A stretch of 64,000 nt of DNA from Zanthoxylum bungeanum (taxonomy: Eukaryota > Streptophyta > Magnoliopsida > Sapindales > Rutaceae). Under the pieces are notes generated by a model. The model worked only from the letters and a program-made list of their open reading frames with translations. It was not told the origin of the DNA and made no database searches. The translations under genes were made by a program, and so were the position numbers. Within the stretch, counting starts at the first letter, position 1. The number at the start of each line of letters is the position of its first letter. The stretch is from the NCBI GenBank assembly GCA_019454045.1, contig SKCR01023430.1, positions 62,001 through 126,000 on the forward strand, given 5' to 3'. Below, piece by piece: positions 1 to 64,000 of the stretch.

Positions 1-289
1 TTCGGACTTGGATGTCCCCCTACCGGATCTAGGAATTGGATTGGATCCAATCGATCTTAGAGATCTACCTAGTTAATTATCATGCAATTTGTTGGGCAAA
101 ATCAAGATTGTGTGATATTTAACGGGATCCTAGCCCACTAGGAAACACGGTTTCCCAAGTACTCAACAGAGGGTTAGAGGCTCGCCGAAAAATAGTGGGA
201 GGCAAGAATTGAATTTTCAATATTCGTTTAATTACTTGCCATACGCGCTCAAACAAATATCATTCGTCAAATAAATTAAATGTTAGTTG

Positions 290-500
290 GACTAATATTT
301 AAACATTGTTTAATTAACAGTTGGACTGTATTCAAACTATTCATTTATAGTTGATTTTGTAATTGGATTATAGTAATCAATATAATTGATTTTAATCTAT
401 TAATTATAGTTGATTAAATAGTTGGACTATAGTAATCATTATAATAAATAGTACTAAATCGTTGATTAAATAGTTGCACTATTAAAATCAAGATAAAATT
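290..500 (+). repeat. Degenerate pre-gag repeat of copy A
   Basis: Several units of the form GTTGGACTATAGTAATCA, alternating with AT-rich spacer, lie just before the gag remnant. Copy B has the same block near 18965-19225, and C keeps two or three units near 37540-37610. An AACAG at about 315-319, before TTGGACTGTA, matches the proposed leader splice acceptor of copy C. Confidence 0.6.
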
Positions 501-864
501 GAAAGATTGACATTTAAAACATGATTCTAGGGAAATTTTATTTAAATGGTTTAATTTTCAAATTGGGAATAAAGTTTCAGGATGGTCCTGGAAAATAATA
601 AGTTACTTTATTTGATAAAATAACATACTATGCCTAAGCTCGGAGTTAAGCAAATAGTAGAACATAATCTTTGGAAGATTATATGATGATAACTTAAGCG
701 ATTAATCCATTAAGCTTGTCACAGTAGACTCCCTAATTTCTGAATCAGAACTATGGATTAGATCCTTAAAGTATTATAATGAAATTGAAGGATCTTCATA
801 GATCTATACTTAGATCTGAGAAGTACTAAATTGTAAAAATAACTCTTGGAGAGTTAATGACTAT

Positions 865-3800
865 TCTCAATGAGATAAAGTCAAAGTTTGCAATAAGGCA
901 AGTAGCGCTAGTCGCACCTTACTTCGATATTCTAGAAACCCGAGGATTGGCCAAAGGCTTCTGGAGTTATTAAAAAGGGAAAAAGCAAAATCATTATAAT
1001 CTTCTGGGAAGATAAAAGACATATCGCAAAATGTCTGCTTAAATTGTGGCAAACGGGATCGCGGAAGCGTGACTACCGTTTGGACAAAGCAGACAAGAAG
1101 GAATTGAAGACGAGCAAGGCTCTGACTTCAAATTTGTTTGTGAAGATCATGTTCACTACTAGTATTGAAATTGGATTTTAAATACTTAGTGTGGTACATA
1201 AAATATATGCATTGATGTTCAGAATCTGCTATGAGGAGGATACTGACTTCGATTGAGATTTATCTGCGATTTGGAAACGAGACGAAAGTCGCTGTTTTAA
1301 CCGTAGATACCTAAGTTTAGGAACTACCCTCGGGTTTGTACATAAATTTGGAAACTATTATATGGTAACTAGTTTGACTAGAGATATTATCTTTATATCA
1401 GTGTTTAACCCGCTGCGAGTGAACCTTTATATTCTAGAACACTAAATTGTTTCATTATATAAAGATGATATTGAGATAAACACATTAGATGTGAATAACA
1501 TAATTTATATTTTGAATATAAATAAATCTCAAACATATAACATGACAAACAAATAGCTCAAACTGATTTGATAAGAAGAAACTAATTGTGGCATTGTTGT
1601 CTGCGACACAATCAAACAAGACTCGTATATCCACACTTTCAAAGAGTTGCTACTCGGACTGATTTGATTCCATTCAAATAAAGTCTACGAATATAGTTTA
1701 TTAGGCAAAGTGCCTAAAATATCTTTACTCGGTAAAAGTGTAAATGCCACCGATCTATTAGCCCTAGTTTATAGTGAAGCAAGTGGGCCCATGTCTAGCT
1801 AGGCTAGAAGTGGATATGAATATTTCGTGACCATTACGGATGTGTCATCGCGTTATGGTTATGTGTTTCTTTTGAAGAAACACAAATCGTAAACTTTACA
1901 AGTTTCGACACGAAATAGACAAATAGATCGACTAAAGTATTAAACCGTCACGGTAAGACCGTAATGGAAAATACTTAGGCAATAAGTTTCTAATATACTT
2001 GAAAGAGTAAACTATTCTTTCAACTGAGGACTCCTCCCGGAACACGTCAGTTTGACGGTGTGTCCAAACTGAGTAACCGAATTTCGTTAGACATGATAAG
2101 GTTAATCATGAGTCGCTCTGAGCTACCATTTCCTTCAACGGATAAGTATAAACAGTGCAGAACTTATTTTGAATAAGGTTCCATAAAATATGTTTGACAG
2201 ATATCATATTAGATATGAACAGGAAAAGAAACTAGGTTTCTCATTCCTGAATATTTGGGTGTGCTAGGCATATGTTTGGATGATACCAAACAAGAACCGA
2301 AAATGGATAAATGCCAATATGGTTATCTTAGGGATACAAAAGTATAGTACTTATAGAACTCACAAAGAGAACAATTTAATTGTTGCTCACCATGCGGTTT
2401 TCCTAAGAGGAATACCGATATGCAGTGGTAAGTGGGAGGATAGTAAAACTCGATGAAAATAGAAGTAATACTATTCAAGGCACCGATTCCTAATGGAACA
2501 AAAATAGTTCATCAAGGATGAAACTATACCATAATCATCGAATACACAAGAACCGCGTAAGTCGGAGAGAGTCAGAAAACAACCTAGGGTATGGGTTTCT
2601 GCTCTCACCTCATAAAGATGTCTATCTTATTGAGGAATACCAACTGACTATGTATGAGGAAGTGATACAAGGTATCGGCTCCCTATTATGGCAAAGTGCC
2701 ATGAGTCCAAAACGGATTCCATGTATATCAACGAAGTTTGGATACTAGTTGATGTACCGCAAGGCATTGTGCCTATTGGTACTTATAAGTCTTCAAGGAA
2801 GACATACATAGATGACAACATACCAACGTATAAAGTTAGGCTTTTAGCAGAAAGGTATCGTTTTCAATATTGTGTTGATTACGATTCAACCTTTCAACTG
2901 TTGCCACGGTAAATCCATTTGGATAATGCTTGCAAATGCTGCATGTTTCATTTGTGAAATATTTCAGCTTAACGGGAAAATCACTTTCCTGAAAAGCAAA
3001 CCTTTAGGAGGATGTTTACAACATCCTGTCGATATTGTCGTACCAAAACTAACGAACAAGGTTTGCGGGTTATTCGATCCATGTTTGGATTGAAGCAAGA
3101 ATAGGTTCTTGGAATTACCGTTTTGATGTAATCATAATAGAGTATGATTTAATTCAAAACGAAATGATTCACGTGTATATAGGAGGTTAGTGGGAGCGCA
3201 CTGACAATAAATGTCCTGTAAATAATGATAACATACATCATTTCTTGGAAATGATATTCCCATATAACTATCGGTTAAAGCTTGGCTTTCATAAATAATC
3301 TCCGAGAAATCGTACATTGAAAAATGTACGCGAGCTGGTGTCTCATACGCTTTGAGCATATGGATTCACAATCAGGCCAATCCAAGTGATAGTCACTGGA
3401 TTGATGTTAAGAACATATGTTAGTATCTTAGAGAACTAAGGATGCTGTCTTAAAGTATGGAGATGGAGAACTTGAAGTGACTGGGATCACTGTTGCAAGT
3501 TTCCTAAACCGATAAAAATGACTATAACTCGTAAACGGTACTATACAGTTTGAATAACGGAACAGTGAGCTTGAAATCTTCCAAGCAAGATACTGTTACC
3601 GAATAAACAACAAATGCGGGTTAATTGATGCAGCTGAGGCGGCAATAGAATCCATTTGGGTCGATAACTAATCTAATTAGATTAGATATAATTCTGTTAG
3701 CAGCTGAGCTAGGCGTCAGCACAGGCTAAAGATTTAATGGTCTCATCAACGATCCAGATACATACTTCGACTATTCATCTGATTCGTTCAGATCATACAT

Positions 3801-3900
3801 CGTGGCGATGTGATGCTCGAATAAATCACATCAGACGATAATCATGAAAATCCACTGACGAAAATCTTTTCTCAGCAGTTTGAGCCAACCGTATATAGTT
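865..3900 (+). pseudogene. Copy A gag-pol remnant
   Basis: Order and wording follow the Copia polyprotein, as shown by alignment with copy C: a zinc-knuckle remnant near 1035-1075 (Cys-Leu-Asn-Cys readable), protease and pre-integrase stretches to about 1800, integrase core to about 2280, reverse transcriptase near 2690-3340 and RNase H near 3440-3900. A readable piece is GTVSLKSSKQDTVT at about 3558-3600. Stops and frameshifts occur every few dozen codons, so no protein is made. Bases 3705-3725 lack a stretch that in copy C encodes the YCDNN residues of RNase H; copy B lacks the same stretch. Confidence 0.8.
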
Positions 3901-3934
3901 TGGGTGTAAGACACTCGAGTGACTGGCTATAGGC

Positions 3935-3946
3935 CAAGTGGGAGAT
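3935..3946 (+). other. Polypurine tract of copy A
   Basis: CAAGTGGGAGAT directly precedes the 3' LTR and matches the tract in copies B, C and D. It primes plus-strand DNA synthesis in this family. Confidence 0.8.
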
Positions 3947-5460
3947 TGATTGACAATTATGACCCATAGCGTCACTATTTGTACAGATAACGGTGTTGTT
4001 GTATAAATTAACTATGTGACAAAGGAGATTGCACTCTTATCATTTGTGATTAGATCACCTAGATGTATAAATGATAAGAGGTCATTATGATTTGTTCCTG
4101 GATTGAGAATGATATGAGACAGTATCAGTCCACGACAGATAAATGATTAAATATCCATAGTCAGAGTATTATCGAGATTGGACATCGATAAATACGTAAA
4201 AGACTAGTATTACACTTTTGCGCGTTGTGAGGGAATAACGGCATTGTTCTCATAAATTTGGGTATAGGATACTCATGCAAGTGTAATAGGAGGTTGTGTT
4301 TTACAGATGGTATGGGAAACAGCTTCCCTCTAGATAGACCCCCGCGGAATTCCATTGGTAGTATGACTTTGTGTCTATGGAAGTCTGAAATCAGGGTAGG
4401 TGTATTTGGTCTTAAACTGAGACTTGCACCGCTAATACTTGTGATAATTAATATACTTTGGTTGCGGTCGTCCAGGGCTTTAACAGGTACTGTGTATGCC
4501 TATGCTGGGAATATTGAGAATCGTAGTGTGTTGGGTGTGATGTCAAGACGGAAGTGTCACTCCAGTCTTATGGAGGTGATGGTCACGTAGGATACGGTAC
4601 TAGTACTGTTAAGTACTGCAGTCATCGGGATAAATAGACAAGGTCATGTTTATTCGATTATAGAGACTAGTTACCAGACATCCGACATGTGCTTCGTACG
4701 GGGCAGACACAATTCCAGCCCCAGGCCTAGCACGTGATCATCCGATACTGGATCGACATACACAATACTACGTATACTACGCCTAATATAGATCCTTTAT
4801 TCCTGTAAGGATATTTCTTGAGAATAGGGTAGGCATGGGGCTTTGCTAGAAGCCAACATTGTCTTGTAAATTGGTATAAACGTAGTACGAGGTACTTACG
4901 TGTTCGGATAGTCCGACGACCCGATTTACTGCCAACATATTTGGGGATCTCATGGGTCGCTTCCCGAAGATTCACCTATGACGTATGACTCGCACTTTAT
5001 TAATCTGGGATTAATTAGATGGGAGAGAAAATTAATCTGGGATTAATTGCAGAGATATTTTATCTATGGTAAAATATTATTAAAATGAGAGATAACGATT
5101 AATTTGGAATAAATCGATTAAATTAATATATTTGATATATTAAACGAAATTAGATTTCGACGCGGAATTAAAATTAGATTTTAATTCGGGCGACCGAGTT
5201 AATTTAGAATTATTCGTTAGCGACGTGAATAGTGATTTCGCTGGACATAATCATTTCATTGCGTCGCAACGGAAAATTTGTTAATTTGGAATTAGTGAAC
5301 CCGAGCCCGGGATTGTTTACGAGCGCATTCGCATTTCAAATTCTAGTGCGGCACGCAAGTCAAATCAAGTGTCAAATCATTAGTCACATCAAGCGTCAAA
5401 TCAAATGTCACTTTGAGTGATGCGACAAGTTGTCACTTGATTGAGTGATGTGAGTTGATG
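3947..5460 (+). repeat. 3' LTR of copy A, right end unresolved
   Basis: The LTR opens TGATTGACAATTATGACCCA, aligning with the LTR starts of B and C. It carries the family's palindrome ladder at about 4998-5222. By eye it follows the B LTR to about 5450, after which similarity is weak. The terminal part is either strongly diverged or replaced. Confidence 0.75.
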
Positions 5461-5840
5461 TGAATACTGATGGAAGTGGTTGGCAATTGTGGCTTGAGTT
5501 TTTGTATTTGCTAAATCATTTATTTGATTTTTTGAAAATGGAATATTGTGTATTAGATACACAAAATGATAAACAAATACATAACTTCCATCTCTCCCTT
5601 CTTACACACGGTTGGAAAATGTGTCGTCTCTTATGGTATATCGGATGGAAACCCAGACGTAAATTCCGTAGCCGAATCCGAATGGGCGGTAGTGCGGTCT
5701 GTACTTGGGAAACAACTTCACGTACCACTTGAGGAAATGGCACATCTTTCACTTTATTTTATCTTGTTTGTTTATTATTCGCATTTTATATTCCGTCTTT
5801 TACTTTCCGCACGTTTGCTTGTTGTATTGATGATATAGTG
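5461..5840. other. Unassigned stretch after copy A
   Basis: No confident gene. There is an open frame of 90 codons at 5566-5838 (plus), and the part near 5630-5750 has coding-like base composition, but I recognise no domain. It may be the diverged end of the copy A LTR or an older fragment. Confidence 0.3.
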
Positions 5841-5841
5841 C

Positions 5842-6520
5842 GCATGGGCTTAGTATGTTGGTCTAAAGGTTCTCTATTTGAGGGAAGAAAAGTCTAAAAT
5901 GCTACTTTACGACAATACTTTACCGCGCCGGACGAAGTGTGTTTGATTGAATGTGAGATATATTCAATCGAGTATACGAAGTCCTATATTGTTGTCTTTA
6001 TTTTATATGTACTTTGATGTAATGGGCATGAGCTTAGTATGTTGGTCTAAAGGTTCTCTAGTAGAGGGAAGAAAAGTCCAAAAAGCTACCTTTACGACAA
6101 TACTTTGCCGCGCCGGACGAAGTGTGTTTGATTGAATGTGAGATATGTTTAATCGAGTATACAAAGTCCTATATTGTTGTTTTTACTTTCTATGCATTGT
6201 GATGTAATGCTCATGGGCTTAGTATGTTGGTCTAAAGGTTCCCTATTTGAGGGAATAAAAGTCTAAAAGACTACCTTTACCATAATACTTTGCCTCGCCT
6301 TTTATTATTCCGTTATTTACTTTTTTTATATCATCTCCTTGCATAATCATGCATCATATTGTCAAGCGCATGGGTAAATCAATTGGATTAAGGGTCCTCC
6401 ATTTCGAAAATGAAAAGCCTAAGGGCTACCTTTGCCACGATGTTTTACCACGCCGGACAAAGCACGTTCGATTGAACGTAAGATACGTTCAATCGGATAC
6501 TTGAAGTCCTATATAGATGT
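5842..6520. repeat. Tandem repeat, ~184-bp unit, about 3.6 copies
   Basis: Units begin at about 5842, 6026, 6211 and 6368. Each starts near GCATGGGCTTAGTATGTTGG and runs through a segment containing CGCGCCGGACGAAGTG and a stretch rich in TTGAATG and TCAATCGAG. Spacing is about 184, 185 and 157 bases, so the third unit is shortened. It lies in old filler into which Athila F inserted. Such arrays occur in untranslated parts of large gypsy elements of the Tat/Ogre type, but I cannot prove that origin. Confidence 0.75.
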
Positions 6521-6848
6521 GGGCATATATTGCATCTCTATTCTTTTTCATTTATTGTGTATCTTCTTTTGTATCGCATCATGACACGTTTATTTTAGTG
6601 TATAATTGCCTCTTTAATTATATCTTTACATTATGCACTTAATTGTCTCTCTTTAATATGCATGCTTGTACAATTATTGTTTATTTGTGTCTCTGTGTTT
6701 ATCAATATAATGTGGTCATGAAATTATATGCTTGCCGTTATTCTAATTTTATTTTTTTATGCATGAACTTAGAAGTAGATTATCCTTGGAAATATATGTT
6801 GCTTAGGCTTGGTTAGATTATTTCACAAATCCTTTCATTACAAGTGGC
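6521..6848. other. AT-rich filler, nothing recognised
   Basis: No open frame, RNA gene or clear element end is seen. This sequence was continuous with 29626 onward before element F inserted. Confidence 0.5.
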
Positions 6849-6853
6849 ATAAG
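6849..6853. repeat. Target duplication ATAAG, left of F
   Basis: ATAAG here and at 29621-29625 flank element F exactly, giving a perfect 5-bp duplication. Confidence 0.9.
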
Positions 6854-7759
6854 TGATCGGAGCGTAAACACACACGTATAACGCAAGCGTACGTATCGTT
6901 CAAGTAGTATAAAAAGTATCGATCCCACGAGGACTTAATACCTAAGCTATTAATTTTATGAGGTCAAATGATTACTAGTATCTAACAGGTTGTTTAATTG
7001 ATTTGAAATGGCAACGATTCTAAATTTAAAGACAAGTAAATAAAATTGTTCGAAAGTAGATTTTAAGAAAATTAAATATTAAAAACTATCTAGGATTGTG
7101 ATTTCTTTGCAATATCATTTTAAATATGAAGTGGTTATCTTATAGCTGGGTAAAATATTGATTTATTAACCTGGAACACTAAATTATGTAAAAGCCTCTT
7201 CCGATGGTCAACTACAAATATCCAGTATATCTAATTGAACCATATGTCTATGTCAACCAAATTACCTAGATTCATTAAGATTAAGTTCCAATTATGGCTA
7301 CCCCCACCCGACATGTATATTCCTATCCTGTAAGGAAATATATTAAAAGGGTTATCTATCCTCAATGAAGATCGTGGGCTATTGAGTCTAAGGTCTTAAA
7401 CTTAAAATCCCTATGTCTAGTTCATTTTAAGTTTACCTAATCAATTTAATTAATGGCCAGTTAATTAAAAAGTATTAAGATTAAGACTCAATAAATAAAT
7501 CTTTATATTACCCAAACTATAATCTAACCCCTTATAAACCGGTGATATTGAAATTCATCACAACCCTAGATACTAACTTAGTTACGACACATAGCTAGGG
7601 CTGGTAAAATAAAAGGCATAAAATAAAAATACTGAAAGTAAATGCGTTAAAGTAAATACTAAAAGGTGAAAATAAAATGCTAAGGTAAAATGAAATAACT
7701 TCTACTATTTACTATTTAGATATCTCCCATAAAATAATATATAAACTTGTGATAATAAT

Positions 7760-7970
7760 ACCAACCGACCAATCTAGCGGTATCCTGATTAAGTCAAATT
7801 AAGTCCAACCAGCCATTAAGGCGGTAATATTTGTCTATAAACCAGCCATAAAGGCGGAACCAAAATTAAATTACTAACCGACCAATATAGCGGTATCCTT
7901 GATTAGTCAGGTTTAAACCAGATTAAAATTAAATTATCAACCGACCAATATAGCGGTATCCTTTTTAAGT
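7760..7970 (-). repeat. Structured short repeats inside the F LTR
   Basis: On the plus strand CCGACCAATATAGCGG (three copies, one with CTAG) alternates with CCAGCCATTAAGGCGG-like units (two copies). Each can fold on a short GC stem. The other LTR repeats them at about 28395-28600, and G keeps a trace near 61370. Confidence 0.65.
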
Positions 7971-8248
7971 CAAATTTTAAATAGTGAATATATTATTTTT
8001 AAGGGAGATTAATCTAAATAGCAATAGTAAAAGAATTAATTTTCACCCTAGCTGGGGAAGTTACCTCCTTATGGTGAATAGTAAAAACTATAAAAGTAAG
8101 AAAGTAAATCTATTATTACATAACGTAATTAAAATTATTACAAAACTAAAAACTAAAATTTAAACGAAACTTAGAGAGAGAAGAACTCCATATTTACATC
8201 AAATAAATGGGAGGGAATGGTACAACAAAATCTGAAATCTCGAGCTGA

Positions 8249-8255
8249 ATTTATA
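8249..8255 (-). promoter_or_regulatory. TATA box of the F LTR
   Basis: TATAAAT on the minus strand followed by TCAGCTCG. Element G has TATAAAT at about 61079 followed by TGAAGCTGAATTCAG, so the box and its downstream context are conserved between two diverged LTRs. ACGTG boxes begin about 90 bases upstream. Confidence 0.55.
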
Positions 8256-8342
8256 AGCCTCGGTGAGGTTCCAGCGTCGCGATGCCAAGGCCTTGGCGTC
8301 GCTACGCCAACTGCAGTTGGCGTGGCATGTTCTGGTTTTGAG

Positions 8343-8709
8343 ACGTGGCAATTCAGACAAGAAGATACGGCCACGTGGCGAGGCGGCTAAGAGCTCAATT
8401 ATTATGCTGACGTGCGATGACGTGGCGCTGACGTGGCAAGGCGGCTGAGATCAATTTTCAGCACCGTAGGATTGCGACATGAGTCACGGTGTGATTGGCT
8501 GATGATGATGTGGCATGTTGACTCTGTTGACCTGCTGACGTGGCTGATGACGTGGCATGACGCATGACAGAGTCGACTCGTTGACCGAATGACGTGGCGA
8601 CATGTAGGACGACACATGGCACACGTGGAAATAGTAATTTTCGGACACCGTAATATGATGACACGTGACACGACTTAAGTTAGTAGCTCGGCTGTGATGG
8701 TGACACGTG
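8343..8709 (-). promoter_or_regulatory. Array of ACGTG (G-box/ABRE-type) cores in the F LTR
   Basis: ACGTG cores start at 8343, 8373, 8410, 8420, 8431, 8538, 8550, 8592, 8623, 8663 and 8705, most as TGACGTGGC or ACACGTGGC. They lie about 90-450 bases upstream of the TATA box in element orientation. ACGTGGC and ACGTGTC are known binding cores of plant bZIP factors; function here is inferred only. Confidence 0.55.
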
Positions 8710-8992
8710 GCACGGTGCATGTTAGCAAAGTCAAACTTCTCAAATTCTGACCCGTTGACCCGACGTACTATAGCAGATGTGGTGCACGTTAGGCGTCGCG
8801 ACAGGCCAAAATTACCGAAATGCCCTTTTTCCAATTTTCACTGTTTTGCTCCAAATCACCTCCAGAATGTCCTGAAACTTTATTTATCTATAAAATAACA
8901 CAAAATACATCAAAACATTCGCAAAAATCAAGAAACTATACAAAATATTAGGATGAATGAGTGAGAAATAGTGATATAAATACCACTCATCA

Positions 8993-9005
8993 CACCCCCA
9001 AACCT
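8993..9005 (-). other. Polypurine tract of F
   Basis: AGGTTTGGGGGTG on the minus strand abuts the 3' LTR. G has the same 13 bases at 60511-60523. Confidence 0.9.
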
Positions 9006-10199
9006 AACATTTTACTAGTCCTCGAGCAAAACATAGAATAAAATAACATAATTAAAATTTAACTAAGCCACTTTAGTAGGGATCACGGTTGCATTTAGCA
9101 TATGTAACAAGCTTTTAAACCCCTAGGTGTCCCTAGTGAACGAGTTGTAGTCTCGTGAGGGTTTACAGCAATGATGCCCACAAACATTTTACAAAAGTAA
9201 AAAGTTAGTTAAAACTAATGCACACAAAAGCAAAAAGACAAGAGAAAAGAGAATAAAGAAGTTAGTGACTACTCAAGTGAAACTTCTATTCCAAGTTACT
9301 AGTTGTTTTGTTTCATTATAAATTTCTGAATAAGTAAATTCTCCGATTATATTTACCATTCTCCATATACACAACCAGCATAATATTAATCAACTTCATT
9401 TTTTCCCACAACAGTCACAAGTATAGTTGATAAGAGAGTAATATTTTTGTCCTAAAGTTTTATCAGATTTCACACATTTTGTAGCAATGGAATAATTTTT
9501 CTAATTTTTTCTTTGATTTTTTATTTATTTATATACAATATCTTCCGTATATGTAGCGAGTGTTGGGTCGGTGGCTCCCAAACCAGTTGGCTTTAGGGCA
9601 CCAGGTGTTAAGACACCCATACGAACTTAATTACTCAGACTTCAGATATATATATTTTTTTGCAGCATCTTTGATCGATATAGCGAGCTTTGGGCCAGTG
9701 ACTCCCAACCAGTTGGTTTTAGGGCACTAGGTGTTAAAACACCCTAACAGACTTAATAACTCAGATCTCGGACGTTTTTTGTTTTTTTTTACTCCACTGC
9801 TTTTTGAGATGCTTCCTCCAATTAAACTAGAGCACTGAATATTACAAACTTTTCAATTTTAGCTCATGTCCGTATGTTTCCATGTATGTTAATAATACAT
9901 GTCAACTGAGCACATGAAGATTCATTTTAGTTAGTGTTATGGAGAATTCACAAATTAAATAATTTAAAAGGAAATAAACAAAAATTAACTTGTTTTGAAA
10001 TAGGTTTGAGATACGTCTCAGGAGTGGAAAATCCTTACTCGGCTATCTTTTACCAATTTCACCTTTTTAGTCAAAACACAAAAACGCAAAATATTTTTGT
10101 AATTTTTGAAAATTTTTCAATTTTTTTGTATTTTTCGAAAAATTTTGAACTAAAAATAAAAACAACATACAACTAAAAACAAGATATTAATCAACTAAT
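9006..10199 (-). other. 3' noncoding region of F
   Basis: About 1.2 kb without a supportable gene lies between the LOG gene and the polypurine tract. It holds a structured tandem repeat at 9541-9780 and A/T tracts near 10060-10150. G has the equivalent at 59263-60510 with recognisable similarity. Confidence 0.7.
9541..9780 (-). repeat. Tandem structured repeat in the F 3' region
   Basis: Two units, about 9544-9648 and 9667-9770. Each has three inverted repeats: GGTGTTAAGACACC or GGTGTTAAAACACC, a loop of the type AACCAGTTGGTT, and TGGG...CCCA. G has the same two-unit array at 59792-60030 with paired base changes in the stems. Confidence 0.75.
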
Positions 10200-10214
10200 C
10201 CCCCCCCCCCCCCC
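10200..10214 (-). other. Run of 15 C (poly-G on element strand), possible second polypurine tract
   Basis: On the minus strand, GAGACATTGTC-like context then AGGTTTGG and a run of G. G has AGGTTTAAGGGAGGGG at 59351-59366 in the same place after LOG. The tract resembles the main polypurine tract and may act as an internal initiation site. Confidence 0.45.
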
Positions 10215-10304
10215 AAACCTAAATGAGACATTGTCCCCAATGTTTTAAACAGTAGAAGATGAGTTTAGACGATAATACCTGGTTAACTGAAATTCTACAT
10301 GAAT

Positions 10305-10958
10305 TTAAAGGTTAAGATCCAGATTAATCCTACGCCTCTGACCACGATCGTCCTCGGACCAATTTATCTTTGAAAGGATAGGGTCAACTCGTGGTTCATA
10401 GGCTATGAGTTGGTCTATTAGATCCGGAGCAGTTCTGGCAGTAAAGAGGAGTTCTTTTAATGGTTTTGACACGAACCCATTTCTCCGAGCATCATCAAGA
10501 AACACACAAAGAAAATCATAAAATCCATCAACGTTGAGCAGTCCAATTGGTTTCTGGTGTATGTTCAGGTTCGCCCAAGATAGCACAATAAAAATTTCCT
10601 CAAATGTACCCAAGCCACCTGGCAAAGCAATAAAAGCATCAGCACAGTTAATCATTTCTACCAAACGTTCAGACATACCTAGCACAATCAATTCCTCTCC
10701 GTTTGATGGTTCAATAAGATTTGCCTCTGCCAAGGGTTTTGGGATGATTCCCAAAACGTGACTGCCTCCTTCCTGTACGGCCTTTGAAACGATCCCCATT
10801 AGTCCAAGATTGCCTCCGCCATATATTAAGTGCATATTTCTTGCAGCTAAGACTCGAACCAATTCCTGTGCTGCTTCTATGTATTGTGGTTTATTACCAA
10901 CACTACTACCGCAAAACACACAGATGTTTTCAACTCGTCTTTTTGAAGTGGCTTCCAT
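10305..10958 (-). CDS. LOG: LOG-family cytokinin nucleotide phosphoribohydrolase-like protein, carried by Athila F
   Basis: An uninterrupted 217-codon frame. The start follows an in-frame leader without similarity and begins MEATSKRR. Readable motifs are ICVFCGSSVGNK at residues ~12-23, the nucleotide-binding IYGGGNLGLMG at ~45-55, the catalytic-arginine region GMSERLVEM at ~93-101 and PGGLGTFEEI at ~111-120, matching the family signature PGGxGTxxE. Length agrees with plant LOG proteins (about 210-220). The family hydrolyses cytokinin riboside 5'-monophosphates to free cytokinin in the cytosol. Cellular plant LOG genes have several introns; this copy has none, suggesting capture through RNA. 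It lies between ORF3 and the 3' LTR in pol orientation, and G has a broken version in the same place. The tail ends LDLNL. Enzyme activity and expression are not shown. Confidence 0.9.
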   Translation of the reverse strand: MEATSKRRVENICVFCGSSVGNKPQYIEAAQELVRVLAARNMHLIYGGGNLGLMGIVSKAVQEGGSHVLGIIPKPLAEANLIEPSNGEELIVLGMSERLVEMINCADAFIALPGGLGTFEEIFIVLSWANLNIHQKPIGLLNVDGFYDFLCVFLDDARRNGFVSKPLKELLFTARTAPDLIDQLIAYEPRVDPILSKINWSEDDRGQRRRINLDLNL

Positions 10959-11010
10959 GTTTTACTTTGGATGTTTTCAAAAGTGCAATGATGGGTTGAA
11001 TTTATAACAC

Positions 11011-11025
11011 CTGAAAAGAGTGAGT
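11011..11025 (-). promoter_or_regulatory. Candidate 3' splice site ahead of LOG in F
   Basis: ACTCACTCTTTTCAG on the minus strand lies about 50 bases before the LOG start. G has ACTCACCCTTTTTCAG at the same place (about 58498-58513). A pyrimidine tract ending CAG in both copies suggests a spliced subgenomic RNA; no donor was proven. Confidence 0.4.
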
Positions 11026-11191
11026 AAAATAATAGCACTAGTACATGTCAAATGACAATTATTAGTTAAACAAATCATGATAGTCAAAAAGTTCTGGATC
11101 CTGTCCGAGAAAATAAAACAAAACAAATTACAATTATTAGGAAAAGACAAAGAGATATAATATGTACAAGAATTTACAGTTTGATTAACGT

Positions 11192-11740
11192 CTATGTGTC
11201 AGGGACAAACTTCCCATCCAATTTTCTTATAAATTGGCAAACAGGGTCTTTTTGAGTCAGATTCCCGAGACTTAACAGTTGTCTTTCTTTTTGAAATTGT
11301 GTATGTAATTTGCGAAAGGCTATGTGAACATATCCACTGGGATGCGTCTCAAGAGTCGAAGATATATCATCTACAGACTCCTTACTCAAGCCATCCCTAA
11401 TGAATTTAATTTTATCTTCGCGATTATCAGACACCATTCCTAAAGAACGACAACGAGTATTGCAATTCCATCGTGTACATTTGTAACAAACACCCATTTG
11501 CTTAGCTCTATGTTTCTTTACATAGGTGCTTCTTCCAAAACCAGGCATATGTGAAATAAAAGAGTAAGAAGACTCACATGCCAATCGGACTCATGCTTCA
11601 ATTACCCAACGAATATCATTAGGAACACCATGGATTGTTAGTAACCTTATCCGTTCCAAGCGAGCTTTGTAATCTTTCATCAGATATTTTTGAGGGAGAG
11701 AAGGAAATTGCTTGTGAAGATTTGCTAGAGCTTCTTCCAT
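11192..11740 (-). pseudogene. ORF3, unrecognised Athila accessory protein (F copy, one stop)
   Basis: A frame of about 182 codons starts MEEALANLHK at 11740, directly after TCATTTCAG, and ends GKFVPDT. It is broken once by TGA at 11591-11593; G reads through this point with other codons. Readable features are a basic patch RSTYVKKHRAK, a cysteine group with spacing C-x2-C-x4-C-x3-C (near residue 85), the conserved stretch NREDKIKFIRD, and QFIRKLDGK near the end. There is no signal peptide or membrane segment, so it does not resemble an envelope protein. I do not recognise the family. Conservation in both elements points to a function in the element's past. Confidence 0.7.
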
Positions 11741-11878
11741 CCTGAAATGACTTAATCTGCAAAAACTAAACACACAAAATTAAATCACTCCAAATCACAA
11801 TATATACAAGATTTGCATGGGTTTCCTCCCTGTGATCGCTAAGTTTAAAGTCGTCAGCCAAACTTGACTTCTCGAACG

Positions 11879-13010
11879 TTAAGCTGGATCTGCAAGTGTG
11901 ACACTTTCTTTTTGTCGCTCAAATGATTCTCCCCAGTAGTGTTTGACACGCTGACTGTTAACTTTGAATGTGTTGTTGGTGTTAGGATCCAGTAACTCAA
12001 CAGCTCCATAAGGTAAAACATGAGTGATCACAAATGGACCTGACCACCTAGATTTCAACTTTCCAGGGAAAATTTTCAATCTCGAATTGTACAATAACAC
12101 ATGCTGCCTTGGTTCCAACTTTCTGTGAACTAATTTTCGGTCATGCCATTTCTTGGTCTTTTCTTTGTATAATTTGGCATTCTCATAAGCATGTAGGCGA
12201 AATTCCTCCAATTCGTTAAGTTGGTGAAGTCTTTTCTCTCCTGCAGCTTGTGAATCAAAATTCAACTTCTTCAGTGCCCAGTACGCCTTGTGCTCAAGCT
12301 CAACTAGTAGATGGCACGCTTTCCCAAACACCAATCGATATGGGGACATACCAATGGGTGTCTTGTAAGCTGCACGGTAGGCCCATAATGCATCATCTAG
12401 TTTTATTGACCAGTCCCTCCTTGTTGATCCAACGGTTCTTTCTAGGATTCTTTTGATTTCTCTGTTTAAAACCTCAACCTGTCCATTTGACTGTGGATGG
12501 TAAGATGTGGCAACCTTGTGAGTAACTCTGTATTTGGATAGGAGTGCATCGAAGTATCTGTTACAGAAATGAGAGCCATCATCACTGATAATTGCCCGAA
12601 GTGTTCCAAACCGAGTGAAAATGTTCTTTTTCAGGAATTTGATCACCACTTTTGAATCATTGGATGGTAGTGCAATTGCTTCAACCCATTTGGAGACGTA
12701 GTCTACAGCAACCAAGATGTACATGTTTCCAAATGATGGAACAAAAGGTCCCATGAAATCAAAACCCATACATCAAATATTTCCACTTCTAGAATGTTTT
12801 GCAACGGTCCTTCGTTTCTCCAGGAAATATTTCCCGTTCTCCGGCACATGTCACATTGAAAAGAAAAAATATAAGCATCTTTAAAAAGAGTGGGCCAAAA
12901 CAAACCTGATTGTATGACTTCGGCTGCAGTTTTGTTTCCGCTGAAGTGTCCGCCATATGATGATGAATGACAGTACTACAAAACACTGTTGATTTCCTCA
13001 TGTGGAACAC
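11879..13010 (-). pseudogene. pol: Athila F integrase
   Basis: The integrase catalysed insertion of element DNA. The longest piece, 11879-12769 (296 codons), holds the whole catalytic core: Asp in VAVDYVSKW, Asp in IISDDGSHF, Glu in [10 protein letters not shown], followed by the C-terminal region [12 protein letters not shown] and [12 protein letters not shown]. The zinc-binding N-terminus (CDMCRRTG readable) lies upstream in another frame: there is a stop just after 12976 and a frameshift near 12770. It ends about 140 bases before ORF3. Confidence 0.88.
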
Positions 13011-14414
13011 GTCGTCTCAATAATTGATCAGCACACTGTTTGAACAGGTACGGTTCATCCCAGACATAGTGCTTGACTTCTTTGAATAACTTCTTCCGTT
13101 GTTGAGTTGTCCATTCCAACTGCCATTTTCCTGACACAATGTAGTTGACAAAGTCAGCATACCAAGGGACTTCCTGTTGTTTCATGGAAAACAGTTGTTC
13201 ATCTGGAAAAGTTTCTTTGATTGACAGTTCTTTGCCAGCTGTTTCTCTATTTTCGAGCCTCGATAGATGATCTGCCACCTGATTCTCTGTTCCTTTCCTG
13301 TCTCTGATCTCCACGTCGAATTCTTGCAGAAGAAGTATCCAACAGATCAATCTGGGTTTTGCATCTTTCTTTGTGATCAGATATTTGATTACTGAATGAT
13401 CTGTGTAGACCACCACTTTGGGACCTAGCAGATAGGAACGAAATTTGTCAAAAGCATACACAACTGCGAGCAACTCCTTTTCAGTGGTTGTGTAGTTGAG
13501 TTGAGCTTCATTCAAAGTTCTGCTGGAGTAGTAAATGGTGTGGAAAATCCTTGCTTTACGTTGTCCCAAAACTGCACCTAGAGCAAAATCACTAACATCG
13601 CACATCACTTCAAATGGAAGGGTCCAGTCTGGTGCTACAATGATGGGGGCGGATACCAGCTTCTGTTTTAAGATTTCAAAAGCTTCCTGGCATTCTTTGT
13701 TGAAGTGGAAAGGCACATCCTTCTCCAGAAGATTGCATAGAGGTTTAGCAATCTTGGAAAAGTCTTTGATAAATCTCCTGTAAAAACCTGCATGTCCAAG
13801 AAAACTTCGAATACCTTTAACTGATGTTGGTGGAGGTAGTTTTTCAATTGTCTCTATATTTTCTTTGTCTACCTCAATCCCCTTTTGTGAGATCTGGTGT
13901 CCAAGAACAATGCCTTCTTGCACTATAAAGTGGCATTTCTCCCAGTTGAGTATCAGGTTCGTATCTTCGCACCTTTGTAACACCTGTTCCAAATTTTACA
14001 AACAATGATCAAAAGAATCTCCAAATATAGAAAAGTCATCCATGAAAACCTCCATACTCTGCTCTAGCATGTCTGAAAAAATGGCCATCATGCAACGCTA
14101 AAAAGTGGCGGGGGCATTATATAATCCAAATGGCATCATGCGGAAAGAAAAAGTAACATAAGGACATGTAAATGTGGTTTTCTCCTGATCTTCTGGGGCG
14201 ATGGAAATCTGATTGTATCCTGAATATCCGTCTAGAAAGCAATAGAACTCATGTCCTGCCAGTCTGTCTAACATCTGGTCAATAAATGGTAACGAAAAAT
14301 GGTCTTTTCTCATGGCTTTGTTCAGTTTTCGGTAATCCAGTCACCGTTCTTGTCGGAATCAATTCGTTCTTTTCATTAGTGACCACAGTAATTCCTCTTT
14401 TCTTTGGCACACAC
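12976..14414 (-). pseudogene. pol: Athila F reverse transcriptase and RNase H
   Basis: From the edge of the B insertion, the frame resumes with CVPKKRGITVV. It then loses a few codons near 14338, and continues with palm motifs DGYSGYNQI, FRMMPFGLYNAPATF, a stop at 14098-14100, and the catalytic FMDDFSIFGDS box (FMDD in place of YVDD, as usual in Athila). A second stop lies near 13998. The 338-codon piece 13992-12976 carries [11 protein letters not shown], the RNase H residues TDHSVIKYL and the linker to integrase. At least three lesions make it inactive. Confidence 0.88.
14410..14414. repeat. Target duplication CACAC, left of B
   Basis: CACAC here and at 24683-24687 flank copy B exactly. Confidence 0.9.
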
Positions 14415-15472
14415 TGTTGGATAATATGACCCATAGCGTCACTATTTGTACAGATCACGGTGTTGTTGTACAAATTAACTATGTGACAAGGAAATTGCAC
14501 TCTCATCATTTGTGATTAGATCACCATAGATGTAGAAATGAAGAGAGGTCCATATGATTAGCTCCTGGATTGAGATGATATGAGACAGTATCATCCCCGA
14601 AGGATTAATCATTAAATATCCATAGCTGGAGTATTATCGAGACTGGACATCGATAATGCGGAAAAGGCTAGTATTGCACTTGTGCGCGTTGTGAGGGCAC
14701 AACGGCATAGTTCTCATATATTTAAGTATTGGATACTTATGCAAGTACAATAAGAGGTTGTGTTTCACTGATGGTACGAGAAACAGCTTCGCTCTGGATA
14801 GACCCCTCGGAATCCCATTGGTATTATGACTATGTGTCTATGGGAGGCCGAAATCAAGGTAGGTGTGTATAGTCTTAACCTGAGACTTACATCGCTAATA
14901 CTTGCGATAATCGGTAGACTTTGGTCTTGGTGGTACAGGGCTTAAACCGGTTCTGCGTACACCGCTTCCGGGTTTATCAGAGAGTCGTAGTGTATTGGGT
15001 GTGATGTCGAGACGGAAGTATCACTTCAGTCATAGTGGAGATGATGTCACGCAGGATACGGTATTAGTGCTCTTAAGTGCTGCGCGGCCGTCGGGATATT
15101 ATGACAAGGTCATGTATATCCGATTATAGAGACTAGTTACCAGACATCCGACATGTGCTTCGGACGGGGCAGACACTTATCCAGCCCCAGCCCTAGCACG
15201 TGACTATCCGATACTGGGCCGATATACACAATACTACGGTATACTACGCTTGATACAGATCTATATATTCCTGTAAGAATATTTCTGGAGAATTGGGTAG
15301 GCATGGCGCTTTGCTAGAAGCCAACCTTGTCTTGTAAATCGGTATAAACGTAGTACGAGGTACTTACGTGTTCGGATAATCCGAAGACCGTATTTACTGC
15401 CAACATATCCAGAGATCTCATGGGTCGCTTCCTGAAGATTCACCGATGATGTATAACTCGCACTTTAATTAA

Positions 15473-15705
15473 TCTGGGATTAATTGGAAGAGAGAGAAAA
15501 TTAATCTGGGATTAATTGCGGAGATATTTTATCTGGGATAAAATATTAATTAAAGAGAGAGAACAATTAATTTGGAATTAATCAATAAAATAATATATTC
15601 GATATATTATAAGAAATTGGATTTCGACGTGGAATTAAAATTAGATTTTAATTCGGGCGAACGAATTAATTTAGAATTAATTCGTTAGCGACGTAAATAG
15701 TGATT
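15473..15705 (+). repeat. Palindrome ladder in the B 5' LTR
   Basis: Successive short inverted repeats stand nearly end to end: AATTAATCTGGGATTAATT (twice), ATATTTTATCTGGGATAAAA, ATTAATTTGGAATTAAT, ATATATTCGATATAT, GAAATTGGATTTC, GAATTAAAATTAGATTTTAA and GAATTAATTTAGAATTAATT. The same series stands in the LTRs of A, C and D. Confidence 0.8.
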
Positions 15706-16039
15706 TCGTTAGGCGTAATCATTTAATTACGACGCGACGGAAAATTCGTTAATTTGGAATTAGCAAACCCGAGCCCGAGAGTGATTGCGAGCGCATTCGC
15801 ATTTCGAATTAGAGCGCGGCACGCAGTCACATCAAGCTCAAATCGTTAGTCACATCATGCGTCAAATCAATTGTCACTTTGAGTGATGTGACTTGACAAC
15901 ATGTCACTTTATTAAAGTGATGTGATGTGACTTAAAGTAAAGGAAAATGATGAAAAGCATTAATAGACTTTTGCTTTTTTAACTTTTGATATTGAAAAAT
16001 GATTTAGATATTTGTTTTTGTTTTTGAAATAAAAATAAA

Positions 16040-16048
16040 TATATAAAC
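16040..16048 (+). promoter_or_regulatory. Candidate TATA box of the B LTR
   Basis: TATATAAAC is followed by a CT-rich stretch ending CACTCACCACTCA, a typical plant transcription start context. The 3' LTR repeats it at about 24215. Confidence 0.45.
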
Positions 16049-16549
16049 CAATATCATTTTCTCCTCTCACTCACCACTCATGGTCTCTTCCCTCTTTTTC
16101 CCTCTTCTCTCCTTCATTCTTCTCCTTCAATCCCTCAAGCCGATTTTCTTCTCACATCTGTCTTTTTTTTTTCGGTTACGAATTTGTAAGGTTAGACCGA
16201 ATGTTTGGAAGCAGACCGAAATTGAGAAGCAAATGAAGATAGTAGTGCTAGCACACACATGGGTTATATTATGTGATAGGGAAACGAATTTGTGAGCTTG
16301 GAAAGCTTGAAGCTTGAAGCTTCAATGGAGTCTCCCATGGCCGAATCTTGGAGGAATTTCACAGCCCCAAAACCGAGTAGTCTAGCATTCACAGGACCAA
16401 AACCGAGCAACATGCAGTGGAAAATGGGTCTTGTTCTTCCTTCATCAAAACCGTTCAATGTGAGTATGATTCCGCACCTCATTTGATCTGTTCATACTCA
16501 TTTTTTATGCATGTTTGTGATCCTTGGGACTTGATTTTAAACTCTACAA

Positions 16550-16563
16550 TGGTATCTTGAGCT
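16550..16563 (+). other. Primer binding site of copy B
   Basis: TGGTATCTTGAGC follows the LTR by one base and resembles the initiator tRNA-Met complement TGGTATCAGAGC, with two altered bases. Confidence 0.75.
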
Positions 16564-19440
16564 ATTGGTTGCATAAAAACGAATTAGGGTTCTTGAGCTA
16601 AATTTGGGGCTTTTTGATTTAAGCATGATTTTGACAAATTGTTTGTTTAAGAATGCTTGTATATGAATTAATTAGAGTTATATGTAATCAATTTGATGAA
16701 AAATTAATTGGATTGATTTTCCCCAATTTACTTAATGTTGGCCAAAACTTTAATTTGGGAAAACTCAATTTGAGCATCAAATGATTAAATTGTTTAGTAT
16801 AGTATGCTTGAATGAGGTTGAATTGATGTTGTGCATAATCAATTTCATGAAATTTGGTTGGATCCATTTTTCCCTAAATTTTGGGCATGACAAATTTGGG
16901 TAAACCTGATTTTGAGCATGTTTAATGAAATTGGATGATTTAGAATGCTTGAATGTTGTTTAATTGATGATTGATTAGATCAATTTGATGAAAAGTGTTT
17001 GGAACAATTTTTCCCCAATTTGCTTGTGATGGCCGAATTTGGCAAGTGCCCTAATGTCTTGGTTTTTTGATTTTTTGTTCATTGGATGACTTAGAAATCA
17101 TTTGGGGATGTTGAATTTATGTTTGATTGGGTTCAATTGGATTGAATTTGATTTGGGCATAATTTCCCTCTTTGGCCGAGACTTTAGCATGTATAAATTG
17201 GGTTTGATTTTGATTTAATTATGTTGGACATGATTAATTGATGATAAGCATGATTAATTGGACAAATTTAGTGTTTTGGAAACTTTGATTTGGATAATTA
17301 ATAATGCTATACACTTTAGGTAATTTAATTGGAAAATTTGGAATTTTTGGAATTAAATTATTGGGCTTAAAATTGGATTTGGGCTTTTTAAGTTGTTATT
17401 GGGTTAATTGGACTTTGTTGTACAAAGTTGGTTTAGGCCAAAATTGGTTGGATCCAATTAGGCCCAAAACCGCTTCCAAAAGGCCCAAATGCACTAATAA
17501 ACCTTTAACGTTTAATTGGGCGGGCCTAAATTAATTTATGGGCTTATGGGGTAACTCCCGGATTGGACTTGGGTTGCGGTTTGACCCGAGTTGACCAAAA
17601 GTCCACGCCTCAAGAAATTAATTAAAAGCCCATTGGAATTTAATTAAATTAATATTGGATATTAATCGGGCTTTGAGACCGTAGCGATTAAATTTGGAAT
17701 TTAAATCGTAAAGGTTTATTTTATAAAGTGTAATATTTAATTTGGAATTAAATAATGAATTAAAATTAAATGCGTATTAAATTGGATTTAATTATGTAAT
17801 TTAATTTAATTCGTAGAAATCGTACTTTGAGTACGTGTTCGCAATACGAGTTTGACTCGAACAAAATCAAATCTTGTTTGAACATTGGATGATCACTAAT
17901 TATCAAGATTAATTAATTTGATTGATTGATTGATAACATGCTTGTATGAATACATGGTTGTGATGTTTGAATAATGTATATCGGATGGATATTAGCCGGG
18001 TGGGGCGATTTTAGGAATTGTTGTAATAAATTTGATTTATTAATTGGACCTGCGTGTCCAGCCTTATCTCCTATTTCTTTGTATTCTCTTCTCACCTATT
18101 CCCCTCTATGTATATGAGGTTTCTTTAGAAGTGTAGTGTAACGGGTAGAAGAAATATTAGTGCAAGCGGGAGAGAGAAAGTGAGAGATTTGATCTAGGAT
18201 CAATGTAAAATATCCATCCGCATATCATTATTATTTTATTTCATATACTCGCTTTATTATGTGTTTAGAATGCATGCTTAAGGGTGTATGATGATGAGAC
18301 CTTAACAAAGATAATAAATTGGTATCCAATTTGCACGCGAAAAGCCCTCATAAAATATCATGGCGTCTTTTCCTTCCATTGAGTGATTCTTACTCAAGAT
18401 CCTAGATTGGCATGGGTTGTTGGCCAAAGTCAAGCCCTTGTCCGTCGAAGATGTGTTTGAATCACGAGTTTTGTTCCATATCGGTGTCGTGTCCAAGTTG
18501 TGGTTTGTTGGCCAAAGTCAAGACCACTTCTTGTCCATTGACATTGATTACGAAGCTTCCATGTCAATGGGTCCGCGCTTGACTGGGATCACTAGGTTTG
18601 TTGTGCCAAAGCCAAGGCCTAGTTGATTCAGAGGAAAAAGGTTAGGGTATACATTCGATGTATAGGCATATATAAGATATATGTTTGGGACTTGGATGTC
18701 CACCTACTGGATCTAGGAGTTGGATGAGATCCAATTGATCTTCGAGATCTACCTAGTTAATTATCATACAATTTGTTGGCCAAAGTCAAGATTGTGTGAT
18801 ATTTAACGGGATCCTAGCCCACTAGGAAACACGGTTTCCCGAGTACTCGACAGAGGGTTAGAGGCTCGACGAAAAATAGTGGGAGGCAAGAATTGAATTT
18901 GCAATACTCGTTCAATTACTCGCCATACGCGCTCATTTAAATTATTTCGTCATTAGATTAAATGTTAGTTAGACTAATATTTAAATTGTTGTTTTAATAA
19001 ACAGTTGGACTGTATTATACTTGATTATATATAATTGGATTATATCAATCAATATATTTGAATTAATTAATTTCAGTTTACAGTTGATTTTATAATTGGA
19101 TTATAATAATCAATGTAATTGAGGTTAATTAATTTGGATTATATTTGATTATATAGTTGGACTATTATAATCATTATAATATATATAGTACCACTAATCG
19201 TTGATTAAATAGTTGGACTATTGTAATCAAGATAAAATTGAAAAGTTGGATATTTAAAATATAATCTGGGATTAAAATATTTTAAATGATTTAATTTTCA
19301 AATTGGGAATAAATAATAGGTTACTTTATTTGATAAAATAACTTATTATACCTTTAAGCCCAAAATTAAGCAAAATAAGTAGAGCATAAAATCTTTGGAA
19401 GATTTATGTGATGATGACTTTAATGCTTAATTTAATATAC
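16564..19440 (+). other. Untranslated leader of copy B
   Basis: About 2.9 kb with no credible gene. It holds a low-complexity stretch of degenerate repeats around TTTCCCCAATTT and GAATGCTTG (16600-17300), more short AT palindromes (17600-17860), four spaced GCCAAAG units (18423-18785) and the TTGGACT repeat block (18965-19225). A candidate splice acceptor ending AACAG lies near 19012. Confidence 0.6.
18417..18800 (+). repeat. Four spaced GCCAAAG units in the B leader
   Basis: GCCAAAG starts at 18423, 18511, 18605 and 18779, mostly as TTGTTGGCCAAAGTCAAGA. Spacings of 88, 94 and 174 bases are close to those in copy C (90, 94, 178). Confidence 0.7.
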
Positions 19441-22400
19441 TTGTCATAAATCTAATTTTAGATTTAAGAAGTATTAAAATTGTAATTTATAATTCTTGGA
19501 GAATTAATTGACTATTCTAGAGGAGATAAAGTCAAAGTTTGCAATTGGGCATGTAGCACGAGGTGCACATCGTTTCGATATTCTAAAAACCCAAGGCTTG
19601 GCCTAAGGTTTCTGAAATATTGAAAAGGATAATTGACATATCCCAAAGTGACTACCATTTGGATATGGCAGACACGAAGAAATTAAAGAAAAGGCAAGGC
19701 TCTTACTTTGAAAATGTTTGTCTTAGTTATGTTCACAGCTAGTATTGAAATTAGATTTTAAATACTTAGTGTGGTACATAAAATATATGTATTGATATTC
19801 AGAATCTGCTTTGAGCAGGATACTGACTTCAAGCTGAGATTTCTCTGCGAATAGGAAACGAGACGAAAGTCGCTGTTTCGACCGTAGATACCTAAGTTTA
19901 GGAACTACCCTTCGGGTATGTACTTAAATTAGGAACTGTTATAATGTAACTAGTTTGACTAGAGACATTATCTCTATATCAGTGTTTAATCCGTTGCGGA
20001 TAAAACCTTTATATTATAGAACACTAAGTGTTTTATTATATAAAGATGATACTGAGATAAATACATTAGATGTAAATAACAGAATTTATATTTTGAATAT
20101 AATAAAATCTCAAACATATAAAATGACAAATAAATAGCTCAAATTGATTTGATCAATAGAGACTTATTTTTGGCATTGTTGTCTGGGACACAATTATACA
20201 AGACTCGTATATCCACACTTTTGAAGAGTGGGTACCAGGAATTTGACTATTCAAATAAAGTCTACGAATCTAGTTTGTTAGGTAAAGTACCTAAAACACT
20301 GTTTACTTGGTAATAGTGTAAGTGACACGATCTGTTAGCCCTATTCATGGTGAAGTTAGTGGGCCCATATCTAGCTAGGCTAGATGTGAACATGAATATT
20401 TCGTGACCTTAACGGATGTGGCATCACGTTATGGTTATGTGTTTCTTTTGAAGAACACAAAATCAGAAACTTTTAGAGTTTCGACACGAAATAGACAAAC
20501 AGATCGGCTATAGTATTATACCGTCACGGTAAGACCGTAATGGAAAATACTTAAGCAATAAGTTTCTTATATACTTGAAAGAGTATAGTATTCTTTCAAA
20601 TGAGGACTCCTCCCGGAACACGTCAAAGTGACGGTGTGTCCGAACGGATTAACCGAATCATGTTAGACATGATAAGGCTAATCATGAGTCGCTCTGAGCG
20701 CCATTTCCTTCAACGGATAAGTTTTAACAGTGCAATAACTTATTTAGAATAAGGTTCCATAATGATCTGTTTGACAGATTACATATTAGATATGAACGGG
20801 AAAGAAACGGGTTTCTCATTCCTGATAATTTGGGTATGCCAGGCATAACGTTTGGATGATACCAAACTAAGGACCCAAATTGGATAAGTGCCATTATAGG
20901 TTATCCTAAGGGAAACCATAAGTATAGTACTTATAAATCTCACATGAGAACAATGTGATTGTTGCTCACCATGCGGTTTTTCCTGAGAGGAATACCGATA
21001 TGCAATGGTCAGTGGGAGGATAGTGATACTCGATGAAAATCGGAGTAATATTGTTCAAGGCACGAAGTCCTTAATGGAACACAAATAGTTCATCTATGAT
21101 GAATCTATACCATTAATCTTCGAGTACACAAGAACCGCGTAGATCAAAGAGAGTCAGAAAACAACCTAGGGTATGGGTTTCTGATCTCATCTCATAAAGA
21201 TGTTAATCTTTTAAAGTACACCAACTGATTACGTTTGAGGTAGTGATACAAGGTATCGACTCCCTATTATGACAAAGTGTCATGAGTCCAAAATGGATTC
21301 CATGTATATCAACAAGTTTGGATACTAGTTGATGTACCATAAGGCATTGTGCCCATTGGTACTTTATAAGTCTTCAAGGAAGACATACATGGAAGGCAAC
21401 ATACCAACTACTAAGCTAGGCTTGTATAGAAAAAGTAGAGTTATCAACATTGTGTTGATTACGACGAAACCTTTTACCTGTTGCCATTGTAAATCCATTT
21501 GGATAATGCTTGCTAAAGCTGTGTATTTCATTTATGAAATATGACAGCTTAACGGAAAATCGCTTTCCTGAAAAGGAAACCTTTCGGAGGATGTTTATAA
21601 CATCCTGTCGGTTTTATCGTACCATAACAAGCAAACAAGGTTTGCAGGTTATTCGATCCATGTTTAGATTGAAGCAAGCATAGGTTCTAGGAATTGTCGT
21701 TTTGATGTAATCATAATGGAGTATGATTTAATTCAAAACGAAATGATTCTTGTGTATATAAAGGGGTAGTGGGAGTGCACTGACATGAATGTCCTGTAAA
21801 ATAATGATAATATGTCATTTTTTGGAATGAAATCCCATAAAGCAATCGGTGAAAGCTTGGCTTTCATAAGAAATTCTCCGTAGAATTCTGGGGAGTAACA
21901 ACCTTTATTCAAGGAATAAAGATCTACTGGGATAGATTTGGAGTTGTTAACACTCTTGGGAATTGTACATTTAAAATGTACTTGTATTGGTGTCTCATAC
22001 GCTTCGAGCATATGGAGTCACAATCGGATCAATCCAAGTGATAGTCACTGGATTGAAGATTAAGGACATCTATTAGTATCTTGGAGAACTAAAGATGCTG
22101 TCTTAAATATGGAGTAGGAGAACTTGAAGTGACTAGGATCACTGCTGCAAGTTTCCAAACCGGCAAATACTGCGGTACTATAAAGTTTGAACAACGGGAC
22201 AGTAAGCTGGAAATATTCCGAGCAAGATAACTGTTTCCGAATTAACAACAAATGCGGATTATTGCTGCAGCTGAGGCAGCAATAGAAGCCATTTGGATCG
22301 ATAATAAATCTAATTAGATTAGATATAGTTCTTTTAGCAACTGAGCTAGGCGTCAGCACAGGCTAAGGAATTAAAGGTCTCATCGACGATCCAGATATAT

Positions 22401-22520
22401 ACTTCTATATTCATCTGATTCGTACGGATCATACATCGTGGCGATGTGATGATCGTATAAATCGTGTCAGAAGATAATTACGCAAATCCGCTGACGAAAA
22501 TCTTTCCTCAGCAATTTGAG
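19440..22520 (+). pseudogene. Copy B gag-pol remnant
   Basis: The remnant aligns throughout with the gag-pol of copy C but has no long frame; the gag start codon region reads ATAAAA. Integrase, reverse transcriptase and RNase H stretches are recognisable (for example GCAGCTGAGGCAGCAATAGA near 22264). Bases near 22341-22362 lack the RNase H stretch encoding YCDNN, exactly as in copy A. No piece could give a functional enzyme. Confidence 0.82.
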
Positions 22521-22571
22521 CGAACCGTACATAGTTCGGGTGTTAGACACTCGAGTGACTGGCTATGTGCC

Positions 22572-22582
22572 AAGTGGGAGAT
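22572..22582 (+). other. Polypurine tract of copy B
   Basis: AAGTGGGAGAT abuts the 3' LTR. Confidence 0.88.
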
Positions 22583-24682
22583 TGTTGGATAATATGACCC
22601 ATAGCGTCACTATTTGTACAGATCACGGTGTTGTTGTAAAAATTAACTATGTGACAAGGAAATTGCACTCTCATCATTTGTGATTAGATCACCATAGATG
22701 TATAAATGAAGAGAGGTCCATATGATTAGTTCCTGGATTGAGATGATATGAGACAGTATCAATCCCGAAGGATTAATCATTAAATATCCCTAGCCGGAGT
22801 ATTATCGAGACTGGACATCGATAATGCGGAAAGGCTAGTATTGCACTTGTGCGCGTTGTGAGGGCACAACGACATAGTTCTCATATATTTAAGTATTGGA
22901 TACTTATGCAAGTGCGATAAGAGGTTGTGTTTCACTGATGGTACGGGAAACGCTTCGCTCTGGATAGACCCCTCGGAATCCCATTGGTATTATGACTATG
23001 TGTCTATGGGAGGCCGAAATCAAGGTAGGTGTGTATAGTCTTAACCTGAGACTTACATCGCTAATACTTGCGATAATCGGTAGACTTTGGTCTTGGTGGT
23101 ACAGGGCTTTAACCGGTTCTGCGTACACCGCTTCTGGGTTTATCAGAGAGTCGTAGTGTATTGGGTGTGATGTCGAGACGGAAGTATCACTTCAGTCATA
23201 GTGGAGATGATGTCACGCAGGATACGGTATTAGTGCTCTTAAGTGCTGCCGGCCATCGGGATATTATGACAAGGTCATGTATATCCGATTATAGAGACTA
23301 GTTACCAGACATCCGACATGTGCTTCGGACGGGGCAGACACTTATCCAGCCCCAGCCCTAGCACGTGACTATCCGATACTGGGCCGATATACACAATACT
23401 ACTACGGTATACTACGCTTGATACAGATCTATATATTCCTGTAAGAATATTTCTGGAGAATTGGGTAGGCATGGCGCTTTGCTAGAAGCCAACCTTGTCT
23501 TGTAAATCGGTATAACATAGTACGAGGTACTTACGTGTTCGGATAATCCGACGACCGTATTTACTGCCAACATATCCGGAGATCTCATTGGTCGCTTCCT
23601 GAAGATTCACCGATGATGTATAACTCGCACTTTAATTAATCTGGGATTAATTGGAAGAGAGAGAAAATTAATCTGGGATTAATTGCGGAGATATTTTATC
23701 TGGGATAAAATATTAATTAAAGAGAGAGAACGATTAATTTGGAATTAATCGATAAAATAATATATTCGATATATTATAAGAAATTGGATTTCGACGCGGA
23801 ATTAGTAAAATTAGATTTTAATTCGGGCGAACGAATTAATTTAGAATTAATTCGTTAGCGACGTAATAGTGATTTCGTTAGGCGTAATCATTTAATTACG
23901 ACGCGACGGAAAATTCGTTAATTTGGAATTAGCGAACCCGAGCCCGAGAGTGATTGCGAGCGCATTCGCATTTCGAATTCGAGCGCGACACGCAAGTCAC
24001 ATCAAGCGTCAAATCGTTAGTCACATCATGCGTCAAATCAATTGTCACTTTGAGTGATGTGACTTGACAACATGTCACTTTATTAAAGTGATGTGATGTG
24101 ACTTAAGTAAAAGTAGAAATGATGAAAAGCATTAATAGACTTTTGCTTTTTTAACTTTTGATATATGAAAAATGATTTATATATTTGTTTTTGTTTTTGG
24201 AAAATAAAAATAAATATATAAACCAAATATCATTTTCTCTCTCTCACTCACCACTCACGGTCTCCTCCTTTTCCCTCTCTTTTCATCTTCTTCTCCTTCA
24301 CGGCTTCAAGCCGATTTTCTTCTCAAAATCTTTTGGTTAGACCGAAATTTTGAGAAGCAAATTGAAGATGAGTAGTGCTAGCACACACATGGGTTATATT
24401 ATGGTGATAGGGAAACGAATTTGTGAGCTTGAAAAGCTTGAAGCTTGAAGCTTCAATGGAGTCTCCCATGGCCGAATCTTGGAGGAATTTCACAGCCCAA
24501 AACTGAGCAGTCTAGCAGTTCACAGGACCAAAACCGAGCAACATGCAGTACGAAAATCGGTCTTGTTCTTCCTTTCATCAAAACCGTTCAATGTGAGTTA
24601 TGATTCCGCACCTCCTTTGATGTGTTCATACTCGTTTTTTATGCATGTTTGTGATCCTTGGGACTTGATTTTAAACTCTACA
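22583..24682 (+). repeat. 3' LTR of copy B
   Basis: Matches 14415-16548 with scattered substitutions and small indels. It is about 34 bases shorter. The palindrome ladder recurs at about 23636-23865. Confidence 0.93.
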
Positions 24683-24687
24683 CACAC
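24683..24687. repeat. Target duplication CACAC, right of B
   Basis: Matches 14410-14414. Confidence 0.9.
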
Positions 24688-24928
24688 TGCATATGACTCA
24701 CCCTACTGCTGTCTGAGATGGGTAAATGATGCCAGCATCTAACAATTTGATGATTTCTTTCTTCACGACTTCCTTCATGATTGGATTGAGTCTCCGTCGA
24801 TGCTCCACTGTGGGTTTGTACTCATCGTTCATCAAGATTTTATGCATGCAAAATGATGGACTAATACCTTGAATGTCTGTTATAGTCCAGCCAATGGCTT
24901 TCTTATGCTCTCGTAACACTCTCAGCAA
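24688..24928 (-). pseudogene. pol: Athila F reverse transcriptase, N-terminal piece cut by B
   Basis: This is the part of reverse transcriptase before the B insertion. HRRLNPIMKEVVKKEIIKLL and DAGIIYP, the entry to the polymerase domain, are readable. A one-base loss relative to G shifts the frame just before the insertion point. The reading continues at 14414 on the other side of B. Confidence 0.82.
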
Positions 24929-24937
24929 CTTTTCTTC

Positions 24938-25696
24938 CTACTCCAATGTTAGTGAAGAAGAAATAATAACAGGTAATTCAGAAGAGTTTCCAAGAAATGC
25001 ATACCTGAGATGGCTCGGAAGTAACTTCAGCTCCAACTGTGGTGGTTCTTCAATCGAAGGCTTGATTCGATCTTTCTTTGGCAATTCCAAGCTTTCAACT
25101 GGTGGTGTTGCTTTGAATCGGAATGGTTTGTCAAGGTAGTTGATACATTCCAGGATTTCAGCATCTAGCTCACTATCAATCATGTTGGTGATGCAAGCTT
25201 CAAGTGTATCTGTGGGATTTGGCTCATTATTTTGAACGATACTTTCAACAACATCAACTCTGAAGCATTCTTTTTCCTTTTCATCACTCGGGAATTTCAT
25301 GGCTTTGAAAACATTAAAGGTCATTTCTTTGTCCTGCACTTTCATTGTCAATTCTCTTTTTTGCACATCAATCACAGTTTTACCTGTAGCCAAGAATGGT
25401 CTCTCAAGTATGATAGGTATTTCTTTGTCTTCTTCTATGTCAAGGATGATGAAATCTGCTGGAAGAATTATTTTGTCTACTTTCACCAGCACATCTTCAA
25501 CAACACCTCTTGGAAATGCAAGTGTTCGATCAGCAAGTTGCAATGAAACTGAGGTAGGCATTACTTCTCCAATTTGCAGTTTCCTGTAAATAGAAAAAGG
25601 CAACAAGTTAACACTAGCACCTAAATCACATAAAGCCTTACTGATATAATGTTCTCCAATGGTGCATGGAACTGTGAAACTGCCATGATCTTTCAA
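24938..25696 (-). pseudogene. pol: Athila F protease and linker to reverse transcriptase
   Basis: An open stretch of 252 codons, part of the gag-pol reading. The aspartic protease active site is ALCDLGASVNLLP; DLGA replaces the common DTGA, as in Athila. PIILERPFLATGKTVIDV forms the flap and second strand region; the usual glycine before RPFLAT is glutamate here, while G keeps glycine. The remainder is the acidic linker before reverse transcriptase. This piece is whole, but the polyprotein around it is broken. Confidence 0.87.
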
Positions 25697-26640
25697 CTTT
25701 GGGGGAAGTTTCCTCTGAATGATGGCACTGCATTCTTCCGCTAATGCTACTGTTTCGTAGTCTCATAATCTTCATTTTCGTGAAAGAATATCTTTCATGA
25801 ATTTTACATAGATGGGCATTTCTTCCAAGGCTTCTGCAAATGGGATGTTGATGTGCAGCTTTTTAAAAACATCAAGGAATCGAGCAAACTGCTTGTCCAA
25901 TTTGTTTTTCTGAAGACGCTGAGGAAAAAATGGAGGTGGAATGATTCTTTCTGGTTCTTTTTCCTTTGCTTCTTTTTCCTCCATCTGTGTCTCAGCTTCT
26001 TTTGGAACTTCTTCTTGGGACATCTTGATTCCAACATCTTTGTTGATTTCAGTACCGCTTTTCAAAGTAATGGCTTGACATTGTTCCCTCCCTCGGTTCC
26101 TTGGATTGGGTTCTGTGTTGCTGGGAAGATTACCTGGTGGTCTGTAACTCTGAGCATTGGCCAGTTGTCCGATTTGATTCTCCAGTGCTTTGATTGAAGC
26201 TGATTGGCTCTGAAAGATATCATCGTACTTTTTTAACTAAGCTAGCACTTCTACTATTCCTGGTTCATTTTCCTGCTCCTGGCCTTTGTTCTGTTGCTGG
26301 AATCCAAGTGGTGGATAGTTCCGCTGTTGGCCTGAATTGTTGCTCTATGAAAAATTAGGATGGTTTCTCCACCATGGGTTGTATGTGTTGGAATAAGGAT
26401 TGTTCCATTGTCTTTTGAAATTGTTGAGAAAATTCACCGTTTCTTCAAGTTGGTTTGATTCTGGTGCTCCTCCATATGGATCCAGTGGTAAGAGTCTCCA
26501 TAAATTTGCATATCTGATCTAGATTGGTGTTGACTGCTGTATTGGCTCCACTGTCATAAATTCCTGTAATTCTTTTGATCATGCTCATTTCCGTTGGCCA
26601 AAAGGAATTGTTGTTGGTCATTTCTTTAATTAGTTCTCAG
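25697..26640 (-). pseudogene. gag: Athila F gag C-terminal and spacer region
   Basis: Glutamine- and asparagine-rich spacer sequence, then the IGQLANAQSYRPPG stretch, a charged segment rich in Lys and Glu (25900-26030), and HINIPFAEALEEMP ahead of protease. These are characteristic of Athila gag-pol. Stops occur near 26626, 26235 and 25766. Confidence 0.8.
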
Positions 26641-27361
26641 GCTTGATCTTCTCATTTTTCCATTAAAGCTCCTCTAGCAGCATCATCGATTGTGGTTCTC
26701 ATTATTCCAGAAAGTCCATTATAGAAAGTTTGGACTTGAAGCCATTTTGGAATCTCATTGGGAGGACATTTCCGGAGTAAATCTTTATACATTTTCCAAG
26801 CTTCGTAGAGAGTTTCTAAGTCTTGTTGCACAAAGGATGTGATGTCATTCCTCAGCTTTCTAGTTCTGGCTGGTGGAAAGTACTTGCAAGAAATTTGGTG
26901 GCTAAAGTGTTCCATGATGTGATAGAACCTGATGGTAGTGAATGTAGCCATGCTTTAGCTCCGTCCTTCAAGGAGTATGGGAAGACACGCAGTCTCATTG
27001 CTTCTTCAGCTTCTCGGTTGTAATTGAAAGTGCCGCAAACTTCCAGGAAGTTGCTGATGTGGGCATTAGGATCTTCAGTTGCATTCCCCCAAAATTGAAC
27101 TGACTGCTGAATCATCTGAATGCAAGTTTTGATGTCTCCTGCATTTGCTGGTAAGGGAGGAAGTACAATACAAGAAATGATTCTGTCAATCATCGGAATG
27201 GTTCTGTCTCGAAAGGGAATTGGTGGTGCAATGTTCAAAGGTTCACGTTCCATGTTGACTAAAGCTTCTTAGGCTTATCGCTTTTCCCTTCTCAACTGTC
27301 TGATGGTTCTTTCAATTTCCGGGTCAAGCGGTCGGAGTTCAAAGCTTCTGGTTCGTCTCAT
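26641..27361 (-). pseudogene. gag: Athila F gag
   Basis: Gag forms the virus-like particle. It probably starts MRRTRSFELRPLDPEIERTI at 27361, has stops near 27270, then reads into LRVFPYSLKDGAKAWLHSLP and SITSWNTLATKFLA, the core of the gag domain. A frameshift near 26870 leads to LRNDITSFVQQDLETLYEAW and WLQVQTFYNGLSG. G has the same order. Two stops and one frameshift make it inactive. Confidence 0.87.
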
Positions 27362-27471
27362 GAAGTTTCTGAGAACCTCAAAAACATAAGAAAACAAAAC
27401 AATAAGTAAAAAGAAAATTAGATACAAGTAAAGGTATCTAACCCCTAAACTAATAGTAAAAGATAATAACT

Positions 27472-27489
27472 TCCCCGACAACGGTGCCA
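27472..27489 (-). other. Primer binding site of F
   Basis: TGGCACCGTTGTCGGGGA on the minus strand, five bases from the LTR. It matches the tRNA-Asp complement TGGCGCCGTTGCCGGGGA apart from two G/C to A/T transitions at CpG or former CpG positions. This primer is usual for Athila. Confidence 0.85.
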
Positions 27490-27494
27490 AAACT

Positions 27495-29620
27495 TGATCG
27501 GAGCGTAAACATACAGTTTAACGCAAGCGTACGTATCGTTCAAGTAGTATAAAAAGTATCGATCCCGCGAGGACTTAATACCTAAGCTATTAATTTTATG
27601 AGGTCAAACGATTACTAGTATCTAACAGGTTGTTTAATTGATTTGAAATGACGACGATTCTAAATTTAAAGACAAGTAAATAAAATTGTTCGAATGTAGA
27701 TTTTAAGAAAATTCAATATTAAAAACTATTTAGGATTGTGATTTCTTTGCAATATCATTTTAAAGATGAAGTGGTTATCTATAGTTGGGTAAAATATTGA
27801 TTTATTAACTGGAACACTAAATTATGTAAAAGCCTCTTCCGATGGTCAACTACAAATATCCAGTATAATCCAATTGAACCATATGTCTATGTCAACCAAA
27901 TTACCTAGATTCATTAAGATTAATTCCAATTATGGCTACCTCCGCCCGACAGGTATATTCCTATCCTGTAAGGAAATCTGTTAAAAGGGTTATCTATCCT
28001 CAAGGAATATCGTGGGCTATTGAGTCTAAGGTCTTAAACTTAAAATCCCTATGTCTAGTTCATTTTAAGTTTACCTAATCAATTTAATTAATGGCCAGTT
28101 AATTAAAAAGTATTAAGATTAAGACTCAATAAATAAATTTTTATATTACCCAAACTATAATCTAACCCCTTATAAACTGGTGATATTAAAATTCATCACA
28201 ACCCTAGATACTAACTTAGTTACGACACATAGTTAGGGCTGGTAAAATAAAAGGCATAAAATAAAAATACTGAAAAGTAAATGCGTTAAAGTAAATACTG
28301 AAATGTGAAAATAAAATGGTAAGGTAAAGGAATTAACTTCTACTATTTACTATTTAGATATCTCCCATAAAATAATATATAAACTTGTGATAATATTAGC
28401 AACCGACCAATCTGGCGGTATCCTGATTAAGTCAAATTAAGTCCAACCAGCCATTAAGGCGGTAATATTTGTCCATAAACCAGCCATAAAGGCGGAACCA
28501 AAATTAAATTACCAACCAACCTATATAGCGGTATCCTTGATTAGTCAGGTTTAAACCAGATTAAAATTAAATTACCAACCGACCAATATAGTGGTATCCT
28601 TTTTAAGTCAAATTTTAAATAGTGAATATATTATTTTTAAGGGAGATTAAACTAAATAGAAATAGTAAAAGAATTACCTTTCAACCTAGCTCGGGAAGTT
28701 ACCTCCTCGTGGTGAATAGTAAAAACTATAAAAAGTAAGAAAGTAAATTACTATTATTACAGAACGTAATTAAAATTATTACAAAACTAAAAACTAAAAT
28801 TTAAATGAAACTTAGAGAGAGAAGAACTCTCTATTTACATCAAATAAATGGGAGGGAATGGTACAACAAAATCTGAAATCTCGAGCTGAATTTATAAGCC
28901 TCGGTGGGGTTCCAGCGTCGCGACGCCAAGGCCTTTAGCGTCGCTACACACAAGCTGCAGTTGGCGTGGCATGTTCTGGTTTTGACATGTGGCAATTCGG
29001 ATAAGAAGATAAGGCTACACATGGCGAGGCGGCTAAGAGCTCAATTATTATGCTGACGTGGCGCTGACATGGCAATGCGGCTGAGATCAATTGTCGGCAT
29101 CGAAGGATTGCGACACGTGTCACGGTGTGATTGGCTAAAGATGACGTGGCATATTGACTCGGTTGACCTGCTGACGTGGATGATAACGTGGCACGAAGCG
29201 TGGCAGAGTTGATCGGATGACGTGGTGACACATAGGATGACATGTGGCACACGTGGAAATAGTAATTGTCGGCACCGTAGGATGATGACATGTGGCACGG
29301 CTTACGTTAGCAGCTCGGCTGTGATGGTGACACGTGGCACATCGCATGTTAGCAAAGTCAAAATTCTCAAATTATGACCCGTTGACCCGGCGCACTATAG
29401 CAGATCCGGTGCACGTTAGGCGTCGCGACGCGCCAAAATTACCGAAATGCTCTTTTTTCCAATTTTCACTGTTTTGCTCCAAATCACCTCCATAATGTCC
29501 TGAAACTTTATTTATCTACAAAATAACACAAAATACATCAAAACATTCGCAAAACTCAAGAAACTATACAAAATATTAGGATGAATGAGTGAGAAATAGT
29601 GATATAAATACCACTCATCA
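27495..29620 (-). repeat. 5' LTR of Athila F
   Basis: Pairs with 6854-8992 (2126 against 2139 bases). Eight ACGTG cores remain between 29056 and 29340; several boxes present in the other LTR are ACATG or ATGTG here. The TATA context is at about 28890. Confidence 0.93.
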
Positions 29621-29625
29621 ATAAG
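29621..29625. repeat. Target duplication ATAAG, right of F
   Basis: Matches 6849-6853. Confidence 0.9.
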
Positions 29626-30406
29626 TAAGGGACCATTCCGAACACAACGGTTTGAGGTCTTCCCTTGCGAGGGGTGAGTGCGGCCTTAAATCATTTTCCC
29701 AGTTCACACCGGGGGTGGCGACTCCATGTTATTTCTCCAGTTTAGTTCCCCCGCGGGCTATCCGTACTCCCGACTAGGCCGCGAGCCTGGAACAGCGTCG
29801 CCAATTTCTGTGTCCTACACTATGCAATGTTATAAAGGTTTGAAATGAGTTAAGTTCTTAAATTTGTACATGTATGCACTTCACGAAGGTTTGAATGTGA
29901 AAGCAATGTATTTCTCGAAGTTTTGTATGTGAAAGGTACGCACTTAAGTTTCTCAAAGGTTTATAAGTAAAAGGTATACATGAAAACTCTAGTGATTGAA
30001 TGTTTATCGTATATGCATAATTACAAGTGAGCTTCTTGAAATTATGTATTTATGAAGGTTAAGTAGAAAACTTGAGATCCTGTATAAGTTAAGTTTTGAT
30101 CTCGTATATAATATAATATAATATTTTTTTCTTATTATATTAAAATTTTTATGAAATGATAATACATATTTTTATTATGATATACATTTTTTAGGCAAAG
30201 TAAGTTCCTTGAATTCATAACATCATCAGCATCCAATCTTCCGTAAATAAGTTTCTTTCAAAGTCTGTCCCATGTAAAGTCTATTCACTCCACAAAAGTT
30301 GATGTAATAATATAATTACTGTACATATTACATACAGACACTGTTGATCACTATTCACGAACAGTCTCTATATAAAAATATTACATGTAATTATATACCG
30401 ACATTG
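29626..30406. other. Older filler between F and E, with a GC-rich possible gypsy relic
   Basis: 29636-29825 is markedly more GC-rich than its surroundings. On the minus strand it has TTGGCGACGCTGTTCCAGG and GGAGTCGCCACCCCCGG, resembling primer-site and leader sequences of Tat/Ogre-type gypsy elements. Then come degenerate short repeats around GAAGGTTTGAATGTGAAAG (29830-29980) and AT-rich sequence. No gene is seen. Identification of the relic is tentative. Confidence 0.4.
30402..30406. repeat. Probable target duplication of E (CATTG)
   Basis: CATTG here against CACTG at 49979-49983, one transition apart. Confidence 0.6.
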
Positions 30407-32957
30407 TGTTAGGGTTGGTGCTCAGAGTGCAAATCCGGATCGTATTTATGTCCGATTCATAAATACGAACAATTATATTTTCCATAATATTACTTAATTT
30501 TACTGGTAGCATCCTTGTTTTTTATACACTTATTCGATCTAATCTGATTACGATTAGATTGAAACTGAATCTGGTTCAGTGAGAAGTGTATACTAGATAA
30601 AGACCCTAGGATTTACAGTATAGTGCGCAGTTACGACGCAGTTTGTAATTGACATTGGGAAGCGCGCTATTAGTTGTATATCCTTAAATAAAGTTCCTGG
30701 TCAAGATTTGCTAACACGGGTCGGTTAGTAAAATCTGCTGAGACCAGTACATGTCGTATATCGTGACTTGGTCTGATGGTTTATCCCAGTGAACCATGAG
30801 TCTCGGGAGACTCGTATAGACATGTAGGTGTTTAGTTGATAAGACACTGAACGACTCACTGAAGGTTTCCTAATAGATGATACACCAACGTCAATAGGAA
30901 CCTTCTCGAGTTGAGCAAGCACATTGGTCCTTCGACTTGAGATACCACCGTGGGATATATGAGTTATCCTCCACACTTTGATGACAGTCACGTCAACGAT
31001 CTATTCATGATCAGACCTCCGCCTATTCGTTAGGTGTGGACTGATGCTCATGATATCCAGTGCGTATCAAGATAGGATCCGTCAGTCCTGTGTACAGGGC
31101 ATAAGCATCCTCACATGTTTACGATCTAGTAAATCCATGGCCGTGGTATAACATCGGAAACCAGTTCCGAGTGTTATTTCGTGATCGTAATTTGAAAGTC
31201 GACTGTATTATACCGAACGGATTTGACGTTCTCATCTATATCCCAAGTATAATACGGATAGCCTGTGACAGAGGGATTATATGTATGCAGTGACCTCGGC
31301 TTGCATAGTTTAGCGAGATTATCCGTGGTCGTCATAATCCATGAGTGGGTGGATTATGGACACGAAATTGGATTTCGTGACGGATAAACCTAAACTTAGA
31401 GAGTCCCACAATATGAAGTGTACTCGTTGAGCACTTGGGCAACTTGATATGAATAATACAGATTATTCATAATACTTCACCAGATTAAATGAGTTAATTC
31501 GGATCGTTTAATTGGTTAAACGATAACACATGCATTAGGGGATTTTGTCCGCTAATAATTATTGTGTATTTATATTTGATACATAATACTATTAGATACA
31601 CATTAATTATTCGTCAAATGAGATTTTGACACATGCCATAAATATATGTATTTATTATTTATTGTAAATAAGATATACATATATAATAATAATATTATTA
31701 ATTGATTATTAATATTTAATTGTTAAATATTAGAATAATTAATTAATTTAATCTTTTTTCATTAAATGTTATGAAATTTGGAGTGTTATTATTGGTGCAT
31801 TTGGCATGAATTTTATTACACTTTATTTATGTCCAATTTTGATTGGCTAATATAAAGTTATTTTGACTTTAATTTGATTAAAGATGAAAATGACACAATT
31901 GCCCCTCTTTAGCTTGTCAATTTCGTCCAATATAAAGGAGGAAAGAGAAAATTATTTTATCATCATCTTCATCACTTCCAATTGCCGAGAGTTCAAGAAG
32001 GAAAATGGGTTTCCATCTTGCTTGGAGAAATCTTGAAGAAATCAAAGAAAATCAAGAAAATTGCTATGGAATTAAGTGAATTAGAGGTAATTCATCAAGT
32101 CCCTTAGCCTAGAAACTTGTTTCTTGTTTTCTTGATGATCTAGAAATATTCTAGGATTCTTTAATTTCTGAAAAATTGGGGCTTTTGTTGATGGTGGATA
32201 GATTGGAAGTGTATGGCATGTGTGAAGTAGTTTTGGAAATAATTAGTGTAATTATTGTCCAATTTAATCAATTGTTGTAGGACAACTTTGTTGCCATTCT
32301 AGAGTGTAATAGCCACTCTTATTATGCCTAGAATTATTCTAGAGTTCTTCATTTGTGGTGACTTTGGATTGATGTTGGATTAATTAGATTAATCTTGGTA
32401 AAAAAAATTGGATTTAAAGTATGTATTTTGGAAAATTTGGTCACTGTCTCAGACCTGGAAGAGCTACTGATTTTGTGATGAAAATGTTGTCTTTAGAATG
32501 CATTGGATGTGTTTTGGGAGTTGGCATAATTTCCGGAAAGTGTTTCCAACTTGAAATAAGCGAAAACGGCCAAAAACGGCGTTACCGGGTGGATTTTGGG
32601 CCAACCGGGTGACGGCTGTGAAAACAGTGATTCCGTCACTGTTTGGGCAGCCCATGAACTGCCTCGACACTATTGGAGCTGACCTGGGCAGTTTCCATAA
32701 GTGTCGGGTAGTCGGTTCAGTCAAAAACGCATTTTAGGCAATTTTGCGGAAAAACGATTTTCGTAAAAGTTTCGTGAGTTTTCACCATATTTATGTTGAT
32801 ATTTGATATTAAATAAATAGGTTTAGGTGAAATATGAATAAATTATTCATATTAGATATTGATTAATTTATTCGGTATTTTGAAAAAGTTTTAAAATACG
32901 ATTTCGCCCTGACCCGCGCGATTCCGCTGCGCCAGACCCGACCCCAAAACCCCAACA
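30407..32957 (+). repeat. 5' LTR of E
   Basis: Runs TGTTAGGGTTGGTG to CCCCAACA. CCAATATAAAGG with a TATA box at 31931 is followed by a CATCATCTTCATCACTTCC start-like stretch. It pairs with 47439-49978. Confidence 0.92.
31928..31938 (+). promoter_or_regulatory. CCAAT/TATA promoter core of the E LTR
   Basis: CCAATATAAAGGA stands about 40 bases before a CT-rich stretch. The 3' LTR has CCAATATAAATGA at about 48955, so the core is kept. Confidence 0.45.
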
Positions 32958-32961
32958 AAAA

Positions 32962-32976
32962 TGGTATCAGAGCGGG
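32962..32976 (+). other. Primer binding site of E
   Basis: TGGTATCAGAGCGGG lies four bases after the LTR. The first twelve bases are the exact complement of initiator tRNA-Met. Confidence 0.9.
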
Positions 32977-33256
32977 TCTGATGCTTCATCCTTACATTAC
33001 TCATGCTTGATATTTGATATGTAATCCAATTTTAATGTTCTCACATGCTAGATCTAGATAGTTTTTCTTTACTTTTTGGTTCTACGCTAATGGAAATGTA
33101 ATGAAATTTAATGGTTAAATTGAGTTTATATTTTCTAAGGTAGAAATTGAAGTTTAGAAATGATTTAGATTTAAATTTCTGCATTGGATGTAAGTGTGGC
33201 TTCCGTAGGAAAATCCTTGTGTTTTAATATGGCTGTAAAGTAACGTGTATTGGATA
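32977..33256 (+). other. First part of the E leader, split by copy C
   Basis: Untranslated, no gene. It continues at 43528 on the other side of copy C. Confidence 0.7.
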
Positions 33257-33261
33257 CATGT
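33257..33261. repeat. Target duplication CATGT, left of C
   Basis: Matches 43523-43527. Confidence 0.92.
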
Positions 33262-35232
33262 TGTTAGACATTATGACCCATAGCGTCACTGTTTTGTAAA
33301 TGATATTGTATTATTGTACAAAATTAACTATGTGATAATGAAATTGCCTTTTGCCGTTTTGTAAAATTATTTACTTTGATATATTAATGGCAAAAGTCCA
33401 TATGATTAGTTCCGTATTGAGATGATATGAGACAGTATCAATATAAAAGGTTTAATCATTAAATATCCCTAGTCGGAGTATTATCGAGATCGGACATCGA
33501 TAATGCGGAATAGACTAGTATTGCACTTGTGCGAGTTGTGGTGGCACAACGGCATAGTTCTCATATATTTAAGTATTGGATACTTATGCAAGTGCGATAG
33601 GAGGTTGTGTTTTTGCCGATGGTACGAAAAACAGCTTCGCTCTGGATAGACCCCCGCGGAATCCCATTGGTAGTATGTCTGTGTGTCTATGGGAGGCCGC
33701 ATCAGGGTAGGTGTATATGGTCTTAACCTGAGACTTGCATCGCTAGTACTTGCGACAATCGGTAAACTTTGGTTTTGGTGGTTCGGGGCTTTAACCGGTT
33801 CTGTGTACGCCTCTTCTGGGTTTATCGAGAATCGTAGTGTACTGGATGTGATGTCAAGATGGAAGTATCACTTCAAACATATGGAGATGATGATCACGTA
33901 GGATACAGAACTATTACTCTATAAAAGGTTGCAACCGTCGGGACAATATGACTAGGTCAGGATTGTCCGATTTAAAGAGACTAGTTGTTTGATATCCGAT
34001 ATATGTTTCGTACGAGGCAACACCACATTCCAGCCCCAGGCCTAACATGTGATCATCCGATACTGGATCGATGTACGCGATACTACGGTATACTACGCTT
34101 GATAAAGATCTAATATTCCAGTAAGAATATTTCTGGAGAATTGGGTAGGCATGGCTTTGCTAGAAGCCAACCTTGTCTTTTAAATCGGTAAAAACGTAGT
34201 ACGAGGTAATACGTGTTCGGATTATCCGACGACCGTATTTACTGCCAACATATCCGGAGATCTCTGGGTCGCTTCCTGAAGATTCACCTATGATGTTTGA
34301 TTCGAACTTTATTAATCTTGGATTAATTACGGAGAAACTTTATCTTGGATAAAATGCCTTATTAGAGAGAGAGAACGATTAATTTGGAATTAATCGATAA
34401 AATAATATATTCGATATATTATTAAACGAAATTAGATTTCGACGCCGAATTAAAATCGGATTTTAATTCGGGCAAACGAATTAATTTAGAATTAATTCGT
34501 TAGCGATGTGAATAGTAATTTCGCTAGGTGTAATTATTTAATTCACGTCGCGATGGAAATTCGTTAATTCGGAATTAGCGAAACCGAGCCCGAAAGTGTT
34601 TGCGGACGCATTCGTATTTTGAAACGAGTGGGATCCGCAAATCACATCGTGAAGTCTCATTACTTGACACGACTAGTTGATGGATGTATCTAGTCACCTT
34701 TATGGATGATACATTGTCTCTATTCTCAATGTAAGTAGGTGAGGCCATTTAATGGATTTTTGGAGGGAAAACCTTTCACGGTTTTTGAAGGGTTTTTTAT
34801 CAAAAAATTCATTTTTGGTAAATGATATCTCATCATTGCTTTTTTTCTTTTTCTTTCTCACGGTTTTTGAAACAAAAACAAAAGGAGAATAAGAAAATTG
34901 AAAAGGCTCTCTCCTCTCCTTCTTCTTGCTCACGCCGTGAGCTTCCACAAGTGCAGAAAATTGTTTTTCATTTCTCCATTTTTGCTAGCACAATGAGGAA
35001 TCAAAGGAGGTGATAGGGAAACAACCTTGGAGCTTGGAATACTAGAAGATTTAAAGCTTCTCTCACTCTTGCTCTTGGGCGAAAACTTCCACCTTGAAGA
35101 CTCAAGGATTCTCTTCATCATTTTCGTCACAAGCTTTGTAAGTATGATTCCGCCATGCTTCAAGCTTTGCATGTATGAAATGTGTATTTCTTTGGCTTAT
35201 ACTTTCTTTGGGACTAATTATAGAAACCTACA
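33262..35232 (+). repeat. 5' LTR of copy C
   Basis: Runs TGTTAGACATTATGACCCAT to GAAACCTACA. It has the palindrome ladder at about 34305-34505 and a donor-like GTAAGTATG at 35138. Confidence 0.95.
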
Positions 35233-35233
35233 A

Positions 35234-35249
35234 TGGTATCATGGAGCCA
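35234..35249 (+). other. Primer binding site of copy C
   Basis: TGGTATCATGGAGCC lies two bases after the LTR end. It matches the initiator tRNA-Met complement with two extra bases after the first eight. Confidence 0.8.
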
Positions 35250-37616
35250 TGTTTAAGCATGAAATACATTAGGGTTAATTTAGGGAAAATTGATTGAAGC
35301 ATGTTCTTGTGAAATTGATGCTTAAGTATGATTATATGTATGATATATGATGTAATACATGATCAATTTTGAGAAAAATGCATTGGATGATTTTTCCCCA
35401 AAATGGTTGCTTTGGCCGAATGTGGAGGTGATTCCACTGGTTGAATTTTTTCATGCACAAGTTCATTAGATGACTTAAGTATGATTATATGTATGATATA
35501 TGATGTGATACATGATCAATTTTGAGAAAAATGCATTGGATGAATTTTTCCCCAAAATTGATGCTATGACCGAATGTGGAGGTGCTTCCACTGGTTTGAA
35601 TTTTTTTTTCATGCACAAGTTCATTAGATGACTTAAGTATGTTTATATGTATGAAATATGATTTATTACATGATCAATTTTGAGAAAAATACATTGGATG
35701 ATTTTTTCCCCAAAATTATTGCTATGACCGAAAAATGGAGATCCTTGCACTGAATTGGAATTTTTGTGTACAAGTTCATTTGATGACTTAAAAATAAACG
35801 GGTAATAGATTAGTGATTCAATTGGATTGAAAAACAAATCGAACCGCAAGAATCCCTCTTGGCCGAATACAACATGACATGTTAAAGGACTTGATTTTTG
35901 TTCAAATAAATGTTGGACATGTGTTTTGAACAAGTGATGATTAATAAATTAAATTGGTGTTTTTGAAATATTTTGGTTTAATGAATTAATCATGCTATTA
36001 CACTTTAATTAATTGAATTTTGAAATTTGGAATATTAAAATTTAATTAATGGGCTTTTATGTTTAATTGGGCCTTATGGGCTTGAAATTGATTTTATGGC
36101 ACTTAAGGGTGATTCCTTATTTGGGCTTGGTAATTGGGTTTAACCCACATTGACCAAAGCCCAAGCCTTTATAAATCAATTGAAAGCCCATCGGACTTTA
36201 TTAAACAAACATTGGATGTTAGTTGGGCTTGGAGACCCAATTAGATAAGATTTAGAATCTAAGTCTTTAAAAACACATTAAAAGTGTAAACATTTAATTT
36301 AGAATTAAATAAATTGAATTAGTATTGAATACGACTTAAATTGGATTTAACGGGTAGTTCGATATAATTCGTGAATTCGTACCTTATGTACTTATTCTCA
36401 AACGAGTTGGACTCGCGCAAAATCAAACCATTGTTTGAACATTGGATGATCACTTAAACAAAGACTAATTAATTGGATTTGATTGGTTGTATAGCATGTC
36501 TTGATTGAATATATATGTATGTGATGAATGAATAGTGTATATCGGATGGATATTAAAAGGGAAAGGGTAATTTTAGAAATTATTGTAAATTTAGAATTTA
36601 TAAATTGGACCTGCGTGTCCAACCTTATCTCTTTTATCTCTTTGTATTCTCTTCTCACCTAATTCCCCTCAATGTATATGAGGTTTCTCTTATTGTATTA
36701 TGTAATTGGGTAGAAGTAGAATATTGCTAGCGGGGAGAGGAAAGGGAGTGATTTGTTCTAGGAACAAGTTGTTTTACATATCCATCCGTATATCACTATT
36801 AATTTACTTTACGCACTTTAGGATGTTTTAGAAGCATGCTTAAGGGTGTATGATGATGAGACCTAACAAAGATAATAAATTGGTTGCCAATTACGCAAAA
36901 TCCCTCAATTTATATTAAGCAATTATCCTTCCATTGAATGATTCTTGTTCAAGATCCAAAATTGGCATTGGTTTGTTGGCCAAAGTCAAGACCTTGTCAA
37001 TTGAGGATGTACTTGAATCATGAAAGTTTTGTTCCACATCGGTGTCTTGTCCAAGTTGTGATTTGTTGGCCAAAGTCAAGATCACTTCTTGTCCAACGAC
37101 ATTGATTACGAAACTTTCCTTGTCAATGGGTCCCGCTTAACCGGAATCATTAGGTTTGTTGTGCCAAAGCCAAGGCCTAGATGATTCGGAGGATATGGTT
37201 AGGAAAATGTATTAGATACATTGGCATAAGTAAATATACATATGTTTTGGACTTGGATGTCCACCTAACCGGATCTAGGAATTGGATTGGATCCAATTGA
37301 TCTTTGAGATCTACCTAGTTAAATAGCATTCAATTTGTTGGCCAAAGTCAAGATTGTGTGTTATTTAACGGGATCATAGCCCACTAGGAAATAGGATTTC
37401 CCGAGTTCTCAACAGAGGGTTAGAGACTTGATAAAAATAGTGGGAGGCTAGTGAATTGAATTTGCAATTTCGTTCATATACTTAGCGTTACGCGTCTTTC
37501 AACTTTATTTCATCTATTTATTAAAATTAGTTGGACTAATACATTGTTATTTTTTTGTGACAGTTTGACTGTACCCATTTTATCGTTAACTAGATAGTTG
37601 GACTATCGTAGTTGAG
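35250..37616 (+). other. Untranslated leader of copy C
   Basis: No gene. 35280-35780 is a degenerate tandem repeat of about 120-180 bases (each unit with GATGATTTTTCCCCAAAA and TGACTTAAGTATGATTATAT). Four GCCAAAG units follow at 36979-37350. Confidence 0.65.
36972..37352 (+). repeat. Four spaced GCCAAAG units in the C leader
   Basis: GCCAAAG starts at 36979, 37069, 37163 and 37341, mostly as TTTGTTGGCCAAAGTCAAGA. Spacing is conserved against copy B although the sequence between has drifted. Confidence 0.7.
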
Positions 37617-38297
37617 ATGACAAGCAAGGGAAATGTCCGAGACATCATCATGGGTGACAATGTCTTTAAGGGCACAAACTTTGCTGATTGGGAAATGAAC
37701 CTAAGGATAGTCCTTGGGGCTGAGAGGATGTTGTATACTATACAGATACCTCTCCCGCCTAAGCCCACTGACCCACTTGAGCTGGAGTTATGGAAAACTC
37801 ACAGAGATGATTGTGACACTGCTCAGGTATTATGTTAGCTTCGATGACTCAGCACTTTCGTCGCCAGAATAAGGACTTGGATCCTTATAACATGATGGCT
37901 AGACTGAGAGATCTCCACCGCACCAACAAGCGGATGGAGAGGTACGGGTGTAAGGTAAAGAACTCTTCGCCCGAATGACTGAAGGCGCATCAGTTGAGGC
38001 CCACGGGGCTCAAATGATCGCCGATATTGATGAGTTGGCCAATATGGAATAGTCTTGGAGGCTGAGCTGACCGTAGATTTGATCTTACAGTCACTTCCTG
38101 ATTCTTGGAAACAAATCATAATCAACTATAAGTTGATGGACACGGATGACTCTCTTGGAGAGCTGTTATCCATCTTGAAGGAGTCTGAAAAGGAACTCCA
38201 AAAAGGGGGCAAGCGCGAGGCGCACTATGCATCGACCTCTCAGAGGCCAAGGACTGGGCCCAAAGCTACTGGAGGGGTGAGAGAAGAAGAAACATAA
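37617..38297 (+). pseudogene. gag: Copy C gag
   Basis: Copia gag in three frames. It begins MTSKGNVRDIIMGDNVFKG, continues NFADWEMNLRIVLGAERMLY, shifts near 37830 to LDPYNMMARLRDLH, shifts again near 37960, reads a stop near 38050 and resumes ELTVDLILQSLPDSWKQIII up to 38297. The start was chosen because the ATG at 37617 is the first after the candidate acceptor and opens the recognisable domain. It would form the particle shell; frameshifts now prevent this. Confidence 0.85.
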
Positions 38298-38316
38298 GAA
38301 AAAGGGTAAAGGCAAG

Positions 38317-39612
38317 TTGACAAAAGCTTCTGGGAAGCCAAGGGACAAGTCTCAAGATGTCTGCCTCAACTGCGGCAAGAAGGGTCACTGGAAACGTGAC
38401 TGCCGAATGGGCAAGGGACACAGGGAGGATATCAAGGCAGGCAAGGCACTAGCCTCTGGTATGTTTGTTATTGAGATAAATATGACTACTTCTAGTTTTA
38501 AAAATTGGATTTTTGATTCTGGTTGTGCTGCTCATATATGTACTGATTTGCAGGATCTGCAGAATAGCAGGATGCTGGCTTCAGGGGAGATTGATCTACG
38601 AGTCGGAAACGGAACTCCAGTTGTTGTTTTGGCTGTAGGGACTTTTGTTTTGGAATTGCCCTCGGGGCATGTGCTTAAACTTTTAAATTGTTATTATATA
38701 CCTAGTTTGACTAGGAATATCATATCTGTATCTTTGTTATCCCAGCATCGGTACACTTTTGTATTTAGAAACACTGGGTGTTATTTATATAAAAATGATG
38801 CAGAAATTTGCACTGCTGTTGCAAATAATGGCCTTTATATTTTGAATATAAATGAATCTCCTAAACATAAAATAACAAACAAAAGGCTCAAAAAGAGTAA
38901 TCTAAAAGATGAAGCTTACATGTGGCATTGTCGTCTATGACACATTAACAAGACTCGCATATCCACACTTTCGAAGAGTGGGTACTTGGACGGACTTGAT
39001 CTTAATTCATATGATGTCTACAAATCTTGTCTTTTAGGCAAAATGCCTAAATCACCTTTTAGTGGTAAAGGTGAACGTGCCACAGAACTGTTAGCCCTCG
39101 TTCATAGCGACGTATGTGGGCCCATGTCTAGTCAGGCTAGAGGTGGATATCATTACTTCGTAACCTTTACGGATGATGCATCTCGTTATGGTTATGTGTA
39201 TCTAATGAGACACAAGTCGGAAACTTTTGAGAAATTCAAAGAGTTTCGACACGAAGTAGAAAAACAAACAGGCAAGAGTATTAAGACATTGCGGTCGGAC
39301 CGTGGTGGCGAATACTTAAGTTATGAGTTTCAAGATTACTTGAAAGAAAATGGTATTCTTTCACAGTGGACTCCTCCTGGAACACCGCAATTAAACGGTG
39401 TCTCTGAACGGAGAAACCGTACCTTGTTAGACATGGTAAGGTCCATGATGAGTCGCACTGAGCTACCTATATCCTTCTGGGGATACGCATTGAACAGTGC
39501 AGTACTTATTTTGAATAAGGTTCCGTCAAAGTCTGATGAACAGACTCCATATGAGATATGGACAGGGAGGAAACCATGTTTCTCTTTCCTGAAGATTTGG
39601 GGATGCTAGGCA
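38317..39612 (+). pseudogene. pol: Copy C zinc knuckle, protease and integrase
   Basis: The first piece (207 codons) has the zinc knuckle CLNCGKKGHWKRDC and the protease active site NWIFDSGCAAH. A stop at 38938 falls in the integrase zinc-binding segment (WHCRL then HINKTR). The next piece (38986-39609) carries the catalytic core: Asp in TFTDDASRYGYVYL, Asp in LRSDRGGEYLS and Glu in NGVSERRNRTLLDM. It ends at a stop after FSFLKIWGC at 39609, followed by a one-base shift. The domain order protease, integrase, reverse transcriptase is diagnostic of Copia. Confidence 0.9.
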
Positions 39613-39613
39613 T

Positions 39614-41540
39614 ATGTTAAAATGTTTGGAAGGTACCAAACTAGAACCCAAATCAGATAAATGCCTTTTCGTGGGATATCCTAAGGAAACCAAAGGATAT
39701 TACTTCTATCACCCACAAGAGAACAAAGTATTTGTTGCTCTACATGCATTTTTCCTTGAGAAGGAATTCCTAGAAGCGGTGGTAAGTGGGAGGAAAGTGG
39801 AGCTCAATGAAAATCGTAGTGATACTGTTCCTGGCAATGAATCAACGACGGAACATAAACAGACCATCCAGGATGAGTCTGTACCACAATCTTCATATAC
39901 ACAAGGACTGCGTAGGTCGGAGAGAGTCAGGACGGTACCTGAGAGGTATGGGTTCCTGATCTCGCCTCATGTAGATATTAATCTTATTGAGGATAATGAA
40001 CCGACTAAGTATGAGGAAGCAATACAGAATATTGATTCCGCTTTATGGCAAGAAGCCATGAAGTCCGAGATGGATTCCATGTACGCCAACCAAGTTTGGA
40101 CACTGGTTGATGCACCAGAAGGCGTTATGCCTATTGGATGCAGATGGATCTTCAAGAAGAAGACCGACATGGATGGCAACGTGCAAACGTACAAAGCTAG
40201 GCTTGTAGTAAAGGGGTATCGTCAACAATATGGTATTGATTATGACGAAACTTTCTCACCCGTTGCCATGATTAAATCCATTCGGATAATGCTTGCAATA
40301 GCTGCATATTTCGATTACGAGATATGGCAGATGGACGTTAAAACCGCTTTCCTTAACGGAAACCTTTTAGAGGATGTTTATATGCAAACAATGTTTGTAA
40401 GTTAAATCGATCCATTTATGGATTGAAGCAAGCATCACGGTCATGGAATCAGCGTTTTGATGAGATCATAAAAGAATATGATTTCGTACAAAACGATGAT
40501 GACCCTTGTGTATACAAGAAGGTTAGTGGGAGAGCACTGACTTTTATTGTCCTTTATGTCGACGACGTATTGCTTATAGGCAATGACATTCCCATGCTAA
40601 CGTCGGTGAAAGCTTGGCTTTCATTAAAATTCTCCATGAAAGATCTGGGAGAAGCAGCCTTTATTCTGGGAATAAAGATCTACCGGGATAGATCTAGAAA
40701 GCTGCTTGGACTCTCCCAGAGTACATATATTGACAAAGTGTTGAAGCGATTCAACATGGATCAATCCAAGAAGGATTGATGCCAATGTCGCGTGGTATCC
40801 TTCTGTCTAAAGACATGTGTCCTAAGACTAAAGAAGAGAGAGATAACATGAGTCAGATACCGTTCGCCTCGCCAGTCGGATCGATCATGTATGCCATGAT
40901 ATGTACGCGACCTGATGTGTCATATGCTTTGAGCATGTGCAGTCGCTATCAGGCCGATCCAGGTGAAGGTCACTGGATGGCAGTTAAGAATATCCTTAAG
41001 TATCTTAGAAGAACTAATGATGCTTTCTTAATTTATGGAGGTGGAGAACTTGAGGTGTCTGGGTACACCGATGCAAGTTTCCAAACCGACAAGGACAACT
41101 TCAAGTCGCAATCGGGGTATATTTTTTGTTTGAATAACGGAGCAGTGAGCTGGAAATCTTCCAAGGAAGATACTGTTGCCGATTCAACAACTGAAGTGCA
41201 GTATATTGCTGCGTCAGAAGCAGCAAAGGAGGCAGTTTGGATCCGAAAATTCCTAATCGGATTAGGAGTAGTTCCGTTAGCAGCTGAGCCCGTACCATTG
41301 TATTGTGACAATAACGGGGCTATAGCACAAGCTAAGGAACCAAGGTCTCATCAACGATCCAAGCATGTTCTTCAGCGTTACCATCTGATTCGGGAGATTA
41401 TACATCGTGGCGATGTAAAAGTCGAGAAGGTCGCATCGGATGACAACATTGCATATCCGCTGACGAAGGCTGTTCTTCAGGATGTGTTTGAACGACATAT
41501 ACATAGTTCAGGTATTAGATGCTTGAGTGACTGGCTATAG
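39614..41540 (+). pseudogene. pol: Copy C reverse transcriptase and RNase H
   Basis: Three pieces. 39614-40405 holds the integrase tail (KSDKCLFVGYPKETKGYYFY) and the start of the polymerase (VWTLVDAPEG, IWQMDVKTAFLNG). A short loss near 40390 ends this frame. 40423-40779 holds the catalytic box FIVLYVDDVLLIGND. After a one-base shift, 40776-41540 holds RNase H with GSIMYAMICTRPDVSYAL, the VADSTTEVQYIAA segment and LYCDNNGAIAQAKEPRSH, ending just before the polypurine tract. Few lesions separate the copy from a working sequence. Confidence 0.92.
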
Positions 41541-41543
41541 GCC

Positions 41544-41554
41544 AAGTGGGAGAT
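41544..41554 (+). other. Polypurine tract of copy C
   Basis: AAGTGGGAGAT abuts the 3' LTR. Confidence 0.9.
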
Positions 41555-43522
41555 TGTTAGACATTATGACCCATAGCGTCACTGTTTTGTAAATGATATT
41601 GTATTATTGTACAAAATTAACTATGTGATAATGAAATTGCCTTTTGCCGTTTTGTAAAATTATTTACTTTGATATATTAATGGCAAAAGTCCATATGATT
41701 AGTTCCGTATTGAGATGATATGAGACAGTATCAATATAAAAGGTTTAATCATTAAATATCCCTAGTCGGAGTATTATCGAGATCGGACATCGATAATGCG
41801 GAATAGACTAGTATTGCACTTGTGTGAGTTGTGGTGGCACAACGGCATAGTTCTCATATATTTAAGTATTGGATACTTATGCAAGTGCGATATGAGGTTG
41901 TGTTTTGCCGATGGTACGGAAAACAGCTTCGCTCTGGATAGACCCCGCGGAATCCCATTGGTAGTATGTCTGTGTGTCTATGGGAGGCCGCATCATGGTA
42001 GGTGTATATGGTCTTAACCTGAGACTTGAATCGCTAGTACTTGCGACAATCGGTAAACTTTGGTTTTGGTGGTTCGGGGCTTTAACCGGTTCTATGTACG
42101 CCTCTTCTGGGTTTATCGAGAATCGTAGTGTACTGGATGTGATGTCAAGATGGAAGTATCACTTCAGACATATGGAGATGATGATCACGTAGGATACTAA
42201 CTAGTACTCTATAAAAGGTTGCAACCGTCGGGACAATATGACTAGGTCAGGATTGTCCGATTTAAAGAGACTAGTTGTTTGATATCCGATATATGTTTCG
42301 TACGGGGCAGACACATTTCCAGCCCCAGGCCTAACATGTGATCGTCCGATACTGGATCGATGTACGCGATACTACGGTATACTACGCTTGATAAAGATCT
42401 AATATTCCAGTAAGAATATTTCTGGAGAATTGGGTAGGCATGGCGCTTTGCTAGAAGCCAACCTTGTCTTGTAAATCGGTAAAAACGTAGTACGAGGTAC
42501 GTACGTGTTCGGATTATCCGACGACCGTATTTACTGCCAACATATCTGGAGATCTCTTGGGTCGCTTCCTGAAGATTCACCTATGATGTTTGATTCGAAC
42601 TTTATTAATCTTGGATTAATTACGGAGAAACTTATCTTGGATAAAATGCCTTATTAGGAGAGAGAGAACGATTAATTTGGAATTAATCGATAAAATAATA
42701 TATTCGATATATTATTAAACGAAATTAGATTTCGACGCGGAATTAAAATCGGATTTTAATTCGGGCAAACGAATTAATTTAGAATTAATTCGTTAGCGAT
42801 GTGAATAGTAATTTCGCTAGACGTAATTATTTAATTCACATCGCGATGGAAATTCGTTAATTCGGAATTAGCGAAACCGAGCCCGAAAGTGTTTGCGGAC
42901 GCATTCGTATTTTGAAACGAGTGGGATCCGCAAATCACATCGCGAAGTCTCATTACTTGACACGACTAGTTGATGGATGTATCTAGTCACCTTTATGGGA
43001 TGATACATTGTCTCTATTCTCAATGTAAGTAGGTGAGGCCATTTAATGGATTTTTGGAGGGAAAACCTTTCACGGTTTTTGAAGGGTTTTTTATCAAAAA
43101 ATTCATTTTTGGTAAATGATATCTCATCATTGATTTTCTTTTTCTTTCTCACGGTTTTTGAAACAAAAATAAAAGGAGAATAAGAAAATTGAAAAGGCTC
43201 TCTCATCTCATTCTTCTTGCTCACGCCGTGAGCTTCCACAAGTGCAGAAAATTGTTTTTCATTTCTCCATTTTTGCTAGCACAATGAGGAATCAAATGAG
43301 GTGATAGGGAAACAACCTTGGAGCTTGGAATACTATAAGATTTAAAGCTTCTCTCACTCTTGCTCTTGGCCGAAAACTTCCACCTTGAAGACTCAAGGAT
43401 TCTCTTCATCATTTTCGTCACAAGCTTTGTAAGTATGATTCCGCCATGCTTCAAGCTTTGCATGTATGAATGTGTATTTCTTTGGCTTATACTTTCTTTG
43501 GGACTAATTATAGAAACCTACA
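41555..43522 (+). repeat. 3' LTR of copy C
   Basis: Almost the same as 33262-35232. The palindrome ladder recurs at about 42602-42800. Confidence 0.95.
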
Positions 43523-43527
43523 CATGT
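43523..43527. repeat. Target duplication CATGT, right of C
   Basis: Matches 33257-33261. Confidence 0.92.
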
Positions 43528-43900
43528 TCCTTGGTCCGCCTTGTCAATACGGATGAAAATGATTTCCTGATGCTATAGATGTATCGTGCCAAAGCTGTGC
43601 AGTTATGGTTGATGGTAGTTCATTTGCGCCGGTAGAATTTATATGATAAGAGACAAATTCAAGTGAAAGTGGAAATCCTGAACGTGTTAAAGCTGTCAGG
43701 ACTACATCGGTAGCTTGAGTTTGTGATTGGCAAATAAAGCCTTGATACGCCTCCCTGTGAACGTGCCAAAGCTGTCACAGTGAGAAACGGTCAGGACCAA
43801 AATAAGGAGTCATTGGCGAGTGATTGACAAAGAGTTGTCTACCTAATGAATATACGTAAGCGAGAACGTGCCAAAGCTGTGAGTCAAAATATATTCATGG
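43528..43900 (+). repeat. E leader with four GCCAAAG units
   Basis: CGTGCCAAAGCTGT occurs at about 43586, 43763 and 43868, with a drifted CGTGTTAAAGCTGT at 43684. Spacing is roughly 80-105 bases. The arrangement resembles the leaders of copies B and C although the elements are otherwise unrelated by eye. Confidence 0.65.
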
Positions 43901-46900
43901 GATCCTACTCTCATCATGGAATTCGATTTAAATATTGAATTCTCGTTGTCCGTTGGGGATTACGGTATTACGTAAAGTAATGAGAGACACTGCTGAGTTT
44001 AAAATCCATAACTTAAGCAGTGCGTAATAATTTGGAATTTACTGCTTTGTTTTCCTTTATTCTATATTGTTTATAAAATTATGCTTCTAATCCACTGCAT
44101 GTCTATTATTAGAATAGGTTTTTGACTTTACTTATGGCTGCGTAGTTCTAGAATATGTTCTAGAAAGACAGTAGATTTAGATATTATTTGATTAGTTAAA
44201 ACCATCGGGAAATGTTGTTCCGATTTTCTTGAAAATCAAGATGGTTTGTGACTTAGTTTCTAAGTCACGATTAGGTAATCTAAATAGATATCTGTGTTTG
44301 GATATGATAATCTAGTTAGAATTATTTCTTATGCGGAAAAGAATTGACTTGAATAGTTCATGTCTCGAGATTCTTGACTGGCATAAGAAAATCCCTTTAG
44401 TATTTGTTTATCTTTAATGACGTTTCTTAGCTTTGATGACTTTAGAAGTCGCGTGTCTGACATAATTTGCTAATCAATTATTTGCAATTATTGTGATTAA
44501 TTGAACGTAAATTATAAAGCTTAAGAAATGAGATATGTATAGTTGTGTATAGAGAATATTGATTCTCGCAATACGACAACTGTAGGTATTGGATATCGGA
44601 TCTCCCGTCAGGTTAATTAAAATAATGTTTAATAACTGTTTTGATATTTGATATCGGAACTTGTGACTATTGGATAGTTACTAGTTCTGTATAAATAATT
44701 GTTACATATTTTAAAGCGACTAGTAGTGTCATTAATGAAAGATAAGCATTAAGAAAATATTCGGTAGAATAAATAACTTAGAACTGTGTTTTATGAGATT
44801 TTATCGTAAAAGCATCATATGTTTGTTCCGTATGGTAAATGATGGTCTGATATGAGATCATACCACATATCCTTATCCGTTTAATGAATATTCTATTCAG
44901 GAAATGATTAAATCTCATTTAACCGATGATTGTCATTGGACACAGATTTATTAAACTAATACTTTGGAAGTATGTAGTTTAATGAATTTGAAATTGTCTT
45001 GTATAGTTTTCTTTACTTCGTAACCCAGTTAATGAATTGTCATGACTTAGTTACGTGATTCTAATAGAAAAAATGTTGAACGTCTTGAATTGTTCAAGAA
45101 GTGTCAATGTGTTTCTAATGAAACTCGGATAGAATATTTTGAATAGTTCAAAGACATTTTATCTGTAGTGTTGAAAACTATATCTTTAAAAATTCATTTC
45201 GCGTCTTTGAATTGTTCGAAGGTGTTTGATTTGATCAAACGCATGAATTTAAGGCAATTGGTTCTAAAGTTATTTAATGAATGTGATTCTTACTCAATAT
45301 TAAACTTCCACGATTCCATTGTGATGGAACTGGTCAGTGAGAGTTATCGAATCTTATATGATTTGATTCGTTGATATTGAGTGTTACCGAATTGGTTTTC
45401 AATGATTTTGGGGTTATGCTCCATTAACATTATTTCATCCCTTTAATTTAGGTTGCATTCGCTTCTACAATTACATATATGATATGTATAGTAGAAGATT
45501 CGAATCTTAAAAAGTTTGAGATTTGAAACTTTCGTTTGTATAATGGTTATATAATTGAATGTACTTGTGCCTCAGAGGTATGAGTGAAAGGTTTATCATT
45601 TATTCTATTTAATAGAATATTGTATTCTATTTGATAGAATATCTTTTCTATGATCCCGAGTAATGAAATTATTTTGTTACTTGGTGGTTGACATTGGATG
45701 TTGACGATTGTAGAAAAGATTTGACTTTGTGAAGTCAAATGAGAGAGTGATAAACTGTAATGGAACTATGTAATTAATAAGATGAAATGACCCTTAGACA
45801 ATTTCTGTATAAGTTTAATAGGATGTCAGAATCATTTACAAAATATCTGATACTTAATGGTTCTTATGTTTTCTTATCGAAGAAAATATCCTATAGCTTA
45901 TAGTGGGAACAATATTTGATATCGATTTCGGAAATTACCATTGAACCATAGATCTAAGATTGTTCATGGTTTACGACGATCAAGTTTAGAACTTGATAAG
46001 GCTTTCGTTATGAATAGTTCATAAAATGTGTAAATTGTTTGCGCAGCAAAAGCGAAGTAGGCTTGATAAAGGTTTGACCTTTATAGTATGACAATGGGAA
46101 AGTTATACCCAGTAGTCTATTGTAGATTCTGAGAAAACTTGTCTCTTGTCGTACTGTTTGGACAATTAAGTATTTGTTGGTTAATGTTAATATAAACTGT
46201 TTTTTGGCTAAAGAATGCAAAGTGGCGTTCTTGAATGATTTCTTCGAATGAGAGATCCGTTGTGATTTATTTGTTTGAAGAATTCATTCTGGAATGGCCC
46301 TAGAGTTTGTATTCTGCTAAGATCACCGTTTGATATACTAGCTTGTGAGCCTATTGTAGACTCATATAAGTTTTTCGGAAATCTGTGTTCTCTGATTTTG
46401 ATATTAGTCTGATTGTCTGGTTTTATCGAAGTATAGAGAATACGTATTTGTCAGTAGGGTCAGTGGGAGCATACAAATTTCTTTATAGTATTATATATCC
46501 TTAAGTCTTCTTTTCTATGTGGTAACAGTGGGAGTAGTCTTTGTTATATTTGATATATAAAGTTTTATATTAGATATAAAATTGAGAGACTTGTGAGATA
46601 CTCTCATTAGTCGCATATTAGATAGAATCTAATAAAGGACACAGTAAGACTATCTGTATGACAATTAGTATAACTGTTTGACAGTTAACGTGTCTTTTAT
46701 TTATATAGTATTCATATTTCGTAAAGGATGATTCCTTTGTCGAAAGAGAGATTGATTAGAATATCTAGTCAATTCTATGCATCATTGGATGATAGCGTAA
46801 TGAATGCTATATTATGTGCGATTAAAGATATCAATTTAATCGTAATTGTTACGAGTTATTTTGATATGTTATAGACCATATGATGAGTCTTGGAACAAGT

Positions 46901-47425
46901 TCTTTGTTATCTATAAGATACTAAGAACGAGTTTCTTATTCATGGAGAATTAGTCAGCAACCATAAGGTAATTATGACATTATATGGTCTATGTCATATA
47001 AAGTCAGAAAAGATGTAGTAGGAGTGTCACTTTTGATTCTACTAAACTAGTGGAATCAGTTGCAACTTATGAAGTATTGACTTACGAATTTGCAAAGTGA
47101 CCTCATAGAATAGAAGTTTTCATATTAGTGTGGTGCTTGCGCTTGTCTCAAAGTATTTGCATTTGATTTCTAAATACATAGACAACTCAGAAGCTATAGC
47201 ACAATACCGATATAGCATCTGAGTCATATTGAAGTGGAATTTGGATTCTACAAAATATGAATGATGCTGGCTTAGGAAAACGGTTGGGTTTGTTTGACAG
47301 ACTCGATTTGTTAAAGCTGGCTTACTTGTTGGTGCCTACCTCTTGAGTGCTGGTGAGCTATTGAGGGCCACAGTATGTGATACACATTGAGATGTGTATA
47401 TGATATTGGGGATTGACACTAGAGC
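43900..47425 (+). pseudogene. Decayed interior of E, faint Copia pol remnants
   Basis: About 3.5 kb with stops in every frame. Recognisable scraps are AGTGGGAGCATAC near 46461, as in the SGS segment before the Copia YVDD box, and DNSEAIAQ at 47181-47204, the Copia RNase H signature, at the expected distance from the polypurine tract. Gag, protease and integrase are not identifiable. It may be a large non-coding derivative of a Copia element. Confidence 0.5.
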
Positions 47426-47438
47426 AAGTGGGAGAAAT
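47426..47438 (+). other. Polypurine tract of E
   Basis: AAGTGGGAGAAAT abuts the 3' LTR. Confidence 0.85.
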
Positions 47439-49978
47439 TGTTAGGGTTGGTGCTCAGAGTGCCAATCCGGATCGTATTTATGTCCGATTCATAAATACGA
47501 ACAATTATATTTTCCATAATATTACTTAATTTTACTGGTAACATCCTTGTCTTTTATACACTTATTCGATCTAATCTGATTACGATTAGACTGAATCTGG
47601 TTCAGTGAGAAATGTATACTAGATAAAGACCCTATGATTTACAGTATAGTGCGCAGTTACAACGCATTTTGTAATTGACATTGGGAAGCGCGCTATTAGT
47701 TGTATATCCTTAAATAAAGTTCCTGGTCAAGATTTGCTAACACGGGTCGGTTAGTAAAATCTGTTGAGACCAGTACATGTCGTATATCGTGACTTGGTCT
47801 GATGGTATATCCCAGTGAACCATGAGTCTCGCGAGACTCGTATAGACATGTAGGTGTTTATTTGATAAGACACTGAACGACTCACTGAAGGTTTCCTAAT
47901 AGATGGTACACCAACGTCAATATGAACCTTCTCGAGTTGAGTGAGCATATTGGTCCTTCGACTTGAGTACCACCGTGGGATATATGAGTTATCCTCCACA
48001 CTTTGATGGCAGTCACGTCAATGATCTATTCATGATCATACCTCCGTCTGTTCGTTGGGTGTGGACTGATGCTCATGATATCCAGTGTGTATCAAGATAG
48101 GATCCGTCAGTCTTGTGTACAGGGCATAGACATCCTCACATGTTTACGATCTAGTAAATCCATGGCCGTGGTATAACATCGGAAACCAATTCCGAGTGTT
48201 ATTTCGTGATCGTAAATTGAAAGTCAATTGTATTATACCGAACGGATTTGACGTTCTCATCTATATCCCAGGTATAATACGGATAGCCTGTGACGGAGGG
48301 ATTATATGTATGCAGTGACCTCGGCTTGCATAGTTTAGAGAGATTATCCGTGGTCGTCATAATCCATGAGTGGGTGGATTATGGACACGAAATTGGATTT
48401 CGTGACGGATAAACCTAAACTTAGAGAGTCCCATAATATGAAGTGTACTTGTTGAACAGTTGGGCAACTTGATATGAATAATACAGATTATTCATAATAC
48501 TTCACCGGATTAAATGAGTTAATTCGGATCGTTTAATTGGTTAAACGATAACACATGCATTAGGGGATTTTGTCCGCTAATAATTATTGTGTATTTATAT
48601 TTGATACATAATACTATTAGATACACATTAATTATTCGTCAATTGAGATTTTGACACATGCCATAAATATATGTATTTATTATTTATTGTAAATAAGATA
48701 TACATATATAATAATAATAATATTATTAATTGATTATTTAATATTTAATTATTAAATATTAGAATAATAATTAATTTAATCTTTTTCATTAAATATTATG
48801 AAATTTGGAGTGTTATTATTGGTGCATTTGGCATGAATTTTATTACACTTTATTTATGTCCAATTTTGATTGGCTAATATAAAGTTATTTTGACTTTAAT
48901 TTGATTAAAGATGAAAATGACAAAATTGCCCCTCTTTAGCTTGTCAATTTCGTCCAATATAAATGATGAAAGAGAAAATTATTTTATCATCATCTTCATC
49001 ACTTCCAATTGCCGAGAGTTCAAGAAGGAAAATGGGTTTCAATCTTTACTTGGAGAAAGCTTGAAGAAATCAAAGAAAATCAAGAAAATTGCTATGGAAT
49101 TAAGTGAATTAGAGGTAATTCATCAAGTCCCTTAGGCTAGAAACTTGTTTCTTGTTTTCTTGATGATTTAGAAATGTTCTAGGATTCTTTAATTTCTGAA
49201 AAATTGGGGCTTTTGTTGATGGTGGAGAGAATTGGAAGTGTATGACATGTGTGAAGTAGTTTTGGAAATAATTAGTGTAATTATTGTCCAATTTAATCAA
49301 TTGTTGTAGGAAAACTTTGTTGTCATTCTAGAGTGTAATAGCCACTCTTATTATGCCTAGAATTATTCTAGAGTTCTTCATTTGTGGTGACTTTGGATTG
49401 ATGTTGGATTAATTAGATTAATCTTGGTAAAAAAATTGGATTTAAAGTATGTATTTTGACAAATTTGGTCACTGTTTCAGACCTGGAAGAGCTACTGATT
49501 TTGTGATGAAAATGTTGTCTTTAGAATGCATTGGATGTGTTTTGGGAGTTGGCATAATTTACGGAAAGTGTTTCCAATTTGAAATAAGTGAAAACGGCCA
49601 AAAACGGCGTTACCGGGTGGATTTTGAGCTAACCGGGTGACGGCTGTGAAAACAGTGATTCCGTCACTATTTGGGCAGCCCATGAACTGCCTCGACACTA
49701 TTGGAGCTGACCTGGGCAGTTCCATAAGTGTCGGGTAGTCGGTTCAGTAAAAAACGCGTTTTAGGCAATTTTGCGGAAAAACGATTTTCGTAAAAGTTTC
49801 GCGAGTTTTCACCATATTTATGTTGATATTTGATATTAAATAAATAGATTTAGGTGAAATATGAATAAATTATTCATATTAGATATTGATTAATTTATTC
49901 TGTATTTTGAAAAAATTTTAAAATACGATTTCGCCCGGACCCGCGCTTCCGCTGCGCCCCGACCCCAAAACCCCAACA
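47439..49978 (+). repeat. 3' LTR of E
   Basis: Pairs with 30407-32957; differences are scattered substitutions and small indels. Confidence 0.92.
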
Positions 49979-51507
49979 CACTGTTCATAGATAGAATTTG
50001 TATCTTTGAAATAAAAGAAAAATCCTATATGGCACTGAACAAGAATCTCATGTGACAATTTAAAGAAAAAGTCACTTCGTAATTTTTAGGATTTAAACTA
50101 TGTTTCTCTCCTCTTTACTTCAGTTGTCAACTCACAATCAAAACTCTCAGTAGGGAATTGTTATGTTTGTTCACTTGCTTAAATTATGTGTTGTGGAAGC
50201 ACAGATTGAAAATTACGATAACATGAGAAGTGGAGAAATAAAATTATAAAACCCAACCACACCACACATTCCAACGATTTGAACTTGAAATATTGTTTTT
50301 AAGGTCTCAGATTCAAGTCTTAAAGTAATATTATTGTAATAGTATGAGATAACACTGATTTACCCACTCATAACGTGAGGTTTCCCCGATATTTCACACA
50401 TAAATTATAATAATAAACAAATACAAAAAATAAAGACAAAATACCTATACGATCAACGAGCGAAAACATGAAAATTTACAAAATTGAGAATGACTCTCAA
50501 AATCCAATAACCTAACGTACCCAAACGAATCTCCTACTCAAGGAAACGCTCTCTCAAACTTCTGTCCCAATAGAAAATAGAATAAATTCAGCGGCATACA
50601 AACACATTCATTCACTTTGTTAAAGTGATATTATGTTTATTCAGCATGACATGTCGTTCAAATTACTGTCACCAATTGTTATTTTAAATTATCGTTAACT
50701 TAGCTGCAAAATTCAACATTCCGATTTTATAAATTTTTTTTTTTTTTTTAAGTCCACACCTCGATTAATTCCGGTAGTTCTTTTATTTGTTTTTTTTTTA
50801 ATATAAAATTTATTTATAAGTTAAACATCATATTAAAAAACTGTATCTCCTTGTCGGGCCACATGGCGTCTTCATATTAAAGTCATAAAATTAAATTGAT
50901 AAATAAATAAAAATTATTACAATAAAAATACATATTGAATTTTTTGAGAATTTTATTATAACAAGAAAATATATTATAATCTTATTTTAAAAAAAATACT
51001 ATTAAATTATTTACAATTTACCTAATCTCTACATTTAATTTATAATTATTAAATTATAAAATTAAAATAATAATTTATTAACACAAGAAACTCATAACAA
51101 TATAAAAACATAATCTACCATTAAGTAAGAAACCTATTAATTTAATTAATTTTTTAATATTTTAACTTATTATTATTAAATTATAAAAGTAAATAAAGAA
51201 ACCTGTTATAATGAGAAAATATATTATAATTTGATTAAAATAAAAAACAAATGTGATAATTAATCTCTACAATTATTTTTTATTAAATTAAAAATTAAAA
51301 TATCTTTATAATTAATTTTTTATTAGATAAAAAAATCTATTACAATAAAATTATATATTATAATTTTATAAGAACTGTATTATAAACATAATATATTATC
51401 CTATTATAATTAAAAAATAATACAAATCTATTAAATAATAGCCTTATCATAACAATAAATGATATTATACTATCGAATTAATTTTTGAATAATATAACAG
51501 ATTTGAG

Positions 51508-51575
<68 letters not shown>

Positions 51576-51837
51576 TATTTGAGCAATCAAGGCCATGGAG
51601 GAGAAACTCCAACCCCATGTGTTTTTTAAATGATAATCCCAAGGGAAGCCGACCCTCTTGGTGCTATTTTAGCATATAACAATAGGATCTCGGCAGAACG
51701 AATCCATCATCGAGCTAATCAATAAACTTGATCATGAGGGAATGAACCATCCTCGTGCCACTCACATAATATTAGGGCATCGACAGAATGAATTTAGCCG
51801 TGAGCCAACTTTAAGACCAAGTCTTTGGGATGAAATG
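49979..51837. other. AT-rich filler between E and G
   Basis: No supportable gene. 50700-51500 is very AT-rich with a T run at about 50728-50749. 51590-51836 contains two related units of about 85 bases, around GGATCTCGGCAGAACGAATC and GGGCATCGACAGAATGAATT. Confidence 0.55.
51509..51573. repeat. (TA)n microsatellite
   Basis: About 65 bases of TA repeats with one ATTATTA interruption. The frames across it are artefacts. Confidence 0.95.
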
Positions 51838-52332
51838 TGATAAGCGGTAAATATATCAATATTTACCGCCCATTTTGACTTAATATTTTATATAGTTTCT
51901 TGAGTTTTGTGTATATTTTGATGTGTTTCGTGTTATTTTATAGATAAATAAAATAACAAGACTATGTGAAATCAAATCAGGGCTTAAACGGTGAAAAATC
52001 TGATAAAAATGGGCAAAATTGGAATTGTTTGTCACGACACGCAACACTTCTGCATCGCGACCGCTAACGTGCGTCAGACACGTGTCAAAATCAGAGAAAC
52101 TTGCTATCATGCGCACTTGCTAACATGCGCATGCCACGTGTCAACATCACAACAATCTTGCTAACATGCGCCGGACATGTGTCATCATCTCATGCTGCCG
52201 ACAATACAAGTCATTACTGATATCAGGGTCGCGATGCGCTCAACCTTCTATGTCGCGACGCCGAGCAAATAAATTTACCGACAGCCACATGTCAAAATCA
52301 CGTTGAATCAGTGGCGCATTCATAATTTTACC
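51838..52332 (+). repeat. 5' LTR of G, truncated, with PBS lost
   Basis: Opens TGATAAGCGGTAAATATATC and follows the 3' LTR to about AGTGGCGC (52315), then joins leader sequence equivalent to F at about 27410. The rest of the LTR, TATA box and primer site are deleted. The first bases can fold as GCGGTAAATAT/ATATTTACCGC. Confidence 0.85.
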
Positions 52333-52395
52333 TGTGTCTAATTTGTTTTTACTAATTATATTTGTTTTCTTGTGTTTCAGATTCTCAGACACTAT

Positions 52396-53990
52396 ATGAG
52401 AAGAACCATAAGCTTTGAAATCCGTCCGATTGACCCAGAGATTGAAAGAACCATCAGATAGTTGAGAAAGGAAAGGCGAGAAGGCCAAGAAGCAATCATC
52501 AACATGGAACTGAACCTTTGGAGGTTGCACCACTAATTCCCATTCGAGACAGAACTATTCTGGTGGTTGACGGCTTCATTTCAAGTATTGTACTTCCTCA
52601 TTTACCAGCAAATACGTGTGACATCAAAACATGTATCCAGATGATGCAGCAGAATGCAACTGAAGTTCTTAATGCCCACATCAGCAACTTCGTGAAAGTT
52701 TGCGGCATATTCAATTACCACCAAGCGACTGAAGAAGCAATGAGACTGCGTGTTTTTTCCATATTCCTTGAAAGACAGAGCTAAAGCTTGGCTACATTCA
52801 CTACCAGCAGGTTCCATCACAACTTGGAACACTCTAGCCACGAAATTCCTTGCAAAGTACTTTCCCCCAGCCAGAACTGCAAAGTTGAGGAATGACATTA
52901 CATCATTAGTGCAACATGACTCAGAAAATATCCTCACCATGAGATTGCAAAGTGGCTAAAAATCCAAGCCTTCTATAATGGACTTTCTGGACTAAAGAGA
53001 ACCACAATTGATGCTGCTGCTGGAGAAGCTTTAATGGCAAAATGAGAAGATCAGTCTTGTGACCTAATTGAAGAAATGGCCAACAATAATTCTTTGTGGC
53101 CAACAGAAAGGAGCATGATTCAACGAATATCAGGAATTCATAAAGTCGGAGCCAACACAGCAATGAATGCCAAGCTGGAGCAGATGTGAAAATGCCTGGA
53201 AACACTTAGCACGCAAGTTGTAAACATCATGGGTGCCATAAGTTCACCATATGGAGGGGCACCAAAGGCAAACCAACATGATGAGATGGTGAATTATGTC
53301 AATAATTTCAACAGACAGGGGAACAATCCATATTCCAACACCTACAACCCAGGGTGGAGGAATCATCCCAATTTCGCATGAAGCAACAATTCAAGGCAAA
53401 AGAACAATCCACCACCCGGATTCCTACAGCAAAACAAAGGCCAGAAGTATAAAAAAGAACCAGAAATAAAAGAAATGCTTACAGAGATGTTCAAAAAGCA
53501 ATAAGCCAAATATGATGCTATGTTTCAAGCCCAAACAGCATTCAATCAAAGCCAATCCATCGCATTTATAAAGGCACTGGAAAAATTAAAATAGGACAAC
53601 TGGCCAATGCTCAGAGCTACAGACCGTAAGGTACCCTTCCTAGCAACACAGAACCGAATCCAAGGAACCGAGGGAATGAGCAATATCAAGCCATTACTTT
53701 GAAAAACGGTACTGAGATCAACAAAAATGTTGGAGTCAAGGCATCCACTGAGGAATTTCCAAACGAAAGTAGCGAAACAGCACAGATGAAGGAAAAGAGG
53801 CAAAAGAAAATGATCGAGAAAATTCACTTCACCTCCATCTTTTCCATAGTGTCTCCAGAAAAATAAACTGGACAAGCAGTTTGCTCGATTCCTGGAGATC
53901 TTCAAGAAGCTGCAGATTAATATTCCATTTGCAGAAGCTTTGGAACAAATGCCCAACTATGTCAAATTCATGAATGACATTCTGTCATGA
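52396..53990 (+). pseudogene. gag: Athila G gag and spacer
   Basis: Gag begins MRRTISFEIRPIDPEIERTI at 52396 and is broken within 25 codons. Readable pieces are DRTILVVDGFISSIVLPHLP, KDRAKAWLHSLPAGSITTWN and LATKFLAKYFPPARTAKLRN, then the Asn/Gln-rich spacer and the charged stretch before protease. Frames at 52518-52784 and 52750-52959 overlap through a one-base shift. Order and wording match F. Confidence 0.85.
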
Positions 53991-54900
53991 AAGAGAAGAT
54001 TGGGAGATTACGAGATAATAGCATTGACAGAAGAATGCAGTGCCATCATTCAGAGGAAGCTTCCCCCAAAGTTGAAAGATCCTGACAGTTTCACCATCCC
54101 TTGCACCATATGAGAACATTACTTCAATAAGGCTTTGTGTGATTTATGTGCCAGCATTAACTTGATGCCTTTCTCTGTCTACAAGAAACGGCAGATTAGA
54201 GAATCAATTCCCACTTACGTTACTCTGCAGCTTGCTGACAGATCGCTCATATTTCCGAGAGGAGTAGTGGAAGATGTATTGGTTAAAGTCGAAAAATTCA
54301 TTTTCCCTGTAGATTTCATTATCCTTGACATGGAAGAAGATAAAGATGTACCTATCATCCTCGGGAGACCATTTTTAGCTACATGTCGAACTGTTATTGA
54401 TGTATAAAAAGGAGAACTAACCATGAAAGTGCATGACCAAGAAGTTACATTCAATGTTTTCAAAACCATGAAATTCTCGGGTAATGAAAATGAGAAGGAT
54501 GTTTCAAAATTGGTATTTTAGATAGTATCATCCAGGATACTGATGCATTATAACTTCCCACAGATAAACTTGAAGCTTGTATCACCAACATGACTAACAG
54601 CGATCTAGATGATGAAATTCCGGAATGTATCAACAATCTAGACAGACCATTTCTCTTCAAATCAACACCATGGGTGGAAAGTTTGGAACTATAAAAAAAA
54701 GAGCGAATCAAGCACTCGATTGAAGAACAACCAAAGCTAGAACTAAAGCTACTTTCGAGCCATCTCAGGTGTGCATTCTTAGAAAACTCTTCTGATTTAC
54801 TTGTGATTATTTCTTCATCGCTAACATTAGAGCAGAAAGATAAGTTGCTGAGAGTGTTATGAGAACACAAGAAAGCCAATTGGTGGACTATAACATACAT
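53991..54900 (+). pseudogene. pol: Athila G protease and linker
   Basis: The active-site segment reads MCDLCASINLMPFS; the second residue after DL is Cys where F has Gly, so the protease site itself is damaged. PIILGRPFLATCRTVIDV follows and then a stop. The linker to reverse transcriptase continues in broken frames. Confidence 0.82.
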
Positions 54901-56480
54901 TCGAGGTATTAAGCCATCATTTTTCATGCACAAAATTCGGAAGAACTATGAGTACAAAGCCATAATGGAGCATCAACGGAGACTAAATCCGATCATGAAG
55001 AAGGTCGTGAAGAAAGAAATTATCAAATGATTGGATGTCAACATCATTTACCCCATCTTTGACACCACGTGGGTGAGTCATATGCAATATGTGCTAAAGA
55101 AATGAGGAATTGCTATAGTCACAAATGAAAATAATGAGCTGATTCCAACAAGAATGGTGACTGGATCGAGAGTATGCATGGACTATAGGAAGCTAAACAA
55201 AGCAACAAGGAAAGATCATTTTCTGGTGCCATTTATTGACCAGATGTTAGACAGACTGGCAGGACATGAGTTCTATTATTTTTTGGATGGATACTCTGGG
55301 TACAATCAGATTGCCATCGCCCCAGAAGATCATGAGAAAACCATTTTTACATGTCCGTATGGTACTTTTTCTTTCCGCATGATGCCATTTGGATTATGTA
55401 ATGCTCCTGCCACATTTCAACATTGCATGATGGCCATTTTCTCATGCATGCTGGAACAAAGTATGGAGGTTTTCATGGATGATTTTTCTGTGTTTGGAGA
55501 CTCGTTCGACCACTGCTTGGAAAATCTGGAAAAGGTGTTACAAAGATGCGAAGATACCAATCTGGTACTTAACTGGGAGAAATGCCACTTCATGTTGCAG
55601 GAAGGCATTGTCTTGGGACATCGGATCTCTCAAAAGAGAATCAAGGTAGACAAAGGAAAGATCGAGACAATTGACAAACTACCTCCATCATCATCTATAA
55701 AAGGGATTCAGAGTTTTCTCGGACATGCAGTCTTTTACAAGAGATTTATCATAGACTTCTCCAAGATTGCTAAACCTCTATGCATTTTGCTGGAGAAAGA
55801 CGTGCCTTTCAACTTCACCAAAGAATGCCACGAAGCTTTTGAGATCTTAAAACAGAAGCTGGTCTCTGCCCCATCATAGTAGCATCGGACTCGACCCTTC
55901 TATTTGAGGTGATGTGCGATGCTAGTGATTTTTCTTTAGGAGTAGTTTTGGGACAACGTAAAGTAAAAATTTTTCATACCATTTACTACTCAAGTAGAAC
56001 TCTTAATAAAGCTCAAATCAACTACACAACCACTGAAAATGAGTTACTCGCAGTTGTGTTTGCTTTTGATAAATTCTACTCTTATCTGGTGGGTCCGAAG
56101 GTGGTGGTCTACAGAGATCATTCAGCAATCAAATATCTGATCATGAAGAAAGATGCCAAACCCAGATTGATCCGTTGGGGCTTCTGCTGCAAGAATTCAT
56201 CATGGAGATCCGAGACAGGAAAGGGATAGAAAACCAAGTGGCAGATCACTTATCGAGGTTCACGAATGATGAGAAACAGCTGGTAATGAACTGACAATCA
56301 AAGAAAAATTTCCAGATGAGCAGTTGTTTATCATCAAACAGTAGGATGTCCCTTGGTATGCTAACTATGTAAACTACATAGTATTGGGAAAATGGCCGTT
56401 GGAATGGACACATCAGCAACGAAAAAAGTTCTTTAAAGAAGTTAAGCATTATGTCTAGGATGAGCTGTTGTTCAATGTTG
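54901..56480 (+). pseudogene. pol: Athila G reverse transcriptase and RNase H
   Basis: The 241-codon piece 55154-55879 is the best preserved: RVCMDYRKLNKATRKDHF, DGYSGYNQIAIAPEDH, FRMMPFGLCNAPATFQ, the catalytic FMDDFSVFGDS box and the thumb LGHAVFYKRFI. RNase H follows at 55909-56229 ([27 protein letters not shown]) after a one-base loss near 55875. G keeps the codons lost from F near 14338. Confidence 0.88.
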
Positions 56481-57640
56481 TGCTGATCAATTACTAAGAC
56501 GTTATGTTCCATATGAGGAGGTCAAAAGTGTCCTGCAGCATTGTCATTCATCACCATATGGAGAACACTTCAACGGAAGTAAAACCGCAGACAAAGTCCA
56601 ACAATCAGGTTTGTTCTGGCCCACTATATTTAAAAATGCTTACTTATTTACTCTTGAATATGAAAGGTGCCAGAGAACGGGAAATATTTCGAGGAGAAAT
56701 GAAAGACCTTTTCAAAATATTCTAGAAGTGGAGATATTTGATGTATGAGGGATTGATTTTATGTGACCATTTGTTCCATCATTCAGAAACCTATACATAC
56801 TAGCTATAGACTACGTCTTCAAATGGGTTGAAGCAATAGCACTACCATCAAATGATTTAAAAGTGGTGATAAAATTCCTTAAAAAGAATATTTTCATTTG
56901 CTTCGGAATGCCTCGGGCAATTATCAGTGATGGTGGCACACATTTCTGCAACAGATACTTCGATGCACTCATATCCAAATACAGAGTCACTCATAAAGCT
57001 GCCACTGCCAACCATCCACAGTCAAATGGGCTGGTTGAAGCTTCAAACAGAGAGATCAAAAATTTTGGAGAGAACCATTGGATCAACAAGGAAGGACTGG
57101 TCTGTAAAACTGGATGACGCACTATGGGCCTACCGGATAACTTACAAGACACTTATCAGTATGTCCCCATATCAAATGGTATTTGGGAAAGCGTGTCATC
57201 TGCCAGTGGAGCTTGAACATAAAGCGTATTGGGCACTGACGAAGTTAAATCTTGATCTACAAGTAGCATGAGAAAAAAGACTCCACCATCTCAACGAATT
57301 GGAGGAATTTCGCCTACATGCTTATGAAAATGCCAAACTGTACAAAGAAAAGACCAAGAAATGGCATGATAAAAAATAGTACGCAGACAACTGGAACCAG
57401 GGTAGCAGATGTTGTTATATAATTCACGGTTGAAACTTTTCCCTGGAAAGATGAAATCAAGGTGGCCAGGTCCATTTGTGATTACTTATGTGTTACCCTA
57501 CGGAGTTGTTTAGATATGCAACCCCAAGTCTAACAGCACATTCAATGTTAATAGCTAGCGTGTCAAGCACTATTGAGGAGAATCATTTGAGCGAAAAAAA
57601 GAAAGTGTCACACTTTCAGATCCAGTCTAACGTTCGGGCA
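56481..57640 (+). pseudogene. pol: Athila G integrase
   Basis: Broken into several frames. Readable pieces are GRYFSKNAY-like zinc-region scraps (56500-56725), the catalytic Asp in [20 protein letters not shown] (56863-57117), [20 protein letters not shown] (56927-57271) and a C-terminal part with stops to about 57630. ORF3 begins about 140 bases later, as in F. Confidence 0.85.
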
Positions 57641-57770
57641 GTCATGTCCAGCTGACGACGTTAAACTAAGCGCTAGAGCAATGAGGCAACCCATGTATTT
57701 TGTATATAAATTCAGATTTGGTGTTTTATTTCTGTGTGTTTAATTTTTGTAGGTAAAGTCACATTTCAGG

Positions 57771-58318
57771 ATGGAAGACGTTCTCGCAAATTTTCACAAA
57801 CATTTTCCTTCTCTCCCTCAAAACTCTCTATGAAATTCTACAAAGCTCGCTTGGAACGAATGAGACTTCTAATGAACAAAGGTATTCTGAATGACATATG
57901 TTGGCTTATTGAAGCACAGGTCCAATTGGAATGTGATTCCTCTGACTCTTTTATTTCATTTCTGCCTCATTTAGGAAGAAGCACCTATGCTAAAAAGAGA
58001 AGAGCTAAAAGAATGGGTGTTTTCTATAAATGTGCACGCAAGACATGTAATACTCGTTATCTTTCTTTAGGAATGATGTGTGATAACCGCGAAGATAAAA
58101 TTAAATTCATTAGGGATGACCTGAGTAAGGAGTCTTTATATGACATATTATTAACTCTTGAGACGCATCCCAATCGATATGTGTATCATGAAATTCGTAT
58201 GTTACATGCACAATTTCGAAAAGAAATACAACAATTAATTCTCAGGAATCTGACTTTAAAAGACCCTATTTGCCAATTTATAAGAAAATTGGATGGGAAG
58301 CTTATCCCTGACGCATAA
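57771..58318 (+). pseudogene. ORF3, unrecognised Athila accessory protein (G copy, one frameshift)
   Basis: The probable original start is ATG at 57771 (MEDVLANFHKHFPSLPQ), immediately after ACATTTCAGG; a lost base near 57829 shifts it. From there the frame stays open to 58318, reading YKARLERMRLLMNKG, RSTYAKKRRAKRMG, YKCARKTCNT and NREDKIKFIRDDLSKES, ending FIRKLDGKLIPDA. It reads through the position of the F stop. Two of the four F cysteines are replaced (Phe and Tyr). No known domain is recognised; length is about 182 codons, as in F. Confidence 0.7.
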
Positions 58319-58497
58319 ACGTCATTCAAGTCGTTACTTCCTGTAAATATTATTATATGTTTGTATTTATCTAATAATTATGATTTATTTTGTTATTTTC
58401 TTTTATTTTCTCCGATAGGATCCAGACTTTTTGACTTTAACGATATATTTTACTGTTTAGCTAATAATTATAATTTGGCAAGTACTAGTGCTATTAT

Positions 58498-58513
58498 TAC
58501 TCACCCTTTTTCA
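58498..58513 (+). promoter_or_regulatory. Candidate 3' splice site ahead of LOG in G
   Basis: ACTCACCCTTTTTCAG lies about 68 bases before the LOG start, matching the site in F at 11011-11025. Confidence 0.38.
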
Positions 58514-58580
58514 GTTTCTATAAATTGAGCTTGTCATTGCACTCTTGAAGACATCCAGAGTTGAGAAATAAATATAAAAA

Positions 58581-59262
58581 ATGAAAGCAGCTTTAAGAAG
58601 ATGAGTTGTAAACATCTGTGTGTTTTACAATACTAGTGTTGGTTCTAAGCCAGAGTTTGTTGAGGCAGCACATGAATTGGGTAGAGTCATAGCTAAAAGG
58701 AATATGCACTTAGTATATGAAGAACTCATTCTTGACTCTTGACCGTGAGGGTGGTGGCAATCTTAGACTAATGGGGTGTGTTTCAATGGCCGTACAGGAA
58801 GGAGGTAGTCAAGTTCTGAGAATCATCCTCAAACCTTTGGCAGAGGTGAATCTTATACGACTATCAAACGGAGAGGAACTTATCGTACTAGGTATGTCTG
58901 AACGAATTTTGGAAATGATTAATTGTGCTGATGCTTTTATTGCTTTGCCAGGTGGCTTGGGCACAATGAAGCAAATTTTTACAGTACTATCTTGGGCGAA
59001 CCTGAACATACACCAGAAATCGATTGGACTGTTTAACGCTGATAAATTTTATGATTTTCTTTATGTGTTCTTGATGATGTCCGGAGAAATGGGTTCGTGT
59101 CAAAACCTGTAAAAGAAATCCTCTTCATTGCCAAAACTACCTATGATTTAATTGACCAAATCTTAGCCTTTGAACCACAAATTGACAATATCCTTTCCAA
59201 GATTAACAGTCTGATAATAATCTTAGTAAAAGCGTCGGATAAATCTGGATCTTAACCTTTAA
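58581..59262 (+). pseudogene. LOG: LOG-family gene remnant in Athila G
   Basis: Homologous to the F LOG gene along its length. Starts MKAALRR at 58581 and meets a stop at codon 8. An insertion of about 31 bases near 58720 destroys the YGGG loop. The best frame, 58717-59112, reads GGNLRLMGCVSMAVQEGGS, MSERILEMINCADAFIALPG and GGLGTMKQIF. In the last, the glutamate of the family signature PGGxGTxxE is Gln, and Gly is Arg in GNLGLMG. A frameshift near 59085 separates the tail, which still ends INLDLNL and a stop. It proves that the gene was in the common ancestor of F and G; this copy cannot be active. Confidence 0.88.
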
Positions 59263-60510
59263 TTTTCATTTTAGATATAGAATTTCAGCTAACCATGTAC
59301 TGTTTTTAACTCTTCTTCTACATTTTGACATTGAGGACAATGTCTCAATTAGGTTTAAGGGAGGGGAATATTTGACTTGTATCTTATTTTTATTCTGTTG
59401 TTTTTATTTGATTTTTAGTAAAAAAAAATTCAAAAAAAAAAATTCAAAAAAATACTTTGTTTTTGTATTTTTAACTTGATTAATAAGGTGAAATAGGTGT
59501 GAGATAGTTGTGTAAGGAATTTCCACTCCTGAGACATATCTCAACCTATTCCATAACAAGTTAATTTTTGTTAATTTCATTTTGAATTATTTAATTTATG
59601 AATTCTCCATAAAACTGACTAAATGGATCTTCATATCCTCAGTTGACAGGTATTATCATCATACATGGTAAAATACGGCCATCAGTTGTAAATGAAAAGT
59701 TTGTAATATTCAGTGCTCTAGTTTAACTGGAGGAAGCATCTAAAACATGCAATTGAATAAAAAAATTATGTATATGAATAAAAAAAACATCTGAGATCCG
59801 AGTAATTAAGTCTGTAGGGGTGTTTTAACACCTAGTGCCCTAAAACCAACTGGTTTGGGAGACTGACCCAAAGCTCGCTACATGGATTAAAGATGTTATA
59901 TACAAAAAAAAAGATATTTGAAATCCGAGTAATTAAGTCTGTAAGGGTGTCTTAACACCTAGTGCCCTAAAGCCAACTGGCTTGGGAGTCACTGGCCCAA
60001 AGCTCGCTACATGGATTGAAGATATTGTAAAAATATAAAAAATAAAAAAAAATTCCATTGCTAAAAATGTGTGAATTCTGATATAACTTTTGGACAAAAA
60101 TATTACTTTCTTTTCAACTACACTTGTGAATATTATGGGCACAATGATTTGATTAAAACCCTGTTGGCTGTGTATATAGAGAATGGTAAAAATAATCGGA
60201 AAATTTACTTATTTGGTAATATAGAGAGAAAGAAAACTACTATTAACTTGGATAAAAAGTTTTACTTGATTAGTCACTAAGTTGTTTATTCTTTTTTCTC
60301 TTGTATTTTTTTTTATGTACATTAGATTGATGTTTGTGGGTATCGTTGCCGTAAGCACTCACGAGACTACAACTCGTCCACTAAAGACACCTATGGGTTT
60401 AAAGGCTTGTTGCATATGCTAAATGCAACCGTGATCCTTACGAAAGTGACTTAGTTAATTTTATTTTAAAGTTGTTTTTTGATGTTTTACTCAAGGACTA
60501 GCAAAATCTT
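59263..60510 (+). other. 3' noncoding region of G
   Basis: No gene. It contains an inner purine tract AGGTTTAAGGGAGGGG at 59351-59366, A-rich stretches near 59420-59450, and the structured repeat at 59792-60030. It is equivalent to 9006-10304 of F. Confidence 0.7.
59792..60030 (+). repeat. Tandem structured repeat in the G 3' region
   Basis: Two units 127 bases apart. Unit 1 has AACCAACTGGTT, unit 2 has AGCCAACTGGCT: both stem strands changed together. GGTGTTTTAACACC and GGTGTCTTAACACC precede them, and CCCAAAGCTCGCTACATGGATT ends each unit. F has the same array. Confidence 0.78.
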
Positions 60511-60523
60511 AGGTTTGGGGGTG
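60511..60523 (+). other. Polypurine tract of G
   Basis: AGGTTTGGGGGTG abuts the 3' LTR and is the same as in F. Confidence 0.9.
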
Positions 60524-61424
60524 TGATAAGCGGTAGCGGTAAATATTGATATATTTACCGCCCATTTTGACTTCATATTTTGTATTGTTTCTTGAGTTTT
60601 GTGATTATTTTGATGAGTTTTGTGTTATTTTGTAGATAAATAAAATAACAGGACTCTCTGGAATCAAATTAGGGCTTAAACGGTGAAAATCGAATGAAAA
60701 AGGGCAAAATTGGAATTCTACATCGCGACACGCAACACTTCTGCATCGCGACCGCTAACGTGCATGAGACACGTGTCAAAATCAGAGAAAATTGCTATCA
60801 TGCGCACTTCCTAACATGCGCCTTGCCACATGTCAACATAACAACAATCTTGCTAACATGCGTCTGCCACATGTCAACATCACAGCAATCTTGCTAACAT
60901 GCGCCAGACACGTGTCAACATCCCATGCTACCGACAATACACGTCATTACTGACATCAGCATCGCGACGTCGAGCCAATAATTTTACTGACAGCCACATG
61001 TCAAGATTGCATTGAATCAGTGGCGCGTCGTGACACACAAGTTGTTTACGTCGCGACACGCGAGGCATAATTTTTCCTATAAATTGAAGCTGAATTCAGA
61101 AGGAAAATTCATACCTTCTTTTGAGGATAAGAATACTAAGGAGATTGCATCTTGTTTGTTTATTTACAGCGTTCTGTATTTAATTATTTATTTTACGTAA
61201 TAGAATTTTCTTTATTTTACTTTTCAGTCTTTATTTTTACTGTTCAGTATGATGAGGTAACTCCCCTCTGCTGGGGTGAAAGGTTAAGCTTTTATTAGTA
61301 ATATTTAGATTGATCTCCCTTAGTTATAATATATAAACTATTTTAAAACCTGACTTAATAAGATACCTCATTTATGGTCGGTTGGACTTAATTAAATTTA
61401 TTTTAACCTGACTAAATTTGATAC
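60524..61424 (+). repeat. 3' LTR of G, split by copy D
   Basis: Opens TGATAAGCGGTAGCGG, a small duplication of the hairpin stem. It contains three units around TTGCTAACATGCGC with ACACGTGTC boxes (60765-60925), TATAAAT at about 61079 and a trace of the F-type ACCTCATTTATGGTCGG repeat. The rest lies beyond D, off the window. Confidence 0.85.
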
Positions 61425-63286
61425 TGTTAGTTCCTAGACATGCCAAGCATCTCTAAGACAAGATATTGTGTGAATAATCAAAAATAAGTTTGCGGAAAAA
61501 TGACTTATATTGATCGATTTGGATGTAATGATTTCAAAACTTTCTTTGCGTTTGTTGGAAGCTCTAAGTATTCTTTGAGTGAATCCAACCCAAGGGTGAG
61601 TTTCCCTATCACATTCTTTAACTCCAAATGTGCTAGCAAGCATGAAAATTTTGCAACAAAAACTTCAATGGGAGATGGTAAGTTTCGGCAACTTGAAGGA
61701 GAGAAGATAAAGTTTGTGTTTTCTTTGTATTTGTTTCCAAAACATAATCAAAGTCAACTCACAAAAGTTGTGTATATGCTTTACCAAAAGCAAAAGCAAA
61801 AGTGTTGGAGGGAAAATGGCATTAAATGCCCTCAACCACTTCCATCCCCGAAACGTGAGTAGTGATGTAAGTTGGTGGGCCCACCTCTTAAATTCAAAAT
61901 TCAAGTGGCTTGCTCAACACACTTCTGGCTCAGGTCCGCTTAATCCGATTAAATGAATTTTTTGTCCCGACGTAATTAAATACAATTTAATGAAATAATA
62001 ATGCCTAGCAAAATTATTACGAAAGTAGCTTACGAATTAATTCCAAATTAATTCGTTCGCCCGAATTAAAATCCAATTTTAATTCCGCTTTGAAATCTGA
62101 TTTCAATTAATATATTATTTAATCGATTTATTACAAATTAATCGCGTTCTCTCTTCTATTAGAATTTTATCCCAGATAAATTCTTGCTATAATTAATCCC
62201 ATATTAATTTTCTCCCTATCATAATTAATCCTAGATTAATTCTATACGAGTTAAATGTCATCGGTGAATCTTTGGGAAGCAACCTAAGAGATCCCTGGAT
62301 ATGTTGGCAGTAAATTCGGCTGTCAGACTATCCGAACACGTGCGTACCCCGTACCACGTTCTTACCGATTTACAAGACATGGTTGGCTTCTAGCAAAGCA
62401 CCGTGGCTACCCAATTCTCCCGAAATATTCAACATAGAATATATAATCTATATCAGACATAGTATACTATGTATTGCGTATTACGATCCAGTATCGATTA
62501 TCACATGCTTGGCCTGGGGCTGGAATTGTGTCTGCCCCGTACGAAACATATATCGGATCACAAGCAACTAGTCTCTTTAATCGGATAATCATGACCTAGT
62601 CTTACTATCCCGATAGCTGCAGCATATAAGAGTATTATTTCTGTATCCCTGCATGATCATCTTCTCCATATGACTGAAGTGATACTTCCATCTTGACATC
62701 ACACCCAATACACTATGATTCTCAATAAACCCGGAAGAGGCATACATAGAACTTGTTAAAGTCCCGGACGATCAAAACCAAAGCGTACTGATTGTCGCAA
62801 GTATTAGCGATGCAAGTCTCAGGTTAATACCACATACACTTACCCAGATGCGGATTCCCATAGACATATAGTTATACTACCAATAGGATTCCGATGGGTC
62901 TATCCAGAGCGAAGCTGTTCTCGATCCAACGGCTAACAGAACCTCATATCACACTTGCATAAGTATCCTGCACTTAAATATATGAGAACTATGATGTTAA
63001 GCTTCCATAACGCGCACAAGTGTAATACAGTTTATTTCGCATTATCGATGTCCAGTCTCGATAATACTACGACTAGGGATATTTAATGATTAAACTGTTC
63101 GTGGATTAATATTATCTCATATCTTATTAATCCGGAACTATCATAAGGACTTTTATCATTTATATATCAAAGTAATCTAATTACAAAATGATAAAATAAC
63201 AATTTCCTTTGTCACATAATTAATTTGTACAAAAACCACAATGTCATTTTACAAATAATGATGCTATGGGTCATAGTTGTCCAACA
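61425..63286 (-). repeat. 3' LTR of copy D
   Basis: On the minus strand runs TGTTGGACAACTATGACCCA to GGAACTAACA. It is more diverged from B and C than they are from each other. It keeps GCTAGCACA and GTGATAGGGAAAC near its end, and the palindrome ladder at about 61965-62250. Confidence 0.9.
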
Positions 63287-63288
63287 AT

Positions 63289-63299
63289 CTCCCACTTGG
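63289..63299 (-). other. Polypurine tract of copy D
   Basis: CCAAGTGGGAGAT on the minus strand stands against the LTR. Confidence 0.85.
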
Positions 63300-63369
63300 C
63301 TCATAGCCAATCACTCAAGTATCTAACACCTGAACTATGTACGTGTCACTCAAACTTCTGCAGAGAAAT

Positions 63370-63999
63370 CACTTTCGTCAGCGGATATGCAATGTTGTCA
63401 TCTGAAGTGATCTTTTCGTCATCACATCGCCACGATGTATGATCTCACGTATAAGATGGAAATGTCGAAGTACATGCTTGGATTGTTGATGAGACCGCGG
63501 TTCTTTAGCCTGCGTTACAGCCCCGTTATTGTCACAATACAAAAGAACAGGCACAAATGTTAACAGAACTACTCCTAATCCAATTAGGAATTTACGAATC
63601 CAAACTGCTTCTTTGGTTGCCTTAGCTGCAGCGATATATTCCGATTCTGTTGTTGAATCAGCAACAGTCTGTTGCTTGGAAGATTTCCAGCTCACTGCTC
63701 CATTGTTCGAACAAAATATATACCCAGATTGTGACTTGGAGTCGTCTTTATCGGTTTGGAAACTTGCATCGGTGAACCCAGTCATCTCAAGTTCTCCATC
63801 TCCATAGACTAAGAAATCATCCTTAGTTCGTCTAAGATACTTAAGGATGTTCTTAACAGCAATCCAGTGACCATCACCTGGATCGGCCTGATAGCGACTA
63901 CATATGCTCAAAGTATATGAGACATCGGGTCGTGTACATATCACAACATACATGATCGATCCGACTGCAGAAGCAAACGGGATCCGACTCATGTTATCT
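63370..63999 (-). pseudogene. pol: Copy D reverse transcriptase end and RNase H, partial
   Basis: An open stretch from the window edge to about 63418: MSRIPFASAVGSIMYVVICT, TGFTDASFQTDKDDSKSQSG, VADSTTESEYIAA and LLYCDNNGAVTQAKEPRSHQ. The RNase H catalytic residues missing from A and B are present. One base is lost near 63418 compared with copy C, shifting the final 25 codons. The frame may continue beyond the edge; only this part is visible. Confidence 0.88.
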
Positions 64000-64000
64000 C

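Follow-up and report, generated by a model that had tools for sequence, protein, structure and literature searches.

The 64,000-nucleotide stretch of Zanthoxylum bungeanum DNA analysed here (the window) contains two retrotransposons, F and G, with LONELY GUY (LOG)-type sequences. Element F, an Athila-type LTR retrotransposon split by a nested Copia, occupies positions 6854–29620 on the minus strand and is flanked at both ends by the target duplication CTTAT (6849–6853 and 29621–29625). Its 5′ LTR (27495–29620, minus) and 3′ LTR (6854–8992, minus) are 93.3% identical, with a K2P divergence of 0.055; at the plant substitution rates generally quoted, which we assume to apply, the insertion would be about 2–4 My old. 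A PBS, TGGCACCGTTGTCGGGGA (27472–27489, minus), lies immediately internal to the 5′ LTR, and a PPT-like run, TTTGGGGGTG (8993–9002, minus), abuts the 3′ LTR. The nested Copia (14415–24682) has a CACAC duplication at both ends, and its LTRs (14415–16548 and 22583–24682) are 94.2% identical. On the minus strand, F also carries a protease-region ORF (24938–25696; a weak RVP_2 match, E 0.007, under the cut-off), an RNase H region of pol (12976–13992; RT_RNaseH, E 3.1e-34), and an integrase ORF (11879–12769; rve, E 1.9e-14) in which Pfam found no chromodomain. The PBS, the PPT, the 5-bp duplication, and the position of integrase as the last pol domain mark F as an LTR element and are common to other Ty3/Gypsy lineages; the name Athila is a presumptive label that follows the sequence-only reading.

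The LOG-derived ORF of F (10305–10958, minus) is intact and 217 codons long, and it lies within the element, 3′ of integrase and in the orientation of pol. It is a single, intron-free open frame, and the plus-strand frame at the same positions contains many stops. The protein matched PF03641 (E 3.8e-35) and PF18306 (E 3e-16), and its best relatives of solved structure were At2g37210 (E 1.6e-58) and At5g11950 (E 5.1e-49), far above chance. It carries PGGLGTFEE, an instance of the PGGxGTxxE motif. Of the 120 relatives listed, 108 had this motif in its strict form, which requires E or D at the last position, and some of the misses were fragments. The claim of the sequence-only reading that a full-length, intronless LOG ORF with LOG motifs lies inside the LTRs in pol orientation was therefore borne out, on the minus strand. 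A LOG gene external to the element was ruled out by the LTRs, target duplication, PBS, and PPT of F.

A second accessory ORF of about 182 codons, absent from the sequence-only reading, sits between integrase and LOG (11192–11740, minus). In F, its translation contains one stop, and its family match comes from relatives. A protein search returned 184 homologues at E ≤ 1e-3, and PF01623 (Carla_C4) was found in each of the 120 listed; the hosts named among the matches listed were Xanthoceras, Acer, Rhamnella, Orobanche, and Citrus. Within an alignment of 47 members, Carla_C4 matched 43 (best E 1.7e-7) and Viral_NABP (PF05515) matched 41 (best E 1.1e-8), and none of six shuffled controls matched. 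The frame in G was above the curated cut-off for PF01623 and not above that for PF05515; among four relatives checked, PF01623 passed in all four and PF05515 in three. We refer to the product as the CRP-like protein. At least 90% of the 47 sequences conserved GxSxxxKKRRAK and four cysteines (CxxC-x4-C-x3-C), that is, an NLS-like basic cluster (KKRRAK) followed by a zinc-finger-like Cys block. The cysteine-rich proteins (CRPs) of carlaviruses and related flexiviruses, to which these two families belong, likewise have a basic NLS-like cluster right before the Cys block, whereas the element's protein is encoded by an LTR retrotransposon, is about 182 residues long, and has conserved N- and C-terminal parts. 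According to PMC12172455, viral CRPs combine an NLS with a zinc finger; RNA silencing is suppressed by several of them, and p12 of chrysanthemum virus B acts as a transcription factor that induces hyperplasia.

The AlphaFold model of a CRP relative had low confidence (pLDDT 68.8, pTM 0.34), so the evidence for a relationship to viral CRPs is that of sequence profiles spanning about 30–85 residues. Solved structures compared with the CRP profile gave chance-level matches only, and a search of IMG/VR gave no confirmed locus. The low-confidence fold and the short, modest matches (best E ~1e-8) fit an ordinary nucleic-acid-binding protein of retrotransposons, whose likeness to viral CRPs would come from recurrent basic clusters and zinc fingers. 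We hold this alternative to be improbable, if respectable: two independent families match, several members exceed curated cut-offs, shuffled sequences do not match, and the order of basic cluster and Cys block is the same. Annotated gene models showed the same gene order in other plants: P0182 (Rhamnella) joins the integrase C-terminus to the CRP, P0225 (Rhamnella) joins CRP and LOG, and P0240 (Citrus) joins the CRP to part of a LOG without the catalytic stretch. A literature search on the family names Carla_C4 and Viral_NABP and on carlavirus together with retrotransposon returned no relevant paper, and on this basis we treat the ORF as not in print.

Element G, on the plus strand, is an older and broken copy. 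Its 5′ LTR piece (51843–52317) and 3′ LTR piece (60535–61026) are 77.8% identical, with a K2P of 0.12 on 450 sites. The sequence-only reading had placed a LOG homologue in the same slot of G; it is present there (58581–59207, plus) but broken, being recovered as three tblastn pieces with one stop, and its damage comprises a stop close to the start, an insertion near residue 46, and a break of the frame near residue 150. The CRP-like ORF of G (57734–58318, plus; Carla_C4, E 1.6e-5) has its first ~25 codons out of frame, and the alignment showed two of the usual four cysteines replaced.

The Z. bungeanum assembly (3.96 Gb, 51,709 contigs) was searched for further copies. The LOG search gave 70,322 first-look candidates, of which the best 150 were scored; all matched and covered all or nearly all of LOG, and 135 had no internal stop, in a set biased towards intact copies by its ranking. 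Thirty LOG-sampled loci, one being F itself, were examined for their surroundings. The order integrase–CRP–LOG was found in 29 (all except L026), and LOG was followed by the start of a 3′ LTR in 29 (all except L027). Asking how many LOG hits lie between integrase and a 3′ LTR had been proposed with the sequence-only reading, and in this genome both flanking features were present at 28 of the 30 loci. A second sample of 30 loci, drawn with the G CRP frame as query and including G itself, had LOG downstream in 27; no LOG was found downstream of the CRP in L040, L047, and L056. In these CRP-sampled loci, an unbroken frame was left in 5 of the 27 LOG copies and 4 of the 30 CRP copies. Most copies are dead, as expected for a transposon. 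With all of the best 150 of 70,322 candidates matching and 27 of 30 CRP-sampled loci carrying LOG, the earlier statement that LOG is held across copies is supported.

Selection was estimated as pairwise dN/dS (NG86/JC) in loci not chosen by the gene under test, and the estimates are rough. Across all pairs of CRP-sampled loci, the dN/dS of LOG fell from 0.84 (dS 0.05–0.1, 8 pairs) to 0.37 (dS 0.4–0.6, 86 pairs) and went back up to 0.58 in the most distant bin (dS 0.6–2, 27 pairs), a departure from the trend that perhaps reflects misread pairs. The corresponding values for CRP in LOG-sampled loci fell from 0.85 to 0.35. With disjoint pairs ordered from close to distant, LOG in CRP-sampled loci gave 0.67 (only 3 pairs, p 0.06), 0.55, 0.43, and 0.42 (last bin p 2.6e-46), CRP in LOG-sampled loci gave 0.52, 0.46, 0.41, and 0.38, and integrase gave 0.82 (3 pairs), 0.44, 0.41, and 0.43. 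Disjoint pairs of CRP in CRP-sampled loci, which were chosen by CRP itself, ranged from 0.73 to 0.33. LOG in LOG-sampled loci gave 0.09–0.14, values that we did not use as evidence because these copies were ranked by LOG similarity. Constraint that is weaker among close than among distant copies is the pattern shown by genes under selection in the transposing lineage that decay in dead copies, and the constraint on LOG and CRP among distant copies was similar to that on integrase. These results support the conclusion that LOG and CRP are both kept by selection acting on the element.

The 3′ end has also moved between elements. In L002, L005, L006, L023, and L025, the upstream part of integrase was just 42–75% identical to F, whereas from about 30–40 codons before the integrase stop onward the identity was 81–98%, except in one LTR bin (74%) and in short last bins. 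Two control loci, L007 and L029, were 93–97% identical to F throughout integrase. When four of these five loci were compared with 25 others, the mean integrase distance was 0.263 and the LOG distance was 0.031. Thus, in these loci the CRP–LOG–3′ LTR end has become attached to a different backbone, each time near the same position, perhaps by template switching.

An 84-residue AtLOG3 probe gave 150 scored matches among 44,112 candidates in the same genome. Twenty loci (L061–L080) were fetched, and all were LOGs of the type found in the elements (TE-type); the candidate second, more canonical LOG family that they had seemed to represent turned out to belong to this one TE family. Exons of host LOG genes did not come up in the own-genome search because they were swamped by TE copies. 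Integrase and CRP lay upstream in 6 of the 20 loci, and neither was found within 1.3 kb in the other 14, with a single weak protease-region match in L070. LOG was unbroken in 7 of these 14. Two pol-less loci were read up to a 5′ LTR: L065 with L081 (3561–6101) and L066 with L082 (1571–4101). Both showed an LTR, the PBS TGGCGCCGTTGCCGGGGA, a zinc-knuckle-like ORF with no convincing Pfam match, and then an open LOG within 2 kb; integrase, RT, RNase H, protease, and gag pieces of F or G had no match in L081 or L082. Outside the probe region, the dN/dS of LOG in the pol-less loci was 0.27 (7 disjoint pairs, p 3.7e-32; 184/618 synonymous and 198/2073 nonsynonymous), in a sample that was ranked by LOG similarity and in which 2 of 14 loci were traced to an LTR. 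LOG is thus constrained where pol and CRP are gone. LOG was missing from 3 of 30 CRP-sampled loci and CRP from the 1.3 kb around LOG in 14 of 20 probe loci, so joint action of the two genes is not required.

These data also bear on the idea that LOG is a passively transduced passenger, functionless for the element. Captured host genes are common in LTR elements (PMC7264820), and 22 of the 27 LOG copies in CRP-sampled loci are broken. We nevertheless almost entirely discount this idea, given a dN/dS well under 1 among distant copies and in pol-less loci and given a single LOG clade with a shared derived pocket and tail, as described below.

In a 69-row tree, F, the G piece, the own-genome copies, and three environmental proteins formed one group (16 rows, 100/100), which does not support separate captures of LOG by F and G. 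None of the outcomes that the sequence-only reading had named as counting against it, namely independent captures, a lack of further copies, or a LOG outside the element, was observed. In this tree, the LOG portions of the gene models from Rhamnella and Citrus had long, unsure branches. A 57-row tree separated 20 host LOGs (98/97), including LOG1 and LOG8 of Xanthoceras, from the TE-type LOGs, which formed a group of 33 rows (98/94), or of 36 rows (93/88) once Xanthoceras proteins and their kin were counted in. Proteins of Populus, Paulownia, Reevesia, and Diplodiscus, placed by protein sequence alone, also grouped in the TE-type clade. Rapid evolution may make this clade look deeper than it is.

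Active-site residues were mapped onto the plant proteins via AtLOG3 from the LOG of C. glutamicum, for which the published account (PMC4979012) gives a proposed prenyl/adenine site that includes His97, Lys100, and Glu125 and catalytic Arg99 and Glu122. At pocket positions Met96, His97, Lys100, Glu125, and Trp129, F has Met, Ser, Leu, Ile, and Trp. With the catalytic residues included, F reads M-S-R-L-E-E-I-W, whereas canonical plant LOGs read M-H-R-K-E-E-E-W in all 120 of the best listed AtLOG3/AtLOG8 profile matches. Among 120 listed TE-type LOGs, Lys100 and Glu125 were each lost in 112 (canonical 0/120), and His97 was retained in a minority; both Lys100 and Glu125 were kept in P0011, P0017, P0032, P0035, P0037, P0038, P0041, and P0074. 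Three of these (P0011, P0017, and P0032, from Xanthoceras) are gene models with repeated LOG domains and a canonical pocket, and they are possibly host genes nearest the TE clade. In the same list, Arg99 was kept in 108 and Glu122 in 117. F has both residues, as do all 30 LOG-sampled copies from its own genome; of the 27 CRP-sampled copies, 15 have Arg at the Arg99 position, 2 have another residue, and 10 could not be read there. The 12 listed proteins without the catalytic Arg mostly have Gln instead, and in P0007, P0009, P0010, P0013, P0015, P0025, and P0026 the frames with this Gln are otherwise open.

The C-terminal tail is a further derived feature. LxLxL occurred in the last 14 residues of 82 of 98 listed TE-type proteins of 200–260 residues and in 0 of 120 canonical LOGs, and a basic cluster preceded the C-terminal end in 90 of 98 and 1 of 120, respectively. 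LxLxL is one EAR consensus (PMC6283911 and PMC9956375), and pathogen effectors with an EAR motif or TOPLESS binding are known (PMC7446885 and PMC8126959). The tail of the TE-LOG may act as an EAR/TOPLESS-binding motif, with the caveat that short LxLxL motifs arise easily. Compared with the plant LONELY GUY enzymes AtLOG3 (At2g37210) and AtLOG8 (At5g11950), the TE-LOG shares PF03641/PF18306, a length of about 217 residues, PGGxGTxxE, and the catalytic Arg and Glu, whereas it differs in its changed prenyl/adenine pocket, its basic and LxLxL tail, and its many retrotransposon copies. By sequence, the TE-LOGs are one clade distinct from host LOGs, in which the fold motifs and catalytic residues are kept and the base/prenyl pocket is changed.

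The plain label "cytokinin-activating" given to the gene in the sequence-only reading is not supported, as His97, Lys100, and Glu125, kept in 120 of 120 canonical LOGs, are Ser, Leu, and Ile in F. In the corresponding model, an ordinary LOG would raise free cytokinin and promote meristem cell division and thereby transmission. The LOG fold, PGGxGTxxE, and the catalytic Arg and Glu of F, together with the constraint on LOG, agree with this model. However, of the five residues proposed to form the prenyl/adenine pocket, three are changed in F, as they are in the TE-type clade generally, and the tail suggests the nucleus; moreover, Ala substitutions of the AMP-binding and catalytic residues of the C. 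glutamicum LOG, taken as a set, nearly abolished activity (PMC4979012). The cytokinin model is thus weakened, and we regard it as unlikely. The retention of Arg99 and Glu122 in F means that some phosphoribohydrolase activity is possible, and the absence of the Arg in 12 of 120 weakens the reading as an enzyme. At the other extreme, the TE-LOG could be a non-catalytic scaffold, a dimer whose sole task is to display the basic/EAR tail, or one for which nucleotide binding serves as a switch. The losses of Lys100, Glu125, and, in some members, Arg99, and the conservation of the tail, point this way; yet Arg99 and Glu122 are kept more often than a pure scaffold needs, and a scaffold role also seems unlikely to us.

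We consider the balance about even for the following explanation: F represents an Athila-type lineage that carries a host-directed two-gene cassette at its 3′ end, a CRP/NABP-related protein followed by a LOG-derived protein. The TE-LOG has probably ceased to be an ordinary cytokinin activator and is probably located in the nucleus. Both proteins would be made from 3′ mRNAs, by splicing or from an internal promoter, and would influence the host from within the nucleus. Like viral CRPs, the CRP-like protein could bind nucleic acid and dampen silencing or alter transcription. The LOG protein could bind or hydrolyse some nucleotide outside the usual cytokinin set, and its tail could engage TOPLESS-type corepressors; the cell would then be biased towards the expression and transmission of the element. 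A more specific version is a long shot: a nuclear effector cassette would combine a virus-type silencing suppressor with a LOG whose pocket serves another nucleotide, perhaps one of defence or signalling, and whose EAR tail hijacks TOPLESS, and the retention of LOG even by pol-less elements would make it a selfish or host-shared effector gene in many copies.

An amplified plant retrotransposon lineage keeps two recognisable proteins whose relatives point to RNA control for one and to nucleotide, hormone, or corepressor biology for the other. If the proposed functions hold, the lineage would offer a concrete, testable case of transposon-encoded effectors and a link between retrotransposons and flexivirus CRPs, and some annotated cytokinin-activating enzymes (e.g., Rhamnella P0225) would be transposon genes with a different active site.

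Steinbauerova et al. 2011 reportedly described Athila-like elements with LOG-type extra ORFs. PMC9289625 reports a YgdH/LOG domain in Ty3/Gypsy consensuses of Citrus and in Populus and credits that study; the sequence-only reading, which knew of no described Athila lineage with such a gene held across copies, is therefore not supported on this point. Those elements resemble ours as Ty3/Gypsy elements with a LOG-type extra domain; relative to that account's section on these elements, the CRP-like ORF, the selection test, the pocket change, the tail, and the pol-less derivatives are added here. The same source describes Ty3/Gypsy elements of orchids that encode an AlkB m6A demethylase. That case resembles ours in that a retrotransposon carries an additional enzyme with a proposed role against host control, but the enzyme, the host, and the element are all different. 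The additional ORFs known from other plant LTR retrotransposons are also sense ORFs beyond gag-pol, with an NLS or silencing role proposed for some (PMC7264820, PMC11728184), including RNA-silencing modulation for those of sunflower Tekay/Athila (PMC11728184); LOG or carlavirus-type homology is not reported in the passages of these papers that were considered. A systematic survey of extra ORFs used a minimum of 250 codons (PMC6317226), and both the CRP-like and LOG ORFs would therefore be passed over. In sum, LOG in Athila-like elements was already known; what is added here is the CRP-like partner, the constraint on both genes, the single derived LOG type with its pocket and EAR-like tail, the module exchange between backbones, and the pol-less carriers.

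Candidate expression signals precede both ORFs of F. A U-rich tract ending in GCAG (11757–11775, minus), a possible 3′ splice site before CRP, was seen by eye in 7 of 7 printed copies, and a pyrimidine tract ending in CAG (11011–11030, minus), a possible 3′ splice site before LOG, has its motif in 51 of 57 copies. TATAAAT was present 5′ of LOG in 52 of 54 copies. These signals would allow either spliced 3′ mRNAs or transcription from an internal promoter, and their conservation does not decide between the two because the spacer is similar throughout.

Self-comparison of the window revealed further repeats. A tandem pair of ~130-base units, hairpin-capable by eye, lies between LOG and the 3′ LTR in both F (9524–9785, minus) and G (59777–60041, plus). 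Tandem repeats with units of about 150–190 bases occur elsewhere in the window at 5823–6520 and 35317–35791. Two repeat pairs, 30407–32957 with 47439–49978 and 33261–35232 with 41554–43522, are 96–98% identical and are probably the LTRs of younger nested insertions.
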